Below, in pieces: positions 1 through 58,675 of a DNA stretch of 58,675 bases. The stretch is from the NCBI GenBank assembly GCA_902787555.1, contig CADAGO010000013.1, forward strand, positions 1 to 58,675, read 5' to 3'. Source of the DNA: an uncultured Bacteroidales bacterium (GTDB lineage: Bacteria; Bacteroidota; Bacteroidia; Bacteroidales; Bacteroidaceae). Position 1 is the first letter of the stretch, and the number at the start of each line of letters is the position of its first letter. The notes beneath the pieces were generated by a model. That model saw only the letters and a program-made list of their open reading frames with translations, was not told the DNA's origin and made no database searches. The position numbers and the translations under genes were made by a program.

Positions 1-1
1 G

Positions 2-1024
2 GGAGAAATCTGGCAGAATGCCTTCACAGGGTGCACAGGCTTGAAGGACATCTACAGCTATTCCGACATACCTCCAGCTGCAGATGAGATGGCATTCGAT
101 GACAGCAGCTACGATGCCGACCTGCATGTGCCGGCTGCTTCATTGGAAGCATATCAGTCAACCGCTCCTTGGTGCTATTTCAAACGCATTATTCCACACG
201 AGGAATCAACCTACGGCGGCATTATCTGCCAGTATGATTACAATTCCACCGACATGACAGCGACATTAAGAAAGGTCATTGTATCAGACAATACTCATGA
301 CGACAAGCTGGTGATACCTGCGGAACTCGAAGCTGACGGGAAGATTTATAAGGTGACAGCAATCGCTAAGTGGGCGTTGAAGTACATCAATCCAGGCTTT
401 AGTTCTATCGAAATTCCAAGCACTGTTCGTACAATAGTGACGAATACCCTGGACATTACGGAACGACTCAAAACCATCAAACTCATGGGTGATGTCGAAA
501 GAATAGAAAAAACCGCTTTTGCTGAGATTCTCTACACAGTTCAGGGTCCGCTTAATAATACCCTGAATGATTTCTATTGCTATTCCTCGTTCGTCCCGGA
601 GCTAAGTCCAATTGCTTTTTCTGTTGGCACTAGTAACCTTTCAGGTAATCAATCAGATGATGATATAGCAGAGATAGAAGAAAACGGAGAAACATATTAT
701 ATGCCACGCTATTTCACTTACACATGGAGGGATGCAGATAATAATGCACATCAGGCAACTCAATACCAATACCAAATCATAGAACATGCCACACTGCACG
801 TCCCGGCATCACTCGTGGAAAGCTACAAGCAGACCTTCCCTTGGAACATGTTCGGCAATATCGTAGCACTCACGGAGGAGGAAATGGCAGATGGAATCAT
901 GGAAAATGTAAAAATTGAAAAATTTAAAAATGAAAGAGCTGTCTTCAACCTCCAAGGTCAGCGTATCAATGGGTTGCAGAAAGGATTGAATATCGTGGAC
1001 GGGGAAAAAGTGTGGGTTAGATAA
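2..1024 (+). CDS. BspA-type leucine-rich repeat surface protein, C-terminal part (5' end outside window)
   Basis: The reading frame is open from base 2, so the gene starts upstream of the window; the TTG at 41 is not a start. The visible 340 residues carry LRR_5 (BspA-like, Treponema-type) signatures: NAFTGCTGLKDIYSYS near the start, two copies of the closing strand-turn pattern (LHVPAASLEAYQSTAPW and LHVPASLVESYKQTFPW), and short beta-strand repeats such as VTAIAKWAL and SIEIPSTVRTI. The protein ends in AVFNLQGQ...KGLNIVDGEKVWVR, the same tail as seven other secreted proteins here, which suggests export to or through the outer membrane. BspA-like proteins are surface adhesins in other Bacteroidales; the ligand cannot be told from the sequence. 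No 3' C-rich element or strong terminator follows, unlike the 35-52 kb genes with the same tail. Confidence 0.8.
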   Translation, partial: GEIWQNAFTGCTGLKDIYSYSDIPPAADEMAFDDSSYDADLHVPAASLEAYQSTAPWCYFKRIIPHEESTYGGIICQYDYNSTDMTATLRKVIVSDNTHDDKLVIPAELEADGKIYKVTAIAKWALKYINPGFSSIEIPSTVRTIVTNTLDITERLKTIKLMGDVERIEKTAFAEILYTVQGPLNNTLNDFYCYSSFVPELSPIAFSVGTSNLSGNQSDDDIAEIEENGETYYMPRYFTYTWRDADNNAHQATQYQYQIIEHATLHVPASLVESYKQTFPWNMFGNIVALTEEEMADGIMENVKIEKFKNERAVFNLQGQRINGLQKGLNIVDGEKVWVR

Positions 1025-1045
1025 TGGTTATTGGTTATTGAAATT

Positions 1046-1072
1046 TAGCTTAGTAGCTTAATAGCTTAATAG
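1046..1072. repeat. Short 8-bp tandem repeat
   Basis: TAGCTTAG, TAGCTTAA, TAGCTTAA and a final TAG lie head to tail, just after the BspA-like gene. The stretch immediately before it (1026-1040) also contains a doubled GGTTATT. It may be slippage-generated sequence; no function is evident. Confidence 0.7.
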
Positions 1073-1333
1073 AAATAGATATTGGTTAGGGTAGCTATTT
1101 TTAAAAGGAAAAAACAGTTTTTCTCTCTGAGGATTGAAAGGCATGTAATGCTGAGTGGATGCTGCTGAGAGTGGATGGCGAAAGACAGAGCTTACAACCA
1201 GACAGTATCAGCAGCAGACATTGCATCAAGAAACGAGATGTCAATCCGAGGAGCTTTTTTATTTCACATTTAATGTCTTCTATTGTCTTTTCGGTTTTGA
1301 TCCATGTTGAAACACAGGTATTAGCAGAAGACC

Positions 1334-1396
1334 TAGAATTTAGGCAGAATTCAAGACGTTTGGAGGCTAAATTCTACTTGAATTCTGCCTCCAAAC
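1334..1396. repeat. Interlocking inverted repeats (three mutually exclusive stems)
   Basis: Three perfect inverted pairs occur in the order A-B-C-A'-B'-C': TAGAATTTAG (1334-1343) with CTAAATTCTA (1367-1376); GGCAGAATTCAAG (1343-1355) with CTTGAATTCTGCC (1377-1389); GTTTGGAGGC (1358-1367) with GCCTCCAAAC (1387-1396). Because the arms cross, the stems cannot all form in a simple nested fold; they would compete or make a pseudoknot. No coding sequence overlaps. It could be a remnant of a small mobile repeat or a structured RNA; there is no poly-T run after it to support a terminator. Confidence 0.7.
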
Positions 1397-1435
1397 TATG
1401 CGTTGGGAAGTGACGCTATTTTTCGATATTTTTAG

Positions 1436-1507
1436 AATCAGGAAAAGTCATTGTGTTGACTCTACTTATCATTTGAATCGATTCAAGTTTTGAACACCCT
1501 TTTTGGA
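1436..1507. repeat. Dispersed element, copy 1 (one palindrome TTGAATCGATTCAA)
   Basis: The order of blocks is AATCAGGAAAAGTCA (1436-1450), a 22-base spacer, the perfect palindrome TTGAATCGATTCAA (1473-1486), then GTTTTGAACACCC and a T run (1487-1507). The same blocks in the same order occur at 51184-51301, where the palindrome is tripled. Both copies lie between genes. Confidence 0.75.
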
Positions 1508-1566
1508 GTTATTGGTTAAGGCTTAACGTCTAAAAACTATATAGGTGATAAAAAACGCAAAAACTT

Positions 1567-1596
1567 TTGTATATTCAAGAAAAAGCATTAACTTTG
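1567..1596 (+). promoter_or_regulatory. Bacteroidetes-type promoter of the GH106-type gene
   Basis: TTG at 1567-1569 (-33) is separated by 19 bp from TAACTTTG at 1589-1596 (-7). The predicted transcript start is near 1602, which excludes the GTG at 1545 as a start codon and leaves ATG 1617 or 1635. Confidence 0.75.
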
Positions 1597-1634
1597 CTGC
1601 GCAAACGAATTGTTTGATGCAATATTTGCAAGAT

Positions 1635-4034
1635 ATGATAAGGTTAATAATAATTGGTGCGCTGCAGTTGGTGTGTTTGCCGCTGATGAGCCAATCGTTG
1701 GAGGATGTCTTCGAAAATCCCCCTGATGATGCCAAACCCCTGATGATATGGCAATGGATGGACGGCTTGATTTCGAAGGAGGGAATAACGGCGGATTTGG
1801 AAGCTTATCAGCATGCAGGGATAGGTGGTGTGCAGAATTTTCAGGTAGGCGGTACCCAACAGGTGCTTGCAAAGGATACTACTAATGCTATCGGTTCGGA
1901 AAAATGGCAACAGCTTATGTCGTTTGCCATCAGCGAGTGTTGCCGTCTGGGGTTGTCATTCGGTACCCATAACTGCCCTGGATGGTCATCGAGTGCCTAT
2001 CCTGCGGTAAAGCCTGAATACGCCATGCAGAAATTAGTCTGGAGCATGACGGTGGCCACAGGCAAGTCGGACATCCAACTGGATATGCCTGCCGTCGATC
2101 CGAAGTTTAGCTATTACCGTGATATAGCTGTGATTGCTATTCCTGACAATGATAGTATACCTTTGTCTGCGGTAGAGGTGCTGACGGACAAGATGGACAA
2201 AGAGGGTATTCTGCATTGGAAGATGCCAAGGGGTAGTTGGCGCATCTATCGTTTTGGTCACACTCCTAACGGGAAGACGAACTCGGGTACGTCGCCTGAG
2301 AGTGGTGTGGGATTGGAGTGCGACAAGATGAGTCGTGAGGCTGTCCGTCATTTCTGGGAGAGCTATCCGTCGATGTTGCTCAAATTGGCAGGCAATGAAG
2401 TTGGGAAGACATTCCAGCGATTAGAAATCGATAGCTATGAGGCTGGTGGTCAGGAATGGACCCAAACAATGCCGGCAGAGTTTCAGAAACGTAGAAATTA
2501 TGATATTCTAAAATGGTTGCCAGCGATGGTTGGAGTCGTCATCGATAGTCGTCAGGCAACCAATCGCTTTATGAGTGATTGGCGCGAGACGGTGACTGAT
2601 TTGTTTGCTGAAAACTATTATGGCTACATGAGTCAGTTGGCACACGAGCACGGACTGAAGTTGTTGGTGCAACCCTACGGTACGGGTTCTGCCCAGCCGT
2701 TTAACCCCATCAATACTACCAAAGTAGTTCGCCAGTTGGCAGCCGACGACCCTATCAGCGCAGAATTCTGGGCGCAGCCCACCAGCTGGGGATGGAAGGA
2801 CGTTCCACGTGTGGCAAATGCAGCACGACAAGTTGGTCATGAAATCGTCTATGCGGAAGGATTTACATGCTGGCCACTTCAAGCATGGAAAGACGACCCT
2901 GCACGTCTGAAAGCCATTGCAGACTCTGCTTTCTGCCTAGGTATCAACCGCCTGATGCTACACGCTGCAGCTCATAACCCCTGGGTGAATGCCCGTCCAG
3001 GCATGACCTTTGGCTACTGGGGTACTTGGTGGACTCCTGGCCAGACGTGGTGGAAGAATGGTGCCAAGCCGTTGTTCACCTATTTCGCCCGCTGTCAGGC
3101 ACTACTGCAGAGGGGTGTCTATATAGATGATTATAAAAGTCAGAAACCATCACTGACAGCTGATGAGAAAGGCATCCAATGGATACATCGGCGTGATGGA
3201 GAGGCTGACATCTATTTTATAGCCAACACCAAGGACGGTGCTTGTAACACGACCATCAGCATTGAGACAACAGGTCGAAAGCCAGAGATATGGGATCCTG
3301 AAACGGGAAAGACACACGTTGCACAAGTGTATGCAATGACTGACGGAAAGACCAAAGTAAAGCTGAATCTTACCACAAGGCGTGCATTGTTCCTTGTCTT
3401 CAAAACCCCTACTGAAGTAACCCATTCCGTAGATGATATTTATGCGCACAGCACATCAGTCGCTATACCAGTCGGCGAAGAATGGATCATACGGTTTGAT
3501 GAGGGGAAAGAAGTAGCATGGACATCGCTCATGCCTTGGAATGAATGTGCTGACGCAGACATCAAGTATTTCTCGGGTACAGCCATCTATTCGCAGCAGT
3601 TGAAACTGAAGAAAATGAACCGTCAAGACCGTTATGTGCTTGATTTGGGCGAAGTGAAAAATCTTGCTGTCGTCCGTGTGAACGGCAAAGTGTGCGGAAC
3701 ATTATGGCATCCACCCTTTACCATAGACATTACAGATGCCTTGCATAAGGGTAAAAACTTGTTGGAGATTGAGGTGACCAACCTTTGGGTGAACCGTATG
3801 GTAGGCGATGAACAGGAACCCGACGATGTGGAATGGTCAGAACCTTTCCGTTTTGGCGCTTCAGCAGTGGGACGCTTTATGAAAGAAGTACCCGAATGGC
3901 TTAGAAAGGGTGAGCCACGCCCCACAAGGCGCAAAGCAGTAGTGTCGTTCAAGTACTTTGACAGAGATACACCATTGCTGCGCTCAGGTATGATGGGTCC
4001 TGTGGTGTTGCAGCAAGAAAAAGAAAAACGATAG
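1635..4034 (+). CDS. Secreted GH106-type glycoside hydrolase (alpha-L-rhamnosidase-like)
   Basis: The start at ATG 1635 gives a clean signal peptide (MIRLIIIGALQLVCLPLMSQS) and a 799-residue protein; ATG 1617 in the same frame would add six residues. Motifs I associate with the GH106 family are visible: PLMIWQWMDG near the mature N-terminus, FGTHNCPGWSSS, EIDSYEAGGQEWT followed by FQKRRNYDI, and YAEGFTCWP...GINRLMLH. The last 200 residues (from about 600) form a GH2-like galactose-binding domain with LDLGEVKNLAVVRVNGK and a WHPPFTIDIT turn. The family hydrolyses terminal alpha-L-rhamnose from plant pectins and similar glycans; at about 800 residues this is shorter than many members, so another substrate is possible. 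It is followed 26 bp downstream by an SGNH hydrolase, probably in the same transcript. Confidence 0.8.
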   Translation: MIRLIIIGALQLVCLPLMSQSLEDVFENPPDDAKPLMIWQWMDGLISKEGITADLEAYQHAGIGGVQNFQVGGTQQVLAKDTTNAIGSEKWQQLMSFAISECCRLGLSFGTHNCPGWSSSAYPAVKPEYAMQKLVWSMTVATGKSDIQLDMPAVDPKFSYYRDIAVIAIPDNDSIPLSAVEVLTDKMDKEGILHWKMPRGSWRIYRFGHTPNGKTNSGTSPESGVGLECDKMSREAVRHFWESYPSMLLKLAGNEVGKTFQRLEIDSYEAGGQEWTQTMPAEFQKRRNYDILKWLPAMVGVVIDSRQATNRFMSDWRETVTDLFAENYYGYMSQLAHEHGLKLLVQPYGTGSAQPFNPINTTKVVRQLAADDPISAEFWAQPTSWGWKDVPRVANAARQVGHEIVYAEGFTCWPLQAWKDDPARLKAIADSAFCLGINRLMLHAAAHNPWVNARPGMTFGYWGTWWTPGQTWWKNGAKPLFTYFARCQALLQRGVYIDDYKSQKPSLTADEKGIQWIHRRDGEADIYFIANTKDGACNTTISIETTGRKPEIWDPETGKTHVAQVYAMTDGKTKVKLNLTTRRALFLVFKTPTEVTHSVDDIYAHSTSVAIPVGEEWIIRFDEGKEVAWTSLMPWNECADADIKYFSGTAIYSQQLKLKKMNRQDRYVLDLGEVKNLAVVRVNGKVCGTLWHPPFTIDITDALHKGKNLLEIEVTNLWVNRMVGDEQEPDDVEWSEPFRFGASAVGRFMKEVPEWLRKGEPRPTRRKAVVSFKYFDRDTPLLRSGMMGPVVLQQEKEKR

Positions 4035-4060
4035 AGAAATAACAACGAACTATTCAGACG

Positions 4061-4738
4061 ATGAAGAAACTATTATTCATGTTGATTTGCCTGATGCCAA
4101 TGCTCGTGTATGCACAGACAGGCAGCTTGAAAGGCAAACAGATAGGTGTGATAGGCGACAGTTATGTGCGTAATCATACAGGTAAAATCGAAGATACCTG
4201 GCATTACAAGTTTGCTCAGAAGCATCAGATGCAGTATTTCAACTATGGCCGTAACGGCAATTGTATAGCACTTGACCTGGAACGTTGGGGAACAGGTATG
4301 TATAAGCGCTACAAGGAGATGAAGGACTCATTGGACTACATCATCGTCATTGCAGGACACAATGATGCTGTGAAGGAACGCCTTGATTCAATAGGTATTG
4401 ACACATTCCGCGAACGGCTTGGCATCCTATGCAGTGGACTGATAGAGCGATACCCTCATGCCATGATATTCTTCTTTACTCCTTGGACATGTAAAGACTT
4501 TATTGGCAGCACACGCCAGCAGGTGGTCGATGCGATGCTTGAGGTATGCGGTTCATACGGAATCCCGGTCTTCGATGCAGCCCGACGTAGCAATATCTTT
4601 GCCGCAAGCGAGCAGTTCAGAAAAATATATTTTCAAGGAGGGAAAGGTACAGATACTGCCCATCTCAATCCCAAAGGACACGACCGCTTCCTACCTGTGG
4701 CGGAACACTTCATTCTTCAATACGTCGGAGAGGAATAA
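4061..4738 (+). CDS. Secreted SGNH/GDSL-family hydrolase (esterase-like)
   Basis: 225 residues with a signal peptide (MKKLLFMLICLMPMLVYAQT). All four SGNH blocks are present: block I GDS with Ser34, block II Gly in GRNGN (63-67), block III GHND (99-102, Asn101), and block V DTAH (198-201) giving Asp198 and His201. These residues build the Ser-His-Asp triad and oxyanion hole of carbohydrate esterases and lipases. Next to a GH106-type enzyme and a GH115 enzyme, deacetylation of a plant polysaccharide is the likeliest role, but the substrate is inferred from neighbours only. The gene is 26 bp after the glycosidase and converges with the GH115 gene, leaving just 12 bp between the two stop codons. 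Confidence 0.85.
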   Translation: MKKLLFMLICLMPMLVYAQTGSLKGKQIGVIGDSYVRNHTGKIEDTWHYKFAQKHQMQYFNYGRNGNCIALDLERWGTGMYKRYKEMKDSLDYIIVIAGHNDAVKERLDSIGIDTFRERLGILCSGLIERYPHAMIFFFTPWTCKDFIGSTRQQVVDAMLEVCGSYGIPVFDAARRSNIFAASEQFRKIYFQGGKGTDTAHLNPKGHDRFLPVAEHFILQYVGEE

Positions 4739-4750
4739 GGGAAGTCGTTT

Positions 4751-7012
4751 TTATTTCTCTACTCGATAAATGATTTGGTCGAGCACGATATGGTCGTCGA
4801 GTGCTTGGATTTTCAGGGTATGAGGGCCTTGTGATAGTTGTTGTTTCAGTTCTCGAACGGCTTGCCCTGCAAGTACATTGGTTTTCCAGCGCTCTGAACG
4901 GAATGGTTCTTTCAGGCTATACACGACTGACTCCTTTCCATCAACGCTCACACGATAGCGTAGGTCACCATTGTCGTTGGGTTGTGTAGGAATCAATGCT
5001 GTCTGAATGATATAGCTGCCATCATGTTCGATATTGAACTGATAGGTTGCCGTTCCTCCTTTGGGCAGTGCTATGGCTTTCATGGAATGCCCCAGCATTT
5101 CGATGATGTGCGTACCTTCTGATGCTGATTGATAGTCGCAGGCTTGCTGTGTTTTAATGGTATTGTAGGACTCTCCAGTCAGATGTCCGTGTACATCCTC
5201 AAAGACAGGCAGCTTGCGTGGGGCAGCATCCATCAGACCTCTCCATTTACCGCCGCGTAGCTGATTGTATTGAAGGGTGAGCGATTGTATTTCCTCGTAG
5301 GCAAGATGGCTTTCTGCTGAGTCGCAGAGTATTTTGCGGTTCATGGCTGCAGCAGCACACACAGGGTATTCGATGGCAGCAAAGAAGGCATCCTTCAGTT
5401 CTGGGCGAACCTCATCGCGGCATTCCCTCACGATGGCTGTGATATGTTCAAAGTCGGCTAAGCGTGCAGTTGCCTCTTGTGGTGTCAGAGGGATGTCGGA
5501 TACGGGTGAGAGTCCACGATTGTATTTGTTCTTGTCGAGTTCTACCTGTGTCCAACCCATGAACTCAGGTCTGCGAATGCCACAAAGCCTGTAAAACTCG
5601 TGCATAGCGGGAAAAAGTTTCTCGCCAACAGCCATACCAAACTGACGAGTGAGCCAAGCCTTGTAGTGCTTGGTAAGGGTCGCTCCCTGCACGCAGTCGA
5701 TATTCCAAGCCATATCAAGGAATAGTTCGAGGTCGTAGCCAGCCACCTTTGGGTCGTGTACGTTGGCAATCCATAGTTTGTGGACCTGATGGTCGTATGC
5801 CTGGCGCATTTCGTTGTAAATGAGTCCTGGCTGTGTAGTGGTCAGCCAAAGGTAATCGTGTGGGCGTCCCCAATAGCTTAGGTGGTAATAGACACCTCCT
5901 CCTCCTTTCCTCAGCTGTTCGTTAGTATCAGAGAGGCGGGTCATGTATCCATAGTTGTCGTCACACCACATCAGCGTGACATAATCGGGTACTTGCAACC
6001 CCTTCTCATAGAGTTGCAGCACCTCTTTGTAGGGCACAAACACCTGCATCTGCTTCGACGGGTCACCAATGTATTTTCTCAGCAGTTCCTGTTGGTCGTT
6101 AATCACCTGCTGTAGTCCTTCAAATTTCTCCTGCTCTGTACGATAGCCCTCCATCGAGCCGTCATGAATGCCTCGCATGCCGATGGTGAACAGGTTGTTT
6201 CTTGAATTCTTTACTTCCTGCAGACGTTCAATCCAATACTGCTGCACAGCCTCACGGTTGGTCAGATAATTGTAGTTTCCACGCTCTCTCACATTCCACT
6301 CACCAACATTGTTTCTAAGCATAGGCTCACAATGCGAGGAGCCTATGAAGATACCACAGCTATCTGCCATTTCCTTTGCTCCAGCAATCTTGAAGAAAGC
6401 TGTGGTGCCCTCATGCATAGCAGGCCATATAGTATTGGCACGCAGACGAAGCAAGAGTTGGAAAATCTTCTTGTAGGTTTGCACACCAATCGTTCCCGAA
6501 GGTGCAGGTTCATAGTTAGTACTGCTCCACACGCGCAATGACCAGTCCTCGTCGTTCAGGAATATGCCACGATACGCCACACTCGGTTGCTGTTCTGTTG
6601 TGAAGTTGTTGTCGATTGTCAGGCGCTTTTTCTTCTCAGGCACCACATCACCCCACCATATCCAGGGAGATACACCAGCCAAGCGTGAAAGTTCCAGCAG
6701 GCCATAGGCCATACCTCGTCCGTTGTGCCCCTCAATGATAATCTGTCTGCCTTTCACAGTAATGCGGAAACCATCGGCCGAACCCTTGCTCTGTAACACC
6801 TTGATAGCTCCTTTCGATGAAGCCATAGGCATCATGCCCGTCACTTGTAGCATATCGCTTTTCCACATGTCGAGAGCCACCTTTACCACAGGCTCTACAT
6901 CCGTAGGAATACTATAGGTAATAGGATGACTGCCGTCAAACCATACCACATCGGCCGCGTGGATGACAGCACACAGCAGACTAAGGACGATCGTCAAAGC
7001 TGTTTGCCTCAT
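4751..7012 (-). CDS. GH115 family alpha-glucuronidase, secreted
   Basis: 753 residues with signal peptide (cleavage near AVIHAA/DVVW). Family GH115 signatures: WIWWGDVVP (117-125), RGIFLNDEDW (148-157), NTIWPAMHEGT (193-203), SSHCEPMLRNN (225-235), IGMRGIHDG (277-285) and MWCDDNYGYMTRL. The C-terminal 110 residues form the beta-sandwich found at the end of GH115 enzymes (from about NTIKTQQ to the end). These enzymes remove (4-O-methyl-)glucuronic acid from xylan. The gene starts 8 bp after the stop of the cytidylate-kinase-like gene on the same strand, so it may be read from that transcript; no own promoter is visible in the gap. Confidence 0.9.
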   Translation of the reverse strand: MRQTALTIVLSLLCAVIHAADVVWFDGSHPITYSIPTDVEPVVKVALDMWKSDMLQVTGMMPMASSKGAIKVLQSKGSADGFRITVKGRQIIIEGHNGRGMAYGLLELSRLAGVSPWIWWGDVVPEKKKRLTIDNNFTTEQQPSVAYRGIFLNDEDWSLRVWSSTNYEPAPSGTIGVQTYKKIFQLLLRLRANTIWPAMHEGTTAFFKIAGAKEMADSCGIFIGSSHCEPMLRNNVGEWNVRERGNYNYLTNREAVQQYWIERLQEVKNSRNNLFTIGMRGIHDGSMEGYRTEQEKFEGLQQVINDQQELLRKYIGDPSKQMQVFVPYKEVLQLYEKGLQVPDYVTLMWCDDNYGYMTRLSDTNEQLRKGGGGVYYHLSYWGRPHDYLWLTTTQPGLIYNEMRQAYDHQVHKLWIANVHDPKVAGYDLELFLDMAWNIDCVQGATLTKHYKAWLTRQFGMAVGEKLFPAMHEFYRLCGIRRPEFMGWTQVELDKNKYNRGLSPVSDIPLTPQEATARLADFEHITAIVRECRDEVRPELKDAFFAAIEYPVCAAAAMNRKILCDSAESHLAYEEIQSLTLQYNQLRGGKWRGLMDAAPRKLPVFEDVHGHLTGESYNTIKTQQACDYQSASEGTHIIEMLGHSMKAIALPKGGTATYQFNIEHDGSYIIQTALIPTQPNDNGDLRYRVSVDGKESVVYSLKEPFRSERWKTNVLAGQAVRELKQQLSQGPHTLKIQALDDHIVLDQIIYRVEK

Positions 7013-7020
7013 TCAGACGA

Positions 7021-7665
7021 TTATTTCATATATTGCAAAATGATGTCGACCAGTTCGTCTTCCGTCTTTCCATCGGCACGAAGAACGAGGTCGTAGTTGC
7101 GGGTATCATAGCGTGAAAAGCCTGTGTACTTCTTCACATAGTTTTCGCGCATCTTGTCAACCTGCTCAATAGCTTTCCGAGCCTCTTCGGCAGTAAGGTT
7201 CTGCTTGCGTGCTACTCGTTCAATACGGTAGTTCATCGATGCTTGGATAAGGATGCTCAAGTGATTAGGATGCTCACGGAACACGAAGAAACCGCTACGT
7301 CCTGCTATCACGCATGACTCATCAGTAGCAATTCCACGAAGTACTTCCTGCTCTGTGGAGAACATTTCGTCGGTGGTCAGCATATCGGGCATATCGCTGA
7401 ACTTTGCGCGGTAGTGATACTGCGAAACACCCATCTCTGCACCAATGTTCATAGCACGCTTGAATTCTGCCCACCATGAGTGATTGCGCCCCTTCATCTC
7501 TTCAATCTCTTTAACGCTCAACTTGTATTTCTTTGTCAATGCCTTGATAAGTGCTTTGTCGTAGAAAGGTACATTCAGTCTTTCTGCCAACTTTTTGCCA
7601 ATGGTGCGACCACCGCTGCCCAGTTCACGATTAATCGTGATTACAAATTTCTCATTCTTGTTCAT
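7021..7665 (-). CDS. Cytidylate kinase-like family protein
   Basis: 214 residues. The N-terminus has a P-loop-like segment (INRELGSGGRTIGKKLAERL, 11-30) followed by VPFYDKALI, typical of the cytidylate-kinase-like (Cytidylate_kin2) family and different from the housekeeping CMP kinase. A central VIAGRSGFFVF block and a C-terminal RMREN-like helix (KMRENYVKKYTGFSRYDTRNYDLV) also fit a small P-loop nucleotide kinase. The true phosphate acceptor is not known for this family. It lies 57 bp downstream of a (p)ppGpp synthetase-like gene and 8 bp upstream of GH115, all on the minus strand. Confidence 0.8.
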   Translation of the reverse strand: MNKNEKFVITINRELGSGGRTIGKKLAERLNVPFYDKALIKALTKKYKLSVKEIEEMKGRNHSWWAEFKRAMNIGAEMGVSQYHYRAKFSDMPDMLTTDEMFSTEQEVLRGIATDESCVIAGRSGFFVFREHPNHLSILIQASMNYRIERVARKQNLTAEEARKAIEQVDKMRENYVKKYTGFSRYDTRNYDLVLRADGKTEDELVDIILQYMK

Positions 7666-7722
7666 AACTATTCTATATTTATTTCTGAACTTCTTATCTT
7701 TCTAAAGTCTAAAAACTAACGT

Positions 7723-8793
7723 CTAACTCCTCCTCCCTTGCATAAACGGCAGCGTCTCAGCCTGTTTAATTATCATGTCGGCAAGCATACCATTCGCATC
7801 GCTTTCACCATTGATGATGTCGTAGAGCGATTTCAGTCCTTCACGCCCGCCATCGTGCTTCAACACATAAACCATACAAAGATACTGCAAGGCTGTGTTG
7901 GAAGACAGAATGTCGAGGTCGGTAATGGCAAGTTGTGCGAGTGCCAGTTGGTAGGCATCGTCGCTGTTATCATCAATGAAGCGTTGCATATCGCCGAGAG
8001 TCTCCAGTCCGAATGATTCGAGCACAGGAAGATATGGCATCACGCTGACAGGGATAATCTCAGCCTGATTGACTGAAGCGATGCGACGGTTCAGACGATC
8101 GAAGGGTTTCAGGTCGAGATAGTTGTGCAGCGAGTCAGGCGATAATGGCACATCGTCCAGATGACCGCTCTTGACAAGCGCCAATGTATGTCTTCGGTAG
8201 TCGGTGAGCACAAACCGAAGTCGGCTGAACTCATCGTCCAACAGCTCCATCATTCCAGCCAGGCGGTTGAACTGACGCAGGTACTCGCGAGGAATCTTCA
8301 CATCACCCTTGTAGCCAGTATCATGCATTATGGTCGACCACACGTGCTGCAATGCGGTACGCATCTGTAGCTCGAAGCGAAGTCCGCCTGTTTTCAGCCT
8401 ACAAATATAGTGCAGCGAGTTATAGCCAAAGGAATTAAGGTCGTGCAATTTGCGCTTATCGACGCTCTCCTGCCAATCAATGTCGAAGATGTTCTTAACA
8501 ATGACTGCTACCTTATCCACCTCGTCGGTATAGACGGTGATGACACGCAAGCCCACAAGGTCGGTAATGTCATCGATACGTTTATATTTCGTGCCCTTTA
8601 ATGCCAGTTTCCGTGCCAGCGACTTCTCTGTCTTTATTCTGCGCTCTATGGCTGTGACGTAGATACCCTGATCGCGTAGGGTATGAGATAGCAAGTCGTA
8701 AGCATCGTCTGACAGCTTTTCCAATGTGGGAAGTAGCTGACGATACTGCTGCAACAGTTCTTCGTCGTGTGGGTCTGGTTTTACATTACTCAT
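7723..8793 (-). CDS. RelA/SpoT-domain GTP pyrophosphokinase-like protein, no hydrolase domain
   Basis: 356 residues. The synthetase domain (about 35-165) is clear: DDITDLVGLRVI (74-85), FGYNSLHYI (122-130) and ELQMRTALQHVWSTI with MHDTGYK (141-162), which hold the nucleotide and Mg-binding residues of (p)ppGpp synthetases. There is no N-terminal HD hydrolase domain and no TGS or ACT domain. Small alarmone synthetases are usually near 200-260 residues; here a C-terminal extension of about 190 residues follows, largely helical and without a motif I know. It probably makes alarmone nucleotides in the cytoplasm in response to a signal sensed by the extension (inference). Confidence 0.8.
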   Translation of the reverse strand: MSNVKPDPHDEELLQQYRQLLPTLEKLSDDAYDLLSHTLRDQGIYVTAIERRIKTEKSLARKLALKGTKYKRIDDITDLVGLRVITVYTDEVDKVAVIVKNIFDIDWQESVDKRKLHDLNSFGYNSLHYICRLKTGGLRFELQMRTALQHVWSTIMHDTGYKGDVKIPREYLRQFNRLAGMMELLDDEFSRLRFVLTDYRRHTLALVKSGHLDDVPLSPDSLHNYLDLKPFDRLNRRIASVNQAEIIPVSVMPYLPVLESFGLETLGDMQRFIDDNSDDAYQLALAQLAITDLDILSSNTALQYLCMVYVLKHDGGREGLKSLYDIINGESDANGMLADMIIKQAETLPFMQGRRS

Positions 8794-8846
8794 CTTATCT
8801 TCATTCTTTAATCCTCAGCATCAGTACAAAACAATACTTTAGCGCA

Positions 8847-8854
8847 CAAAGGTA
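8847..8854 (-). promoter_or_regulatory. Probable -7 box (TACCTTTG) of the alarmone synthetase-like gene
   Basis: The minus strand reads TACCTTTG about 50 bp before the start codon. No convincing TTG is found 19-20 bp upstream, so the promoter is incomplete relative to the Bacteroidetes consensus. Confidence 0.45.
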
Positions 8855-8970
8855 CAAATTTTTCCCGAATAGAGCACCTCGGTAATAGAAAGAGATGAGC
8901 GAAATCAAAAGTTTCGCAGGTTTTTTGTATGGTTTTGTCTATAGTTGTTATTTTTTTTTGTGGTTTTGTT

Positions 8971-9000
8971 TTGTCGTATCCAAATTAGTTCGTAAATTTG
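8971..9000 (+). promoter_or_regulatory. Promoter of the fumarase gene
   Basis: TTG at 8971-8973 lies 19 bp upstream of TAAATTTG at 8993-9000, a full Bacteroidetes consensus promoter. It gives an AT-rich leader of about 35-40 bases before ATG 9043. Confidence 0.75.
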
Positions 9001-9042
9001 CAGGTGAAAAATAAATAGATAATGAATCGTAAATAATTTGAT

Positions 9043-10695
9043 ATGGCAAATATTCCAGATTTTAGGTATGCACCCATGTTTCAGGTGGGCAAGGACGACA
9101 CAGAATATCGTCTGCTGACGAAAGAAGGGGTGACAGTGAGTGAATTTGAAGGTCACGAAATTGTGAAAGTATCGAAAGAGGCCCTCACACTGCTTGCACA
9201 GCAGGCATTCCACGATGTGGAGTTCATGCTCCGTCGCGAACACAACCTGCAAGTGGCTAAGGTGTTGAAAGACCCTGAGGCATCAGAAAACGATAAGTAT
9301 GTAGCTTTGCAGTTCCTGCGCAATGCTGAGACTGCCTGCAAAGGTGTGCTTCCTTTCTGTCAAGATACGGGAACTGCAATCATTCATGGCGAAAAGGGTC
9401 AGCAGGTGTGGACAGGATTCGAGGATGAGGAGGCGTTGAGTCGTGGAGTATTTAATACTTATACGCAGGACAATCTTCGCTACTCGCAGAATGCTCCGCT
9501 CGATATGTACAATGAGGTAAATACGAAGTGCAATCTCCCGGCACAAATCGACATCGAAGCTGTTGAGGGTGCTGAGTATCGTTTCGTGATGGTTGCAAAA
9601 GGTGGTGGTTCTGCCAACAAGACCTACTTCTATCCGATGACGAAAGCTACGATTCAGAACGAAGGCACACTCCTGCCTTTCTTGGTTGAGGAGATGAAAC
9701 ATCTGGGTACAGCTGCTTGTCCTCCATACCATATTGCATTCGTGATTGGTGGTACATCGGCTGAGAAGAACCTGCTGACGGTGAAGTTGGCCAGCATCAA
9801 GTATTACGACAATCTGCCTACCACCGGCGATGAGACAGGACGTGCATTCCGTGATGTGGACTTAGAGAAGAAACTTCTGAAAGAAGCCTTCAAGATAGGT
9901 CTGGGTGCACAGTTCGGAGGTAAGTATCTTGCTCACGACATTCGTGTCATCCGTTTGCCTCGTCATGGCGCCAGCTGCCCGATTGGTATGGGTGTAAGTT
10001 GTAGTGCTGACCGTAATATCAAGGCAAAAATCAACAAAGACGGTATATGGCTGGAGAAGATGGACGACAATCCAAGTGAACTGATTCCAGAAGAATATCG
10101 CAGACCCGGCGAAGGAACCAAAGGCATTGAAATAGATCTCGATAAGGGTATCGATGCTGTTCGTGCCGAACTGACCAAATATCCAGTGTCAACACGTGTG
10201 AACCTGAAAGGAACCATCATCGTGGCTCGTGATATAGCTCATGCTAAGCTGAAAGCACGTTTGGATGCAGGAGAGGGTATGCCTCAGTATTTCAAGGACT
10301 ATCCTGTGCTCTATGCAGGTCCTGCAAAGACACCGGAAGGCTATCCTTGTGGCTCGATGGGACCAACCACAGCCAACCGTATGGACCCATACGTAGATGA
10401 GTTCCAGGCAAATGGTGCAAGTCTCGTAATGATTGCTAAGGGTAACCGCACCCAGCAAGTGACTGATGCTTGCAAGAAGCACGGAGGATTCTACCTCGGT
10501 ACCATCGGAGGTGTGGCAGCCGTTCTCTCTCAGAGCAGCATCAAGAGTATTGAATGTGTGGAATATCCTGAATTGGGAATGGAAGCCATCTGGAAAATCA
10601 AGGTCGAAGACTTCCCTGCCTTCATCCTCGTTGACGATAAGGGTAACGACTTCTTCAAGCAGTTGAAGCCTTGCGAGGGATGCACAATTATGTAG
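9043..10695 (+). CDS. Class I (Fe-S dependent) fumarate hydratase
   Basis: 550 residues, the usual length for single-chain class I fumarases. The N-terminal half carries [10 protein letters not shown] (Cys106), [10 protein letters not shown] and GTAACPPYH (Cys226); [11 protein letters not shown] supplies Cys320. These three cysteines match the ligands of the catalytic [4Fe-4S] cluster. The C-terminal domain has [21 protein letters not shown] and KGNRTQQV. It interconverts fumarate and malate; in Bacteroidales it serves the reductive branch that leads to succinate and propionate. It stands alone behind its own promoter, 70 bp ahead of frr. The oxygen-labile cluster fits an anaerobe. Confidence 0.95.
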
Positions 10696-10765
10696 AGTAC
10701 CCTGACTCTCCTTTTACGGTGAGAATCCTGATGAATCATGAACTATCAATTATGAGAATTAACAT

Positions 10766-11326
10766 ATGGAAGATGTAAAACAGTACCTCAACGCTGCCGA
10801 AGAAGATATGGAGATGGCAGCCATGAATCTTGAGGAGAAATTGAGTCGCATTCGTGCTGGACGTGCTAATGTACATATCCTCGACGGTATACGTGTTGAC
10901 TCTTACGGAACTACAATGCCTTTGAGCAATGTGGCAACCCTCACAACTCCCGATGCTCGTTCTATCATTATTAAACCTTGGGACAAGAGCATGCTGAAGG
11001 TCATCGAGAAAGCCATTATCGACTCATCCGTAGGTATTATGCCAGAAAACAATGGCGAACAACTGCGTCTGGGTATTCCTGTACTGACAGAGGAACGAAG
11101 AAAAGAACTGACCAAGCAGTGCTCCAAGGAGGCAGAATCAGCAAAGGTGAGTGTAAGAAACGCCCGTCGTACTGCTATCGAAAAGTTGAAGAAGAGTGTG
11201 AAGGACGGTGTCCCTGAGGATGTGGAGAAGGATGCCGAGGAGCAGTGCCAGAAGCTTCATGACAAGTACATCAAGAAGATTGACGGTATGCTTGACGAGA
11301 AGAACAAGGAAATCATGACAGTTTAA
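10766..11326 (+). CDS. frr: Ribosome recycling factor
   Basis: 186 residues, the standard RRF length. Helical domain I and the small beta domain II are recognisable: [23 protein letters not shown] (split across 25-48), [32 protein letters not shown], and the C-terminal helix [10 protein letters not shown]...[19 protein letters not shown]. It releases ribosomes from mRNA after termination together with EF-G. Its stop codon is 7 bases before the TTG start of rsgA, so the two ribosome-related genes are very probably translationally coupled. Confidence 0.97.
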
Positions 11327-11333
11327 TCGACAA

Positions 11334-12278
11334 TTGAAAGGACTTGTCATTAAGAATACAGGTAGTTGGTACACTGTTCGTGCCGACGATGGTAGTATGA
11401 TTGACTGTAAGGTGAAAGGCAACTTTCGTCTGAAGGGCATTCGTTCCACCAACCCTGTTGCGATAGGCGACCATGTGGAGTTCACGCCACAGCCCGATAA
11501 TACTGCGCTCATCACCGATATTGATGAGCGCAAAAACTATATTATAAGGAAATCAACCAACTTATCGAAGCAATCGCATATCTTAGCTGCCAATCTTGAC
11601 CAATGCTTCCTGTTTGTGACCATTAGTCATCCTACGACATCTACTACCTTTATCGATCGATTTCTTGCTACCGCTGAGGCTTACAGCATCCCTGTCACAA
11701 TTATCTTCAATAAGATAGATCTCTACGATGATGCCGATAAGGAGTATCTCGATGGAATGGTGAATCTATACGAAACGATTGGCTATAAATGTCTGTCTGT
11801 TTCGCTGATAACTGGCGATGGAATGGGGGAAATACGGACAGAACTGCTTGGAAAGGTTACCTTGCTTTCAGGCAACAGCGGTGTAGGAAAGTCTACGTTT
11901 ATCAACTATCTGCTGCCCGACCTGAACCTGAAGACATGCGAAATCAGCGATGCCTACAACACAGGAAAACACACTACGACTTTCTCTGAGATGTATGAAC
12001 TGGATGAACAAGGAGGGGTACGTAGCTATATCATTGATACACCAGGCATCAAAGGGTTTGGTACATTCAACATGGAACGCGAAGAAGTGGGTCATTACTT
12101 CAAGGAAATCTTCCATTTTTCCAAAGATTGCAGATTCAACAATTGCACCCATACCCACGAACCAGGATGTGCTGTTAGGGCAGCTGTGGAACGACATGAT
12201 ATTAGTGAGAGCCGCTACAACTCCTATCTGTCCATGTTGGATGATGAAAACGAAGAGAAATACCGCTCAGGTTACTAA
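11334..12278 (+). CDS. rsgA: Ribosome small-subunit-dependent GTPase A
   Basis: 314 residues. The order of motifs is circularly permuted, as in all RsgA proteins: OB-fold (1-65), G4 NKID (126-129), G1 GNSGVGKST (180-188), G3 DTPG (235-238), then the zinc knuckle [14 protein letters not shown] with Cys266, Cys271, His273 and Cys279. It acts in late 30S maturation. The start is TTG at 11334: the frame meets a stop at 11316 and contains no ATG before the conserved N-terminus. It overlaps the convergent kinase gene by 4 bp at its 3' end. Confidence 0.95.
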
Positions 12279-13003
12279 CGATGTAGCTTGAGCATTTTTT
12301 TGCGCTTTTCGAACTTTTCAAGTTTCTTCAATACGATATCTACTGCCGCTTCTTCATCCCATCCTCGTAGGGCAGCATAACGTGCTACGATACGCTTCAA
12401 TGTAGGTCTTACATGAGTAAGACGAAATAGGCTTTCCAAGCATTCTTTTTTCGATGGATTGGGCGTAAAATGCGAACGATTGATATCTATTGTCGTAATA
12501 CGGTAACCATTCCCTTCACGATGATAAAGAAAGTTGGAGAGATTTGTATCTCCATGAATGAAACCTTTTTCGTGGCAATCTACTAAATATCGGGCAAGTG
12601 CTTCAAACAGCTCATCATGTCCTTCCGGCTCTTCACGTAAGATACGTGCATCGGGGTCTCCACAATAATCTGTTACCAAATACCCCAGACAGAACAATCC
12701 TTTGCAGAAAGTCTCAATATAAGCTATTGGGGTAGGAGTACAAATGCCTAACTCAAGGAGTTTCATACCATACAGGTAAGCACGTTTTGCCTTGCTGGGG
12801 CGAATAATCGTGTAATCGATGCGCTGATGCAGCATCGGCTTCTTGAATCGTTTCACAACGAGTTTCATACCATCGATTGTGAAAAACCTGACTTGGTTGC
12901 GCTCATCGTAAACCAACTCCCCATCGGTCTCGAAGACTGTAGGAAGTGACTCGATGAAATCGCGCAAATGATGATAGGCAGGATTGATGATGATATGAGC
13001 CAT
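12275..13003 (-). CDS. Lipopolysaccharide kinase family protein (InaA/WaaP/KdkA-like)
   Basis: 242 residues with a small protein-kinase-like fold: VVKRF (Lys51 as the probable ATP-anchoring lysine), catalytic loop [11 protein letters not shown] (148-158) with Asp152, and metal-binding TIDINR (Asp173). This pattern fits the LPS core or Kdo kinase group. The C-terminus is basic ([17 protein letters not shown]). It is the last gene of a three-gene minus-strand operon (GT4, LicD, kinase), starting 10 bp after the LicD stop, which supports phosphorylation of an LPS core or lipid A-Kdo acceptor in the cytoplasm. Confidence 0.8.
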
Positions 13004-13013
13004 ATTCTTTGTT

Positions 13014-13868
13014 TTAACGTTTCAGTTCTTCCATTCCACCCTCCTCAACAAACTGGCGGTATGGAGTTTCCAAGTCGATATAATAGAAGCAATGCTGCGC
13101 ACGCTTATCCTCAGGCGGAAGTGTCATGTAATCATGATAAAGGTGAGTGAGATAGCCATCGTAGTTCTCCACCCCCAAGAACTGATGCTCTTCGAACTCA
13201 TACGGTCGAGGCTCTCCTAACAGAGCTTTCGGCATAATGCCCCGCTCGTTGAAATCGTGGTCAATCACCATCTCGCTTGAGTCGTAATCATAGGTCTGCA
13301 TGATGCTGTTTACCTTATTTTGGAGCCATTTCAACGAGAATACCTGATGCAGCAGCAGGGGCCACCAAGAACGAGGACCATGTCCATGTTTGAAGGGATC
13401 ACGCCCTCGCAGGAACAGCAAATGACGCCAGAACTTATAAGTCTTGATATGTTTGCGCTGCTGTTTGGCATCCGACGAGATACCGTCAATCGGAAAGATA
13501 TCGATATAGATTCCTTCTGGGAACAAGAAATCGGGACGTTCAAGCACGGTAGTACTGCTATCGATGATTTTCGCAAAAGGATACGGATAGTCGGGACGGT
13601 TGTGTGGAGAGATAATCTCCATGGGTTCGGGCAACCACTCACTACAATGAGCCATCAATTGTTCATAATCAGGACGAGGCATACAAACATCGACATCATC
13701 GTCCCAAGGAATGAAGGCACGATGCCGCACAGCACCCAACATCGTTCCTGCACAGAGATAATAGCGCAGATGATGTTCTCTGCACACCTTATCAATGCAT
13801 TCCAACACTGGAAGGAGACGGAGTTGCAAAGTTCGGATATCGTATTTCGCTTCGTTGATTAGTCGCAT
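13014..13868 (-). CDS. LicD family phosphotransferase
   Basis: 284 residues. The LicD nucleotidyltransferase-fold core is evident: LRYYLCAGTMLGAVRHRAFI (34-53) followed by the metal-binding WDDDVDVCMPRPDYE (55-69), and a downstream FAKIIDSSTT. LicD proteins transfer phosphocholine or related phospho-groups onto surface glycans. The start overlaps the GT4 gene by 10 bp and the kinase follows 10 bp later. No choline uptake or activation genes (licA, licB, licC) are visible, so the group transferred here is unknown. Confidence 0.85.
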   Translation of the reverse strand: MRLINEAKYDIRTLQLRLLPVLECIDKVCREHHLRYYLCAGTMLGAVRHRAFIPWDDDVDVCMPRPDYEQLMAHCSEWLPEPMEIISPHNRPDYPYPFAKIIDSSTTVLERPDFLFPEGIYIDIFPIDGISSDAKQQRKHIKTYKFWRHLLFLRGRDPFKHGHGPRSWWPLLLHQVFSLKWLQNKVNSIMQTYDYDSSEMVIDHDFNERGIMPKALLGEPRPYEFEEHQFLGVENYDGYLTHLYHDYMTLPPEDKRAQHCFYYIDLETPYRQFVEEGGMEELKR

Positions 13869-14920
13869 AGCAGTTCCTTGTAAAGTTGAAGATATGCCTT
13901 GATATGTTTGTCGTAACTGAATTGGGCCGCATGATGACGGATCTGAGCAATCCGCTCTGGCGATTTTACGAACCGAATCAGTTCCTTTTTTACAAAATCA
14001 GCCATTTCATCGGAATTCAGCGTAGGCCAGATAGAGGCACAGTCACCGCAGATTTCAGGCAGACAAGTAGCATTAGCAATAAATACGGGTTTGCCGAACT
14101 GCATCGCCTCGATGGCTGGCAGACCGAATCCCTCTCCTTGACTGGCAAAGAGAAATGCTTCACAATGTCGGTAGAGCCACACCTTCTCCTCGGCACGTAT
14201 CTTACCACATAAATAAGCGTTGTGGTTAGGTAGTTGGCTGATGTGTTCACGTACGGTCTTGGCATAATCGAAATGGTCATCCCCACAGACATAGAGGTCG
14301 TAGTCAGGAAAATAACGCATCATATCAACCAGCAGATGGAAGTTCTTTTTTGCCCGAATCTGTCCGATGGCAAAGAAGAACGGACGTCCAGTAGCAAACG
14401 CAGGTTTTTCTTCGGGCTGTTCAGATATATCTTCTACTCCGTTGTAGATGACCCTAACGGGCTTTCCCTTCATATTGAACAGTTTCTCCACTTGATGACC
14501 CACAAACTGTGAGATACAGGTCACCGCATCTGCCTGATTAATGGCGCGTTGCAGATAGAATCGGTGCTTCAGTTGGCGAATCCAGTTTTTCTCAGTCAGG
14601 AAATTCAGATCGTGAATTGTAAGAACGAACTTCTTGCATTTTCCACGTTTGCGCTTGATTTGCTGCTGATTGGTGGAGTGCCACAGGTCAACCTCGGGCA
14701 GCCCTTTGCTGAAATGCTTATGATACTTGTTGCGGATGGTGGTCATTTGTACCTTTGCATCGCTCTCAACCTTAAATCCTTCGGGCAATAGGAAATGAAA
14801 CGATAGGTCCTTGTCCTCTACTGATTGATAGAGGCGATAGTAGTTCTTTGCAATTTGTCCGAAACCGCTGGTTGGATTGCCAATTTCACAAATGTCGAGC
14901 AATACAGTTTTCTTTTCCAT
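13859..14920 (-). CDS. Glycosyltransferase family 4 (GT-B fold)
   Basis: 353 residues. The N-terminal domain has GNPTSGFGQIAKNYYRLY and TIHDLNFL; the C-terminal donor domain has PFFFAIGQIRAKKNFHLLV and the E-x7-E motif EGFGLPAIEAMQFGKPV, the hallmark of retaining GT4 enzymes. It should add a sugar to a lipid- or LPS-linked acceptor at the inner face of the inner membrane. It is the first gene of the minus-strand operon with licD and the LPS kinase, and shares a 144-bp divergent promoter region with the GT9 operon. The promoter is so close to the ATG that the mRNA may have almost no leader. Confidence 0.88.
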   Translation of the reverse strand: MEKKTVLLDICEIGNPTSGFGQIAKNYYRLYQSVEDKDLSFHFLLPEGFKVESDAKVQMTTIRNKYHKHFSKGLPEVDLWHSTNQQQIKRKRGKCKKFVLTIHDLNFLTEKNWIRQLKHRFYLQRAINQADAVTCISQFVGHQVEKLFNMKGKPVRVIYNGVEDISEQPEEKPAFATGRPFFFAIGQIRAKKNFHLLVDMMRYFPDYDLYVCGDDHFDYAKTVREHISQLPNHNAYLCGKIRAEEKVWLYRHCEAFLFASQGEGFGLPAIEAMQFGKPVFIANATCLPEICGDCASIWPTLNSDEMADFVKKELIRFVKSPERIAQIRHHAAQFSYDKHIKAYLQLYKELLCD

Positions 14921-14924
14921 ATCA

Positions 14925-14954
14925 CAAAGGTATGCATTTTTTGAGGTATGGCAA
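14925..14954 (-). promoter_or_regulatory. Promoter of the GT4-licD-kinase operon, nearly leaderless
   Basis: On the minus strand TTG (14954-14952) is 19 bp from TACCTTTG (14932-14925), a perfect match to the Bacteroidetes consensus. Only four bases separate the end of the -7 box from the ATG at 14920, so transcription should begin at or just before the start codon. Confidence 0.75.
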
Positions 14955-15017
14955 TGTTTTTTGGCCTTTAAAACACAAAAAAGCGTATAAAAATGCTGTT
15001 ATCCAAGAAAAAAGCAG

Positions 15018-15025
15018 TAATTTTG
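15018..15025 (+). promoter_or_regulatory. Probable -7 box (TAATTTTG) of the GT9 operon
   Basis: TAATTTTG lies 39 bp before ATG 15065, leaving a leader of about 35 bases. The -33 TTG is not clear at the expected distance. Confidence 0.5.
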
Positions 15026-15064
15026 AACCCATGTTTTGCTTTTAACATTTTCAAGACGCTGACA

Positions 15065-16117
15065 ATGAATATACTCGTAATTAGGTTTCGGCAGATGGGC
15101 GATGCAATTCTTGCGACTGCATTGCTCAATACGTTAAGACTTAACTTCCCAGAGGCACAAATCCATTTTGTGTTGAACGAGCGGATAGCGCCTCTCTTTA
15201 AAGGGCATCCATCCGTCGATCGGTTTATTACGTTTACTGACAATGAGCGCCATCATGCCTTGACCTATGTACGCAAGGTGTGGCGAATTGTCCACGAAAC
15301 CCATTATGACATTATCATAGATATGCGCAGTACGTTCAACACGATGCTTTTTGCTCTTTTATCGCCTTCCTCGAAATATAGAATAGGTATGAATAAGGGC
15401 TATACCAAGATTGCATTCAATCACACAATCGATCCGTGCGCCAATCAGTATTCTATGGTGGAATACGATACCCGCTATGCGCTTCCACTCCAGGCATTGC
15501 GCCCCATTGAGCCAGTCATCAACTTTACCCTTCATATTACAGACGAGGAAAAGCGCTCGTTCGGTACTTATCTTACTTCACAAGGTATTGACCTCAGTCA
15601 TCCTGTGATGCTGGCAAATGTGACTGCCAAATTGGCTTCGAAAGTATGGAGGGAGGACAGGATGGTGTGGGTGTTGAGTCGTTTCTTGGAGCAATATCCT
15701 GACTACCAGATTATTTTTAACTACGCTCCTGGTCAGGAAGAGGAAAATGCACGTCGCATTTATGCCCAAATGGGCAAACCGCAGCAGGTTTTTATTAATG
15801 TACAGGCACATTCGTCGCGCGAACTTGTTGCGATGTCCAGTTATATGACGCTTTTCTTTGGCAATGAAGGAGGAGCGCGTCATATCGCACAGGCAGCTGG
15901 CTGTCCGTCACTCGCCATTTGTGCACCTGAGAATAGTAAGAAAGTGTGGATTCCACAGACACAGGTGTTGGCGGAGGGTATCTCCCCTGTTGATACCTTG
16001 ATGGATCATCAGTTGACAGAGCAGGCCTATCAGCAAATGAGTAGGGAAGAGAAATACAATCTGTTGACACAGGAGTACGTTTGGAGTCGTTTACAATCAT
16101 TCATGCAGAAACTATGA
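15065..16117 (+). CDS. Glycosyltransferase family 9 (LPS heptosyltransferase-like)
   Basis: 350 residues from ATG 15065 (MNILVIRFRQMGDAILAT), the canonical GT9 N-terminus; the in-frame TTG-type start 72 bp upstream lies before the -7 box and is not used. The donor-binding part has LFFGNEGGARHIAQAAGCPSL, where the family usually shows a GxxSG-H-A-A pattern. GT9 enzymes transfer heptose or similar sugars from ADP-sugars to the LPS inner core. The stop codon overlaps the next start (ATGA at 16114-16117), so it is coupled to the metallophosphoesterase. Confidence 0.85.
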   Translation: MNILVIRFRQMGDAILATALLNTLRLNFPEAQIHFVLNERIAPLFKGHPSVDRFITFTDNERHHALTYVRKVWRIVHETHYDIIIDMRSTFNTMLFALLSPSSKYRIGMNKGYTKIAFNHTIDPCANQYSMVEYDTRYALPLQALRPIEPVINFTLHITDEEKRSFGTYLTSQGIDLSHPVMLANVTAKLASKVWREDRMVWVLSRFLEQYPDYQIIFNYAPGQEEENARRIYAQMGKPQQVFINVQAHSSRELVAMSSYMTLFFGNEGGARHIAQAAGCPSLAICAPENSKKVWIPQTQVLAEGISPVDTLMDHQLTEQAYQQMSREEKYNLLTQEYVWSRLQSFMQKL

Positions 16118-17454
16118 AGCGCAAGACAATCATTCGAAGCATTGCTTTTCTGGTATTAGCAGCCATTGTCGTTTGGGTTTGGAGCCGATGGAATGTGTGG
16201 TTTGGTAATCCTACTGAGTCTCCCTATGTTTCTTCACCCATTCCAACAAGGATTCTGCTCACTTTCGGCGATTCCATCGGTGAGAACCGTAATGTGAGTT
16301 GGCAATGCGACTCTATGTTGCTACCTTCCCATTTAGAATTGCAAGACTTGGAAGAAACCACTATGCAGACCATCCCTGCCAAGGGTGAGATATATGAATC
16401 GCCAGGTGGAAAGACTGCCTATTATGCCGTTCACTTAAGGGGCTTGAAATCAGGGCATCAATATCGTTATCGGGTATGTACGAACGAGCATTATTCTGAT
16501 TGGTATGAATTCAGTGTTTCCACACATCGTGGCGATACAGAGTTTCTCTTTGTGGGTGATGTTCAAGACACCTTAGCAGGTATTGCCAACCACTTGCTGA
16601 AACAGGCCTTCCATCAACATCCTCGAGCAGAGTTTTTGGTTTGTGGAGGCGATTTGATTGAACGCCCGCTCGATTGCTATTGGGACGAAACGTTCAAAAC
16701 CCTCGATTCCATCGCTCAAACCACACCCATTCTTACCATTACTGGCAATCATGACTATTGGAAGGGAGTCATCTGCCGGCTCGACCCACGATTCTGGTTA
16801 GTAAACTCATTCTATCAGGATACCAGTATTGGAGACAATCAGGTGTTCACCGTCCGATATAATGACCTGCAATTATTCTGTCTCGACAGCAATCGCGAGT
16901 TTATGTACCTTTGGACCCAACGCGATTGGTTGAAACAACAACTGCAGTCGAGTAGTGCTACATGGAAGATTCTTGTGATGCATCATCCTTTATATTCTAT
17001 CAAAGGTGCGGCAAACAACCTCATCCAGCGTTGGATGTTCAATGACTTAGTTCAGGAATATGGTGTCGATCTTGTGCTTCAAGGGCACGAACATGCTTAT
17101 GCAAGAATGCGCACAAATGGAGAAACCACTCCTATCTATACTGTGAGTCATTGCTCACCAAAGAACTACAGAATTGAATTTGATGAACAATTCGACCGAT
17201 TTGGGTCAGGCAGTCGCTATTATCAGAAGGTCTGCATACAAGGTGATACTATGTTCCTCACGGCTTACGATGCTATGTCGGGCATCCTCTACGATTCACT
17301 TCAGATACGAAAGAACGGAACAGAATCAGAGGTTGTCGATTTAGCTCAGTCAATCCCAGAAATAATCACTTTTATCCCAAATCCCAACAATCGGAAGGAT
17401 CGTCAGTTTGCTGAGCGTATTCAAGCCTATAAAGAAAGAAAAGGAATAAAATAA
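16114..17454 (+). CDS. Membrane-anchored metallophosphoesterase with fibronectin-like N-domain
   Basis: 446 residues from ATG 16114, which overlaps the GT9 stop by 4 bp. A single N-terminal membrane anchor (about 8-28) is followed by a fibronectin-III-like domain (about 45-125, ending YRYRVCTNEHYSDWYEFSV) as in purple acid phosphatases. The calcineurin-like domain then shows all metal-ligand blocks: FVGDVQD (near 145), CGGDLIE (near 179), TGNHDYW (near 211), VMHHPLYS (near 290) and QGHEHAYAR (near 325). It should hydrolyse a phosphoester in the periplasm. Its place between GT9 and an LTA-synthase-like gene points to trimming of a surface-glycan or lipid phosphate, but the substrate is unknown. 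Confidence 0.85.
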   Translation: MKRKTIIRSIAFLVLAAIVVWVWSRWNVWFGNPTESPYVSSPIPTRILLTFGDSIGENRNVSWQCDSMLLPSHLELQDLEETTMQTIPAKGEIYESPGGKTAYYAVHLRGLKSGHQYRYRVCTNEHYSDWYEFSVSTHRGDTEFLFVGDVQDTLAGIANHLLKQAFHQHPRAEFLVCGGDLIERPLDCYWDETFKTLDSIAQTTPILTITGNHDYWKGVICRLDPRFWLVNSFYQDTSIGDNQVFTVRYNDLQLFCLDSNREFMYLWTQRDWLKQQLQSSSATWKILVMHHPLYSIKGAANNLIQRWMFNDLVQEYGVDLVLQGHEHAYARMRTNGETTPIYTVSHCSPKNYRIEFDEQFDRFGSGSRYYQKVCIQGDTMFLTAYDAMSGILYDSLQIRKNGTESEVVDLAQSIPEIITFIPNPNNRKDRQFAERIQAYKERKGIK

Positions 17455-17474
17455 CCCCATATATCCCTTACGAA

Positions 17475-19454
17475 ATGAGTATCAAGAAGTCATACATCTC
17501 CAGCCCCCTCGCTTTTCTCTGTAATCTTGTGATGGTCTATCTCATCTATGGCATCTGCAGACTTGCCTATTTGTTTGAAAACTGGAGTGTCCTTTCAGCG
17601 GGGTTTGACACCCTCTCGTTTTGGGAGGCCTTCAAGGGCTGTTGGATGTTTGACACTTCTGCCATCCTCTATACCAATGCCCTCTATGCGGTGCTGATGT
17701 TGATACCCCTTCATCTGAAAGAGACACATCTTTGGCAGGTGATTGCTAAGTGGGTGTTTGTCATTATCAATTCCCTCTGCATCATTGCCAACCTTGCCGA
17801 CGCGGTCTATTTCCAATACACAGGTCGTCGTACCACAGTGTCTGTCTTTAGTGAGTTCAGTCATGAGAGCAATCTTGGCAGCGTGTTTGGGGTGGAGATG
17901 GTTCATCATTGGTATTTGGTGTTGTTAGGGGTCATACTCATTGCAGCCCTTATTTTCTTCTATGTGAAGCCAACAGGTAAGATGTCGCTACAAGGGTTGA
18001 AATCGTACCTTTTATATTATGCTATCCACCTCGTCTGTTTCGGCCTCTATATTCCCATCACAGTATGTGGTATGCGAGGAGGAGCAACGACAGCCGTTCG
18101 TCCCATTACTATCAGCAATGCCAATCAGTATATCAACCGTCCCGCTGAAGCAGCTTTGATACTCAACACTCCGTTCTCTCTCATCCGAACGATTAACAAG
18201 AACGTGTTTTCCGACCCCGGCTACTTCAGTAGAGAGGAACTCGATACCATTTACAGTCCAGTCCATACCCCCTCCGATAGTCTCACAATTCGCAAGAAGA
18301 ATGTCGTAGTGCTCATTCTCGAGAGTTTCGGCCGTGAGTATATAGGTGCCTATAACAGCCTCTCGCCGTTAACCGTTAACTGCAAGTCGTTCACACCTTT
18401 TGTCGATTCCCTCATCCAGCATTCCGTTACCTTCAACTACACCTTTGGAAACGGACGAAAAAGTGTCGACGGAATGCCGTCCATCCTATCGAGCATTCCT
18501 CGTTTTATCGAACCCTTTTTCCTTACCCCTGCATCGCTCAATCACGTGAGCGGTTTGGCAGGCGAATTGGGCAATGCTGGCTATTATTCTGCCTTTTTCC
18601 ACGGAGCTGAGAACGGGTCAATGGGTTTCGAGGCTTTTGCTCATGCAACAGGCTATAACGATTATTTCGGCCGCACTGAATACAATCAGGATCCTCGCTT
18701 TGGAGGTGATAACGACTTCGATGGCATGTGGGCCATTTGGGACGAAGAGTTTCTTCAGTTCTATGCCCTCAAGATGAGTGAGATGCGTGAGCCGTTCCTC
18801 ACAACAGTCTTTACCGCTAGTTCACACCACCCCTATGTTGTACCTGAGCGCTATCGTGACATTTATTTCGACGAGCCTGGCGATGATAACATCATGCATA
18901 AGTGTATCCGCTACACTGATCATGCCTTGCAGTTATTCTTTGAGACCGCCAGTAAGCAATCGTGGTACCAAAACACACTCTTTGTCCTTACAGCCGACCA
19001 CACCAACCTCAGTTCCTGTCCTGAATACCAGACGGAGATGGGTCTTGTCAGTGTGCCCCTTCTCTTCTTCGACCCCTCTGGTGAGTTGCAACCAGGTATC
19101 CGTTCAGGTATTGCCCAGCAGATTGACATCATGCCCACTATCCTCAACTATCTTGGCTACGACCATCCCTACGTCGCTTTTGGCATCGATCTCTTCAATA
19201 CACCAGCCGAGCAGACATGGCTAGTAGGAAACAACAACGGCCTATACTTCTATGCAAAGGGCGACTATGTTATCTTCTTCACGGAAAGCGGCACCCTTAA
19301 AGCCGTTTACAACTACAAGGAAGACTGGTTCATGCACCATAACCTTCTTGGTACCACAGGTTCTATTGAGCAACAGATGGAACGCCAGCTCAAGGCCATT
19401 ATCCAAAGTTACATGCAACGCATGATCAACGACCAGCTAGTTATCTCTAACTAG
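17475..19454 (+). CDS. LTA synthase family sulfatase-fold membrane protein (phosphoglycerol/phosphoethanolamine transferase-like)
   Basis: 659 residues. About five transmembrane segments fill the first 220 residues; the rest is a periplasmic alkaline-phosphatase/sulfatase fold. Visible catalytic-site elements: VVVLILESFGREY (near 277-289; Glu as metal ligand), FGNGRKSVDGMPSILSSIPR (near 325-344; the Ser/Thr region that forms the nucleophile), FTASSHHPY and LTADHTN (near 505). In Gram-negative bacteria such proteins decorate periplasmic glycans or lipid A with phosphoglycerol or phosphoethanolamine, and no teichoic acid need be involved. It is 20 bp after the phosphoesterase and ends its operon facing the HTCS gene. 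Confidence 0.88.
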   Translation: MSIKKSYISSPLAFLCNLVMVYLIYGICRLAYLFENWSVLSAGFDTLSFWEAFKGCWMFDTSAILYTNALYAVLMLIPLHLKETHLWQVIAKWVFVIINSLCIIANLADAVYFQYTGRRTTVSVFSEFSHESNLGSVFGVEMVHHWYLVLLGVILIAALIFFYVKPTGKMSLQGLKSYLLYYAIHLVCFGLYIPITVCGMRGGATTAVRPITISNANQYINRPAEAALILNTPFSLIRTINKNVFSDPGYFSREELDTIYSPVHTPSDSLTIRKKNVVVLILESFGREYIGAYNSLSPLTVNCKSFTPFVDSLIQHSVTFNYTFGNGRKSVDGMPSILSSIPRFIEPFFLTPASLNHVSGLAGELGNAGYYSAFFHGAENGSMGFEAFAHATGYNDYFGRTEYNQDPRFGGDNDFDGMWAIWDEEFLQFYALKMSEMREPFLTTVFTASSHHPYVVPERYRDIYFDEPGDDNIMHKCIRYTDHALQLFFETASKQSWYQNTLFVLTADHTNLSSCPEYQTEMGLVSVPLLFFDPSGELQPGIRSGIAQQIDIMPTILNYLGYDHPYVAFGIDLFNTPAEQTWLVGNNNGLYFYAKGDYVIFFTESGTLKAVYNYKEDWFMHHNLLGTTGSIEQQMERQLKAIIQSYMQRMINDQLVISN

Positions 19455-19556
19455 CCAGATACTGCCGCTTGAGTGCCGAGCATATACCGAAAGGTTACCG
19501 AGCCTTTATAAGGTTGCGGAACCATTCGGGATTAGTTTCGGGCGAAATAGGCGTGA

Positions 19557-22500
19557 TTACACTTTGCTTGGTGTCACTCCAAACATATCTTTGAAAGACT
19601 GGCTGAAGGTGTGGCGGTCGTTATAACCTACTGCTTCTATCACTTCAATGACGGAATAGCGATGTTGCTGTAACAGGCGGTAAGCGTGTTTCAGCTTTAC
19701 CGACTTGATGAAGTCGAGAGGAGTGTCACCTGTAACGGAGCGTAGCTTACGGGTGAGTGTGGAGCGGCTCATACAGAGCTGGGATGCAAGGAACTCTACA
19801 TCGAGCTGTGGACTGCTGATGTTCTGCTGTACGATGGTGATGGCACGATCGATAAACTCTCGGTCGATGTCAGACACTTCCAGACCTTCTGCCGACAGGG
19901 TGTCGGGATTCTGGCGGAATGCCTGTTGGCGTGACTGACGTTGGTTCCATAGATTGGTGAGCAGAGCGTTAAGCACTTTCGACTCGAATGGTTTGGGCAG
20001 GTAGGCATCGGCTCCTGCATCGTATGAAGCTACCTGATTGTCGCTGGATATCATAGCGGTGAGCATCACAACGATGATGTGGCTGGTGTCGATATTGCCC
20101 TTCAGTTCGCGGCAGAGGGTCAGGCCGTCCATATCGGGCATGCTGATATCTGATACGACGAACTGTAGCTCAGGGTGCTGACGGACAACCTCGAGGGCTT
20201 CGCGTCCGTTGGAGGCTGTGAAAGTGTGGTATTGTTTCGATAATAGTTCGTCGAGTGCTGTGAGCATATCTACGTTGTCTTCGACTATGAGCAATGAGAG
20301 GTCTGTGGCAGGATGGCGGTTGATATGCATTTGGGTAATTTCGCGACGAAGTAGACCTACCTGCTCGTCTTGCTTCCGGTCCTTGATTTCGATTGGCGAA
20401 TAGGCATCGCGATGGATGGGGAACTGGATGGTGAAGGTGGAGCCGCGTCCGCGCTGGCTCTGTACTTGGATGGTGCCGTGATGCAGTTCGATGAGGTCTT
20501 TGGTCAGCGATAGCCCTATGCCGTTGGATGTAAGGCCGGTTCCACGACCCCGCGTCGAGGGTTGGGAGATATAGAATGGACTGAATATCTTCTGCAGGTC
20601 GCGCGAATCGATGCCAAAGCCTTCATCGACCACAGATATGCTCACGGTCTGGGAGTTGAGCAGCTGGAGGCGGATGGTGACTTTGGTGTTGGTATTGGAG
20701 TATTTGATGGCGTTAGACACAAGATTGAACAGCACCTTGTCAATCTTGTCGATGTCGAAATAGCCGATGATATCTTCGAAGGGTTTCTCGATATTGATCT
20801 GTATCTGCTTGGTCTGTGCCAAGGGGATGAAACTCTCCTTGCAGCGCTGGTCGATGAGCTGACTGAGGTTGCCCTGCTCCACATAGAGCTTGAGGTTGCC
20901 TGTCTCTACCTTGCGGAAGTCGAGTATCTGCTGTAGGAGATGTTTCAGTCGCGTGATATTCGAATGAATCATCATGCGCTTCTCTTCCTGTGCGGCATCG
21001 GTTGGTTCGAGGCTTTCGTTGATGCTCGATATGACTGCAAGGGGGGTCAGCAGTTCGTGTGAGATATTGGTGAAATAACTTAGTTTGGTCTGTACCAGTT
21101 GTTCAGCTATATGTTTTTCGTTCTTCAACTTTACGCGCTGCTGATAGCGATAGGCTGCATAGAAGATAAGTGCAAGCACAAGCAGCACGTAGCAGAAGTA
21201 GGCAAGGATGGTTTCATACCATGCGGGCTGACGGTAGATGGACAGTTCGGTGTAGTGTTCGTCCCATATACCATTCTCGTCGATGGTCTTTACCTGAAAG
21301 GTGTAATTGCCTTTCGGCAGGTTGCTGTAGATGGCTTCGTTTTTTCCGGGCACTAAATAGATCCACTCGTCATTCATTCCTAGGAGACGGTAAGCATAAC
21401 GTGCGGTAGCTGAATTCAGGATGTTGAGGTTGGAAAAACTGATTTCGATATTCCTATCATCGGGATGGAGTATGAACTTGTCTTGATGACGAAGAGAGTC
21501 GAACCAGATACTGTTGTTTGCCGAACGGATATCTGTGATATACACTTGGGTGGGTTGCTGACTGACAGAAGTGTCGTCATGCAGACGTTCGCCTGCCATC
21601 ACTGAGGTATTCACCGCCATAATGCCTGGTATACCGCCAAAGTAGATGGTCTGGTGGGTCTGGTCATAATGGAAGGAATGTGGCAGGAAGCGCTGCAGGT
21701 GTACGTTTTCGTCGGCTGAGGAGATGCTGTGCAGGGCATTGGTCAGTGGATTGTAGATACGGATTTGCTGATTGGATATAACCCAAAGGTTATGGTTGTT
21801 ATCGACGATGATATCGTTCACTACACTGCCTTCCAATCCGCAATTAGTGGTGAAATCCTCAAAGGTGCGCTTCTGGATGTCGTAGTTCATGATACGTCCG
21901 TCAGATGTTGCCACCCATAGATGTCCGCTACCTGCGTCGGCAATGGAGTTGATGCCAAATGCTGTAGGCATACGGTCGAGTTTGGTCTTGTCGTAACGAA
22001 TCAACTCTCCGTCCTTCATAGCCAGCCACACTTGATGATTTTCTGTGAAGGAGATAGCTGCTACCTGTCCATCTATTTTGGGAATGCGGCGTACTACTCC
22101 GTTGTTGATATTAAACTGATAGAGTCCTCGCTCGGCACCTACCCATAGGATGCCGTTTTCGTCTTCGTTCAAACATTCTACCTCGCCCGAACCATCGGTG
22201 TAATTGTTCAGGTCGATTGAATACTTCGCATTCAAGGTCATGCCCTGACGTTGCAGGCAGATGATACGGTTGCCATAGAATGCCGTCCAAATAGCGTTCT
22301 TTAACCGTGATGGTGCGGTACATTTTATCTGGTAGAGTTGCAATGCCCTCAAAGCCGGATTGTCGTAGTAGTATGATACTTCTGAAGTGGCAGGGTTGTA
22401 GAGATACATGCCTTTTCTGTCTTGATAGATCCAGTAGATGTCGTCGGTATCCTTATACAATTGCAGGACGGCAGGTACAGGGACAGCTTTTTGCTGAAAT

Positions 22501-23546
22501 GCTTTCATGTCAATTTCAGAGATGCCTGCTATGTTCCAGTTGATGATCTGACACCCTGTGTTGAATCCCGACATCCATATACGGCCCATGTGGTCTTTGT
22601 ACAGGCAGTTCATTGCATTGGTGTTGTGTTGACGCAGCAGGGAGGGCAACTCAATCTGATGACCTGATGCATCAAGAACTACGAGTCCATAATAATAGGA
22701 AACCAGCCAAGTGTAGTGTGTATGGTCATCTTGCACGATACGGGTATATAGATGGACATCCTGACCGCTCTCGTCTTTAGGCAACAGCATGCGCGTCAGA
22801 GTGAAGCGAGGTGCCATTGGGGCACGAGGGGGCAGTTTGCGTTCGGGCTTCATCTCAAACAGACCATCCTGGCAGACGATATATCCGCCTGAATGATGAT
22901 CCTCTGTCATACAGGTAGGCACGAAATCGGGTGCTACCATGTGGAAGTTTTTTGTTCCAGCTGGTTTGCAATAAAGTCCGTCATCATAGACAGCCATAAA
23001 AAAGTTGCCCTGACTGTCTTCATAGAACATCGCAACACCCGTCTTGATTTCATGCCGCTTGACCACCTGACAATTGCTGTCGAACTCATACGCCGTGTTG
23101 AGGCCTCCAATCCAGATGTGGTCGTCCTGTGTATGAACTATCAAAGCATAAGGGCTGAGGCCGAGGTCATCGACATCGAGCAATTGTGCCTTAAACGTGC
23201 GCTTATCAAGAATATAGATGCCTTTACGGGTACTGAACCAAATGTGGCCATTGTTGTCGACGGCGATGTTGTTGATGAAATTACGTGTCAGTACTCCAGG
23301 GGTGTTGAAATCGGAGCGAAACACACGGATGCTGTACCCATCATCGCGACATAGTCCATCGCTGGTGCCATACCACATATAACCGTCTTCGTCTTGCTGT
23401 ATCGCTGTCACCTCATTGACTGGTAGTTTACCGAGGTTGGGCATATTGGTGACGAAGAGATTGGAAACTTGGGCAACTGCTGTCAGGGAAAAGAACAGCA
23501 GTACTAAAGTAAGTTTCGTATATAATGGTAAACAAGAGGATTTCAT
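19557..23546 (-). CDS. Hybrid two-component system sensor/regulator (HTCS)
   Basis: 1329 residues, all parts of a two-component pathway in one chain. Order: signal peptide (1-25), a two-fold set of seven-bladed propeller repeats in the periplasm (about 30-690, with repeated DGYMWYGTSDGL, GHIWFSTRKGI and DHIWIGG patterns), Y_Y_Y domain (about 690-775), one transmembrane helix (about 778-798), HisKA with the phospho-acceptor His in FTNISHELLTP (near 829), HATPase (about 905-1050; DEGFGID, GRGTGLTSNGIGLSLTK), receiver domain with Asp in VVSDISMPDMDG (near 1132), and AraC-type DNA-binding domain at the C-terminus. HTCSs usually sense glycan fragments and activate a nearby polysaccharide-use locus. 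No SusC/SusD pair is present in this window, so its target is not obvious. Confidence 0.97.
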   Translation of the reverse strand: MKSSCLPLYTKLTLVLLFFSLTAVAQVSNLFVTNMPNLGKLPVNEVTAIQQDEDGYMWYGTSDGLCRDDGYSIRVFRSDFNTPGVLTRNFINNIAVDNNGHIWFSTRKGIYILDKRTFKAQLLDVDDLGLSPYALIVHTQDDHIWIGGLNTAYEFDSNCQVVKRHEIKTGVAMFYEDSQGNFFMAVYDDGLYCKPAGTKNFHMVAPDFVPTCMTEDHHSGGYIVCQDGLFEMKPERKLPPRAPMAPRFTLTRMLLPKDESGQDVHLYTRIVQDDHTHYTWLVSYYYGLVVLDASGHQIELPSLLRQHNTNAMNCLYKDHMGRIWMSGFNTGCQIINWNIAGISEIDMKAFQQKAVPVPAVLQLYKDTDDIYWIYQDRKGMYLYNPATSEVSYYYDNPALRALQLYQIKCTAPSRLKNAIWTAFYGNRIICLQRQGMTLNAKYSIDLNNYTDGSGEVECLNEDENGILWVGAERGLYQFNINNGVVRRIPKIDGQVAAISFTENHQVWLAMKDGELIRYDKTKLDRMPTAFGINSIADAGSGHLWVATSDGRIMNYDIQKRTFEDFTTNCGLEGSVVNDIIVDNNHNLWVISNQQIRIYNPLTNALHSISSADENVHLQRFLPHSFHYDQTHQTIYFGGIPGIMAVNTSVMAGERLHDDTSVSQQPTQVYITDIRSANNSIWFDSLRHQDKFILHPDDRNIEISFSNLNILNSATARYAYRLLGMNDEWIYLVPGKNEAIYSNLPKGNYTFQVKTIDENGIWDEHYTELSIYRQPAWYETILAYFCYVLLVLALIFYAAYRYQQRVKLKNEKHIAEQLVQTKLSYFTNISHELLTPLAVISSINESLEPTDAAQEEKRMMIHSNITRLKHLLQQILDFRKVETGNLKLYVEQGNLSQLIDQRCKESFIPLAQTKQIQINIEKPFEDIIGYFDIDKIDKVLFNLVSNAIKYSNTNTKVTIRLQLLNSQTVSISVVDEGFGIDSRDLQKIFSPFYISQPSTRGRGTGLTSNGIGLSLTKDLIELHHGTIQVQSQRGRGSTFTIQFPIHRDAYSPIEIKDRKQDEQVGLLRREITQMHINRHPATDLSLLIVEDNVDMLTALDELLSKQYHTFTASNGREALEVVRQHPELQFVVSDISMPDMDGLTLCRELKGNIDTSHIIVVMLTAMISSDNQVASYDAGADAYLPKPFESKVLNALLTNLWNQRQSRQQAFRQNPDTLSAEGLEVSDIDREFIDRAITIVQQNISSPQLDVEFLASQLCMSRSTLTRKLRSVTGDTPLDFIKSVKLKHAYRLLQQHRYSVIEVIEAVGYNDRHTFSQSFKDMFGVTPSKV

Positions 23547-23571
23547 ATAGGATGAATGTTTGATTTGCGTG

Positions 23572-23601
23572 CAAATTTACACTTTATTTTTCATTCCGCA
23601 A
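23572..23601 (-). promoter_or_regulatory. Promoter of the HTCS gene
   Basis: On the minus strand TTG (23601-23599) is 19 bp from TAAATTTG (23579-23572). The leader to the ATG at 23546 is about 20 bases. Confidence 0.7.
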
Positions 23602-23731
23602 AATAATCCATCAAAAATTAATCCCCCATTACCATTACTATTTCCTTCTTCTATTTTTTTGCAATGATATAGAAGTTGGCACAAATGTATCATCTTCTAT
23701 CTTGCAGCTTCACAGGGTTCGTAACATTGTT

Positions 23732-23785
23732 CCCCCTAATGGGAATTTTTGCAACCCCTAGGGGTAGCAATTTTTCCCTTAAGGG
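23732..23785. repeat. Three GC-capped palindromes at 21-bp spacing inside a 50-bp imperfect dyad
   Basis: CCCTAATGGG (23734-23743), ACCCCTAGGGGT (23754-23765, perfect) and CCCTTAAGGG (23776-23785, perfect) have centres 21 bp apart, about two helical turns. The intervening AT tracts (AATTTTTGCAA and TAGCAATTTTT) make the whole 50 bp roughly symmetric about 23759/23760. It lies 35 bp beyond the stop of the 853-residue gene and about 130 bp upstream of the HTCS promoter. It could be an operator array or the terminator region of the upstream gene; the perfect stems are too short for a typical terminator. Confidence 0.65.
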
Positions 23786-23819
23786 TTTCTATTACATGAC
23801 TGAAAATAGAGTTCTATTT

Positions 23820-26381
23820 TTACTTCACCCATACCTTACGTCCATTAATGATATTCAGTCCTTTCTGCATTGAATTGAGTTGCTGGCCTTGAAGGTTGAA
23901 TATTCTTCCCTCTTTGATTGGGAGCGGGGCAAGAGTCTTTTCCTTGATGCTTGTAGGGTCGAATGTCGGGTCTGTAATGTTGCGCTCATAGAAGAACCAC
24001 TTCTGGTAATTGTCGGCCACAGCCATACAACCTTCGTCCAAACGAATGCGATAGTCCCAATGATGCGAGCGCTGCCAGTCTCCATTATTGTCATCATAAA
24101 TATAATCGGTATTGGCTACAACACAGATAATTACATCGTTTGCAGGTCGGTCTGAGATGTCGAGTTCCATCTTGCCACAATAGACAGGCTGGCTATAATA
24201 TGCATCCCCAGATTTTGTTCGATAACAGAGTTGAGCTTCCATGTGTGTGTCTTCAGGACGGAATTCCACAATAGCTTTTTGTGCAGATGGATCGACATGG
24301 ATAGGAATGAAGTTTGCTCCACTCCATCCTGGATTGGTAAGTGTGTCAGGTGCTAACCATCCCTCATTATCGTTCAAGATAGGCTTAGCATACGGAGTCA
24401 TTCGCCATGTGTCGCACTTGATGTAATAAGGCTCCCACTCAGGTCCTATAGCTTGTCCGAATGCATCTGAAGCGGAATTGCGGTAGGCTTTCGAACCATA
24501 TCCGAAATCGTAAATAGCCATACGTGAACGGTATTGGAGAATTACCTTTCTCATCGCCTCTTCACCAATGGAATCTCCAATTCCTTCCAATACCCGATAG
24601 CCACAATAGCGCCAAATCCAAGGCACACTGCCCATTCCGCAAAAACTAGAGAGGATGGTAGGGAAAGAATTGCCGTATTGTGTTCCTCCTAAAATATTCC
24701 GCCAGGTACAAATCTGTTTGCCGTCGCTCGTATATCGGTTCACTCCTTGTGCCTGTGGACCTCCAAATGAGCCATCCTGCAACCAGCCAGAATAACATTC
24801 GATGGGCATAAATGGAGCTAAGAACGGTCCGCTATCCAACCAACCGGCTCGAGCATTTTCATCTTCTTTCGGGTTGCCAGACTCTTCTGCTTTGAGTTGT
24901 GACATCTTGCTTTGTGCCCACGTATTGCCTGCCTCATGGAACCATGAAGAGCCTTTCACTCCAGGCATATCGGCAAAGGTTGCATGGATTCCCTCATGTA
25001 CCATAGCATCGCGTTGCCATGCTCCGTCAGACCATTTTTGGTCGGCATCAAGACGGAAACGGCTGAACGGATACCATGATGCCCATACACAAGCCCATGT
25101 CTGCCCGTCGGCATATGTAGCGCTTTGATAGCCCCCTTGTTCTTCAGGACTTGTGTTGTCATTCGTCAGTCCCGAACCGAAAATATAGATGATGGACTTA
25201 TATCCCTTTCGTGCACTAAGATCGGGTGGCCAACCCATCTTATTGCGCAGATAGGCAAACTCTTGATCGAAATAGTCAACCATACGTTTGGCAGCTGCGT
25301 ATATCGTGGCAGAATCAGTTCCAACTTCTTTATTGAGATTATCACCCCAAAATACTGACCACCATTTACCAACATATTTGTTAGCTGGTGCCTGCCTTCC
25401 ATTGGCAGTACGTTTATAGAAGGTATGTACCTTCTGTGGTTCTGCCAATTCAGGATATTCCGAACGGAAATCATAACTGAAAGGTTTGGTATGAGCCGCC
25501 CAATCATAAAATGCTCCGCGATGTTCCTGCACATCAACAAAGTAGTTATAGTCTTTCACGATGATAGTACCGTCTTTCATTGACATTCGAGCCTTCAAGG
25601 TGTAGAATCCACCATCGGCCTGACCTACATCCGACAAAGTGAAATCGGCAGAGCTTTTATAGCTGCGAATGGTCTTTCCTTTACTATTAAGCCAAGCGAA
25701 TTTTGCTGAACTTACCGTCTCTGGTGTGATAGCCGACAACGTGATGCTATTGCCTGCATCTGCCTGAATATAATTTCTCTGTTCCCAGTCCTGTTCATTG
25801 ATTTTCACTCGAGGTGTCACCATCCAGGAATCGGTATAGTTCTTCCGTCCGAAAGCAATAGCCTGTTGGTTACTGGTAACAGACATAATTGTTCCCCCGA
25901 TATTCACATCAAACACATAAGTGATTGTATCTGCAATAGTTTTGCTAACAAACGATTCTTTTACGATGAAATGGTCGTTTTCTGTCACATTTCCATTAGT
26001 ATCGTGCGAAATAAAGAACGTTCCGTTCATATAACAGACACATATTGCTCTATTTGCAGGTTTGCTGGTTGCGATACCTGTCTTGTTGAACCAATGTCCA
26101 AATCCTTCGTCTACTGTGCTAGTGGCATAAAACGATTCTTTACCATTACTGGTGTTGTAGGTAGCAATAAGATTTAATGTACCTGCTCTTAAGGCGTGGT
26201 CTACATCTGACGTTGTAGTCAGTCCATAAGCTTGGTTCAGCAACGATTGAGCAACAACAAATTCACTGGGTTTGGCATCCAAAGGACGTGAGATGTTGAC
26301 TGTGAATGTAACCCTTCTGCCATTTGCCAGAACACCTGACGAGAGCAATAAAAGCAATCCTAATACAATGGTCTGTTTCAT
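23820..26381 (-). CDS. Large secreted HExxH protein, putative metallopeptidase with DUF4859-like and Ig-like domains
   Basis: 853 residues with signal peptide (MKQTIVLGLLLLLSSGVLA). I do not recognise the full protein. Residues about 55-155 resemble DUF4859 (EGFGHWFNKTG, then a short FFISHD strand); 205-285 look like an Ig-like or PKD-like strand domain. The central region has HEGIH (462-466), an HExxH zinc site, followed 16 residues later by His482-Glu483 in WFHEAGNTW, a spacing that fits a gluzincin-type third ligand. Many Trp and Tyr follow, with the SusD-unlike segment WRNILGGTQYGNSFP. The C-terminus has the IFNLQGQ...KGLNIINGRKVWVK tail. No partner gene is adjacent except the HTCS downstream on the same strand; proteolysis of a glycoprotein is one possible role (inference). 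Confidence 0.6.
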   Translation of the reverse strand: MKQTIVLGLLLLLSSGVLANGRRVTFTVNISRPLDAKPSEFVVAQSLLNQAYGLTTTSDVDHALRAGTLNLIATYNTSNGKESFYATSTVDEGFGHWFNKTGIATSKPANRAICVCYMNGTFFISHDTNGNVTENDHFIVKESFVSKTIADTITYVFDVNIGGTIMSVTSNQQAIAFGRKNYTDSWMVTPRVKINEQDWEQRNYIQADAGNSITLSAITPETVSSAKFAWLNSKGKTIRSYKSSADFTLSDVGQADGGFYTLKARMSMKDGTIIVKDYNYFVDVQEHRGAFYDWAAHTKPFSYDFRSEYPELAEPQKVHTFYKRTANGRQAPANKYVGKWWSVFWGDNLNKEVGTDSATIYAAAKRMVDYFDQEFAYLRNKMGWPPDLSARKGYKSIIYIFGSGLTNDNTSPEEQGGYQSATYADGQTWACVWASWYPFSRFRLDADQKWSDGAWQRDAMVHEGIHATFADMPGVKGSSWFHEAGNTWAQSKMSQLKAEESGNPKEDENARAGWLDSGPFLAPFMPIECYSGWLQDGSFGGPQAQGVNRYTSDGKQICTWRNILGGTQYGNSFPTILSSFCGMGSVPWIWRYCGYRVLEGIGDSIGEEAMRKVILQYRSRMAIYDFGYGSKAYRNSASDAFGQAIGPEWEPYYIKCDTWRMTPYAKPILNDNEGWLAPDTLTNPGWSGANFIPIHVDPSAQKAIVEFRPEDTHMEAQLCYRTKSGDAYYSQPVYCGKMELDISDRPANDVIICVVANTDYIYDDNNGDWQRSHHWDYRIRLDEGCMAVADNYQKWFFYERNITDPTFDPTSIKEKTLAPLPIKEGRIFNLQGQQLNSMQKGLNIINGRKVWVK

Positions 26382-26505
26382 TTTCTTTTCCTGTTAGATA
26401 GTAATAAGAATTTCAAGTATCACAATCAGTGCAAGCCAAATACAGAGAACTTTTCCTTTGCAGAGGTTTTGCCTAATTACGTACCGCATGTGATAAATTG
26501 CAGTG

Positions 26506-26534
26506 CAAAGGTACGGCTTTTTTAAGAATGACAA
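26506..26534 (-). promoter_or_regulatory. Promoter of the secreted HExxH protein gene, with a leader of about 120 bases
   Basis: The minus strand has TTG (26534-26532), 18 bp, then TACCTTTG (26513-26506). The ATG is at 26381, so the predicted 5' leader is about 120 bases, longer than for the housekeeping genes here. No riboswitch class is recognised in it. Confidence 0.65.
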
Positions 26535-26631
26535 AGTAGGTATTTCGTTCAATGAATGTCGTTTTTTCTTCAAAAAAAGGTGCCTGAACAATCTGTCCAG
26601 ACATCTTTAAGTCATATCATTGATTAATTGC

Positions 26632-27675
26632 TTATTTCTTTGCTGTCTTGGCACGTTGTGCATCCAGGAAGTCTGTCATCTTTTTGAGGTTTTCCTCTGA
26701 GTACATTCCCATACCATGACCACCTTGTGGCTCACGAAGGATATAGCTCTCAACGCCGACCTTCTGCATTTGGTCATAGAGGTATTGGCTTACACATGAT
26801 GCAACGACAAAGTCTTGGTCTCCATGGAAGATGTAACCAGCTACATCGTTTTTATCCAAGAATCCTGTTGCACTCAGCAGCACGAATTTATCTTCGTTGC
26901 CTTCCTTGGGTGCACCGATCAATTGTTCCTCTGGGGTATTACCCTTACCACCGAATACCATTGCGTTACCGCACTCCATCTGAAGAAGTTCTGTTGGGCC
27001 AGACCAATCGCAGAATGCATTCACATAGCTGGATTCCTTTGTGTATGGACCTACCTTACCCTCAATGTCATACTCTGCAGAGCCTTGCTTTGCAACCTTT
27101 ACGCCATTAGAAAGAGCTGTAACAGCTGACAAATGACCTCCTGAAGAGAAACCTGAGGTAGCAATAAAGGAAGTGTCGAATTTATACTTGGCTGCATTGG
27201 CACGAATGAAACGGATTACGGCTTTGATGTCATTTACTTGAGCTGGCCACTTTCCGTCACCGATAGAACGATGGTTAGGAGTAACGACTGCATAACCAGC
27301 CTTAAGCAAAGCTGCACAGATAGTATTGATATCGGCTGCACCCTTAGAACTGTTGCTGCCCCATGCACTACCATAGATGTGTACCACTACAGGATATTTG
27401 TCCTTTACTTCCTTTGGCAGATAGATGTCAAGCATGTGATATACCTGACCGTCATCGCCTGCATAGTTGATGTCAGAAAATTTTTCAGAATACTCGGCCT
27501 GTGTCTGTGATGCCTGATTACCACCGAATCCACCGAAACCTCCTCCTGGGAATCCGCCACCAAATCCACCTCCTGGGAATCCACCTCCTGGAAAGCCTCC
27601 ACCTGGTTGAGCCATCATAATTGATGCACTAAACATCATTACACCGAATGCTAAAGTTTTCAAATAATTCTTCAT
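26632..27675 (-). CDS. Secreted alpha/beta hydrolase (carboxylesterase/BD-FAE-like) with Gly-Phe-Pro repeat N-terminus
   Basis: 347 residues. After the signal peptide (cleavage near MMAQP) come about 30 residues of GGGFPGGGF-type repeats, then an alpha/beta-hydrolase domain (about 65-345). Catalytic triad candidates: Ser177 in GFSSGG (175-180), Asp288 in HGDQDFVV (284-291), His320 in GGHGMG (318-323); HIYGSAWG (99-106) supplies the oxyanion region. This pattern matches esterases that act on acyl or feruloyl groups of plant polysaccharides. The glycine-rich segment is low-complexity and probably flexible; similar tracts are known from other Bacteroidales esterases but its role is unclear. No -33 box is evident; TATCTTTT at 27733-27726 may be the -7. 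Confidence 0.85.
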   Translation of the reverse strand: MKNYLKTLAFGVMMFSASIMMAQPGGGFPGGGFPGGGFGGGFPGGGFGGFGGNQASQTQAEYSEKFSDINYAGDDGQVYHMLDIYLPKEVKDKYPVVVHIYGSAWGSNSSKGAADINTICAALLKAGYAVVTPNHRSIGDGKWPAQVNDIKAVIRFIRANAAKYKFDTSFIATSGFSSGGHLSAVTALSNGVKVAKQGSAEYDIEGKVGPYTKESSYVNAFCDWSGPTELLQMECGNAMVFGGKGNTPEEQLIGAPKEGNEDKFVLLSATGFLDKNDVAGYIFHGDQDFVVASCVSQYLYDQMQKVGVESYILREPQGGHGMGMYSEENLKKMTDFLDAQRAKTAKK

Positions 27676-27766
27676 AAGTTTTTGTTTTTAAATTGGTGTT
27701 GTAAAAATTAATATATATTACACATAAAAGATACGGATTTGTCGAAAAGGTTTAATCATCTATCTG

Positions 27767-28978
27767 TCAGAACATCTGTATGACGCGTTGCAGACCAGCA
27801 ATGAACAAATCAACCTCTTCCTTGGTGTTATAAAGGCCAAAACTGATTCGTACGGTTCCTTCGGTTCCAAGTCGATGAATAAGTGGTTCGGCGCAATGGT
27901 GACCTGTACGAACTGCAATGCCTAATCGGTCGAGCAGGGTGCCAAGATCAAGGTGATGAATAGCTCCGACATTGAAACTGATAGGATTCAATGCTTGGTG
28001 CTTTGGTGACAGACCATAGATATGTATATCGGGTATCTGCTGCATCTTCTGAAGCGTATATTGTGCCAACTCTGTTTCGTGTTGATGGATAGCTTCCATT
28101 CCAATCGCAGACACATAATCCAATGCTACAGCAAGGGCATGAGTACCCACATAATCGGGTGTACCCGCTTCGAATTTGTATGGCAGTTCGTTGAAAGTAG
28201 TGCGTTCGAAAGACACATTCTTGATCATTTCTCCTCCACCTTGATAGGGAGGCAACTGATCAAGCCAACTCTCTTTACCATAAAGCACGCCCACACCAGT
28301 AGAGCCATAAATCTTATGTCCGCTAAATGCAAAGAAGTCACAATCTAATTGTTGCATATCAACCCTCATGTGTGGTGTGGATTGTGCTCCATCCACCATA
28401 ACAGGTACTCCATGCAGATGAGCAATACGGATGATGTCTTCTATGGGATTTTCCACCCCCAGCACATTGGAAACGTGAGTAATGCTGACCAATTGAGTTT
28501 GGGGAGTAAAGAGTTGCTTATAGACTTCAATGTCAAGTACACCGTTATCATCCATTGGAATTACTCGCAGTTGATAACCATTCAATTGCCAAGGAACAAT
28601 GTTGGAGTGGTGTTCCATTTCCGACACTATCACCTCTGGTTGGGCAGTATTGCTTGCAGGATGTAGTTTTGATAACGATGATGCCAGCAAATTAATAGAT
28701 TCAGTAGTGCCTCGTGTGAAGATTATCTCGTTGGCAGAGTGTGCGTGGATGAATTGACGAACCGTTTCACGTGACTGTTCGTGCAGTTCCGTGGCCTGCT
28801 GTGACAGGAAATGGACGCCTCGATGTACATTGGCATTTTCATTATAGTATTCATCAGCAATAGCCTCGACCACCTGACGAGGTTTCTGGGTGGTCGCGGC
28901 ATTGTCGAGATATACCAATGGTCGATTGTATATGGTCCTGCTTAGAATTGGAAAATCATCACGGATGGCCTTATTCAT
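27767..28978 (-). CDS. sufS: Cysteine desulfurase, SufS type
   Basis: 403 residues from ATG 28978 (MNKAIRDDFPILSR); the frame is open 15 codons further but that part lies past the conserved start. Class V aminotransferase fold: YLDNAATTQKP (23-33), MEHHSN (121-126), VDGAQSTPH (195-203), the PLP lysine in FSGHK (218-222, Lys222) and the catalytic cysteine in RTGHHCAEPL (357-366, Cys362). It takes sulfur from cysteine for iron-sulfur cluster assembly by the Suf route. No sufB, sufC, sufD or sufU is adjacent, so the gene stands alone, diverging from pyrE. The ending GLQRVIQMF is as expected. Confidence 0.93.
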   Translation of the reverse strand: MNKAIRDDFPILSRTIYNRPLVYLDNAATTQKPRQVVEAIADEYYNENANVHRGVHFLSQQATELHEQSRETVRQFIHAHSANEIIFTRGTTESINLLASSLSKLHPASNTAQPEVIVSEMEHHSNIVPWQLNGYQLRVIPMDDNGVLDIEVYKQLFTPQTQLVSITHVSNVLGVENPIEDIIRIAHLHGVPVMVDGAQSTPHMRVDMQQLDCDFFAFSGHKIYGSTGVGVLYGKESWLDQLPPYQGGGEMIKNVSFERTTFNELPYKFEAGTPDYVGTHALAVALDYVSAIGMEAIHQHETELAQYTLQKMQQIPDIHIYGLSPKHQALNPISFNVGAIHHLDLGTLLDRLGIAVRTGHHCAEPLIHRLGTEGTVRISFGLYNTKEEVDLFIAGLQRVIQMF

Positions 28979-29000
28979 TCTATTATTTCTTTTTCGAGTG

Positions 29001-29008
29001 CAAAGGTA
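29001..29008 (-). promoter_or_regulatory. Probable -7 box (TACCTTTG) of sufS
   Basis: TACCTTTG on the minus strand, 22 bp before the ATG at 28978. The -33 element is not convincing. It is back to back with the pyrE -7 box at 29095. Confidence 0.55.
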
Positions 29009-29094
29009 CAAAATAATTATCATTTATTCTGTTGCTAATTACTATTTTCTTCATTTTTTTCTTAACTCATATCTCTTAATTCTTATTTATTTAC

Positions 29095-29102
29095 TACCTT
29101 TG
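29095..29102 (+). promoter_or_regulatory. -7 box (TACCTTTG) of the pyrE operon
   Basis: TACCTTTG followed by CACC, 27 bp before the pyrE ATG. The expected -33 position has no TTG, but upstream sequence is T-rich. This would drive pyrE and probably the genes to 35634, since all gaps up to there are under 40 bp. Confidence 0.6.
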
Positions 29103-29129
29103 CACCATCATTTATAAATAAGGTATGAT

Positions 29130-29762
29130 ATGAATACGTTAGAAACTATTTTTGCAGCCAAGCTGCTCGATGTGAAAGCCATCAAATTACAACCCGACGC
29201 TCCATTCACTTGGGCATCTGGATGGAAATCTCCTTTCTATTGTGATAATCGTAAGACCCTCTCATTCCCAGCACTTCGTTCTTTTGTAAAGATTGAATTG
29301 GCACGACTGATAATGGAACAGTTTCCCGAGGCAGATGCAGTAGCAGGAGTGGCAACAGGTGCTATTGCACAAGGAGCATTAGTGGCCGATGAATTAGGGT
29401 TGCCTTTTGCATACGTGAGATCAAAACCAAAAGATCATGGATTGGCAAACCTTATTGAGGGCGAGCTGCCAACTGGGGCAAAGGTGGTTGTGGTTGAAGA
29501 CTTGATTTCTACTGGGGGTAGCAGCCTGAAAGCAGTTGAAGCTCTTCGCAATGCAGGATTTGAGGTAGTCGGTATGGTTGCCTCATATACCTATGGCTTT
29601 GATGTGGCTAAGCAGGCCTTTGAAGATGCAAAGGTTCAGTTGCTGACGCTGACCAACTACGAAGCGGTTCTTGAAGCGGCTTTGCAGACGGGATACATAT
29701 CGAATGACCAGATTCCAACTTTGAACGAGTGGAGAAGTAACCCAAGCGAATGGAGGAAATAA
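29130..29762 (+). CDS. pyrE: Orotate phosphoribosyltransferase
   Basis: 210 residues. The PRPP-binding motif VVVVEDLISTGGSS and the N-terminal WASGWKSPFYCDNRK segment are characteristic; KPKDHG is the flexible catalytic loop. It makes OMP from orotate and PRPP in pyrimidine synthesis. The next gene starts one base after its stop, the tightest coupling in this operon. Confidence 0.96.
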   Translation: MNTLETIFAAKLLDVKAIKLQPDAPFTWASGWKSPFYCDNRKTLSFPALRSFVKIELARLIMEQFPEADAVAGVATGAIAQGALVADELGLPFAYVRSKPKDHGLANLIEGELPTGAKVVVVEDLISTGGSSLKAVEALRNAGFEVVGMVASYTYGFDVAKQAFEDAKVQLLTLTNYEAVLEAALQTGYISNDQIPTLNEWRSNPSEWRK

Positions 29763-29763
29763 C

Positions 29764-30234
29764 ATGAAACATGAAAGCAATGTTAAAGTAATAGGTTATC
29801 CACAGGAAACCGTATATGCCAAGATTGCCGATTTGAACAATTTGGCTATCATTAAAGAGCGGTTCAACGAACCTGAAGTACAGGAAAAGATGGCAGGTAA
29901 TATCCCTGCAGATAAGATTGAGCAAGTAAAGAAAACCCTGTCGACCTTACAGGCTGATGCTGATTCGGTTAGTGTGGAAGTAGATCCTGTAGGCCGTTTG
30001 GCCATTCATATAATCGAGCGCGACGAACCCAAATGTATTAAGTTTGGTTCCTTGCATTCACCTGTCAATTTCAACCTTTGGGTACAATTGCTCCCACTCA
30101 CAGTCAATAGCTGTAAGATGAAAGTGACTGTCGATGCCGATATCCCGGTATTCCTTGTTCCCGTTGTAGGAAAACCATTGAAAGATGGTATTGAGAAGAT
30201 TGCCGATATGTTAGCTTCATTGCCTTATGAGTAA
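29764..30234 (+). CDS. SRPBCC (START-like) superfamily protein of unknown function
   Basis: 156 residues without a signal peptide. The pattern begins with a strand (NVKVIGYPQETVYAKIADLNN), has a long central helix and ends with an amphipathic helix (KPLKDGIEKIADMLASLPYE), as expected of a helix-grip fold that binds a small hydrophobic ligand. I know no assigned substrate. It sits between pyrE (1-bp gap) and argH (8-bp overlap), so it is co-translated with a pyrimidine and an arginine gene, a neighbourhood that suggests a cytosolic housekeeping role. Confidence 0.7.
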   Translation: MKHESNVKVIGYPQETVYAKIADLNNLAIIKERFNEPEVQEKMAGNIPADKIEQVKKTLSTLQADADSVSVEVDPVGRLAIHIIERDEPKCIKFGSLHSPVNFNLWVQLLPLTVNSCKMKVTVDADIPVFLVPVVGKPLKDGIEKIADMLASLPYE

Positions 30235-31570
30235 AGATAAACTATGGACTAAGAATGTTCAGATGACCGATGAAATCGAGCATTTTACGGTAGGAAAGGA
30301 TCGTGAGATGGACTTGTATTTAGCCAAATACGATGTGTTGGGTTCTATGGCTCATATCACTATGTTGGAGTCAATCGGTTTGTTGACTAAAGACGAGTTA
30401 CAAGTATTATTGGCAGTCCTTCGTACCATTTATCAAGAGGCAGAATCTGGACGTTTTGTGATTGAAGAGGGAGTGGAAGATGTTCACTCGCAAGTAGAGC
30501 TGATGCTGACCCGCCAGCTGGGCGACATTGGCAAGAAGATACACTCAGGTCGTTCACGCAACGATCAGGTATTGGTAGATTTGAAATTGTTTATTCGTGA
30601 TCAACTCAGGGAGATTGCAGAACTGACAGAAGCACTTTTCCACGAGTTAATCGATAAAAGCAATACTTACAAAGACGTATTGATGCCTGGCTACACTCAC
30701 CTGCAGGTGGCGATGCCTTCTTCCTTTGGACTGTGGTTTGGAGCCTATGCTGAGAGTTTGGCAGACGATATGCAATACTTGTTGGCTGCTTGGCGCATTA
30801 CCAATCGCAACCCATTAGGTTCAGCAGCTGGTTATGGCAGTTCGTTCCCTTTGAAACGTCAGATGACAACAGACCTATTAGGGTTTGATTCGATGGACTA
30901 TAATGTGGTCTATGCACAAATGGGACGAGGTAAGACAGAGCGGAATGTGGCATTCTCAATGGCAAGTATCGCTGGTACATTGTCCAAATTGGCTTTCGAT
31001 GCTTGTATGTTCAATAGTCAGAACTTCGGATTTGTGAAACTCCCTGACGAATGTACCACTGGTTCCAGCATTATGCCACATAAGAAAAACCCCGATGTAT
31101 TTGAGTTAACGCGTGCAAAATGCAATAAGATTCAGGCATTACCGCAAACAGTGATGCTGATTATGAACAACCTGCCAAGTGGCTATTTCCGTGACTTGCA
31201 AATCATTAAAGAAGTATTCCTTCCTTCGTTCGATGAACTGAAAGATTGTCTGCGTATGGCAGCCTATATCATCAACAGGATGAAGGTAAATGAGCACATC
31301 CTCGACAATCCTATCTATGACAATATGTTCAGTGTAGAAGAGGTAAACCGGTTGGCAAGCGAAGGTATGCCATTCAGAGATGCATATAAGAAAGTGGGAT
31401 TGGATATCGAATCAGGGAATTTCACGCCCCAAAAGCAGATACATCACACTCACGAGGGTAGTATTGGCAACCTATGCAACGATAAAATCGAGGCATTAAT
31501 GCAGAAGACCATCGATGAATTCGGCTTTTTTAAAGTTGAAGAAGCTATTAAAGCGCTGGTAAGTGACTGA
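30227..31570 (+). CDS. argH: Argininosuccinate lyase
   Basis: 447 residues. Fumarase/aspartase superfamily signatures are present: SRNDQVLVDLKLF, MPGYTHLQVAMP, and the signature GSSIMPHKKNPDVFE, with the catalytic serine in the flexible loop. It splits argininosuccinate into arginine and fumarate, the last step of arginine synthesis. It overlaps the SRPBCC gene by 8 bp and is followed 18 bp later by an aldo/keto reductase. argG is not in the window. Confidence 0.96.
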   Translation: MSKDKLWTKNVQMTDEIEHFTVGKDREMDLYLAKYDVLGSMAHITMLESIGLLTKDELQVLLAVLRTIYQEAESGRFVIEEGVEDVHSQVELMLTRQLGDIGKKIHSGRSRNDQVLVDLKLFIRDQLREIAELTEALFHELIDKSNTYKDVLMPGYTHLQVAMPSSFGLWFGAYAESLADDMQYLLAAWRITNRNPLGSAAGYGSSFPLKRQMTTDLLGFDSMDYNVVYAQMGRGKTERNVAFSMASIAGTLSKLAFDACMFNSQNFGFVKLPDECTTGSSIMPHKKNPDVFELTRAKCNKIQALPQTVMLIMNNLPSGYFRDLQIIKEVFLPSFDELKDCLRMAAYIINRMKVNEHILDNPIYDNMFSVEEVNRLASEGMPFRDAYKKVGLDIESGNFTPQKQIHHTHEGSIGNLCNDKIEALMQKTIDEFGFFKVEEAIKALVSD

Positions 31571-31588
31571 TGTAAAAAATAATGTAAA

Positions 31589-32560
31589 ATGATTTACAGA
31601 CGTTGTGGACATAGTGGAATTAAGTTGCCTGTACTCTCTTTGGGGCTATGGCACAATTTTGGCGATATCGATTCCTACGATGTAGCACATGACATGGTAT
31701 TGACCGCCTTCGAACAAGGCATTTGCCATTTCGACCTTGCCAACAACTATGGACCGCCACCAGGTAGTGCTGAGCGCAATTTTGGACGTATCTTATCGAG
31801 CGACCTCAAAACGCATCGTGATGAATTATTTATCTCGAGCAAAGCAGGGCATGATATGTGGGAAGGAGTATATGGAACAGGCAGTTCACGTAAAAATATT
31901 ATTGCGTCGTGTGACCAAAGTTTGCTACGTACGGGATTGGATTATTTCGACATCTTCTATTCTCATCGTTACGACCCAGAAACTCCCATCGAAGAAACCA
32001 TGCAAGCCTTGATTGATTTGGTCAAACAAGGGAAAGCGTTGTATGTAGGTATTTCCAAGTATCCTGCAGATAAGCAAGCGGAGGCTTATGCCATTTTGCA
32101 AGAAGCCAAAGTTCCCTGTTTACTGAGTCAATATAGATGTTCCATCTTCGACCAGAAAGCAAAGCACACGAATTTTGAAAGTGCCCAGCAAGCAGGTTCT
32201 GGTATCATTTGTTTTTCTCCATTAGCACAAGGCTTGCTTTCAGGTAAATATAACCAAGGTATTCCTGCAGATAGCAGAGTGGCTAAAGGGAGTATGTTTT
32301 TACAAACCTCACATTTGACACAAGAACGTATCGAAGCTGCTAAAAAACTCGATGAATTGGCCCAAAAACGCCATCAAACACTCGCACAGATGTCATTAGC
32401 TTGGGTACTAAACGATGAGAGAGTGACTTCTGTCATCATCGGTACATCGTCACCCCAGCAACTGATGAGTAATTTGAAGGCTCTCCAAAACCTGTCGTTT
32501 ACTGAAGAAGAGCTGCAGATAATCGATGTAATCGCAGATAATCCACTCATATCGTTTTGA
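31589..32560 (+). CDS. Aldo/keto reductase, YghZ/glyceraldehyde-3-phosphate reductase-like
   Basis: 323 residues, a TIM-barrel NADPH oxidoreductase. FDLANNYGPPPGSAERNFG holds the catalytic tyrosine; FISSKAGHDMW holds the lysine; the C-terminal part has SVIIGTSSPQQL. The GPPPGSAE loop is characteristic of the subgroup that includes E. coli YghZ (methylglyoxal and L-glyceraldehyde 3-phosphate reduction). A role in aldehyde detoxification is likely, but its place in a pyrE-argH operon does not explain it. Confidence 0.9.
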   Translation: MIYRRCGHSGIKLPVLSLGLWHNFGDIDSYDVAHDMVLTAFEQGICHFDLANNYGPPPGSAERNFGRILSSDLKTHRDELFISSKAGHDMWEGVYGTGSSRKNIIASCDQSLLRTGLDYFDIFYSHRYDPETPIEETMQALIDLVKQGKALYVGISKYPADKQAEAYAILQEAKVPCLLSQYRCSIFDQKAKHTNFESAQQAGSGIICFSPLAQGLLSGKYNQGIPADSRVAKGSMFLQTSHLTQERIEAAKKLDELAQKRHQTLAQMSLAWVLNDERVTSVIIGTSSPQQLMSNLKALQNLSFTEEELQIIDVIADNPLISF

Positions 32561-32562
32561 CC

Positions 32563-33117
32563 ATGCAAAAAAGACAGTTTATTATCCAGTTTATTTTTGT
32601 GTTGATATGCCTCTTGTCGTCTTGTAAAGACGAAGTGAGTAGCACCTATTCTACGAAGTATCATGTGCGCTTCTATTTTGAGGTGGCAACAAGTGCAGAG
32701 CTATACAATGCGATGGGCAATCCAGGTCAATTTGTTACCATACGTTCTATCAACGGAAAGGTAAGAATTACAAATATGCTGGGACAAAGTCATGAATATG
32801 CATTGTCGCAGATAGGTGCCAGAGAATTTGAATATGGTTTAGGCGGTCTGATTGTGGGAACTAGTTCCACTCCAAATATGTCGAATGGTTTCGACATCGT
32901 TGCTTATGACTTAGCTTGTCCCAACTGTGATCGTCAGTCCCATCGACTGACTGTAAAAGACAACGGAACTGCCCTATGTTCGCATTGTGGCAACTCCTAC
33001 GATTTAAATAACTTCGGCTGGATTATTACTGCCAGCGATGCCACAAAAGAGCAGCGAGGACTCTATCGTTACAGAATCATCTATAATGGAGTCTCCATCA
33101 ATGTGAATAATAAATAA
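32563..33117 (+). CDS. Lipoprotein with paired CxxC motifs (zinc-ribbon or Rieske-like remnant)
   Basis: 184 residues from ATG 32563, two bases after the reductase stop. A lipoprotein signal ends in LLSSC with the lipidated Cys21. The C-terminal third contains CPNC and CSHC, 22 residues apart, in a context (LACPNCDRQ... ALCSHCGNSYDLNN) that resembles Rieske-type domains but has Cys in place of the histidine ligands, so a rubredoxin-like or zinc-ribbon site is more likely. The N-terminal domain (residues 30-115) has beta-strand character. I do not know its function; it could bind a metal at the periplasmic face. Confidence 0.7.
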   Translation: MQKRQFIIQFIFVLICLLSSCKDEVSSTYSTKYHVRFYFEVATSAELYNAMGNPGQFVTIRSINGKVRITNMLGQSHEYALSQIGAREFEYGLGGLIVGTSSTPNMSNGFDIVAYDLACPNCDRQSHRLTVKDNGTALCSHCGNSYDLNNFGWIITASDATKEQRGLYRYRIIYNGVSINVNNK

Positions 33118-33155
33118 GACTCATAAATCCTATACGATTTTTAAGAATAAATGCA

Positions 33156-34631
33156 ATGGCAAACAATCCATCCTTAAAAGAAAAGACAGCGAAAGGCTTG
33201 CTTTGGGGTGCTATGAATAGTACTCTGATGCAGGTGTTAAACGGAGTCATCGGGGTGGTGTTGCTTTGGTTTCTCGATCCAGGCGATTATGGTATGATTG
33301 CAGTTTTGGCTATTTATTCTGCCATTGCAGCCAATTTGCAAGACAGTGGCTTTATCTCTGCTCTCATTAACAAGCGCGATGCAACTCATCAGGATCTCAA
33401 TGCTGTGTTTTGGTTCAATATCCTGATAAGTGCTCTTATATATGTAATCCTATGGTTTTGCGCCCCACTTATTGCTGCCTATAACCAAGAACCACAGTTG
33501 GTAGCACTATCACGTTATGCTTTTCTGGGTTTCTTCTGTGCCAGTTTCTCCATCACTCCTCGTACTATCTTGATGAAGGAGCTGAGGGTGAAGGAGCAGG
33601 CTATCTGTAATATCATCGCACTAATTATCTCAGGTGCTGTAGCCATCATCATGGCAGCAAATAAGATGGCCTTCTGGAGTATAGCCACACAGAGCATTGT
33701 GTATGTCAGCATCGTCTCAATCGGCAGTTGGTATTATTCTGGATGGCGTCCTTCGTTCCAGATTACTTTCCGCCCCATCAAGGAGATGTTTGGTTTCAGT
33801 TGCAAGATGCTTATTACTGGTATTTTCAATAACATTAATAAATATGCCTTTGAGAGCACCATGGGGTCATTCTATCCTAAACCAAGCATTGGTTCGTATT
33901 CGCAAGCCAACAAATGGAACCAGATGGGTAGTCAGACCATTATTGGAATGGTGCAAAGTGTAGCTCAGCCGATGTTTGTACAGGTTGGTGATGATTTGGA
34001 GCGCCAGCAACGGGTTTTCCGCAAAATGCTCCGTTTCACCGCATTTGTCACCTTCCCTTTGATGTTTGGCTTAAGCCTTGTTTCTGCCGAATTCATCGAG
34101 ATTATCGCTCCTCCTAAATGGTTGACAGCTGTACCTTTCCTGCGTGTTTTGTGTATTGCAGGGGCATTTCTTCCATTGGCTGCCCTTTACTACAATTACA
34201 TTATCAGTCGTGGCAAGTCCGATGTGTTTATGTGGAATACTATTGCTCAAAGTGCCATCATTCTGGCAAACTTGTTTGCTGTGCAGCATTTCCATCTCAA
34301 TTGGTTTGGCTTTAGTGGCATCATGCTGATGATTATCAACTATGTCATCATCATCATTGCTTGGATGTTCATTTGGCATTATTTCGTTTGGTGCGAGTTA
34401 CGTTTGAAACTCACTGCAGCTTTGTTTGATACACTGCCTTTCTTCTTGGTGGCATTGCTGGCCATAGTTGCTACTTGGTTCGCCACATCCTCCATCACAA
34501 ATAGCTATTTATTGCTGGCGTCACGCATATTGATGGTTGCTGTTATATATTTAGGTATACTTTGGGTGCTGAAGGCAGAAATCATGCGAGAATGCATCAG
34601 CTATATCAGGAAGAAGCATGAAAGAGCGTAA
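33156..34631 (+). CDS. Polysaccharide/oligosaccharide flippase (MATE-like, Wzx-type)
   Basis: 491 residues with 12-14 hydrophobic segments in a polysaccharide-synthesis-protein-3 arrangement (KGLLWGAMNSTLMQVLNG near the start, then GLVAVLAIYSA-like and DSGFISALINKRD). This pattern is typical of proteins that move lipid-linked O-antigen or capsule units across the inner membrane. It begins 38 bp after the lipoprotein gene and its stop overlaps the acyltransferase start by 14 bp, so the two are translated together and probably act on the same surface glycan. Confidence 0.88.
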   Translation: MANNPSLKEKTAKGLLWGAMNSTLMQVLNGVIGVVLLWFLDPGDYGMIAVLAIYSAIAANLQDSGFISALINKRDATHQDLNAVFWFNILISALIYVILWFCAPLIAAYNQEPQLVALSRYAFLGFFCASFSITPRTILMKELRVKEQAICNIIALIISGAVAIIMAANKMAFWSIATQSIVYVSIVSIGSWYYSGWRPSFQITFRPIKEMFGFSCKMLITGIFNNINKYAFESTMGSFYPKPSIGSYSQANKWNQMGSQTIIGMVQSVAQPMFVQVGDDLERQQRVFRKMLRFTAFVTFPLMFGLSLVSAEFIEIIAPPKWLTAVPFLRVLCIAGAFLPLAALYYNYIISRGKSDVFMWNTIAQSAIILANLFAVQHFHLNWFGFSGIMLMIINYVIIIIAWMFIWHYFVWCELRLKLTAALFDTLPFFLVALLAIVATWFATSSITNSYLLLASRILMVAVIYLGILWVLKAEIMRECISYIRKKHERA

Positions 34632-35634
34632 CCATACCTTTGATTTCCTTTGTGGACTTTGCATCATCCGCATGATGTGCAACCATGCCATCGCGATGTG
34701 TGGACTGCGTTGGCAGCATGTGGGAGGCATTAGTTGGTACGACTTGATGAGTTGGACCTTCTTTTTCATGTGTTTTTTCTTTTTTAAAGCAGGATATTTC
34801 AACAAGACGGTAAGTGGCAATTCATGGGCTTATTGCAAGGACAGGGTCAAACGCCTCTTGGTACCTTATATTACATGGAGTATCATAGGTGCTATCGTCT
34901 ACTTTGGCATGATTGCCCTCTTTCCTTATATTTTCGTGAAGGGAAAGATGGTAAGTTTCGAGTGGTCGCACCTATGGAACACCAGTCACAGCTATGGTAA
35001 TGGACCTTGTTGGTTCCTCATGTCTTTTTTTACAGCATACATAGCCATCCATTTCATCGAGAAAGTCCGCTATCTGCATTGGTTAATCCTATTGTTCCCC
35101 TTTATTTCCTATTGGCTCTACACAATTGGAAGCCCCCTTTGGCTCAGCCTAGACAATGTGTTTATGGGTATCTTCTTCTTTTTCCTAGGACGAGTGTGGA
35201 AGGTGATTATGCAGAAACTGAAGCGTATGCGTACCATTATCTTTTCCTGTATCCTTATAGGAGTGTTTGTCGCGGGCAACATTCTGTTTCATGGCGAGTA
35301 CACAATGAGCACCAATACATGGGAGGGTAATATGTGGGGTATTATTGTCAACACTGTCTGCATTCTGTGTGGCCTTTCAGGCCTGCTGCTCGCTTTGCCC
35401 TTGCCACGCATTCCTGTCATCAATTACATAGGTCAGCATAGCATGGTCTACTTTGTCGCTCACTATCCCCTTATCTATTTCTATATCTTCACTCATCGTG
35501 CTGCACATGCAAACTATAAATACAACTGGGGGGAATGTACCCTCCTCATCCTTTTTCTTTTCGTTGTATGCTCGTGGTTGGTGCCTTATGTAGAACGCAT
35601 TCCATGGATGAGTGGCCGTTGGAACAAAAAATAG
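34618..35634 (+). CDS. Acyltransferase-3 family membrane protein
   Basis: 338 residues with about ten transmembrane helices. The N-terminal HTFDFLCGLCIIRMMCNH segment matches the acyltransferase-3 entry motif with its catalytic histidine, followed by DRVKRLLVPYITW. These enzymes O-acetylate or succinylate surface polysaccharides using acyl-CoA or similar donors. It overlaps the flippase gene by 14 bp, which supports modification of the exported glycan. No glycosyltransferases lie next to it. Confidence 0.87.
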   Translation: MKERNHTFDFLCGLCIIRMMCNHAIAMCGLRWQHVGGISWYDLMSWTFFFMCFFFFKAGYFNKTVSGNSWAYCKDRVKRLLVPYITWSIIGAIVYFGMIALFPYIFVKGKMVSFEWSHLWNTSHSYGNGPCWFLMSFFTAYIAIHFIEKVRYLHWLILLFPFISYWLYTIGSPLWLSLDNVFMGIFFFFLGRVWKVIMQKLKRMRTIIFSCILIGVFVAGNILFHGEYTMSTNTWEGNMWGIIVNTVCILCGLSGLLLALPLPRIPVINYIGQHSMVYFVAHYPLIYFYIFTHRAAHANYKYNWGECTLLILFLFVVCSWLVPYVERIPWMSGRWNKK

Positions 35635-35653
35635 TTATTTTTTCAACAAAAAG

Positions 35654-35685
35654 TTTGGCAGATATGTAGAAAAGTGTTATATTTG
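35654..35685 (+). promoter_or_regulatory. Promoter of mosaic gene A
   Basis: TTTGG at 35654-35658 (TTG 35655-35657) is 20 bp from TATATTTG (35678-35685). The leader to ATG 35781 is about 90 bases and AT-rich. Confidence 0.8.
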
Positions 35686-35780
35686 CAACGCAATTATGCA
35701 GAGAAACCTGCAGAAAGTTTACAAAACAGGAAATCTTTTTTCAATCAACATAATTATAAACCTATTAAAACAAAACGATT

Positions 35781-37307
35781 ATGAAAAAATTATTACTCAC
35801 AGCAATTATTGCTTTGATTGGTATGAGTGCTTGGGCAGCAAAGCCAGAAGCAGGTACCAAAGGTTATTTTTACAATCCTGCAGCAGGCAAGTTTATTGAC
35901 ACGAATGCCAAGTTGTCAGTTACAGAAGGAGAGCTATTTGAAGTTTATTTCAAGAGTTCTGACGCATCAGATCCTGCAACCGATTATGCAGATCGTGGAT
36001 TTGATGGAGGCTACTACATTAGATTTAAATCAACTAAAGGTGATTTGAGCCTTCAGTCACAACCTCTTTATAATGGTGGAGGCTATGCTCAGTTCATTGT
36101 GAAAGAAACAGAAAAAGGTTGGTTGATAACCCATCCATACCCAAATACTAGTGGTAATGTTCCTGGTTGGGTTAACGATAACTTAGATGAATATCAGGGT
36201 GCATATCTTCAGGTAGTAGATGGTGAATTGGTATTTGCTAAGGGCACAGAAAACGAAGGTGCTTATTGGCAGTTTGTTGATGAAGACACTTATAAGAAGA
36301 TTGCAGGTCCTACTTATCCAATTGCTTTGACTGGAGGCACAAATGGTATAGTTGTTGAATACACAGATGAACCTTATGCAGGGACATTCACTCCTGTTAA
36401 CGATTTGAGTAATGCATTCCAGCATAAACCATTTGATGTAAAAGAATTTGTAGCGTATGGCTATAAGTATATTATTCTCGATTTTGCAGAACCAGTAGCT
36501 GATGGATGGAACCTACATGCTTATGGCGTAGGAAATGAGCCTTTCTTTAGCTTAAAAGATATGACTCGATATGTTGTAGAAATGACTGATGCTGACATCA
36601 TAGAGGACTTCACTATCTTCAATTGGTTTGGATGCCGTACTCCTGTCAAAATTAAGGCTTGCTACTTCTCAAAGGATAAAGAGGGTATAGTAGAACCAGA
36701 ACCAGAGCCAGAACCTATACCTGCTGTATTCCCCGAATATGGTGCTCAAGGTTTCCTCTATAACCCAGAGAGTGGTTTGGTTGTTAATGCATCTGCAACA
36801 CTTGTAAGTAAAGCAGATATTGATAAAGAGGCAGACCTTCTTACTGTATGGCAGAAGGGGACAGAAGATTACAATGCTACAAGAGTTCGTATTGCAGCAG
36901 GTAAGAATGAAGAAGACGTATGGAAGTCATTGAGAGTTAAGGACGGTGAAGAAGGTGCTTACACAATTGACTTCATCAATGACGGATACAGCCGTTTGAC
37001 ATTGGAAACGGCCGAAGAAGGTAGCTATTACATCAAGAGCACATATAATACTGCAGGAGAGAGTAATCACCCAGGTTATATCAAAGCAAATGTTGAAGAC
37101 GGTACGTTGATTATTGCAACTGATAAGGATGAGTACTGTGTATGGAAGTTCTTGACAGAAGAAGAGTTTGATGCTCTCGCTACTAGCATCTTTGCAGCTA
37201 CTAAGAAGGCTCCTGTAAAGGCAATCTTCAACGTAGCTGGTCAGCAGGTGAAGACTCTCCAGAGGGGTCTCAACATCGTGGATGGTCAAAAGGTTTATGT
37301 GAAGTAA
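35781..37307 (+). CDS. Mosaic secreted protein A of the tandem family
   Basis: 508 residues; no enzyme motif. Signal peptide MKKLLLTAIIALIGMSAWA. YLYN module 1 (about 27-171: GYFYNPAAGKF, then IRFKST, YLQVVDGEL, AYWQFVDEDTY) is followed by a beta-sandwich-like domain (178-297), a Pro-Glu linker EPEPEPEP (305-313), YLYN module 2 (319-468) and the tail IFNVAGQ...RGLNIVDGQKVYVK (482-508). Residues 319-508 align without a break to the last 185 residues of protein D (45611-47455), with identical runs such as TVWQKGTE and VRIAAGKN. These features suggest a glycan-binding or adhesive surface protein. It opens the array of five; a 3' C-rich element and terminator follow. Confidence 0.8.
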   Translation: MKKLLLTAIIALIGMSAWAAKPEAGTKGYFYNPAAGKFIDTNAKLSVTEGELFEVYFKSSDASDPATDYADRGFDGGYYIRFKSTKGDLSLQSQPLYNGGGYAQFIVKETEKGWLITHPYPNTSGNVPGWVNDNLDEYQGAYLQVVDGELVFAKGTENEGAYWQFVDEDTYKKIAGPTYPIALTGGTNGIVVEYTDEPYAGTFTPVNDLSNAFQHKPFDVKEFVAYGYKYIILDFAEPVADGWNLHAYGVGNEPFFSLKDMTRYVVEMTDADIIEDFTIFNWFGCRTPVKIKACYFSKDKEGIVEPEPEPEPIPAVFPEYGAQGFLYNPESGLVVNASATLVSKADIDKEADLLTVWQKGTEDYNATRVRIAAGKNEEDVWKSLRVKDGEEGAYTIDFINDGYSRLTLETAEEGSYYIKSTYNTAGESNHPGYIKANVEDGTLIIATDKDEYCVWKFLTEEEFDALATSIFAATKKAPVKAIFNVAGQQVKTLQRGLNIVDGQKVYVK

Positions 37308-37313
37308 AAGCTC

Positions 37314-37344
37314 CCCTCCGACTCCCCCTCTATGGAGAGAGGTA
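37314..37344 (+). repeat. C-rich/G-rich 3' element after gene A (divergent copy)
   Basis: A CCCCTCCGACTCCCCCTC tract followed by GGAGAGAGG, 6 bases after the stop codon. It occupies the same place as the better conserved copies after genes C, D, E and the 226-residue gene, but the sequence has drifted. Confidence 0.55.
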
Positions 37345-37361
37345 AGAAAGTTACAATAAAG

Positions 37362-37387
37362 GTGCTCAGGCAACAATGCCTGAGCAC
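37362..37387 (+). terminator. Terminator of gene A
   Basis: GTGCTCAGGCA, loop ACAA, TGCCTGAGCAC: an 11-bp perfect stem followed by TTCTTCTTTT. Confidence 0.85.
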
Positions 37388-37479
37388 TTCTTCTTTTAAT
37401 CAAAAACAACGTTATTATATATATTATAAGGTATTGAAGCAGGATTTTGCATTTTTTTTTGTGATTTTTTTATAAATTG

Positions 37480-37511
37480 TTTGGTGGGTTTGTGAAAAAG
37501 TGTTATATTTG
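37480..37511 (+). promoter_or_regulatory. Promoter of mosaic gene B
   Basis: TTTGG (37480-37484), 20 bp, TATATTTG (37504-37511). The region between them (GTTTGTGAAAAAGTGT) closely matches that of gene C. The leader is about 85 bases. Confidence 0.8.
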
Positions 37512-37602
37512 CCCGTTGATAGAAGAAATGGTGTGCAGATGAACAGCTGATTGAAAAAACTTACTAAAATCACTTTATATTAACTTTTAAACAATTACCA
37601 TT

Positions 37603-40600
37603 ATGAGAAAAATCAGACTTTTACTCGTAGCAGTATTTGCGCTGGTGGGTATGAGTGCGTTCGCACAACTCCCAACAGACCAATCTATTGGTTATCTGTA
37701 CGATGCCGCTGCTAAGAAATTTATCAATGCTGAAGGTAAGGTTGGTGCTACTGGAATGCCATTCAAAGCCCTCAAGCAAGGAAGCTCTAAGGATTATACC
37801 ACTAAGGATGGTACTAATCGCACATTTACTTCTTATCGTTTTAAAACAACAGACGGAAGTAAGGGATTGGGAATTGATAACACGAATGGAACAACCGCTT
37901 CAACCAATGGAATCGTTACATCAACAGGAACTTATGGATATGGTGTGTTCGCAGTAGTTCCTGTCGGTGAAACAGGATTCCGCATCATGAGCACGTATAA
38001 TAGAGCAGACTTTAATGTTGATTATTTATACGACTATTGCTTAGGATATAAAGACGATGGTACTTTGTTCTGTTTCCCAGAAGCAGAAGCTCCAGTTTGG
38101 CAGTTTGTTGACGAAGAAACATATAAAACGACTGTAGCAGCTAATGCTATGCCAAACGCAAATGATGTTGGTTATCTGTATAACTTGGCAACAAAGCAGT
38201 TCATTTCTGCTAATGCTGTTATGGATGATAATGGTGTTGAATTTGTAATTGGGGAAAAGGTTGACTGCGGCGCTCATTTCGGTAGCGAAGGTAAATATGT
38301 TGAAGAAGCTGGTTACTCTTACTTCCGTTTCAAACTGAACGGAACATCAGACTACATGAGAATGGTAAATGAAGGTGTTACTTGTAAGAGCAGTGGTTAT
38401 CACAAGTGGGCAGCAATTGGTACAGAAAAAGGTCTGGTAATCCGTTGTATCTATGTTTCATCTCAGGTTGCATTTGCTCAGCAGGGTTACTATCTGACTC
38501 CTGATGCTGAAGGCAAGTTGGTTCTCCTTGAGGAGCCCACAGATGCTTCTTACTGGCAGTATATGTCAAAAGATGACTACGATGCACTTCATGAAGATGC
38601 AGCAGCTGCTGCAGAATTGTTAGCAAAGAAGCAGGCATTGAACTATGGTGACGATGCTACATTTGCAATCGTTAATCCTAGCTTCGATGCAGGAAATGCT
38701 GATGGTTGGACAGTTACTGCAAAGGGTACAGCACCTAAGTATGCGATTGTAGATGATGGCAAAGGTGGCAAGAATGCAGGTATGACTTGCTACAACAGCG
38801 CTGTTAAGATTGAGCAGACCATCACAGACCTGAAGCCTGGTATCTATTTACTGGAAGCACAGGCATTCGGACGTGCAGGTACAAACGCTGCAAACCTTCC
38901 TAAGTTCTACGCAGGAGAGGTTTTGGAAACTCCAGCTTATCTCTTTGCAAACGGTGTGAAGACACAGGCAATCAACATCTTCGACGGAGCTGTTGAGGAG
39001 AAGGGAGCAGGTAATTACACTGAAATTGAAGTCAATGGCGAAAAGAAGTATGTCCTCGATAACTCAAGCGCAGGTTCTTACGCTTTCGCTCAAGGAAAGT
39101 ATGCAATGGAGGTAATCGCTGAAGTTGGAGAAGACGGTAAACTGACAATTGGTTTCGAAAAGACTACAGATGGCGACACCGGTTATTCTGGTTGTGATAA
39201 CTTCCGTCTGACTTATATGTGCCCTGCTACTCAGTATCCTGGAGGCGTATATTATTTGTATAACAAAGAGGCAGGTAAGTTCCTGAGCCGTGGTGCAAAT
39301 TGGGGTACTCGTGCTACTGTAGCTACTCTTGGTATGCCAATTAGAGTTGCATTAACAGAGACTGGAATCAATCTGCTGTCATACGACTGGAGTGGTACAG
39401 GTCTTGGTGAGAATCTTTACACAGACAGACCATCAAATGAGTGGATGAATTTAACTGTTACTCAGTCTGCAAATGGTGTAAAACTCCAAAACGGTGGTAA
39501 CTATATGTTTAATGATAATGGTCTCATATCCATGGGCTCAACTGAAGACGAGTGGACATTTATGTCACCATACGATTATGAGAGATTCATTAAGAAGACG
39601 GTTGTTGATGGTAAAGCAAAAGCTTTGACAGATGCAGGTGTTGCAGATGCAGCTGCATTAGCTGAATATGCCGAAAAGGACGTTACAGAAACTTATCTTG
39701 CAGGAGCGACTTTGAATAATAAGGATGGTTGGACTTGGAGTGGATATCCAATTAATCCTCGTGGAGGTAATTATAATACTGGAGCAGGTATTCTTGAAGT
39801 ATTCCAAGGTGCAGGCACACTTACAAAGACAATCGAAGGTTTGAAGCCTGGTCTGTATAAATTCACAGTGAACGCATTCTATCGTGATGGCGGTAATCCA
39901 GAGTGCGAGGCTCGTGCCAACGCAGGTTTCGTAATGTCTACAGCAACCCTGAATGCAAATGGCAATTTCGTTCGTATTGCTGACTGGGCTTCTGATCATG
40001 TTGCTACTTGGAATCCAAACAGCATGAATGATGCAGCAACCCTCTTCAATGAAGGTAAGTATGTGAACGAAGTATTTGCGTATGTAGGTGAGGATGGTGT
40101 ACTGAATCTTTCACTCGAACAACCTAACTATATTGATGGTGGTTGGTTCATCTTCGGTAATGCAAAACTGACTTACTACACAGATGCTATTTCTGAGGAA
40201 GAAATTGCTGAACTGATTGCACAGATTCCAACAGATCCAATGAATGGAGAAATCAAGGCCAACCTTGAGGCTGCAAAGGAAGCTTTCGAGACAAATCCAA
40301 TCATTAAAACCTACAAAGCACTGTCTGCTTTGATTAAGGAAGCAAACACATCTGTTGAGCAGTACGCAGCTACAAAGGCTGCTTTGGATACTTATGCAGC
40401 AAAGGCAGCTCAGTTGGATAAGGACGGAAAGGCTGCTTATGACGTAGCTGACATCCAGACTGCATACACGGCCGGTACAGCAACTGCTGATTTGAGTGGT
40501 GATGTTTTGGCTACATATATCAAGGCCGTTAAGTCTCAGACCTCTGTTGGTGCAGACATGAGTGATGCAATTGTTAACCCAGGCTTCCAGGAGACTCCTG

Positions 40601-42063
40601 CAGGTAAGGGATGGACAATGGCTGCAAGCAACCAGAATCTCCGCGGTGGTGGCACAAATGGCAACTATTGCGGTGAGTCATACCACTCAGTATTTACACT
40701 CTCTCAGACTCTAACAGGTATGCCAGCTGGTACTTACTCATTGACCGCTCAATGTTTCTATCGCATCGATAATGGTATAGATGATATACCTGTTGTATTC
40801 GGAAACGATGATACAGCTCAATTCCCACAGGAAGGCTATCTGCCAGATCACGACGGAAGTGGATGGGAAAGCATGGGCGATGCCGCAGTAGAGTTTATCA
40901 ATGGTAACTATTATCTTGAAATTCCTGTTGCTTTCGTAGTAGGTGAGGACGGAGAGATTACACTTGGTGCAAAACTGGAAACCAGCACACAGCTCTGGTG
41001 TATTTGGGATAATTTCACGCTTACATATCAAGGAACAAGAACTGTTGATGAAATCAAGAAGGAAGCAGCGATACCAGCTTATTTGAAGGCACTTGCAGAC
41101 GCAAAGGAAGTTTTGCCTGAGACAATGGATCCAAAAACCCTTGTTAAGCTCAATAATACTATCAATACCTATGCTGAGAATAAGGTTCTTGTAGATGAAG
41201 CAACATTTGCAAGCGTTCAAGAAGCTACAGCTGCATTGATTGCTGCAACGAATGATGCTCATACTTCAGTCCGCAACGCACAAGCTCTCATGGGTATGTA
41301 TGAATTGATGGAGCAATACAACATAGTAACTCCAGAGGCTTACGATACTTACTATGCTATGTTCGAAAACTATAACAAGCAATACAAAGCAGGTACATTG
41401 ACTGAAGCTGTTGAGAGTCTGAATCCATATAGCTTACGTGGTGTACGTACAGATGTTAACTTTGACGACTATCTCCTCTCTGCTTGGACTGAGGATGGTG
41501 TTCAGTGTTCAAACTACGATCAGGGACTTATCATCAACTCATGGTCAACAGAAGGTTACAATGATGGTACTGGATTCAAGGTTCCATTCTTCGAGTACTG
41601 GACAAGTGATCCTAACACACTTGCTGCAAAAGAATTCGAAGCAACTGTGACAGATCTTCCTTCTGGTATTTACGAAGTTACAGCATGGGTACGTGTTCGT
41701 ACAACAAACGGAACAGATCCTGCTGATGCAGAAGGTGTTGCATTCCAAGTAAACGAAGACGACGAAGTTGATGTTACTAACGGTGAAGTTGTTGGTCCGT
41801 TCAACTTAACTCAGGTTAAAGAAGAAACGATTGTACAAGATGGCACATTGAAGGTGAAGTTCAATGTAGCTGAGGGCAATAACATCAGCTGGCTGTCATT
41901 CCAGAATGTGAAATACACCTTGTTAGAGGAAATAGCAACTGCTATCTCAGAAGTTGGCAACAAGGCTGCAGATAAGAGTGTATTCAACGTAGCTGGTCAG
42001 AAGTTGTCAGCTCCTGCTAAGGGTCTCAACATCATTGATGGTAAGAAGGTTTACGTGAAGTAA
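37603..42063 (+). CDS. Mosaic secreted protein B, the largest of the tandem family
   Basis: 1486 residues, signal peptide MRKIRLLLVAVFALVGM with SAFA cleavage. Modules in order: YLYN 1 (about 27-175), YLYN 2 (185-330), jelly-roll CBM-like 1 (351-540, NPSFDAGNADGWTV to YSGCDNFRLTY), YLYN-like 3 (546-665, YYLYNKEAGKFLSRGANWGTR), jelly-roll 2 (695-862), helical spacer (863-982), jelly-roll 3 (983-1147, ending TQLWCIWDNFTLTY), helical FIVAR-like spacer (1148-1280), jelly-roll 4 (1281-1447, ISWLSFQNVKY), and the tail (1459-1486, FNVAGQ...KGLNIIDGKKVYVK). Jelly-rolls ending in 'DNF-L-Y' resemble carbohydrate-binding modules. No catalytic residues are recognisable. Modules 1 and 3 recur in protein E, module 4 in protein C. 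Confidence 0.8.
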   Translation: MRKIRLLLVAVFALVGMSAFAQLPTDQSIGYLYDAAAKKFINAEGKVGATGMPFKALKQGSSKDYTTKDGTNRTFTSYRFKTTDGSKGLGIDNTNGTTASTNGIVTSTGTYGYGVFAVVPVGETGFRIMSTYNRADFNVDYLYDYCLGYKDDGTLFCFPEAEAPVWQFVDEETYKTTVAANAMPNANDVGYLYNLATKQFISANAVMDDNGVEFVIGEKVDCGAHFGSEGKYVEEAGYSYFRFKLNGTSDYMRMVNEGVTCKSSGYHKWAAIGTEKGLVIRCIYVSSQVAFAQQGYYLTPDAEGKLVLLEEPTDASYWQYMSKDDYDALHEDAAAAAELLAKKQALNYGDDATFAIVNPSFDAGNADGWTVTAKGTAPKYAIVDDGKGGKNAGMTCYNSAVKIEQTITDLKPGIYLLEAQAFGRAGTNAANLPKFYAGEVLETPAYLFANGVKTQAINIFDGAVEEKGAGNYTEIEVNGEKKYVLDNSSAGSYAFAQGKYAMEVIAEVGEDGKLTIGFEKTTDGDTGYSGCDNFRLTYMCPATQYPGGVYYLYNKEAGKFLSRGANWGTRATVATLGMPIRVALTETGINLLSYDWSGTGLGENLYTDRPSNEWMNLTVTQSANGVKLQNGGNYMFNDNGLISMGSTEDEWTFMSPYDYERFIKKTVVDGKAKALTDAGVADAAALAEYAEKDVTETYLAGATLNNKDGWTWSGYPINPRGGNYNTGAGILEVFQGAGTLTKTIEGLKPGLYKFTVNAFYRDGGNPECEARANAGFVMSTATLNANGNFVRIADWASDHVATWNPNSMNDAATLFNEGKYVNEVFAYVGEDGVLNLSLEQPNYIDGGWFIFGNAKLTYYTDAISEEEIAELIAQIPTDPMNGEIKANLEAAKEAFETNPIIKTYKALSALIKEANTSVEQYAATKAALDTYAAKAAQLDKDGKAAYDVADIQTAYTAGTATADLSGDVLATYIKAVKSQTSVGADMSDAIVNPGFQETPAGKGWTMAASNQNLRGGGTNGNYCGESYHSVFTLSQTLTGMPAGTYSLTAQCFYRIDNGIDDIPVVFGNDDTAQFPQEGYLPDHDGSGWESMGDAAVEFINGNYYLEIPVAFVVGEDGEITLGAKLETSTQLWCIWDNFTLTYQGTRTVDEIKKEAAIPAYLKALADAKEVLPETMDPKTLVKLNNTINTYAENKVLVDEATFASVQEATAALIAATNDAHTSVRNAQALMGMYELMEQYNIVTPEAYDTYYAMFENYNKQYKAGTLTEAVESLNPYSLRGVRTDVNFDDYLLSAWTEDGVQCSNYDQGLIINSWSTEGYNDGTGFKVPFFEYWTSDPNTLAAKEFEATVTDLPSGIYEVTAWVRVRTTNGTDPADAEGVAFQVNEDDEVDVTNGEVVGPFNLTQVKEETIVQDGTLKVKFNVAEGNNISWLSFQNVKYTLLEEIATAISEVGNKAADKSVFNVAGQKLSAPAKGLNIIDGKKVYVK

Positions 42064-42070
42064 ACAGAAC

Positions 42071-42097
42071 CTCCCTCTTATCCCTCCCAAGGAGGGA
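42071..42097 (+). repeat. C-rich/G-rich 3' element after gene B
   Basis: CCTCCCTC then TCCCTCC-CAA-GGAGGGA (42081-42097), a 7-bp perfect hairpin with a 3-base loop, 20 bp downstream of the stop codon. Confidence 0.65.
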
Positions 42098-42106
42098 AGA
42101 TAATAA

Positions 42107-42134
42107 AGGTGCTTGGACAGAAGTCTGAGCACCT
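42107..42134 (+). terminator. Terminator of gene B
   Basis: AGGTGCTTGGAC, loop AGAA, GTCTGAGCACCT: a 12-bp stem with two G-U pairs, followed by a run of seven T. Confidence 0.87.
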
Positions 42135-42210
42135 TTTTTTTGTTTAAACAACACTTTTTTTATTATAATAAGGTGAAAAGTGCCTTTTTTTGTGATTTTT
42201 TGGTTAAATG

Positions 42211-42242
42211 TTTGGTGGTTCTGTGAAAAAGTATTATATTTG
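42211..42242 (+). promoter_or_regulatory. Promoter of mosaic gene C
   Basis: TTTGG (42211-42215), 20 bp, TATATTTG (42235-42242), with the spacer nearly identical to that of gene B. The leader is about 64 bases. Confidence 0.82.
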
Positions 42243-42311
42243 CCACCTGTAAACTGAAACCAATATTAATTAACTAATAAATTTATTTATTAACTCTAAA
42301 CAATTCAAAAC

Positions 42312-45305
42312 ATGAGAAAAATCAGATTTTTACTCGTTGCGCTATTTGCGCTGATTGGTATGAGAGCATTTGCTGCTCTGCCAGAGGCTGATCAAAAAGG
42401 TTTTCTTTATAACCTTGGATCTGGCCAATTCATCACTGCAGATGCCACATTAGGTGAAACTGGAGTGGAATTTACTATTGAAATCAAGGAGAAAGACGCT
42501 AATGCTACTCCTTCAGTTGAAGGCGCAAAGTTCATGCGTTTCAAGACAGGTTCAAACTACCTGACATTCTACACAGAACCAGCTGCCATGAGTACATATT
42601 ATGGCCAGTTGATCGTAAAGTCAACTGAAAAGGGTCTGCTCATTACTCATCCTTATCCAAACGACCAAGGTCCTTCATGGATTACAGCAGGTTCGTATCT
42701 TCAGGTTGTCGACGGTGCACTTGCTTGTACTGCTTTAGACGAAGCAAACGAAGGTGCTTACTGGTTCTTCGGCACAGCAGATGAGTTGGCAGAATTCTTA
42801 GCACAGCAGCAGCAAGGTGAAGAAGAAACTGGCGACCAAGCTATTATGAATGCTGCAGTAAAGGCAGCTTACGATGCAGCTCTTGCTAGTTATAACGCTA
42901 ATCCAAATGAGGAGACAGAAGCGGCATTAGTAAAAGCAAAGAAAGCTGCTACTGCAAGTATCATTGCTTACAAGGGCGTTCGCTCATCTATCGAAATGCA
43001 CAAGCAGCTTCTTTCTGGTGATGATGTTGAAGATTTCATGGACGCTGTAGCTGATATCATTGAAGACCTCAACGCTGGTACGCTCGAAGGTAACGGTATC
43101 GCTGAAATGGCAGAAATTGCAGGTATTTATGCAGATCTTACAGGTGGTGAAGGTGCAACTGAAATAGCAGTATTCCCATATTCAACTGAATGTACAGTTG
43201 GTGAGAACTACGTTCCTGGTGATAATCATGGAATTACTATCGACTGGGATGAAATCGCAGCAGAACTTGGTGTTGAGAAGGATGCTTTGAAGATTTATGC
43301 AATGATGCCTGACGGAACACTCGATGAAACATACGGAAGAGGTTCTGCCGGTACAGACGGATGGCGTGACGCTGAAGGCAACTGGGCAGGTTGGGACTCT
43401 GCAGACAATCTGTTCTATGTTCAGTTCACTGGCCTTAACCTTGATGGTGTAGGTTGTATGCGTACAGCAGAACCAACATCTTACACTGCTTTATTCAAGA
43501 TTGTCAATGCTGATGATACAGAAGGCAACTATGTAGTTCTGTCTATTACACTTAATGTGAATGAGAAGGTAATTGACTTTGCAAGCATTGAAGATTTGAC
43601 AGTTGCTAGCACATTGAAGAAAGTGGTAACAGTGCCAATAGGTGCTTCTTATGTTGCAGCAGTAGATGTTGATGCTGACATGGCTGGTATCCTCGCAGCG
43701 CTTGGCGTTTCTTCAATCGACGATGTTAGGATCTTTGCTGTTCAGTCTGACGGTACTCTCGACGATTCTTACAAACTTGGTTCTTCAGACGGTTGGCGTA
43801 ATGCTGCCGGTGATTGGGCTGGTTGGGGCGATGCAACTTCACAGTTCTATGTAAAGTCTGACTTCTCTCGCGCAGCAGGTCAGTTGTACGAAATCGGTTG
43901 TCACCCATTGCATAGTGGTGCACATATGGACGATGTGGTTAACTACACAGCTAAGTATGCATTCGTTGCAGGTAATTCTGAGGCAAACAAGGCCGTTATC
44001 TATAATGTAGTTGTTGCAGTTGCTCCCGAAGCAGCAGAATTGGATGAAACAGGTGCTACAGTTCAGTACTTCTACAACGTAGAGGCTAAAGGCTTCCTCC
44101 TCGGTGCTAACGAATGGCAGACTCGTGCATCAATTGGTAGCAAGGGCTTTGACATGCACTTCGAGGCTAATGGCGACACTTACAAACTTTGCGCAATCAA
44201 CAACACAGGTGAGGGTAGACCAGGTAACGACCTTGACTGCTCTGCACCAGGTGAGATTTGGGTAGACGGTGCTGGCCGTGGCGGTGCTGGCATGTGGACA
44301 TTCACAGTAAATGCTGATAAGACCTTCACTATTGCTAACAATAATGTACCTGGACTCCTTTCTGTAGTAGGTGACAACCCTCGTCTCTTTATGTCAGAAG
44401 ATCCAGCAGCTATGAGCACATGGATTGCAGTTTCTGCTGAAACTTATAGTGCATTTGCAAACAAGGCTCAGTTGGCAGAAGAGGCTGCTACACTTGCAAA
44501 TATCAAGAGCCTTATCGAAAGCACGAACATCTATACACAGGATGCTTATGATAAGTACTATCAAATGTATGCTGACGCAATCGCTAAGAATGCTGCAGGT
44601 GAGGTTATAGGTGGTAGCCTTGACAATCCATATAGAGTACATGATTGGCGTCAAGCTAATAGTTATGACGACTTCCTCCTCTCTGCATGGACATACAATG
44701 GCACTCAGTGTTCAGACTTCGCAACTTCTCTCTACATCAATACATGGTCAGTAGAAGCAGATGGTAAGGAAGGCGCATCTCCAATGCACGTTCCGTTCTA
44801 CGAGTACTGGACAGGTGACGATAATTCACTTGGCGTAGCTACTCTCGAAGGAACTGTTACTGATCTCGAACCAGGTAACTATACCGTTCAGGCAGTTGTA
44901 CGTGTACGTGTCAAGAACAATAATACAGAAGACGCTCATGGTATCACGCTTTCTGCCAATGGTAGCAACCCAATCGAAGTTGCTAATGGTAGAGCTTGTG
45001 CCGACGGTGACCAATTCCGCTGGAACGTTTATTTCGTAAATGCAGTTGTTGGTGCAGATGGCATCCTCAAGATTGACTTCAACGTAGAAGCAGACAACAA
45101 CATCAGCTGGTTGTCATTCAAGGACGTGAAGTATTCTAAGCAGCAAGGAATGACTCCAATCATCATTACTCAGGATGCAACAGCAATCAGCGAAGTTGAA
45201 GCAACCTCAGCTGCAAAGACTATCTTCAATGCAGCAGGACAGCGCATCAATACGCTCCAGAGAGGTCTTAATATCGTTGATGGTAAAAAGGTATTGGTTA
45301 AGTAA
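42312..45305 (+). CDS. Mosaic secreted protein C of the tandem family
   Basis: 997 residues, signal peptide MRKIRFLLVALFALIGM. Modules: YLYN 1 (24-155; KGFLYNLGSGQFI), helical region (165-290), two DUF4859-like modules (about 290-425 and 425-575; DGWRDAEGNWAGW and DGWRNAAGDWAGWGDA with FYVK/FYVQ strands), a YFYN module (578-710; shared with D residues 35-170, including WVDGAGRGGAGMWT), a short helical part (715-770), a jelly-roll CBM-like module (780-945; shared with the end of B) and the tail (970-997; IFNAAGQ...RGLNIVDGKKVLVK). The DUF4859-like repeats are found in no other member of the array; the 853-residue HExxH protein has a similar one at its N-terminus. Function unknown; an outer-surface glycan binder is the likeliest reading. 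Confidence 0.8.
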   Translation: MRKIRFLLVALFALIGMRAFAALPEADQKGFLYNLGSGQFITADATLGETGVEFTIEIKEKDANATPSVEGAKFMRFKTGSNYLTFYTEPAAMSTYYGQLIVKSTEKGLLITHPYPNDQGPSWITAGSYLQVVDGALACTALDEANEGAYWFFGTADELAEFLAQQQQGEEETGDQAIMNAAVKAAYDAALASYNANPNEETEAALVKAKKAATASIIAYKGVRSSIEMHKQLLSGDDVEDFMDAVADIIEDLNAGTLEGNGIAEMAEIAGIYADLTGGEGATEIAVFPYSTECTVGENYVPGDNHGITIDWDEIAAELGVEKDALKIYAMMPDGTLDETYGRGSAGTDGWRDAEGNWAGWDSADNLFYVQFTGLNLDGVGCMRTAEPTSYTALFKIVNADDTEGNYVVLSITLNVNEKVIDFASIEDLTVASTLKKVVTVPIGASYVAAVDVDADMAGILAALGVSSIDDVRIFAVQSDGTLDDSYKLGSSDGWRNAAGDWAGWGDATSQFYVKSDFSRAAGQLYEIGCHPLHSGAHMDDVVNYTAKYAFVAGNSEANKAVIYNVVVAVAPEAAELDETGATVQYFYNVEAKGFLLGANEWQTRASIGSKGFDMHFEANGDTYKLCAINNTGEGRPGNDLDCSAPGEIWVDGAGRGGAGMWTFTVNADKTFTIANNNVPGLLSVVGDNPRLFMSEDPAAMSTWIAVSAETYSAFANKAQLAEEAATLANIKSLIESTNIYTQDAYDKYYQMYADAIAKNAAGEVIGGSLDNPYRVHDWRQANSYDDFLLSAWTYNGTQCSDFATSLYINTWSVEADGKEGASPMHVPFYEYWTGDDNSLGVATLEGTVTDLEPGNYTVQAVVRVRVKNNNTEDAHGITLSANGSNPIEVANGRACADGDQFRWNVYFVNAVVGADGILKIDFNVEADNNISWLSFKDVKYSKQQGMTPIIITQDATAISEVEATSAAKTIFNAAGQRINTLQRGLNIVDGKKVLVK

Positions 45306-45310
45306 AGACC

Positions 45311-45346
45311 TATAACCCCTCCCTAACCCTCCCCCAAGGAGAGGGA
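45311..45346 (+). repeat. C-rich/G-rich 3' element after gene C
   Basis: Two CCCTCC tracts followed by CCAAGGAGAGGG. The GGAGAGGG can pair with an upstream CCCTCC tract. The same sequence is found after D and E and, inverted, after the 226-residue gene. Confidence 0.75.
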
Positions 45347-45366
45347 ACTCTGGAGAATATATAGAT

Positions 45367-45394
45367 AGGTGCTCGGACGCAAGTTCGAGCACCT
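45367..45394 (+). terminator. Terminator of gene C
   Basis: AGGTGCTCGGAC, GNRA tetraloop GCAA, GTTCGAGCACCT: a 12-bp stem with one G-U pair, followed by TGTTTTG. Confidence 0.87.
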
Positions 45395-45470
45395 TGTTTT
45401 GTCCTTTCAAGAGCGAAACATTATTGTTATAAGGTGAATATAGTTTTTTTTGCATTTTTCCTCTTAAAAG

Positions 45471-45502
45471 TTTGGTAGTTAAAAATAAAATTGTTAACTT
45501 TG
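45471..45502 (+). promoter_or_regulatory. Promoter of mosaic gene D
   Basis: TTTGG (45471-45475), 20 bp, TAACTTTG (45495-45502). The leader is about 100 bases, rich in A and T, ending TTTTAAACAATAACGAAC before the ATG. Confidence 0.8.
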
Positions 45503-45610
45503 GAGCGTATTTTTATTAAAGTACCTAAATACCATATCAATTGATGTAATCATTAAATATAGATACTTTATTTATTTACTTTTTTATTAACATTTTAAAC
45601 AATAACGAAC

Positions 45611-47455
45611 ATGAGAAAATTTAGACTTTTACTTGTTGCATTTTTCGCAATGGTTGGTATGAGTGCTTTTGCAATGGACAAGCCTGTTCCTAAAGCTTCA
45701 GCACTTGCTACCGATGGAACAACAGCTCAGTATTTCTACAATGTAGATGCTGGCGGTTTCTTGATTGGTGCCAATAATTATGGAACACGTGCTTCTATCG
45801 ACCCGGACAAAGGTTATCTTTGCCGTTTTGAGGCTAATGGTGAAACTTTCAAATTGGCAGACAAAATAGGTAATAATTGGAATGATCTTGACTGCCAGAA
45901 TGTTGATCAAATTTGGGTTGACGGTACAGGTCGTGGTGGTGCTGGTAAATGGACTTACAAACTAAATGAGGATGGTTCATTCACAATCAGCAATACTAAC
46001 GTAGCAGGTTTCCTTTCAGTAGTCCCCTCAAAGAACGACACTCGTCTTTATATGTCAGGAGAAGCTGAGGCTCAGAGCACTTGGATAGCTGTTTCAGAAG
46101 AAGACTATGCTGCTTGGAAGGAATCATTTACAGAAATCGTAGAGTATGATAATACTATCGATAAAAAGTTCACAAGTATAGCAGAACTTGATGGCCAGTT
46201 ATTCTCTATCTTTAATGAAGCAGAAGAAAAGGCAATCTTCAACAGAGACAATCAAAACCTTGCTTATGAGTCATTCGCTAATGCTGTTAAGGGAACTTCA
46301 TATTTATTCAAGCTTGAAAGTTTGGCAGATAATGCGGATGAGGAAGTAAGAAGTTGCTACACACTTCAAGTTGTAAAAGCAGATGGTAGCGATATCGGAC
46401 TTTGGGGAAGTAGTAAAATCTATCTCAACTCTGGCACATGTGCAGAAGGAGGTTTTAATGGTTGCTTCGTTCTTGGCAATGGTGATAAGTTTGGTACAGA
46501 TTTAAAATATGGCGGTATCTGGGAAATTGAATATGAAGAAGGTAAGGGCTTTGCCCTGAAGAACAAGGCCCATGGCGGTTATTTCGTTGGCGTAAATCCT
46601 GGTCCTACTGGTAGTGACCCTGTATATTGGACATTTGGAAAGTTTACTGTTAATTCAAGTTCTTTCATTATTCCTGTAGGTTCAACAGCTTTGGACGCTT
46701 ACAAGAAGGCACTTGCTGATGCTCAGGCTGTAGATAAGACCACTATGTTTGCCGATGATCGTGCTGCATTGGAAAATGCTTTGGACAAATATGCTTATGC
46801 TAAGGTTATCAACGAATCTGCAACAGCAGAATCTATAGCAGCAGCTACTGAGGCTCTTATAGCAGCAACTAATCCTGCACCAAAGGTATTCCCACAATTT
46901 AATGCGCAGGGATATCTCTTCAATCTGGCAAGTGGTTTGATTATTAATAGCAATGCCGAACTGAAGGATAAGGTTAACGTAGATAAAGAGAAAGACCTCT
47001 TTACTGTATGGCAGAAGGGAACAGAAGCTTATAATGCAGCAAAAGTTCGTATCGCTGCAGGAAAGAATACTGATGGAACATGGGCATCATTGAGAATCAA
47101 TGCTGATGGTGATATCGTATGCTTTGATGAAAATTACAGTAGATGGGATGTAGAAGTTGCTGATGGTGGTAGCTATTATATCAAGAGCACCTATACCAAT
47201 GAAGCTAATAGCAATAGACCTGGTTACCTGAGAGCTAATACAGAAACAGGTAAGCTGGAAACTGTTGCCACAGCTGATGAATATTGTATGTGGCAGTTCT
47301 TGTCATGGGAAGAGTATGACGCTCTCACTACTAGCATCGCTTCAGTAGTGAAGAAGGCTCCTGCAAAGACTATCTTCAATGCAGCAGGACAGCGCATCAA
47401 TACGCTCCAGAAGGGTCTTAACATCGTTGACGGTAAGAAGGTATTGGTTAAGTAA
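45611..47455 (+). CDS. Mosaic secreted protein D of the tandem family
   Basis: 614 residues, signal peptide MRKFRLLLVAFFAMVGM. Modules: YFYN (about 35-170; YFYNVDAGGFLIGANNYGTR, then IWVDGTGRGGAGKWTY, close to C 578-710), a domain of unknown type (175-350; GGIWEIEYEEGKGFALKNK and GGYFVGVNPGP), a FIVAR-like helical spacer (358-422; close to B near 1150-1210), YLYN 2 (430-575; close to A 319-468) and the tail (587-614, IFNAAGQ...KGLNIVDGKKVLVK). The last 31 codons and 94 bases of non-coding sequence after the gene are nearly identical to those of gene C. The protein is thus joined from segments also used by A, B and C. Confidence 0.8.
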   Translation: MRKFRLLLVAFFAMVGMSAFAMDKPVPKASALATDGTTAQYFYNVDAGGFLIGANNYGTRASIDPDKGYLCRFEANGETFKLADKIGNNWNDLDCQNVDQIWVDGTGRGGAGKWTYKLNEDGSFTISNTNVAGFLSVVPSKNDTRLYMSGEAEAQSTWIAVSEEDYAAWKESFTEIVEYDNTIDKKFTSIAELDGQLFSIFNEAEEKAIFNRDNQNLAYESFANAVKGTSYLFKLESLADNADEEVRSCYTLQVVKADGSDIGLWGSSKIYLNSGTCAEGGFNGCFVLGNGDKFGTDLKYGGIWEIEYEEGKGFALKNKAHGGYFVGVNPGPTGSDPVYWTFGKFTVNSSSFIIPVGSTALDAYKKALADAQAVDKTTMFADDRAALENALDKYAYAKVINESATAESIAAATEALIAATNPAPKVFPQFNAQGYLFNLASGLIINSNAELKDKVNVDKEKDLFTVWQKGTEAYNAAKVRIAAGKNTDGTWASLRINADGDIVCFDENYSRWDVEVADGGSYYIKSTYTNEANSNRPGYLRANTETGKLETVATADEYCMWQFLSWEEYDALTTSIASVVKKAPAKTIFNAAGQRINTLQKGLNIVDGKKVLVK

Positions 47456-47460
47456 TGACC

Positions 47461-47496
47461 TATAACCCCTCCCTAACCCTCCCCCAAGGAGAGGGA
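47461..47496 (+). repeat. C-rich/G-rich 3' element after gene D
   Basis: Identical over its length to the copy after gene C (45311-45346). Confidence 0.77.
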
Positions 47497-47516
47497 ACTC
47501 TGGAGAATATATAGAT

Positions 47517-47544
47517 AGGTGCTCGGACGCAAGTTCGAGCACCT
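47517..47544 (+). terminator. Terminator of gene D
   Basis: Identical to the gene C terminator at 45367-45394: a 12-bp stem, GCAA loop, then TGTTTTTTG. Confidence 0.87.
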
Positions 47545-47603
47545 TGTTTTTTGTATGATTAATATATAAATAAGGTGTAAAAGAAACGATTTTTCAAAAA
47601 AAA

Positions 47604-47635
47604 TTTGGTAGTTAGGTAAATAATTACTACCTTTG
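47604..47635 (+). promoter_or_regulatory. Promoter of mosaic gene E
   Basis: TTTGG (47604-47608), 20 bp, TACCTTTG (47628-47635). The leader is about 93 bases. Confidence 0.8.
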
Positions 47636-47733
47636 GACCAAACTTCTCACAGAAGTTCCAAAAAGAAACCATATCAATCATTTATAATCTTATTATTTAA
47701 CTTTTAGTATTAACAATTTAAACATTAACAAAC

Positions 47734-50700
47734 ATGAGAAAAATTACTCTTTTACTCGTTGCTTTGTTTGCCGCTGTGGGTTGTGCATTTGCTGCTCTTC
47801 CTGCACTTAATGATGTTGGGTATCTTTACAACCCATCAACAGGCAAATTTGTTAGCCAATCTGCTACAGTTACGGAATTGGGCGACCAGTTCACGATAGC
47901 AGACGTAAAGGCATGTGGTGACAGCTTTGGAAGCGATGACGCTTCGATCTCAGAGGCTGGCTATACTTACATCCGTTTCCAAGTAACTGCAACTGGTGGT
48001 TACATGCGTATGACCAATGCAGGTGTTGTTTGTTCAGGTAGCGGTTATCACAAATGGGCTGTAATGGAAACAGAAAAAGGTTTGGTAATCCGTTGTATCT
48101 ACACATCAACCCAAAGCAATAATGCACTTGATCCAGCTGCTCATCAAGGTTACTATGTAACTCCTGATGCTGACGGTAAATTGACATTGGTTGAGACCCC
48201 TACCGAGGCATCATACTGGCAGTTTATGGATGAAGCAGGTTATCAGGCAATTGCTGCTGAAATCATCGCTGCAAAAGAGGCTGAAGAAGCTCAAGCAACT
48301 AAGGATGCTCTCGCTGCTCTCAACGGAGGCGAGGGTCCAAAGGCTGGGGATGAGCTATTGGCTGCACTTTTCCCAAATGCAGGCTTTGACGCAAGCAATA
48401 ATGCTGATGGTTGGACAGTTACAACGAAAGGTGGTAACAACCCAAGTTACAAGGTTGAAAACGGCAACTGCGGTATGACTAAGTATCAAGGAACCATCAA
48501 GATGGAAAAAACGATCAAGGGACTTCCTGCAGGCTGGTACACTTTGAAGGCTCAGGCATTTGCACGTAAAGGCAATAACGCCTCAAACATTGAGAAGTAT
48601 AACGCAGGTGAGGAACTCGAAGTTTCAGCATATATCTTTGCAAACGATGTTCAGAAACAGGCAAAGAATATCCTCGAAGGTGCTATTGCTGAAAAGGGAG
48701 CTGGTACCTACTCAGATTTCGTTGTAGGTGGTGAGACCAAGTATGTTCTCAACAACTCTAACTCTGGTTCATACGTATTCAGCTTAGGTGAATATGCAGT
48801 AGAACTCATCGTTTATGTTGCAGAAGGCGAAGCTTTGACATTCGGCTACAACAAACCAACTGACGATACTGATGACTATTGTGGTTGCGATAACTTCCGT
48901 TTGATTTACGAAGGTACTGCTATGCCACAGACATTTGCAGATGGTAAGTACTATCTCTACAATGTGGCATCAGGTAAATACTGGGGTGCATTTAACAACT
49001 GGGGTACAAAGGCCTCATTAGTAGAACATCCAGAATACATAACCCTTCACTACAAAGAGAATGGCTATCAGATGGAAACACAGGTAAATAATGGTGGTGC
49101 TCAATACTACTTCAATGGTGACTTCATGGACAATGGAAGTCCTAAGAGCCTCTTCATCGTTCCATTCGGAAAGTACTATAAGATCTATGCATCTGATGCT
49201 GTATATGGCTATGATGGTACATCTACCGTTCTTGGAACCCAAGCAGAAGGAGATGCTGCTGCATGGCAAATCTTCACAGAAGATGATATGAAGGCTCAAC
49301 TTGCCAAGGCTACCGCTAAGGAACCTGTTGATGCAACTTTCCTGATTCTTAATCCTAACTTTGGCCGCAATAATCGATGGGGTGGAAGTTTGTCAACTAA
49401 TAATAATCAAGTAAAGAATGCCGACCTTGGTTCTGCATGGTCGTTTGAGGCTGGAAACAAAGATGTAAATGGTGATGCAACAAACTATTGTGTAGAGTCA
49501 TACCATACAGTATTCGCCCTCTCTCAAACTATCTCTGGCGCACCTAAGGGTACTTACACTCTGACAGCTCAGGGATTCTATCGTCAGGATGGTTCAGACA
49601 ATGACAATCTCCCAGTATTCTTCGCTAATGACAAGAATGCTACATTCCCATTGAAGACAGGTACAGAAAACTCTATGAGTGATGCATCTAAATCATTCAC
49701 AAATGGTTTGTACACTATCGAACCTATTATCTTTGAGGTTGGAGATGACGGCACAATCACGCTTGGTGCTAAGCTGGAGAACAACACAAGCCTCTGGTGT
49801 ATCTGGGATAACTTCGTACTGAAATACTACGGACCTGATGCTACAGAACTTGATGTGAAGGCAGCTCAGGCTATTGAAGATTACCAGAAGGCTCTTGCAG
49901 AAGCACAGAAAGTAGACTTGAATGCAAAGATGAACGTTTCTTTGAAGAGTCAATTTGAAACTAGTCTTGATACTTATGCAGAAGACAAGGTTCTTACTAC
50001 AGATGCCACCAAGGAATCAATTGAGCAGGCAACAGCTATTCTGACCCAGATGACTGAAACCGTTAAGAGCAACATCGCAGATTATGCCGCAACCGCAAAG
50101 GCTCTCGAAACGTATGGTGCAAAAGCTCTAGAACTGGATGCACAAGGCCAGGCAACGTATGACGTAGCTGATATTGAAGCTGTATATAACGACTGTACAA
50201 TGGAATCTGATAAATCAGAAGATGTATTAGCAGCATTTGAGACAGCAGTTAAGGCTCAAGGGGTTGGTGCTGATATGACTGGTGCTGTTAGAAATGCCGA
50301 TTGTACAGCAGCAAACAATGCATATTGGACTATTGAAGGCGGAAATACCTTCCACACAAATACTTGGTCTACTGAAAATGACGAATCAGGATTGAAGGTT
50401 CCATTCATTGAAGATTGGGTAGGCGGTGGCAAAACTCTTGCAGACGCAACAATCACACACGTAACAATTGAAGGTCTCCCAGCAGGTAAATATTCAGTAT
50501 CAGGTTTCATCCGCGCATTTGCAGAGGATCATGCAGACGTAACTCCTACAGGTGCTTGCATCTTTGCTAATGGTGTTGATGGTGATGACATTTCAACTGG
50601 TACAACTGCTGTTTTCAACAGTAAGTCAGGAGAAGTATATGGAACATATACTGTTAAGTGCGAAGTAGGCGACGATGGTCTGCTCACCTTCGGTATAAAG

Positions 50701-50907
50701 GTTAAGGATGCTAATGATTTCTTCGATTGGATTGCATTCAAAAACTTCACCGTTATATACGAAGACTTACCAACTGCAATTACAGAAGTTGCTGGTAAGA
50801 CGGCAATTGCCAATAACAACGCTATCTTCAACATAGCAGGTCAACAGATGGACGGCCTCCAGAAGGGTATCAATATCGTAGATGGTCAAAAGGTTTTTGT
50901 GAAGTAA
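47734..50907 (+). CDS. Mosaic secreted protein E of the tandem family
   Basis: 1057 residues, signal peptide MRKITLLLVALFAAVGCAFA; the Cys in VGCAFA might form a lipobox-like site but AFA cleavage is equally good. Modules: YLYN 1 (25-185; VGYLYNPSTGKF, close to B 185-330), jelly-roll CBM-like 1 (205-400; close to B 351-540, ending CGCDNFRLIY), YLYN 2 (400-520; KYYLYNVASGKYWGAFNNWGT), jelly-roll 2 (530-705; close to B 983-1147, ending SLWCIWDNFVLKYY), helical spacers (705-845), jelly-roll 3 (845-1010; DWIAFKNFTVIY) and the tail (1030-1057, IFNIAGQ...KGINIVDGQKVFVK). The order largely parallels B, so the two probably descend from one gene or exchanged blocks. Its 3' end faces the convergent 226-residue gene. 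Confidence 0.8.
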   Translation: MRKITLLLVALFAAVGCAFAALPALNDVGYLYNPSTGKFVSQSATVTELGDQFTIADVKACGDSFGSDDASISEAGYTYIRFQVTATGGYMRMTNAGVVCSGSGYHKWAVMETEKGLVIRCIYTSTQSNNALDPAAHQGYYVTPDADGKLTLVETPTEASYWQFMDEAGYQAIAAEIIAAKEAEEAQATKDALAALNGGEGPKAGDELLAALFPNAGFDASNNADGWTVTTKGGNNPSYKVENGNCGMTKYQGTIKMEKTIKGLPAGWYTLKAQAFARKGNNASNIEKYNAGEELEVSAYIFANDVQKQAKNILEGAIAEKGAGTYSDFVVGGETKYVLNNSNSGSYVFSLGEYAVELIVYVAEGEALTFGYNKPTDDTDDYCGCDNFRLIYEGTAMPQTFADGKYYLYNVASGKYWGAFNNWGTKASLVEHPEYITLHYKENGYQMETQVNNGGAQYYFNGDFMDNGSPKSLFIVPFGKYYKIYASDAVYGYDGTSTVLGTQAEGDAAAWQIFTEDDMKAQLAKATAKEPVDATFLILNPNFGRNNRWGGSLSTNNNQVKNADLGSAWSFEAGNKDVNGDATNYCVESYHTVFALSQTISGAPKGTYTLTAQGFYRQDGSDNDNLPVFFANDKNATFPLKTGTENSMSDASKSFTNGLYTIEPIIFEVGDDGTITLGAKLENNTSLWCIWDNFVLKYYGPDATELDVKAAQAIEDYQKALAEAQKVDLNAKMNVSLKSQFETSLDTYAEDKVLTTDATKESIEQATAILTQMTETVKSNIADYAATAKALETYGAKALELDAQGQATYDVADIEAVYNDCTMESDKSEDVLAAFETAVKAQGVGADMTGAVRNADCTAANNAYWTIEGGNTFHTNTWSTENDESGLKVPFIEDWVGGGKTLADATITHVTIEGLPAGKYSVSGFIRAFAEDHADVTPTGACIFANGVDGDDISTGTTAVFNSKSGEVYGTYTVKCEVGDDGLLTFGIKVKDANDFFDWIAFKNFTVIYEDLPTAITEVAGKTAIANNNAIFNIAGQQMDGLQKGINIVDGQKVFVK

Positions 50908-50913
50908 CAGACC

Positions 50914-50950
50914 ATAACCCCTCCCTAACCCTCCCCCAAGGAGAGGGAAC
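50914..50950 (+). repeat. C-rich/G-rich 3' element after gene E
   Basis: Two CCCTCC tracts and CCAAGGAGAGGG as in the C and D copies, followed by ACTTAGGAGAAT. The version after the convergent 226-residue gene is an inverted near-copy. Confidence 0.75.
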
Positions 50951-50971
50951 TTAGGAGAATGATATAGATAA

Positions 50972-50997
50972 GTGCTCAGGCAGCAATGCCTGGGCAT
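50972..50997 (+). terminator. Terminator of gene E
   Basis: GTGCTCAGGCA, loop GCAA, TGCCTGGGCAT: a stem with G-U pairs, followed by TTTTTTG. Confidence 0.85.
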
Positions 50998-51037
50998 TTT
51001 TTGTGCTTTACTGTAGATATTTTGTACGACTGTACTC

Positions 51038-51102
51038 TAACAATTGTTACACCGCACTCTACCAAGTTTTAGAGTGCAGGAAAGAAAAACAGCACGGCTG
51101 TT
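51038..51102. repeat. Cluster of small palindromes and hairpins
   Basis: TAACAATTGTTA (51038-51049, perfect palindrome), GCACTCTA (51054-51061) pairing with TAGAGTGC (51070-51077), and AACAGC (51088-51093) pairing with GCTGTT (51097-51102). They lie between the terminator of gene E and the tandem array. No T run follows the second or third stem. Confidence 0.5.
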
Positions 51103-51106
51103 GCAT

Positions 51107-51156
51107 ATGTGTCTACTGTTTCAGTACGACTTCAACAAATGTGTCTACAGATTCAG
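51107..51156. repeat. Imperfect 18-bp direct repeat, 32 bp apart
   Basis: ATGTGTCTACTGTTTCAG (51107-51124) and ATGTGTCTACAGATTCAG (51139-51156) match at 16 of 18 positions. Function unknown. Confidence 0.55.
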
Positions 51157-51183
51157 CTAATGAAGGAAAAAAGCGTCTAGTGA

Positions 51184-51301
51184 AATCAGGAAAAGTCAGT
51201 GCTATTTATACTGTCAGAAATTTGAATCGATTCAACTTATCGATTGAATCGATTCAATTGATCGAATGAATCGATTCAAGTTTTGAACACCCCTTTTTGG
51301 A
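51184..51301. repeat. Dispersed element, copy 2, with a 22-bp tandem array of TGAATCGATTCA
   Basis: AATCAGGAAAAGTCA (51184-51198), spacer, then TGAATCGATTCA at 51223, 51245 and 51267, exactly 22 bp apart, then AGTTTTGAACACCCC and a T run. Copy 1 at 1436-1507 has the same flanks with one palindrome. The palindromes extend to 14 or 16 bp in the first two units. The array lies in a gene-free region and does not look like a CRISPR: there are no unique spacers. Confidence 0.78.
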
Positions 51302-51414
51302 TGATAATTGTACACTGATTTCTTGACTGAAATATTGTTTCTAAATGCTCTTCCAATTTTTTTGCGGACACCAATTATAACCAATAACCTTTATTCCCAA
51401 GGTGGAAATAAAAA

Positions 51415-51440
51415 ATGCCCAGGCATCACTGCCTGAGCAC
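51415..51440 (-). terminator. Terminator of the 226-residue gene
   Basis: On the minus strand: GTGCTCAGGCA, GNRA loop GTGA, TGCCTGGGCAT, then TTTTTATT. Nearly the mirror of the gene E terminator across the intergenic region. Confidence 0.83.
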
Positions 51441-51460
51441 TTTATATTATTCTCCTAAGT

Positions 51461-51500
51461 ACCCTCTCCTTGGGGGAGGGTTAGGGAGGGGTTATGGTCT
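51461..51500 (-). repeat. C-rich/G-rich 3' element after the 226-residue gene
   Basis: Minus-strand copy: after the stop come two CCCTCC tracts, CCAAGGAGAGGG and TACTTAGGAGAAT, nearly the same as after gene E, so the two form an inverted pair. Confidence 0.75.
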
Positions 51501-52181
51501 TTACTTCACAAAAACCTTTTGACCGTCAACGATATTGAGACCCTTCTGGAGACCATTTGTCTGCTGACCGGCAATGTTGTAGATGCTGTTAGCTTTGCCA
51601 GCAACTGTAAGATTGTTGATGCCACTAACTACTGCTCCATTAGAAACAACAAATTGATACTCGCACTCAAATGACTTGTAGTCTGCACTCCGGTCGGGTG
51701 TATGCTTGCCGGCTGCATCGATGCGTGAATTCGCATCTGGGAACGCACATGCATCATACATCTTTACAGTATATGTGCCGTCAGCCAATTTGCGACCATC
51801 GAACCAGAATGTACCAATGGCACCTGAATTTTCCTTAATGGCGCTGTTGTTATCAGATACGCAGTTGATGAACAAGTCGTCTGGAGCACTTGACTTAAAC
51901 ATGTTCTTTGAATTTCTTTGGTGGTTCTTGGTGGTACGATTCGTCATCGAGAAATACATTTCCTCATCCTCATCATAGTTATAGTTTGCCTTGGTCAGTC
52001 CTGCTGGAAGGGCAAATGTAGCCTGCAGACCTATGATTTCTACATCGTTTGTCAAGTAGAGCGTCACAGGGATATTCTTGAGGTCAGTAGTAGGCTCAAC
52101 CTCAATGTACATATTCACGTTTTGTGCCTGAACAGCAGATACTGCTACAAGCGCAAGGATTGAAAGTAATAGTTTCTTCAT
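51501..52181 (-). CDS. Small secreted protein with cohesin-like strand pattern and the family tail
   Basis: 226 residues, signal peptide MKKLLLSILALVAVSAVQA. The N-terminal domain (about 22-185) begins NVNMYIEVEPTTDLKNIPVT and has EIIGLQATFALPAGL, a strand arrangement reminiscent of cohesin or similar nine-stranded folds; I cannot confirm that from sequence alone. It contains no enzyme motif. The tail (199-226; IYNIAGQ...KGLNIVDGQKVFVK) matches that of the large mosaic proteins. It stands opposite gene E and is followed by the same type of 3' element and terminator. A small partner that shares the export and anchoring route of the large proteins is possible (inference). Confidence 0.7.
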   Translation of the reverse strand: MKKLLLSILALVAVSAVQAQNVNMYIEVEPTTDLKNIPVTLYLTNDVEIIGLQATFALPAGLTKANYNYDEDEEMYFSMTNRTTKNHQRNSKNMFKSSAPDDLFINCVSDNNSAIKENSGAIGTFWFDGRKLADGTYTVKMYDACAFPDANSRIDAAGKHTPDRSADYKSFECEYQFVVSNGAVVSGINNLTVAGKANSIYNIAGQQTNGLQKGLNIVDGQKVFVK

Positions 52182-52227
52182 ATTCGTTTTGTTTTAGTGA
52201 TTAATATCAAAAGTTCATATTACATGG

Positions 52228-52257
52228 CAAAGATACAGCATAAAAATAAAACGGCAA
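52228..52257 (-). promoter_or_regulatory. Promoter of the 226-residue gene
   Basis: On the minus strand TTG (52257-52255), 19 bp, TATCTTTG (52235-52228). The leader is about 42 bases, shorter than the leaders of genes A to E. Confidence 0.7.
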
Positions 52258-52366
52258 AATATTTTGGAGATTTTTTGCCGTTTTTGATGAAAAATGTATG
52301 GTATTGCGTGGTTTAACGCGCTGCAAACGCAATTAGCGCATACCTTATTATTATATAAGTACTGAA

Positions 52367-53260
52367 CTATACCAAGTGACGGATGATTTCTTCTTTGTCG
52401 CCTGGTAGCATGTCGATAACAGGAATTTCTATCATGGTGTATGCTCCTGGCTGCTGGCGAAGGGCGGCGCGACACATGTTGACCAGCACCTGTGAAGTGA
52501 GGGCAGGGTTGTTGATCTTCATATTGAACTCGAAGAGCTGGTTGTGGGTCTTGCCTGATACACCTTTGCGTACCAGATTCACGCCGTGTCCTACGTCATT
52601 GAGGTCGTCAACACAAGGTACCTGCATTACATGAGTCTCATCGTTGACAAAGTAAGCATCTGCCTTGATGGCTGCTTCAACAGTCTTGAAATCAGCTCCG
52701 TCTTCCAATTCTACATACACCATACGACGATGAATGCCTGTACCTACAGGAATCGTCATAGAGAGGGCATCGCGAACACCAGGAATGGCGCGGACAGCCA
52801 CAGAGTGTCCCATAGAGCGTCCGGGGCCAAAGTTCGTGTAGCTGATGCCGCGTGGAGCAAGGCTCTCCATCAATGTACGTACGATAGAATCACTTCCAGG
52901 ATCCCAACCTGCACTGATGATGCTGACTGCATTGTTTGCCTTTGCTACTGCATCGAGACTGCGACGCAGGTCGATAATCTGTGTGTGGATGTCGAAGCTA
53001 TCGACTGTATTGATGCCAAGAACAAGACACTGCTTGGCATATTCTTCTACTTTGCGTGTCGGAGTAGCGAGAATGGCTACATCGACTTTGCCCAGTTCAC
53101 GAATATCTGTCACTACTTTCACACCGTTGATGGTGGAACAAGTGATGTTACGACGTACGATACCTACACACTCCATATCGGGTGCGACTTCGAGGGCTTC
53201 CAGGGCATAGCGGCCTATGTTGCCGTAACCTACGATTGCTACTTTGATTTTCTGTTCCAT
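52367..53260 (-). CDS. ddh: meso-Diaminopimelate D-dehydrogenase
   Basis: 297 residues. The NADPH-binding start VAIVGYGNIGRYALEAL, the segment NTVDSFDIH and SAGWDPGSDSIVRTLMESLAPRG, and FGPGRSMGHSVAVRAI are characteristic of this enzyme, which makes meso-DAP from tetrahydrodipicolinate in one step and so bypasses the four-step dap route. The product feeds peptidoglycan and lysine synthesis. It lies 70 bp after secDF on the same strand, but a strong terminator separates them; its own promoter is not evident. Confidence 0.94.
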   Translation of the reverse strand: MEQKIKVAIVGYGNIGRYALEALEVAPDMECVGIVRRNITCSTINGVKVVTDIRELGKVDVAILATPTRKVEEYAKQCLVLGINTVDSFDIHTQIIDLRRSLDAVAKANNAVSIISAGWDPGSDSIVRTLMESLAPRGISYTNFGPGRSMGHSVAVRAIPGVRDALSMTIPVGTGIHRRMVYVELEDGADFKTVEAAIKADAYFVNDETHVMQVPCVDDLNDVGHGVNLVRKGVSGKTHNQLFEFNMKINNPALTSQVLVNMCRAALRQQPGAYTMIEIPVIDMLPGDKEEIIRHLV

Positions 53261-53294
53261 AATGTGTCTGTTTTGTGTTGTTATATTAAAAGCA

Positions 53295-53320
53295 GAAGAC
53301 CCTCACAGCGGAGGGTCTTC
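53295..53320 (-). terminator. Terminator of secDF
   Basis: GAAGACCCTC, loop of six, GAGGGTCTTC: a perfect 10-bp stem followed on the minus strand by TGCTTTTAAT. It is 11 bases after the secDF stop and 34 bases before the ddh start. Confidence 0.85.
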
Positions 53321-53330
53321 ATGCGGATTG

Positions 53331-56300
53331 TTATTCTTTAACTTCGTCCTCCTTAATTTTACGTCCGAGAACGAGGTATGCAGTCGGAGCAGCAATGAAG
53401 AGTGATGAAGTTGTTCCAATCAATACACCAAGAATCATCGCGAATGCGAAGCTGCGGATACTGTCACCACCAAAGATGAAGATACAGAGCAATACGATGA
53501 GGGTACTTACTGATGTGTTGATGGTACGAGCCAATGTTGCGTTAAGCGACTGGTTGAATACTTGCTGCTTGTCGCGTTTTGGATAGAGTTTCAACTCTTC
53601 ACGGATACGGTCGAAGATGACCACCTTATCGTTGATTGAGTAACCGATAGCTGTCAGGATGGCACCGATGAAGGTTTGGTCAATCTCAAGTGAGAAGCCA
53701 ATCCAACCCCAACAGAGTGAGTAAACACCAATGATGAGGATGGTATCGAGTGTCAATGCGGCAACAGAACCGATTGAGAATGCTACGTTACGGAAACGGA
53801 TCAAGATGTAGATGAAGATGGCGATGAGGGCAAGAATCACTGACCAGATAGCACCGTAAGTAATATCCTCAGCGATTGAAGGACCTACCTTCTGTGAACT
53901 GATGATAGAACCGCCTGTACGCTCATCACGGTTGATGAAGTGATCGAGAGTTACAGTCTTACCGTCAATCTGTCCACCAGCTACAAGTGTCTCGTAAATC
54001 ATCTTTTCGATTTCAGAGTCAACCTGCTGACCGTTCTCGTTGATGCGGTAGTTGGTAGAGATACGTACCATCTTACCGTCGGTACCAAGGGCGATAACCT
54101 GAGTGGTTACCTTGTCAACGTCTTCTTCAGCTGCGGCTCTCTCTTGGAACTTGTTAGCCAATGCAGCACGAATGTCTTCTGGAGCTACAGGGTTCACAAA
54201 CTCGACCTTATAGTTACGTCCACCCGTGAAGTCGATTGACTGGCTCAAACCACGAATGAAGAATGAAGCAAGACAAACGAGGAAGAAGATACCGAATGCC
54301 ATGAATGACTTCTTATAAGCACCCATAAAGTTGAACTTCGTTCCCTGCATCATGTTCTTTGATACGCTGGTTGTGAAAGTAAGGTCAGTCCATTTATCAC
54401 GATTGAGGAAGTGCTCATAGCAAATACGAGTCAACCAAACAGCGGTGAAGAATGAACATACGATACCAATCATGAGGGTCGTTGCGAATCCCTTGATAGG
54501 ACCTGTACCGAAATAGAAGAGGATAATACCTGTGATGATTGATGTGAGGTTAGAGTCGAAGATAGCTGAGAATGCATTGCTGTAACCTGCGGCAACTGCG
54601 TTCTTAATGTTCTTACCACTCTTCAGCTCTTCCTTGGTACGTTCGTAGATAAGCACGTTGGCATCGACTGCCATACCAAGTGTCAGCACCATACCGGCAA
54701 TACCTGACATTGTCAATGCTGCTTGCAGAGAAGTGAGGATACCGAGTGTGAAGAAGAAGTTGAGCAGGAGGGCGCAGTTAGCAACCATACCCGGACGCAT
54801 ACCATACATCACACACATGTAAATCATCAATACGATGAAGGCGATGATGAATGAAATGAAACCAGCGTTGATGGACTCCTGACCCAATGATGGACCAACG
54901 ATGTCTTCCTGTACAATCTGTGTTGGAGCAGGCATCTTACCTGACTGAAGCACGTTTGCAAGGTCTTTTGTTTCGTTGGTTGTGAATGTACCGGTAATCT
55001 GGGTGTTACCACCGTCAATCTTATTCTGAACGTTAGGTGCACTATAAACGAGGTTATCGAGTACAACTGCTACACAGTGGTTTACATTTGCCTCTGTAAG
55101 AGCAGCCCACTTACGAGCACCTTCGGTGTTCATCTTCATGGTAACACAAGGCTTACCATACTGGTCGAACTCATCCTTTGATTCAGTAACGACTTCGCCC
55201 TCGATTGGAGCGCGTCCGTTCTGACCTGTCATACGGATTGCATAGAGTGTGAAGATACGACCTGCTTTGTCCTCAGACTTTACGCCCCACTTGAGTGAGA
55301 GGTCGCCTGGAAGTACTTGCTTAGCAAGTTCGCCGGTTACCAATGCATTGATTTCGGCTGTATCAGAAGCGAGGGCGTAACCTACAGCACAACCTCTCTG
55401 ACCCTGATAGGGCTGGAAGATAGCGAAGAGTGGGTTTTCTGCCTTTGCTTTTGCAAGCTCTTTCTCGTCTGAAGCCTTGTTTGGAGTCTTCTGATCGCTA
55501 GTAGCTACCTGATTCAAGATGTTTTCCTTGTTGTCCTTTGCTGCAGAATCAGCTTCCTCTGCTGCAGGAGTAGCCTCAGCCACTTCTTCAGTAGCAGTAG
55601 AGTCTGTTGCTTCGTCTACAACCTTACCGTTACGGAGTGCTGTGTTCAACTGATTGAGGTAAGGCAGAATTACCTGAGTGTCGTAAGTCTCCCAGAACTC
55701 AAGGTTTGCACTACCCTGAAGGAGTTTACGAACACGCTCTGGCTCTTTGATACCTGGAAGTTCAACCATGATACGTCCTGATTGACCTTCAACTCGCTGA
55801 ATGTTAGGCTGAACGACACCGAAGCGGTCGATACGGGTACGAAGTACGAGGAATGAATTGTCGATAGCGGTATTCACCTCTTCACGGAGAACCTTCTCCA
55901 CTTCGTCATCGCTGCTGTTTGCATTGATTTTACCCTTCAGCTTCTGCGTAGCAAAGATCTGAGCCAGTTTTCCGTCTGGCGCATTCTTTTTATAAGCTTT
56001 GACAAACAGTGAGATAAAATCGCTTTGACTTTCGACTTCTTGTTTTTGTGCTTCATTGACTGACTGAACAAATGCAGAATCAGTCTTGTGGTCGGCTAAA
56101 GCCTTTACTACATCAGGAACAGACACTTCAAGAATGACGTTCATACCACCTTTCAGGTCAAGACCAAGACCGATGGCTGTTTCACGACATTGCTTCAGAT
56201 TGTAGGTTCCCAAGTAGAACGGATTCATGTTGAGTGAATCCAAATAAAGTTCTGCTTCCTTCTCTTCCATCTTTGATGCCTTATTATCCACGTAGTTAGT

Positions 56301-56381
56301 CACTACGGAGAAAGACAGATAGAAGATGCAGATAAGTGTTAGCGCAATGGCTACGAACTTAACAAATCCTTTGTTTTGCAT
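53331..56381 (-). CDS. secDF: Fused protein translocase subunit SecDF
   Basis: 1016 residues, the SecD and SecF parts fused as in other Bacteroidetes. SecD part: first transmembrane helix (about 8-30), periplasmic P1 with LGLDLKGGMNVILEV (near 72-87), then five helices (about 500-665; TSLQAALTMSGIAGMVLTLG and AVDANVLIYERTKEELKSG). SecF part: helix near 680-705, SIDFTGGRNYKVEFV (near 715), and five helices (845-1005; TAIGYSINDKVVIFDRIREE). It uses the proton gradient to pull proteins across the inner membrane with SecYEG. The oddity is an Ala/Glu/Asp-rich insert (about 248-312, EEVAEATPAAEEADSAAK) inside P1. A leader of about 105 bases precedes it. Confidence 0.96.
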   Translation of the reverse strand: MQNKGFVKFVAIALTLICIFYLSFSVVTNYVDNKASKMEEKEAELYLDSLNMNPFYLGTYNLKQCRETAIGLGLDLKGGMNVILEVSVPDVVKALADHKTDSAFVQSVNEAQKQEVESQSDFISLFVKAYKKNAPDGKLAQIFATQKLKGKINANSSDDEVEKVLREEVNTAIDNSFLVLRTRIDRFGVVQPNIQRVEGQSGRIMVELPGIKEPERVRKLLQGSANLEFWETYDTQVILPYLNQLNTALRNGKVVDEATDSTATEEVAEATPAAEEADSAAKDNKENILNQVATSDQKTPNKASDEKELAKAKAENPLFAIFQPYQGQRGCAVGYALASDTAEINALVTGELAKQVLPGDLSLKWGVKSEDKAGRIFTLYAIRMTGQNGRAPIEGEVVTESKDEFDQYGKPCVTMKMNTEGARKWAALTEANVNHCVAVVLDNLVYSAPNVQNKIDGGNTQITGTFTTNETKDLANVLQSGKMPAPTQIVQEDIVGPSLGQESINAGFISFIIAFIVLMIYMCVMYGMRPGMVANCALLLNFFFTLGILTSLQAALTMSGIAGMVLTLGMAVDANVLIYERTKEELKSGKNIKNAVAAGYSNAFSAIFDSNLTSIITGIILFYFGTGPIKGFATTLMIGIVCSFFTAVWLTRICYEHFLNRDKWTDLTFTTSVSKNMMQGTKFNFMGAYKKSFMAFGIFFLVCLASFFIRGLSQSIDFTGGRNYKVEFVNPVAPEDIRAALANKFQERAAAEEDVDKVTTQVIALGTDGKMVRISTNYRINENGQQVDSEIEKMIYETLVAGGQIDGKTVTLDHFINRDERTGGSIISSQKVGPSIAEDITYGAIWSVILALIAIFIYILIRFRNVAFSIGSVAALTLDTILIIGVYSLCWGWIGFSLEIDQTFIGAILTAIGYSINDKVVIFDRIREELKLYPKRDKQQVFNQSLNATLARTINTSVSTLIVLLCIFIFGGDSIRSFAFAMILGVLIGTTSSLFIAAPTAYLVLGRKIKEDEVKE

Positions 56382-56447
56382 TGTTGATAATTAATAATTT
56401 TGTTTATTTGTAAATAATATAAATTTCGTTTCTTCACACTATGAAAA

Positions 56448-56462
56448 CCCATCAAAGATGGG
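56448..56462 (-). terminator. Hairpin with T run between the EEP gene and secDF
   Basis: On the minus strand CCCATC-TTT-GATGGG followed by TTTTC. It is downstream of the -7 box at 56494-56501, so it falls in the secDF leader if that promoter is used; it could otherwise terminate the rhomboid-EEP transcript. The stem is short (6 bp). Confidence 0.4.
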
Positions 56463-56493
56463 GTATCTCACAAATAAGTGCATTACAAGGGTA

Positions 56494-56501
56494 CAAAGTT
56501 A
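56494..56501 (-). promoter_or_regulatory. Probable -7 box (TAACTTTG) of secDF
   Basis: TAACTTTG on the minus strand, 113 bases before the secDF ATG. No clear TTG at -33; that position would fall inside the end of the EEP gene. Confidence 0.5.
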
Positions 56502-56516
56502 ACACTTTTTTTAGAT

Positions 56517-57608
56517 TTAACGCATCTCTAAGGTGCAAAAAATGGGGTAATGGTCACTTTCTTGTCCATATTTGTCCACTTTTGCCTTAAACGAATTAAA
56601 ACTATCACTCATTAAAATGTGATCGATGCGAAAATACATGCCACTTTGATTATATGACCAACCGGGCCCATTCCCAGATTCTGTGTAGGCATCTTTCAAC
56701 TTTTCTGTAAGTGTTTTATGTACATAAGAAACGGGTGAGTCATTAAAGTCTCCGCAAACAATAATATACTTGTTTGGTAGACAGTCAATCATTGCTTTTA
56801 GCAGTTCTGCCTGGAGTGAACGGGCAGCATTTGCTTTGGCTAGTTTGCCTTCCAACCACCAAAAACTTTGTTTCATATTAATGGTGTCTTCCTCTTGGTC
56901 ATCCTTCATGTGCACAGAACGCTTAACTATTTGTTTGTAGAGTTGTTTATCATCATCACTCAGTAAATAGGATTCCAAATGGCAGTTAATTACTTTGACA
57001 GTATCATCATAAATCAAAAGATCATAGCTCATACATTTTGCAGCAGCAGAACCAAGATCTATCTGTTGAGAAGATAGGATTGGAAACTTGGACAAAAGAA
57101 CACAATCGCAGCTCGTCTCTTCTCCTTTATGGATATAGGGGTAGACTGTATTGAATGAAGCATATGGCTGTTCTTTTCGAAAATTCCACACGTCTTGTAA
57201 ACAGACGACATCTGCTTTGGAATTGATAATGTAATCAGCAATTTCGGTCTTGCCAGATTTATAATTGTAGTTATGGAGCATCCCTACGTTATAAGATAAA
57301 AGGTTAATTGTCTTACCTTCAGGAACATCTTTGAACAGATTAATCGGACAGTAATCCCGGATGCTACTCCAACAGATGATGATGCCAAGCAAACTGATGG
57401 CGCAATACTTCCATTTCAATAAAGGCCAAATCAGGAGAAACAAAAGAGTTGCCAACACAAAAAGAGGTAACATCATGCCAAGAAATGACCAATTAGGATA
57501 GTCTGCAGGACGTAAATAAATGGAATACGCGCAGGCAATCATTCCACAGACAACCAGTAAATTCAAGATTCCAATGACCCAACAAACAATCTTTTTAGCT
57601 ATCTTCAT
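56517..57608 (-). CDS. Membrane-anchored endonuclease/exonuclease/phosphatase (EEP) family protein
   Basis: 363 residues. The first 100 have three hydrophobic segments (IVCWVIGILNLLVVCGMIA, MMLPLFVLATLLFLLIWPLL and a third near ISLLGIIICW). The EEP domain follows: NLLSYNVGMLHN (metal-binding Asn), ADVVCLQDVWN (Gln-Asp in place of the usual Gln-Glu), NCHLES, IIVCGDFNDSPVSY, HYPIFCTLEM (His near the C-terminus). Substrate could be a nucleic acid, an inositol phosphate or a phospholipid; the membrane anchor favours the last. It lies 5 bp after the rhomboid gene and probably shares its transcript. The Gln-Asp variation is slight. Confidence 0.87.
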   Translation of the reverse strand: MKIAKKIVCWVIGILNLLVVCGMIACAYSIYLRPADYPNWSFLGMMLPLFVLATLLFLLIWPLLKWKYCAISLLGIIICWSSIRDYCPINLFKDVPEGKTINLLSYNVGMLHNYNYKSGKTEIADYIINSKADVVCLQDVWNFRKEQPYASFNTVYPYIHKGEETSCDCVLLSKFPILSSQQIDLGSAAAKCMSYDLLIYDDTVKVINCHLESYLLSDDDKQLYKQIVKRSVHMKDDQEEDTINMKQSFWWLEGKLAKANAARSLQAELLKAMIDCLPNKYIIVCGDFNDSPVSYVHKTLTEKLKDAYTESGNGPGWSYNQSGMYFRIDHILMSDSFNSFKAKVDKYGQESDHYPIFCTLEMR

Positions 57609-57613
57609 TTGTC

Positions 57614-58426
57614 CTATTTATTTGAAGCATCAAACAGCTGTTTTTTCTCTTTCTCACTCAAACTGGCATAACCATCCTGACGAATCTTATCCAAAATACG
57701 GTCGATTTCATCATTCTGCTCTTTCTTCTGTGCATTGAATTCATAATCACGACTACGTTCGTTCTTGTTATAGTGCACATTCATATTGGGGTGTGTTGAG
57801 GTCGTACGCCAACCTGAATATGAGTGGCTGGTTCTGGTTTTTGCTTTGAATCGCCAATACAAAATCAACAGAAAACCGAACAACATACCTCCCAAATGGG
57901 CAAAATGGGCAGTGCGGTCTAAGTTCAGCAATCCTAGGATTACTTCATAAACGGCATATCCAATAACAAAGTATTTCGCTTTAAGTGGAAACGGTATAGG
58001 AATAATGAACATTTTTTCATTTGGATAAAGCATTCCAAACGCTAACAAAATACCCATAATGGCACCACTGGCACCGATGATATAGTCATGTTGATTGATC
58101 AATCCTATCAATTGTCCCATTTCCTGAATCAATGCGCTTCCAAATCCGCATACGAAATAAAAAATAAGAAACTTTTTCCAACCCCATGTCTGCTCCATAA
58201 TACGTCCGAACATCCAAAGTGCAAACATATTAAAGAAGATATGCCAGATGTCACCATGCATAAACATGTGAGTTAAGAACTGAAAAGGCAGGAAATAAGG
58301 GCTTGCAACATAAAATAAGCCAAACAGCGCATTGAGGTTGAGGCCCCAAACCATACCAACCAACATATTAATAGCATACGCTGCGATATTTACTATCAAC
58401 AGCCACTTTACGGCTTTTGTCATCAT
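57614..58426 (-). CDS. Rhomboid family intramembrane serine protease
   Basis: 270 residues with about six transmembrane helices. Catalytic serine Ser120 in GASGAIMGIL (118-127), catalytic histidine His177 in HFAHLGGMLFGF (174-185), and the oxyanion/gate His62-Asn66 in HIFFNMFALW. A cytoplasmic C-terminal tail of about 70 charged residues (ending LSEKEKKQLFDASNK, a short motif common in Bacteroidetes rhomboids) follows. It cleaves within the membrane, substrates unknown. It starts 11 bp after the partial gene upstream and precedes the EEP gene by 5 bp. Confidence 0.93.
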   Translation of the reverse strand: MMTKAVKWLLIVNIAAYAINMLVGMVWGLNLNALFGLFYVASPYFLPFQFLTHMFMHGDIWHIFFNMFALWMFGRIMEQTWGWKKFLIFYFVCGFGSALIQEMGQLIGLINQHDYIIGASGAIMGILLAFGMLYPNEKMFIIPIPFPLKAKYFVIGYAVYEVILGLLNLDRTAHFAHLGGMLFGFLLILYWRFKAKTRTSHSYSGWRTTSTHPNMNVHYNKNERSRDYEFNAQKKEQNDEIDRILDKIRQDGYASLSEKEKKQLFDASNK

Positions 58427-58437
58427 CTTTATCGCTA

Positions 58438-58675
58438 TTACTCGTTAATAATAAACTTCCCATTCTCTGTGATACCTTCTGCCGAAATGAACATAGAGGT
58501 ACAAGAAGAATTGTTATAGAATTCAACCGTTGCACGACCTCTGTTATTGGTCTTTATGTTCGGCTCCCAATACAGCGTGCGGCGGAAGTCCTCAGCCGGA
58601 GGCATCACGGAATAGTCCTCCATCTCGAAAGCTGTAGGTACGTTGAACCCGTCGAAGTGAGTCCGCCTCAGTCCT
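58438..58675 (-). CDS. C-terminus of a large secreted or outer-membrane protein (5' part outside window)
   Basis: The minus-strand frame runs to the edge of the window; the ATG at 58623 is internal, since 17 more in-frame codons precede it. The visible 78 residues include AFEMEDYSVMPPAEDFRR, TLYWEPNIKTNNRGRATVEF, YNNSSCTSMFISAEGI, then a short end. This pattern, 'YW-P-(I/V)-KT-x-G-x-A-x-VEFYN', is known to me from the end of large Bacteroidetes surface proteins with MG2/TonB-plug or carboxypeptidase-regulatory-like domains, but the family cannot be settled from this fragment. Confidence 0.5.
   Translation of the reverse strand, partial: GLRRTHFDGFNVPTAFEMEDYSVMPPAEDFRRTLYWEPNIKTNNRGRATVEFYNNSSCTSMFISAEGITENGKFIINE

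What the first reader, a model, noticed from the sequence alone, without database searches (positions are those of the whole stretch)
35781..50907. Array of five mosaic secreted genes built from a shared set of modules
Genes A to E (508, 1486, 997, 614, 1057 residues) lie in tandem and contain no recognised enzyme motif. They reuse the same parts in different order: A's last 190 residues match D's last 185; D's first module matches C 578-710; B's final jelly-roll matches C 780-945; B's jelly-rolls 1 and 3 match E's 1 and 2; helical spacers recur in B, D and E. This looks like a repertoire of surface glycan-binding or adhesive proteins generated by block exchange within one locus. If so, it would be a diversification system like those of other variable surface-protein loci, but built from CBM-like parts. 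No recombinase is visible nearby, so homologous recombination between modules is the likely route.
Basis: partly seen in the sequence, partly recalled or inferred. Interest (0 to 1): 0.78.

Follow-up and report, generated by a model that had tools for sequence, protein, structure and literature searches.

The report
Recombining mosaic lectin-like protein array
A gut bacterium carries five neighbouring genes for secreted, probably sugar-binding proteins whose building blocks have been swapped between genes and between related species, which suggests that these bacteria share and reshuffle a pool of surface lectins.

Summary
The five genes and their module matches are real. Two module families dominate, by profile: 11 beta-trefoil and 8 CBM-type sandwich copies. 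The proteins end in a tail like the short type IX secretion signal, and each gene has its own promoter-like element and terminator-like stem. Module resemblances among A-E are mostly old (22-57% identity); only the C/D 3' ends look fresh (51- and 94-bp exact repeats).

The stronger evidence is comparative. In two related species the same site holds A-B-C-X-Y or A-Z-C-X beside the same right flank, 88% and 78% identical in DNA to the window. Yet gene B matches one species exactly over 1847 and 897 bp, and gene X is 95% identical between those two species. Genes A and C are mosaics; three of four tested trefoil slots reject slot orthology. Recombination, including recent exchange between species, is supported.

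Not shown: exchange within a species, a dedicated diversification machine, glycan binding, or breakpoints at module borders (tested, not significant). All genomes are draft metagenome assemblies. Nearest known case: gingipain/HagA adhesin shuffling in Porphyromonas. New variant of a known kind.

The parts
35654..35685 (+). promoter-like element of A (TTTGG-N19-TAnnTTTG)
   Evidence: six matches in the window, 0.44 expected; five of the six are one per gene A-E. The pattern was chosen after seeing the upstream alignment
35781..37307 (+). gene A, 508 aa: leader, trefoil, middle domain (weak CBM96 match in the G010 copy, under cut-off), trefoil, tail
35829..36296 (+). A trefoil module 1
   Evidence: by profile
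36720..37169 (+). A trefoil module 2
37360..37389 (+). terminator-like stem after A
37480..37511 (+). promoter-like element of B
37603..42063 (+). gene B, 1486 aa: leader, trefoil, trefoil, sandwich, trefoil, sandwich, spacer, sandwich, spacer, sandwich, tail
37619..39465 (+). 1847 bp identical to G010 gene B (right flank 88% identical)
39698..40594 (+). 897 bp identical to G010 gene B
42105..42136 (+). terminator-like stem after B
42211..42242 (+). promoter-like element of C
42312..45305 (+). gene C, 997 aa: leader, trefoil, spacer, two DUF4859 stretches, trefoil, spacer, sandwich, tail
42576..42757 (+). 182 bp identical to G010 inside C trefoil 1; downstream of it C is 65-88% identical in 200-bp bins
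44031..44450 (+). C trefoil module 2, nearer to G006 than to G010 in identity, against the order of the flanks
   Evidence: not significant in the tree test (AU p 0.16)
45211..45400 (+). C 3' end (tail, 3' UTR, terminator) repeated at the D 3' end: exact runs of 51 and 94 bp
45471..45502 (+). promoter-like element of D
45611..47455 (+). gene D, 614 aa: leader, trefoil, unassigned module shared with G006 gene Z, spacer, trefoil, tail
47361..47550 (+). D 3' end, repeat partner of 45211-45400
47604..47635 (+). promoter-like element of E
47734..50907 (+). gene E, 1057 aa: trefoil, sandwich, trefoil, sandwich, helical spacer, sandwich, tail; its two halves match two separate genes (Y and X) in G010
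48340..48918 (+). E sandwich module 1, carbohydrate-binding-module fold
50970..50999 (+). terminator-like stem after E

Best explanation
A-E are five separately transcribed genes for cell-surface or released proteins carried by the type IX secretion system. They are strings of beta-trefoil (lectin-fold) and CBM-type sandwich modules joined by spacers, and probably bind plant, host or bacterial glycans in the ruminant gut. The genes share a standard 5' end (promoter-like element, leader) and 3' end (secretion tail, terminator-like stem) around a changeable middle. Ordinary homologous recombination, after uptake of DNA from related species or between paralogues, replaces whole middles or blocks, so each species holds a different assortment at the same site. 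Shown here: anatomy, predicted fold of some modules, mosaic genes, recent transfer of B and X between species (if the assemblies are right). Inferred: separate transcription, T9SS export of these proteins, glycan binding, RecA-type route, selection for diversity.
For: Same site, same right flank, different content in three species: A B C D E; A B C X Y; A Z C X. Flank DNA identity 88.0% (W-G010), 78.1% (W-G006), 78.7% (G010-G006); X is 95.1% over 2021 bp between G010 and G006. Exact runs W-G010 of 1847 and 897 bp in B; longest run outside the array 98 bp; 300-bp bins at 99% or more: 8 of 26 matched inside (49 examined), 0 of 82 matched outside (94 examined). dS: B 0.061 against SecDF 0.393 and DapDH 0.70; X 0.116 against SecDF 0.753. 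Mosaic tests on A and C p<=1e-4 (protein) and p<=2e-4 (DNA). Trefoils in three of four slots tested reject slot orthology: AU p 0.0017, 1.1e-11, 0.0007. E matches Y (63% over 399 aa) plus X (40% over 687 aa); G016 has Y-like, C-like and X-like parts in one 1943-aa gene. Tails fit the short CTD; SprA and PorU present. CBM and trefoil folds.
Against: The genomes whose record titles I saw are metagenome assemblies, one per species; the source of the window is unknown, so a shared-sample assembly artefact in the B tract cannot be excluded (less likely for X, found in MAGs of two projects by name). Breakpoints not significantly near module borders. Fourth trefoil slot (C second) is monophyletic, and joining window with G010 inside it is not rejected, p 0.16. 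Of five flank genes tested at DNA level two also show uneven support, more weakly (SecDF p 0.005, rhomboid p 2e-4); of four at protein level one has p 0.037. Mean pLDDT of the models only 63 and 65; the trefoil of A and the third sandwich of E are of moderate to low confidence.
Confidence: 0.7

Rival explanations
1. Ancient paralogy plus fast divergence: an old tandem family whose members drift apart, with no exchange beyond rare old duplications.
For: Within-array module identities are mostly 22-57% in protein; the modules are spread over the family, composite profile in 118 of 301 genomes.
Against: Order of relatedness flips along A and C; identical tracts of 1847 and 897 bp in 88% genomes; X at dS 0.116 against 0.753.
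Confidence: 0.1
2. Assembly artefact: reads of co-occurring species merged over the conserved parts, making false mosaics and false identical tracts.
For: The titled relatives are draft MAGs; the paper that I take to be the source of the RGIG genomes reports co-assembly (passages of PMC8199421); identical repeats could not be resolved by automated assembly in the gingipain and hagA genes of P. gingivalis (PMC5266723 section 20).
Against: X is shared by a MAG named RUG13039 and one named RGIG6563, which by name come from two projects; the three arrays lie inside contigs of 59, 111 and 213 kb with continuous flanks; no bin at 99% or more in 82 matched bins outside the array.
Confidence: 0.12
3. 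A dedicated variation machine (site-specific inversion, shufflon, retroelement) rearranges the array within one lineage.
For: Gene and block content differ at one site; the left flank is inverted between G010 and G006; a 3' end repeat occurs inverted across E and its convergent neighbour.
Against: No Pfam match to a recombinase or reverse transcriptase in 35 of 41 listed window ORFs; the six not scanned are five antisense frames and 10766-11326, by eye ribosome recycling factor. Each gene has its own promoter-like element in the same orientation; the recent exchange seen is between species.
Confidence: 0.06

Closest known systems
Porphyromonas gingivalis RgpA/Kgp/HagA cleaved-adhesin domain rearrangement and allelic exchange (PMC5266723; abstract, outline and section 20 seen)
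   Same: Secreted adhesins of a Bacteroidales with a conserved C-terminal secretion domain; adhesin modules reused in several genes; combinatorial order; variants spread against the strain phylogeny; recombination as route
   Different: There most adhesin strings are tied to proteases (HagA is not) and variation is among strains of one species, modularity also noted in P. gulae; here no enzyme domain was found, the genes form a five-gene array of trefoil plus CBM-type modules, and exchange is between species 12-22% apart in flank DNA
Prevotella intermedia T9SS cargo with short C-terminal signals (PMC11969387; passages seen)
   Same: Tail of about 40-55 aa; GxN-Ile as in one sub-group there; basic end; Ile at +2 after the cleavage point
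   Different: No array or shuffling in the passages seen
Multi-modular T9SS-linked cellulases of rumen Bacteroidetes, Candidatus Paraporphyromonas (PMC5831590; search listings only)
   Same: Rumen Bacteroidetes, T9SS, multi-modular
   Different: Catalytic enzymes; here no enzyme domain was found
Ricin-B-type and other beta-trefoil lectins; CBM61, CBM16, CBM4, CBM22 folds
   Same: Predicted fold of the two module types
   Different: No match over cut-off to Pfam lectin or CBM families; binding untested

Membership tests
T9SS cargo with short CTD | C-terminal tail of about 40-55 aa with conserved Gly motif, GxN/GxY followed by Ile, basic C-terminal residue, Ile at +2 of the cleavage point | tested here: met
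   Five of five tails read by eye against the motifs in PMC11969387: T/AI (B, C, E) or T/SI (A, D), FNxAGQ, GxNI, K at the end; no profile of that paper was run
T9SS cargo with short CTD | T9SS translocon and sortase in the genome | tested here: met
   SprA_N in 15 of 17 genus genomes, 0 of 14 control genomes; PorU over cut-off in 15 of 17, 0 of 14 controls over cut-off and 2 under it; own genome has both; PorV not searched
T9SS cargo with short CTD | Export and tail cleavage of these proteins | not testable with these tools
   needs proteomics
Beta-trefoil lectin | Beta-trefoil fold | tested here: met
Beta-trefoil lectin | Carbohydrate binding | not testable with these tools
   no assay; fold does not show function
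Carbohydrate-binding module (beta-sandwich) | CBM-type beta-sandwich fold | tested here: met
Carbohydrate-binding module (beta-sandwich) | Sequence membership of a CBM family in Pfam | tested here: not met
   no CBM family over cut-off in the five proteins or five relatives; best CBM96 E 0.0017 under cut-off in G010 gene A
P. gingivalis-type combinatorial adhesin exchange | Module variants incongruent with the genome phylogeny | tested here: met
   between species; genome phylogeny taken from flank identity only
P. gingivalis-type combinatorial adhesin exchange | Variation among strains of one species | not testable with these tools
   one genome per species in the collections used; metagenome scans capped at zero
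P. gingivalis-type combinatorial adhesin exchange | Cleaved-adhesin or DUF2436 domains | tested here: not met
   no such Pfam match up to E 1
Shufflon, invertible locus or diversity-generating retroelement | Recombinase or reverse transcriptase at the locus | tested here: not met
   35 of 41 listed window ORFs scanned, none

The most novel reading that the evidence does not exclude
A lectin cassette pool shared by co-resident species: genes with standard ends (promoter and leader; secretion tail and terminator) and exchangeable trefoil/CBM middles, swapped whole or by module between Bacteroidaceae species of the ruminant gut, so that the glycan-binding repertoire is a property of the community more than of one lineage.
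Probability: 0.35. Interest if true: 0.78.

Novelty: new variant of a known kind. Interest (0 to 1): 0.62.

Why it matters
If right, a surface-lectin locus of uncultured ruminant-gut Bacteroidaceae evolves by cassette and module exchange across species that differ by 12-22% in flank DNA. That would make attachment specificity to fibre, mucus, hosts or phages horizontally tradable, and give a natural set of module swaps for testing which module sets which glycan specificity. It also puts a predicted fold on two widespread module families that Pfam and NCBIfam left without a name here.

Tried and rejected
Tried: Pfam and NCBIfam on A-E: no assignment over cut-off beyond DUF4859 in C; DUF5013 touches one sandwich of the G016 gene under cut-off. 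PDB sequence search: composite and sandwich profiles to an endo-galactanase, 9fli, E 4.5e-7 and 5.6e-7 over two weak stretches; C profile, one hit at E 0.22; trefoil profile only weak hits, best E 0.005; one sandwich alone none. Breakpoints against module borders: mean distance 42 aa against 50 expected, p 0.36, 6 breakpoints. Looked for near-identical DNA copies of the array and of X plus Y in 399 family genomes, two first-look candidates scored in each: no listed match over 90% beyond own, G010 and G006. Scan of genome contigs for named relatives gave 4 loci, three of them with the contig lengths of G006:C2, G010:C1 and G016:C17. Literature: nine searches; no listed title or abstract start describes this array; that is no proof of absence. 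Only the VIA second look was run on the models, no plain Foldseek.

Rejected: simple ancient paralogy as the whole story; a site-specific recombinase at the locus. Dropped rows: of the overlapping module sets I used T2 and J and left out T1 and J3, which largely repeat them. Tail count outside the array is by eye from the table. Segment borders depend on a penalty that I chose.

Full report
OBSERVATION. Genes A-E exist as described and the module matches hold. The window is contig C13 of a 2.69-Mb, 82% complete genome. Relatives in the same genus bear the titles uncultured Bacteroidales RUG13039, Bacteroidaceae RGIG6563 (sheep reticulum) and RGIG4776 (roe deer reticulum); their contig lengths equal those of G006:C2, G010:C1 and G016:C17, so I take them as the same records.

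EXPRESSION UNITS. The pattern TTTGG-N18..24-TAnnTTTG (Bacteroidales promoter form, recalled; chosen after the alignment) occurs six times in the window, 0.44 expected; five are one per gene A-E, all 32 bases long. Terminator-like stems follow A, B, C, D and E, though the number of such stems in the region is not above the shuffled mean (13 against 11.6).

SECRETION. The tails match the short T9SS signal of P. intermedia in motif order. SprA_N is in 15 of 17 genus genomes and the PorU sortase over cut-off in 15 of 17, own genome in both. By eye about 30 other places in the genome share the tail.

SITE COMPARISON. DapDH, the second gene after E, was found in 14 of 17 genus genomes. Array members sit next to it in four: own, G010, G006 and G003 (cut by the contig end; one Y-like gene, then about 6 kb of other genes); in the other ten none was seen in the 3.3-19.3 kb fetched on the array's side. 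Contents: window A B C D E; G010 A B C X Y; G006 A Z C X. E matches Y (63% over 399 aa) plus X (40% over 687 aa) in one gene. In G016, at another place, one 1943-aa gene holds Y-like, C-like and X-like parts.

RECENT EXCHANGE. Right-flank DNA identity: 88.0, 78.1 and 78.7%. B: exact runs of 1847 and 897 bp with G010, plus 182 bp in C; longest run elsewhere in window 15001-58675 outside the array, 98 bp. Of 94 outside bins of 300 bp, 82 matched and none reached 99% (maximum 97.7%); of 49 inside bins, 26 matched and 8 did. X: 95.1% over 2021 bp between G010 and G006; exact identity starts at the start codon and the last long exact run ends about 100 bp before the stop; left flank of the same pair 72-80%. 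Synonymous divergence: B 0.061 against SecDF 0.393 and DapDH 0.70; X 0.116 against SecDF 0.753. So B and X look recently transferred, not merely conserved.

MOSAICS. On window C, residues 4-276 go with G010 (141 of 151 informative sites), 336-386 with G006 (18 of 18), 596-729 with G006 (36 of 40), 740-990 with G010 (44 of 64), with undecided stretches between; on window A, 166-466 goes with G006 (129 of 133). Permutation p<=1e-4 for both; four flank proteins 0.61, 0.44, 0.037, 0.42. At DNA level A and C p<=2e-4 (statistic 38.1 and 96.4, largest of 5000 shuffles 22.1 and 36.0); five flank genes 0.005, 0.37, 0.24, 2e-4, 0.15 (rhomboid 13.3 against 12.9), so the flanks are not free of heterogeneity, but it is weaker. 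Trefoil tree: G006 gene A starts with a C-type trefoil (75% to window C; support 100/98), G006 gene C with an E/B-type one (61% to window E; 97/96), G010 gene A ends with a B-like one (91/93, not starred). AU tests reject slot orthology for A1 (0.0017), C1 (1.1e-11) and A2 (0.0007); C2 is monophyletic, and within it window+G010 is not rejected (0.16). I had seen the tree before naming the slots, though slots are the natural prior groups.

WITHIN THE ARRAY. The C and D 3' ends share exact runs of 51 and 94 bp over tail and terminator; three further exact repeats of 20 bp or more are 38, 38 and 23 bp. This is a sign of conversion or duplication between paralogues. Other module pairs show only old similarity.

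MECHANISM. Shared ends and changeable middle, no recombinase match in 35 scanned window proteins, and tracts that start at or within 20 bp of a start codon (B at 37619, X at its start codon) suggest homologous recombination through the conserved ends. This last step is inference. The test of breakpoints against module borders was negative.

SPREAD. The composite profile A2 hits 118 of 301 family genomes (at most three candidates scored per genome). In 399 family genomes no listed DNA match over 90% to the array, or to X and Y, beyond own, G010 and G006.

LIMITS. MAGs, one per species, window source unknown. I identify RUG genomes with the cattle study PMC6785717 (passages) and RGIG genomes with PMC8199421 (passages) by their names; the passages seen do not name RUG13039 or RGIG6563.

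VERDICT. A real, recombining array of lectin-like, probably T9SS-exported proteins; kin to gingipain adhesin shuffling but enzyme-free, cassette-like and cross-species.

Noticed in passing
G010:C1 left of the array (L041 1-13326) against G006:C2 (L044): The left flank is inverted between G010 and G006 at 72-80% identity, so the array lies near an inversion border.
   Followed up: no
window 45312-45349, 47462-47499, 50914-50951: A 38-bp repeat (CCCCTCCC...GGAGAGGG) follows C, D and E exactly; its core also occurs near 51462 in the convergent neighbour's 3' region.
   Followed up: partly
window 23727-23785: A different short intergenic repeat with many hits across the G006 genome.
   Followed up: no
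window 50824-51002 and 51410-51584: The 3' end of E and that of the convergent 226-aa gene are 89% identical in inverted orientation.
   Followed up: no
window 41-1024, 23820-26381 (-), 51501-52181 (-): Three further window genes without a Pfam match carry the same secretion tail.
   Followed up: partly
L045 (G016:C17), 1943-aa gene: A single gene joining Y-like, C-like and X-like parts, at another genomic place.
   Followed up: partly
L082 (G003:C272): At the same site G003 has one Y-like gene and then about 6 kb of other genes, by eye two duplicated pairs among them, before the flank.
   Followed up: no
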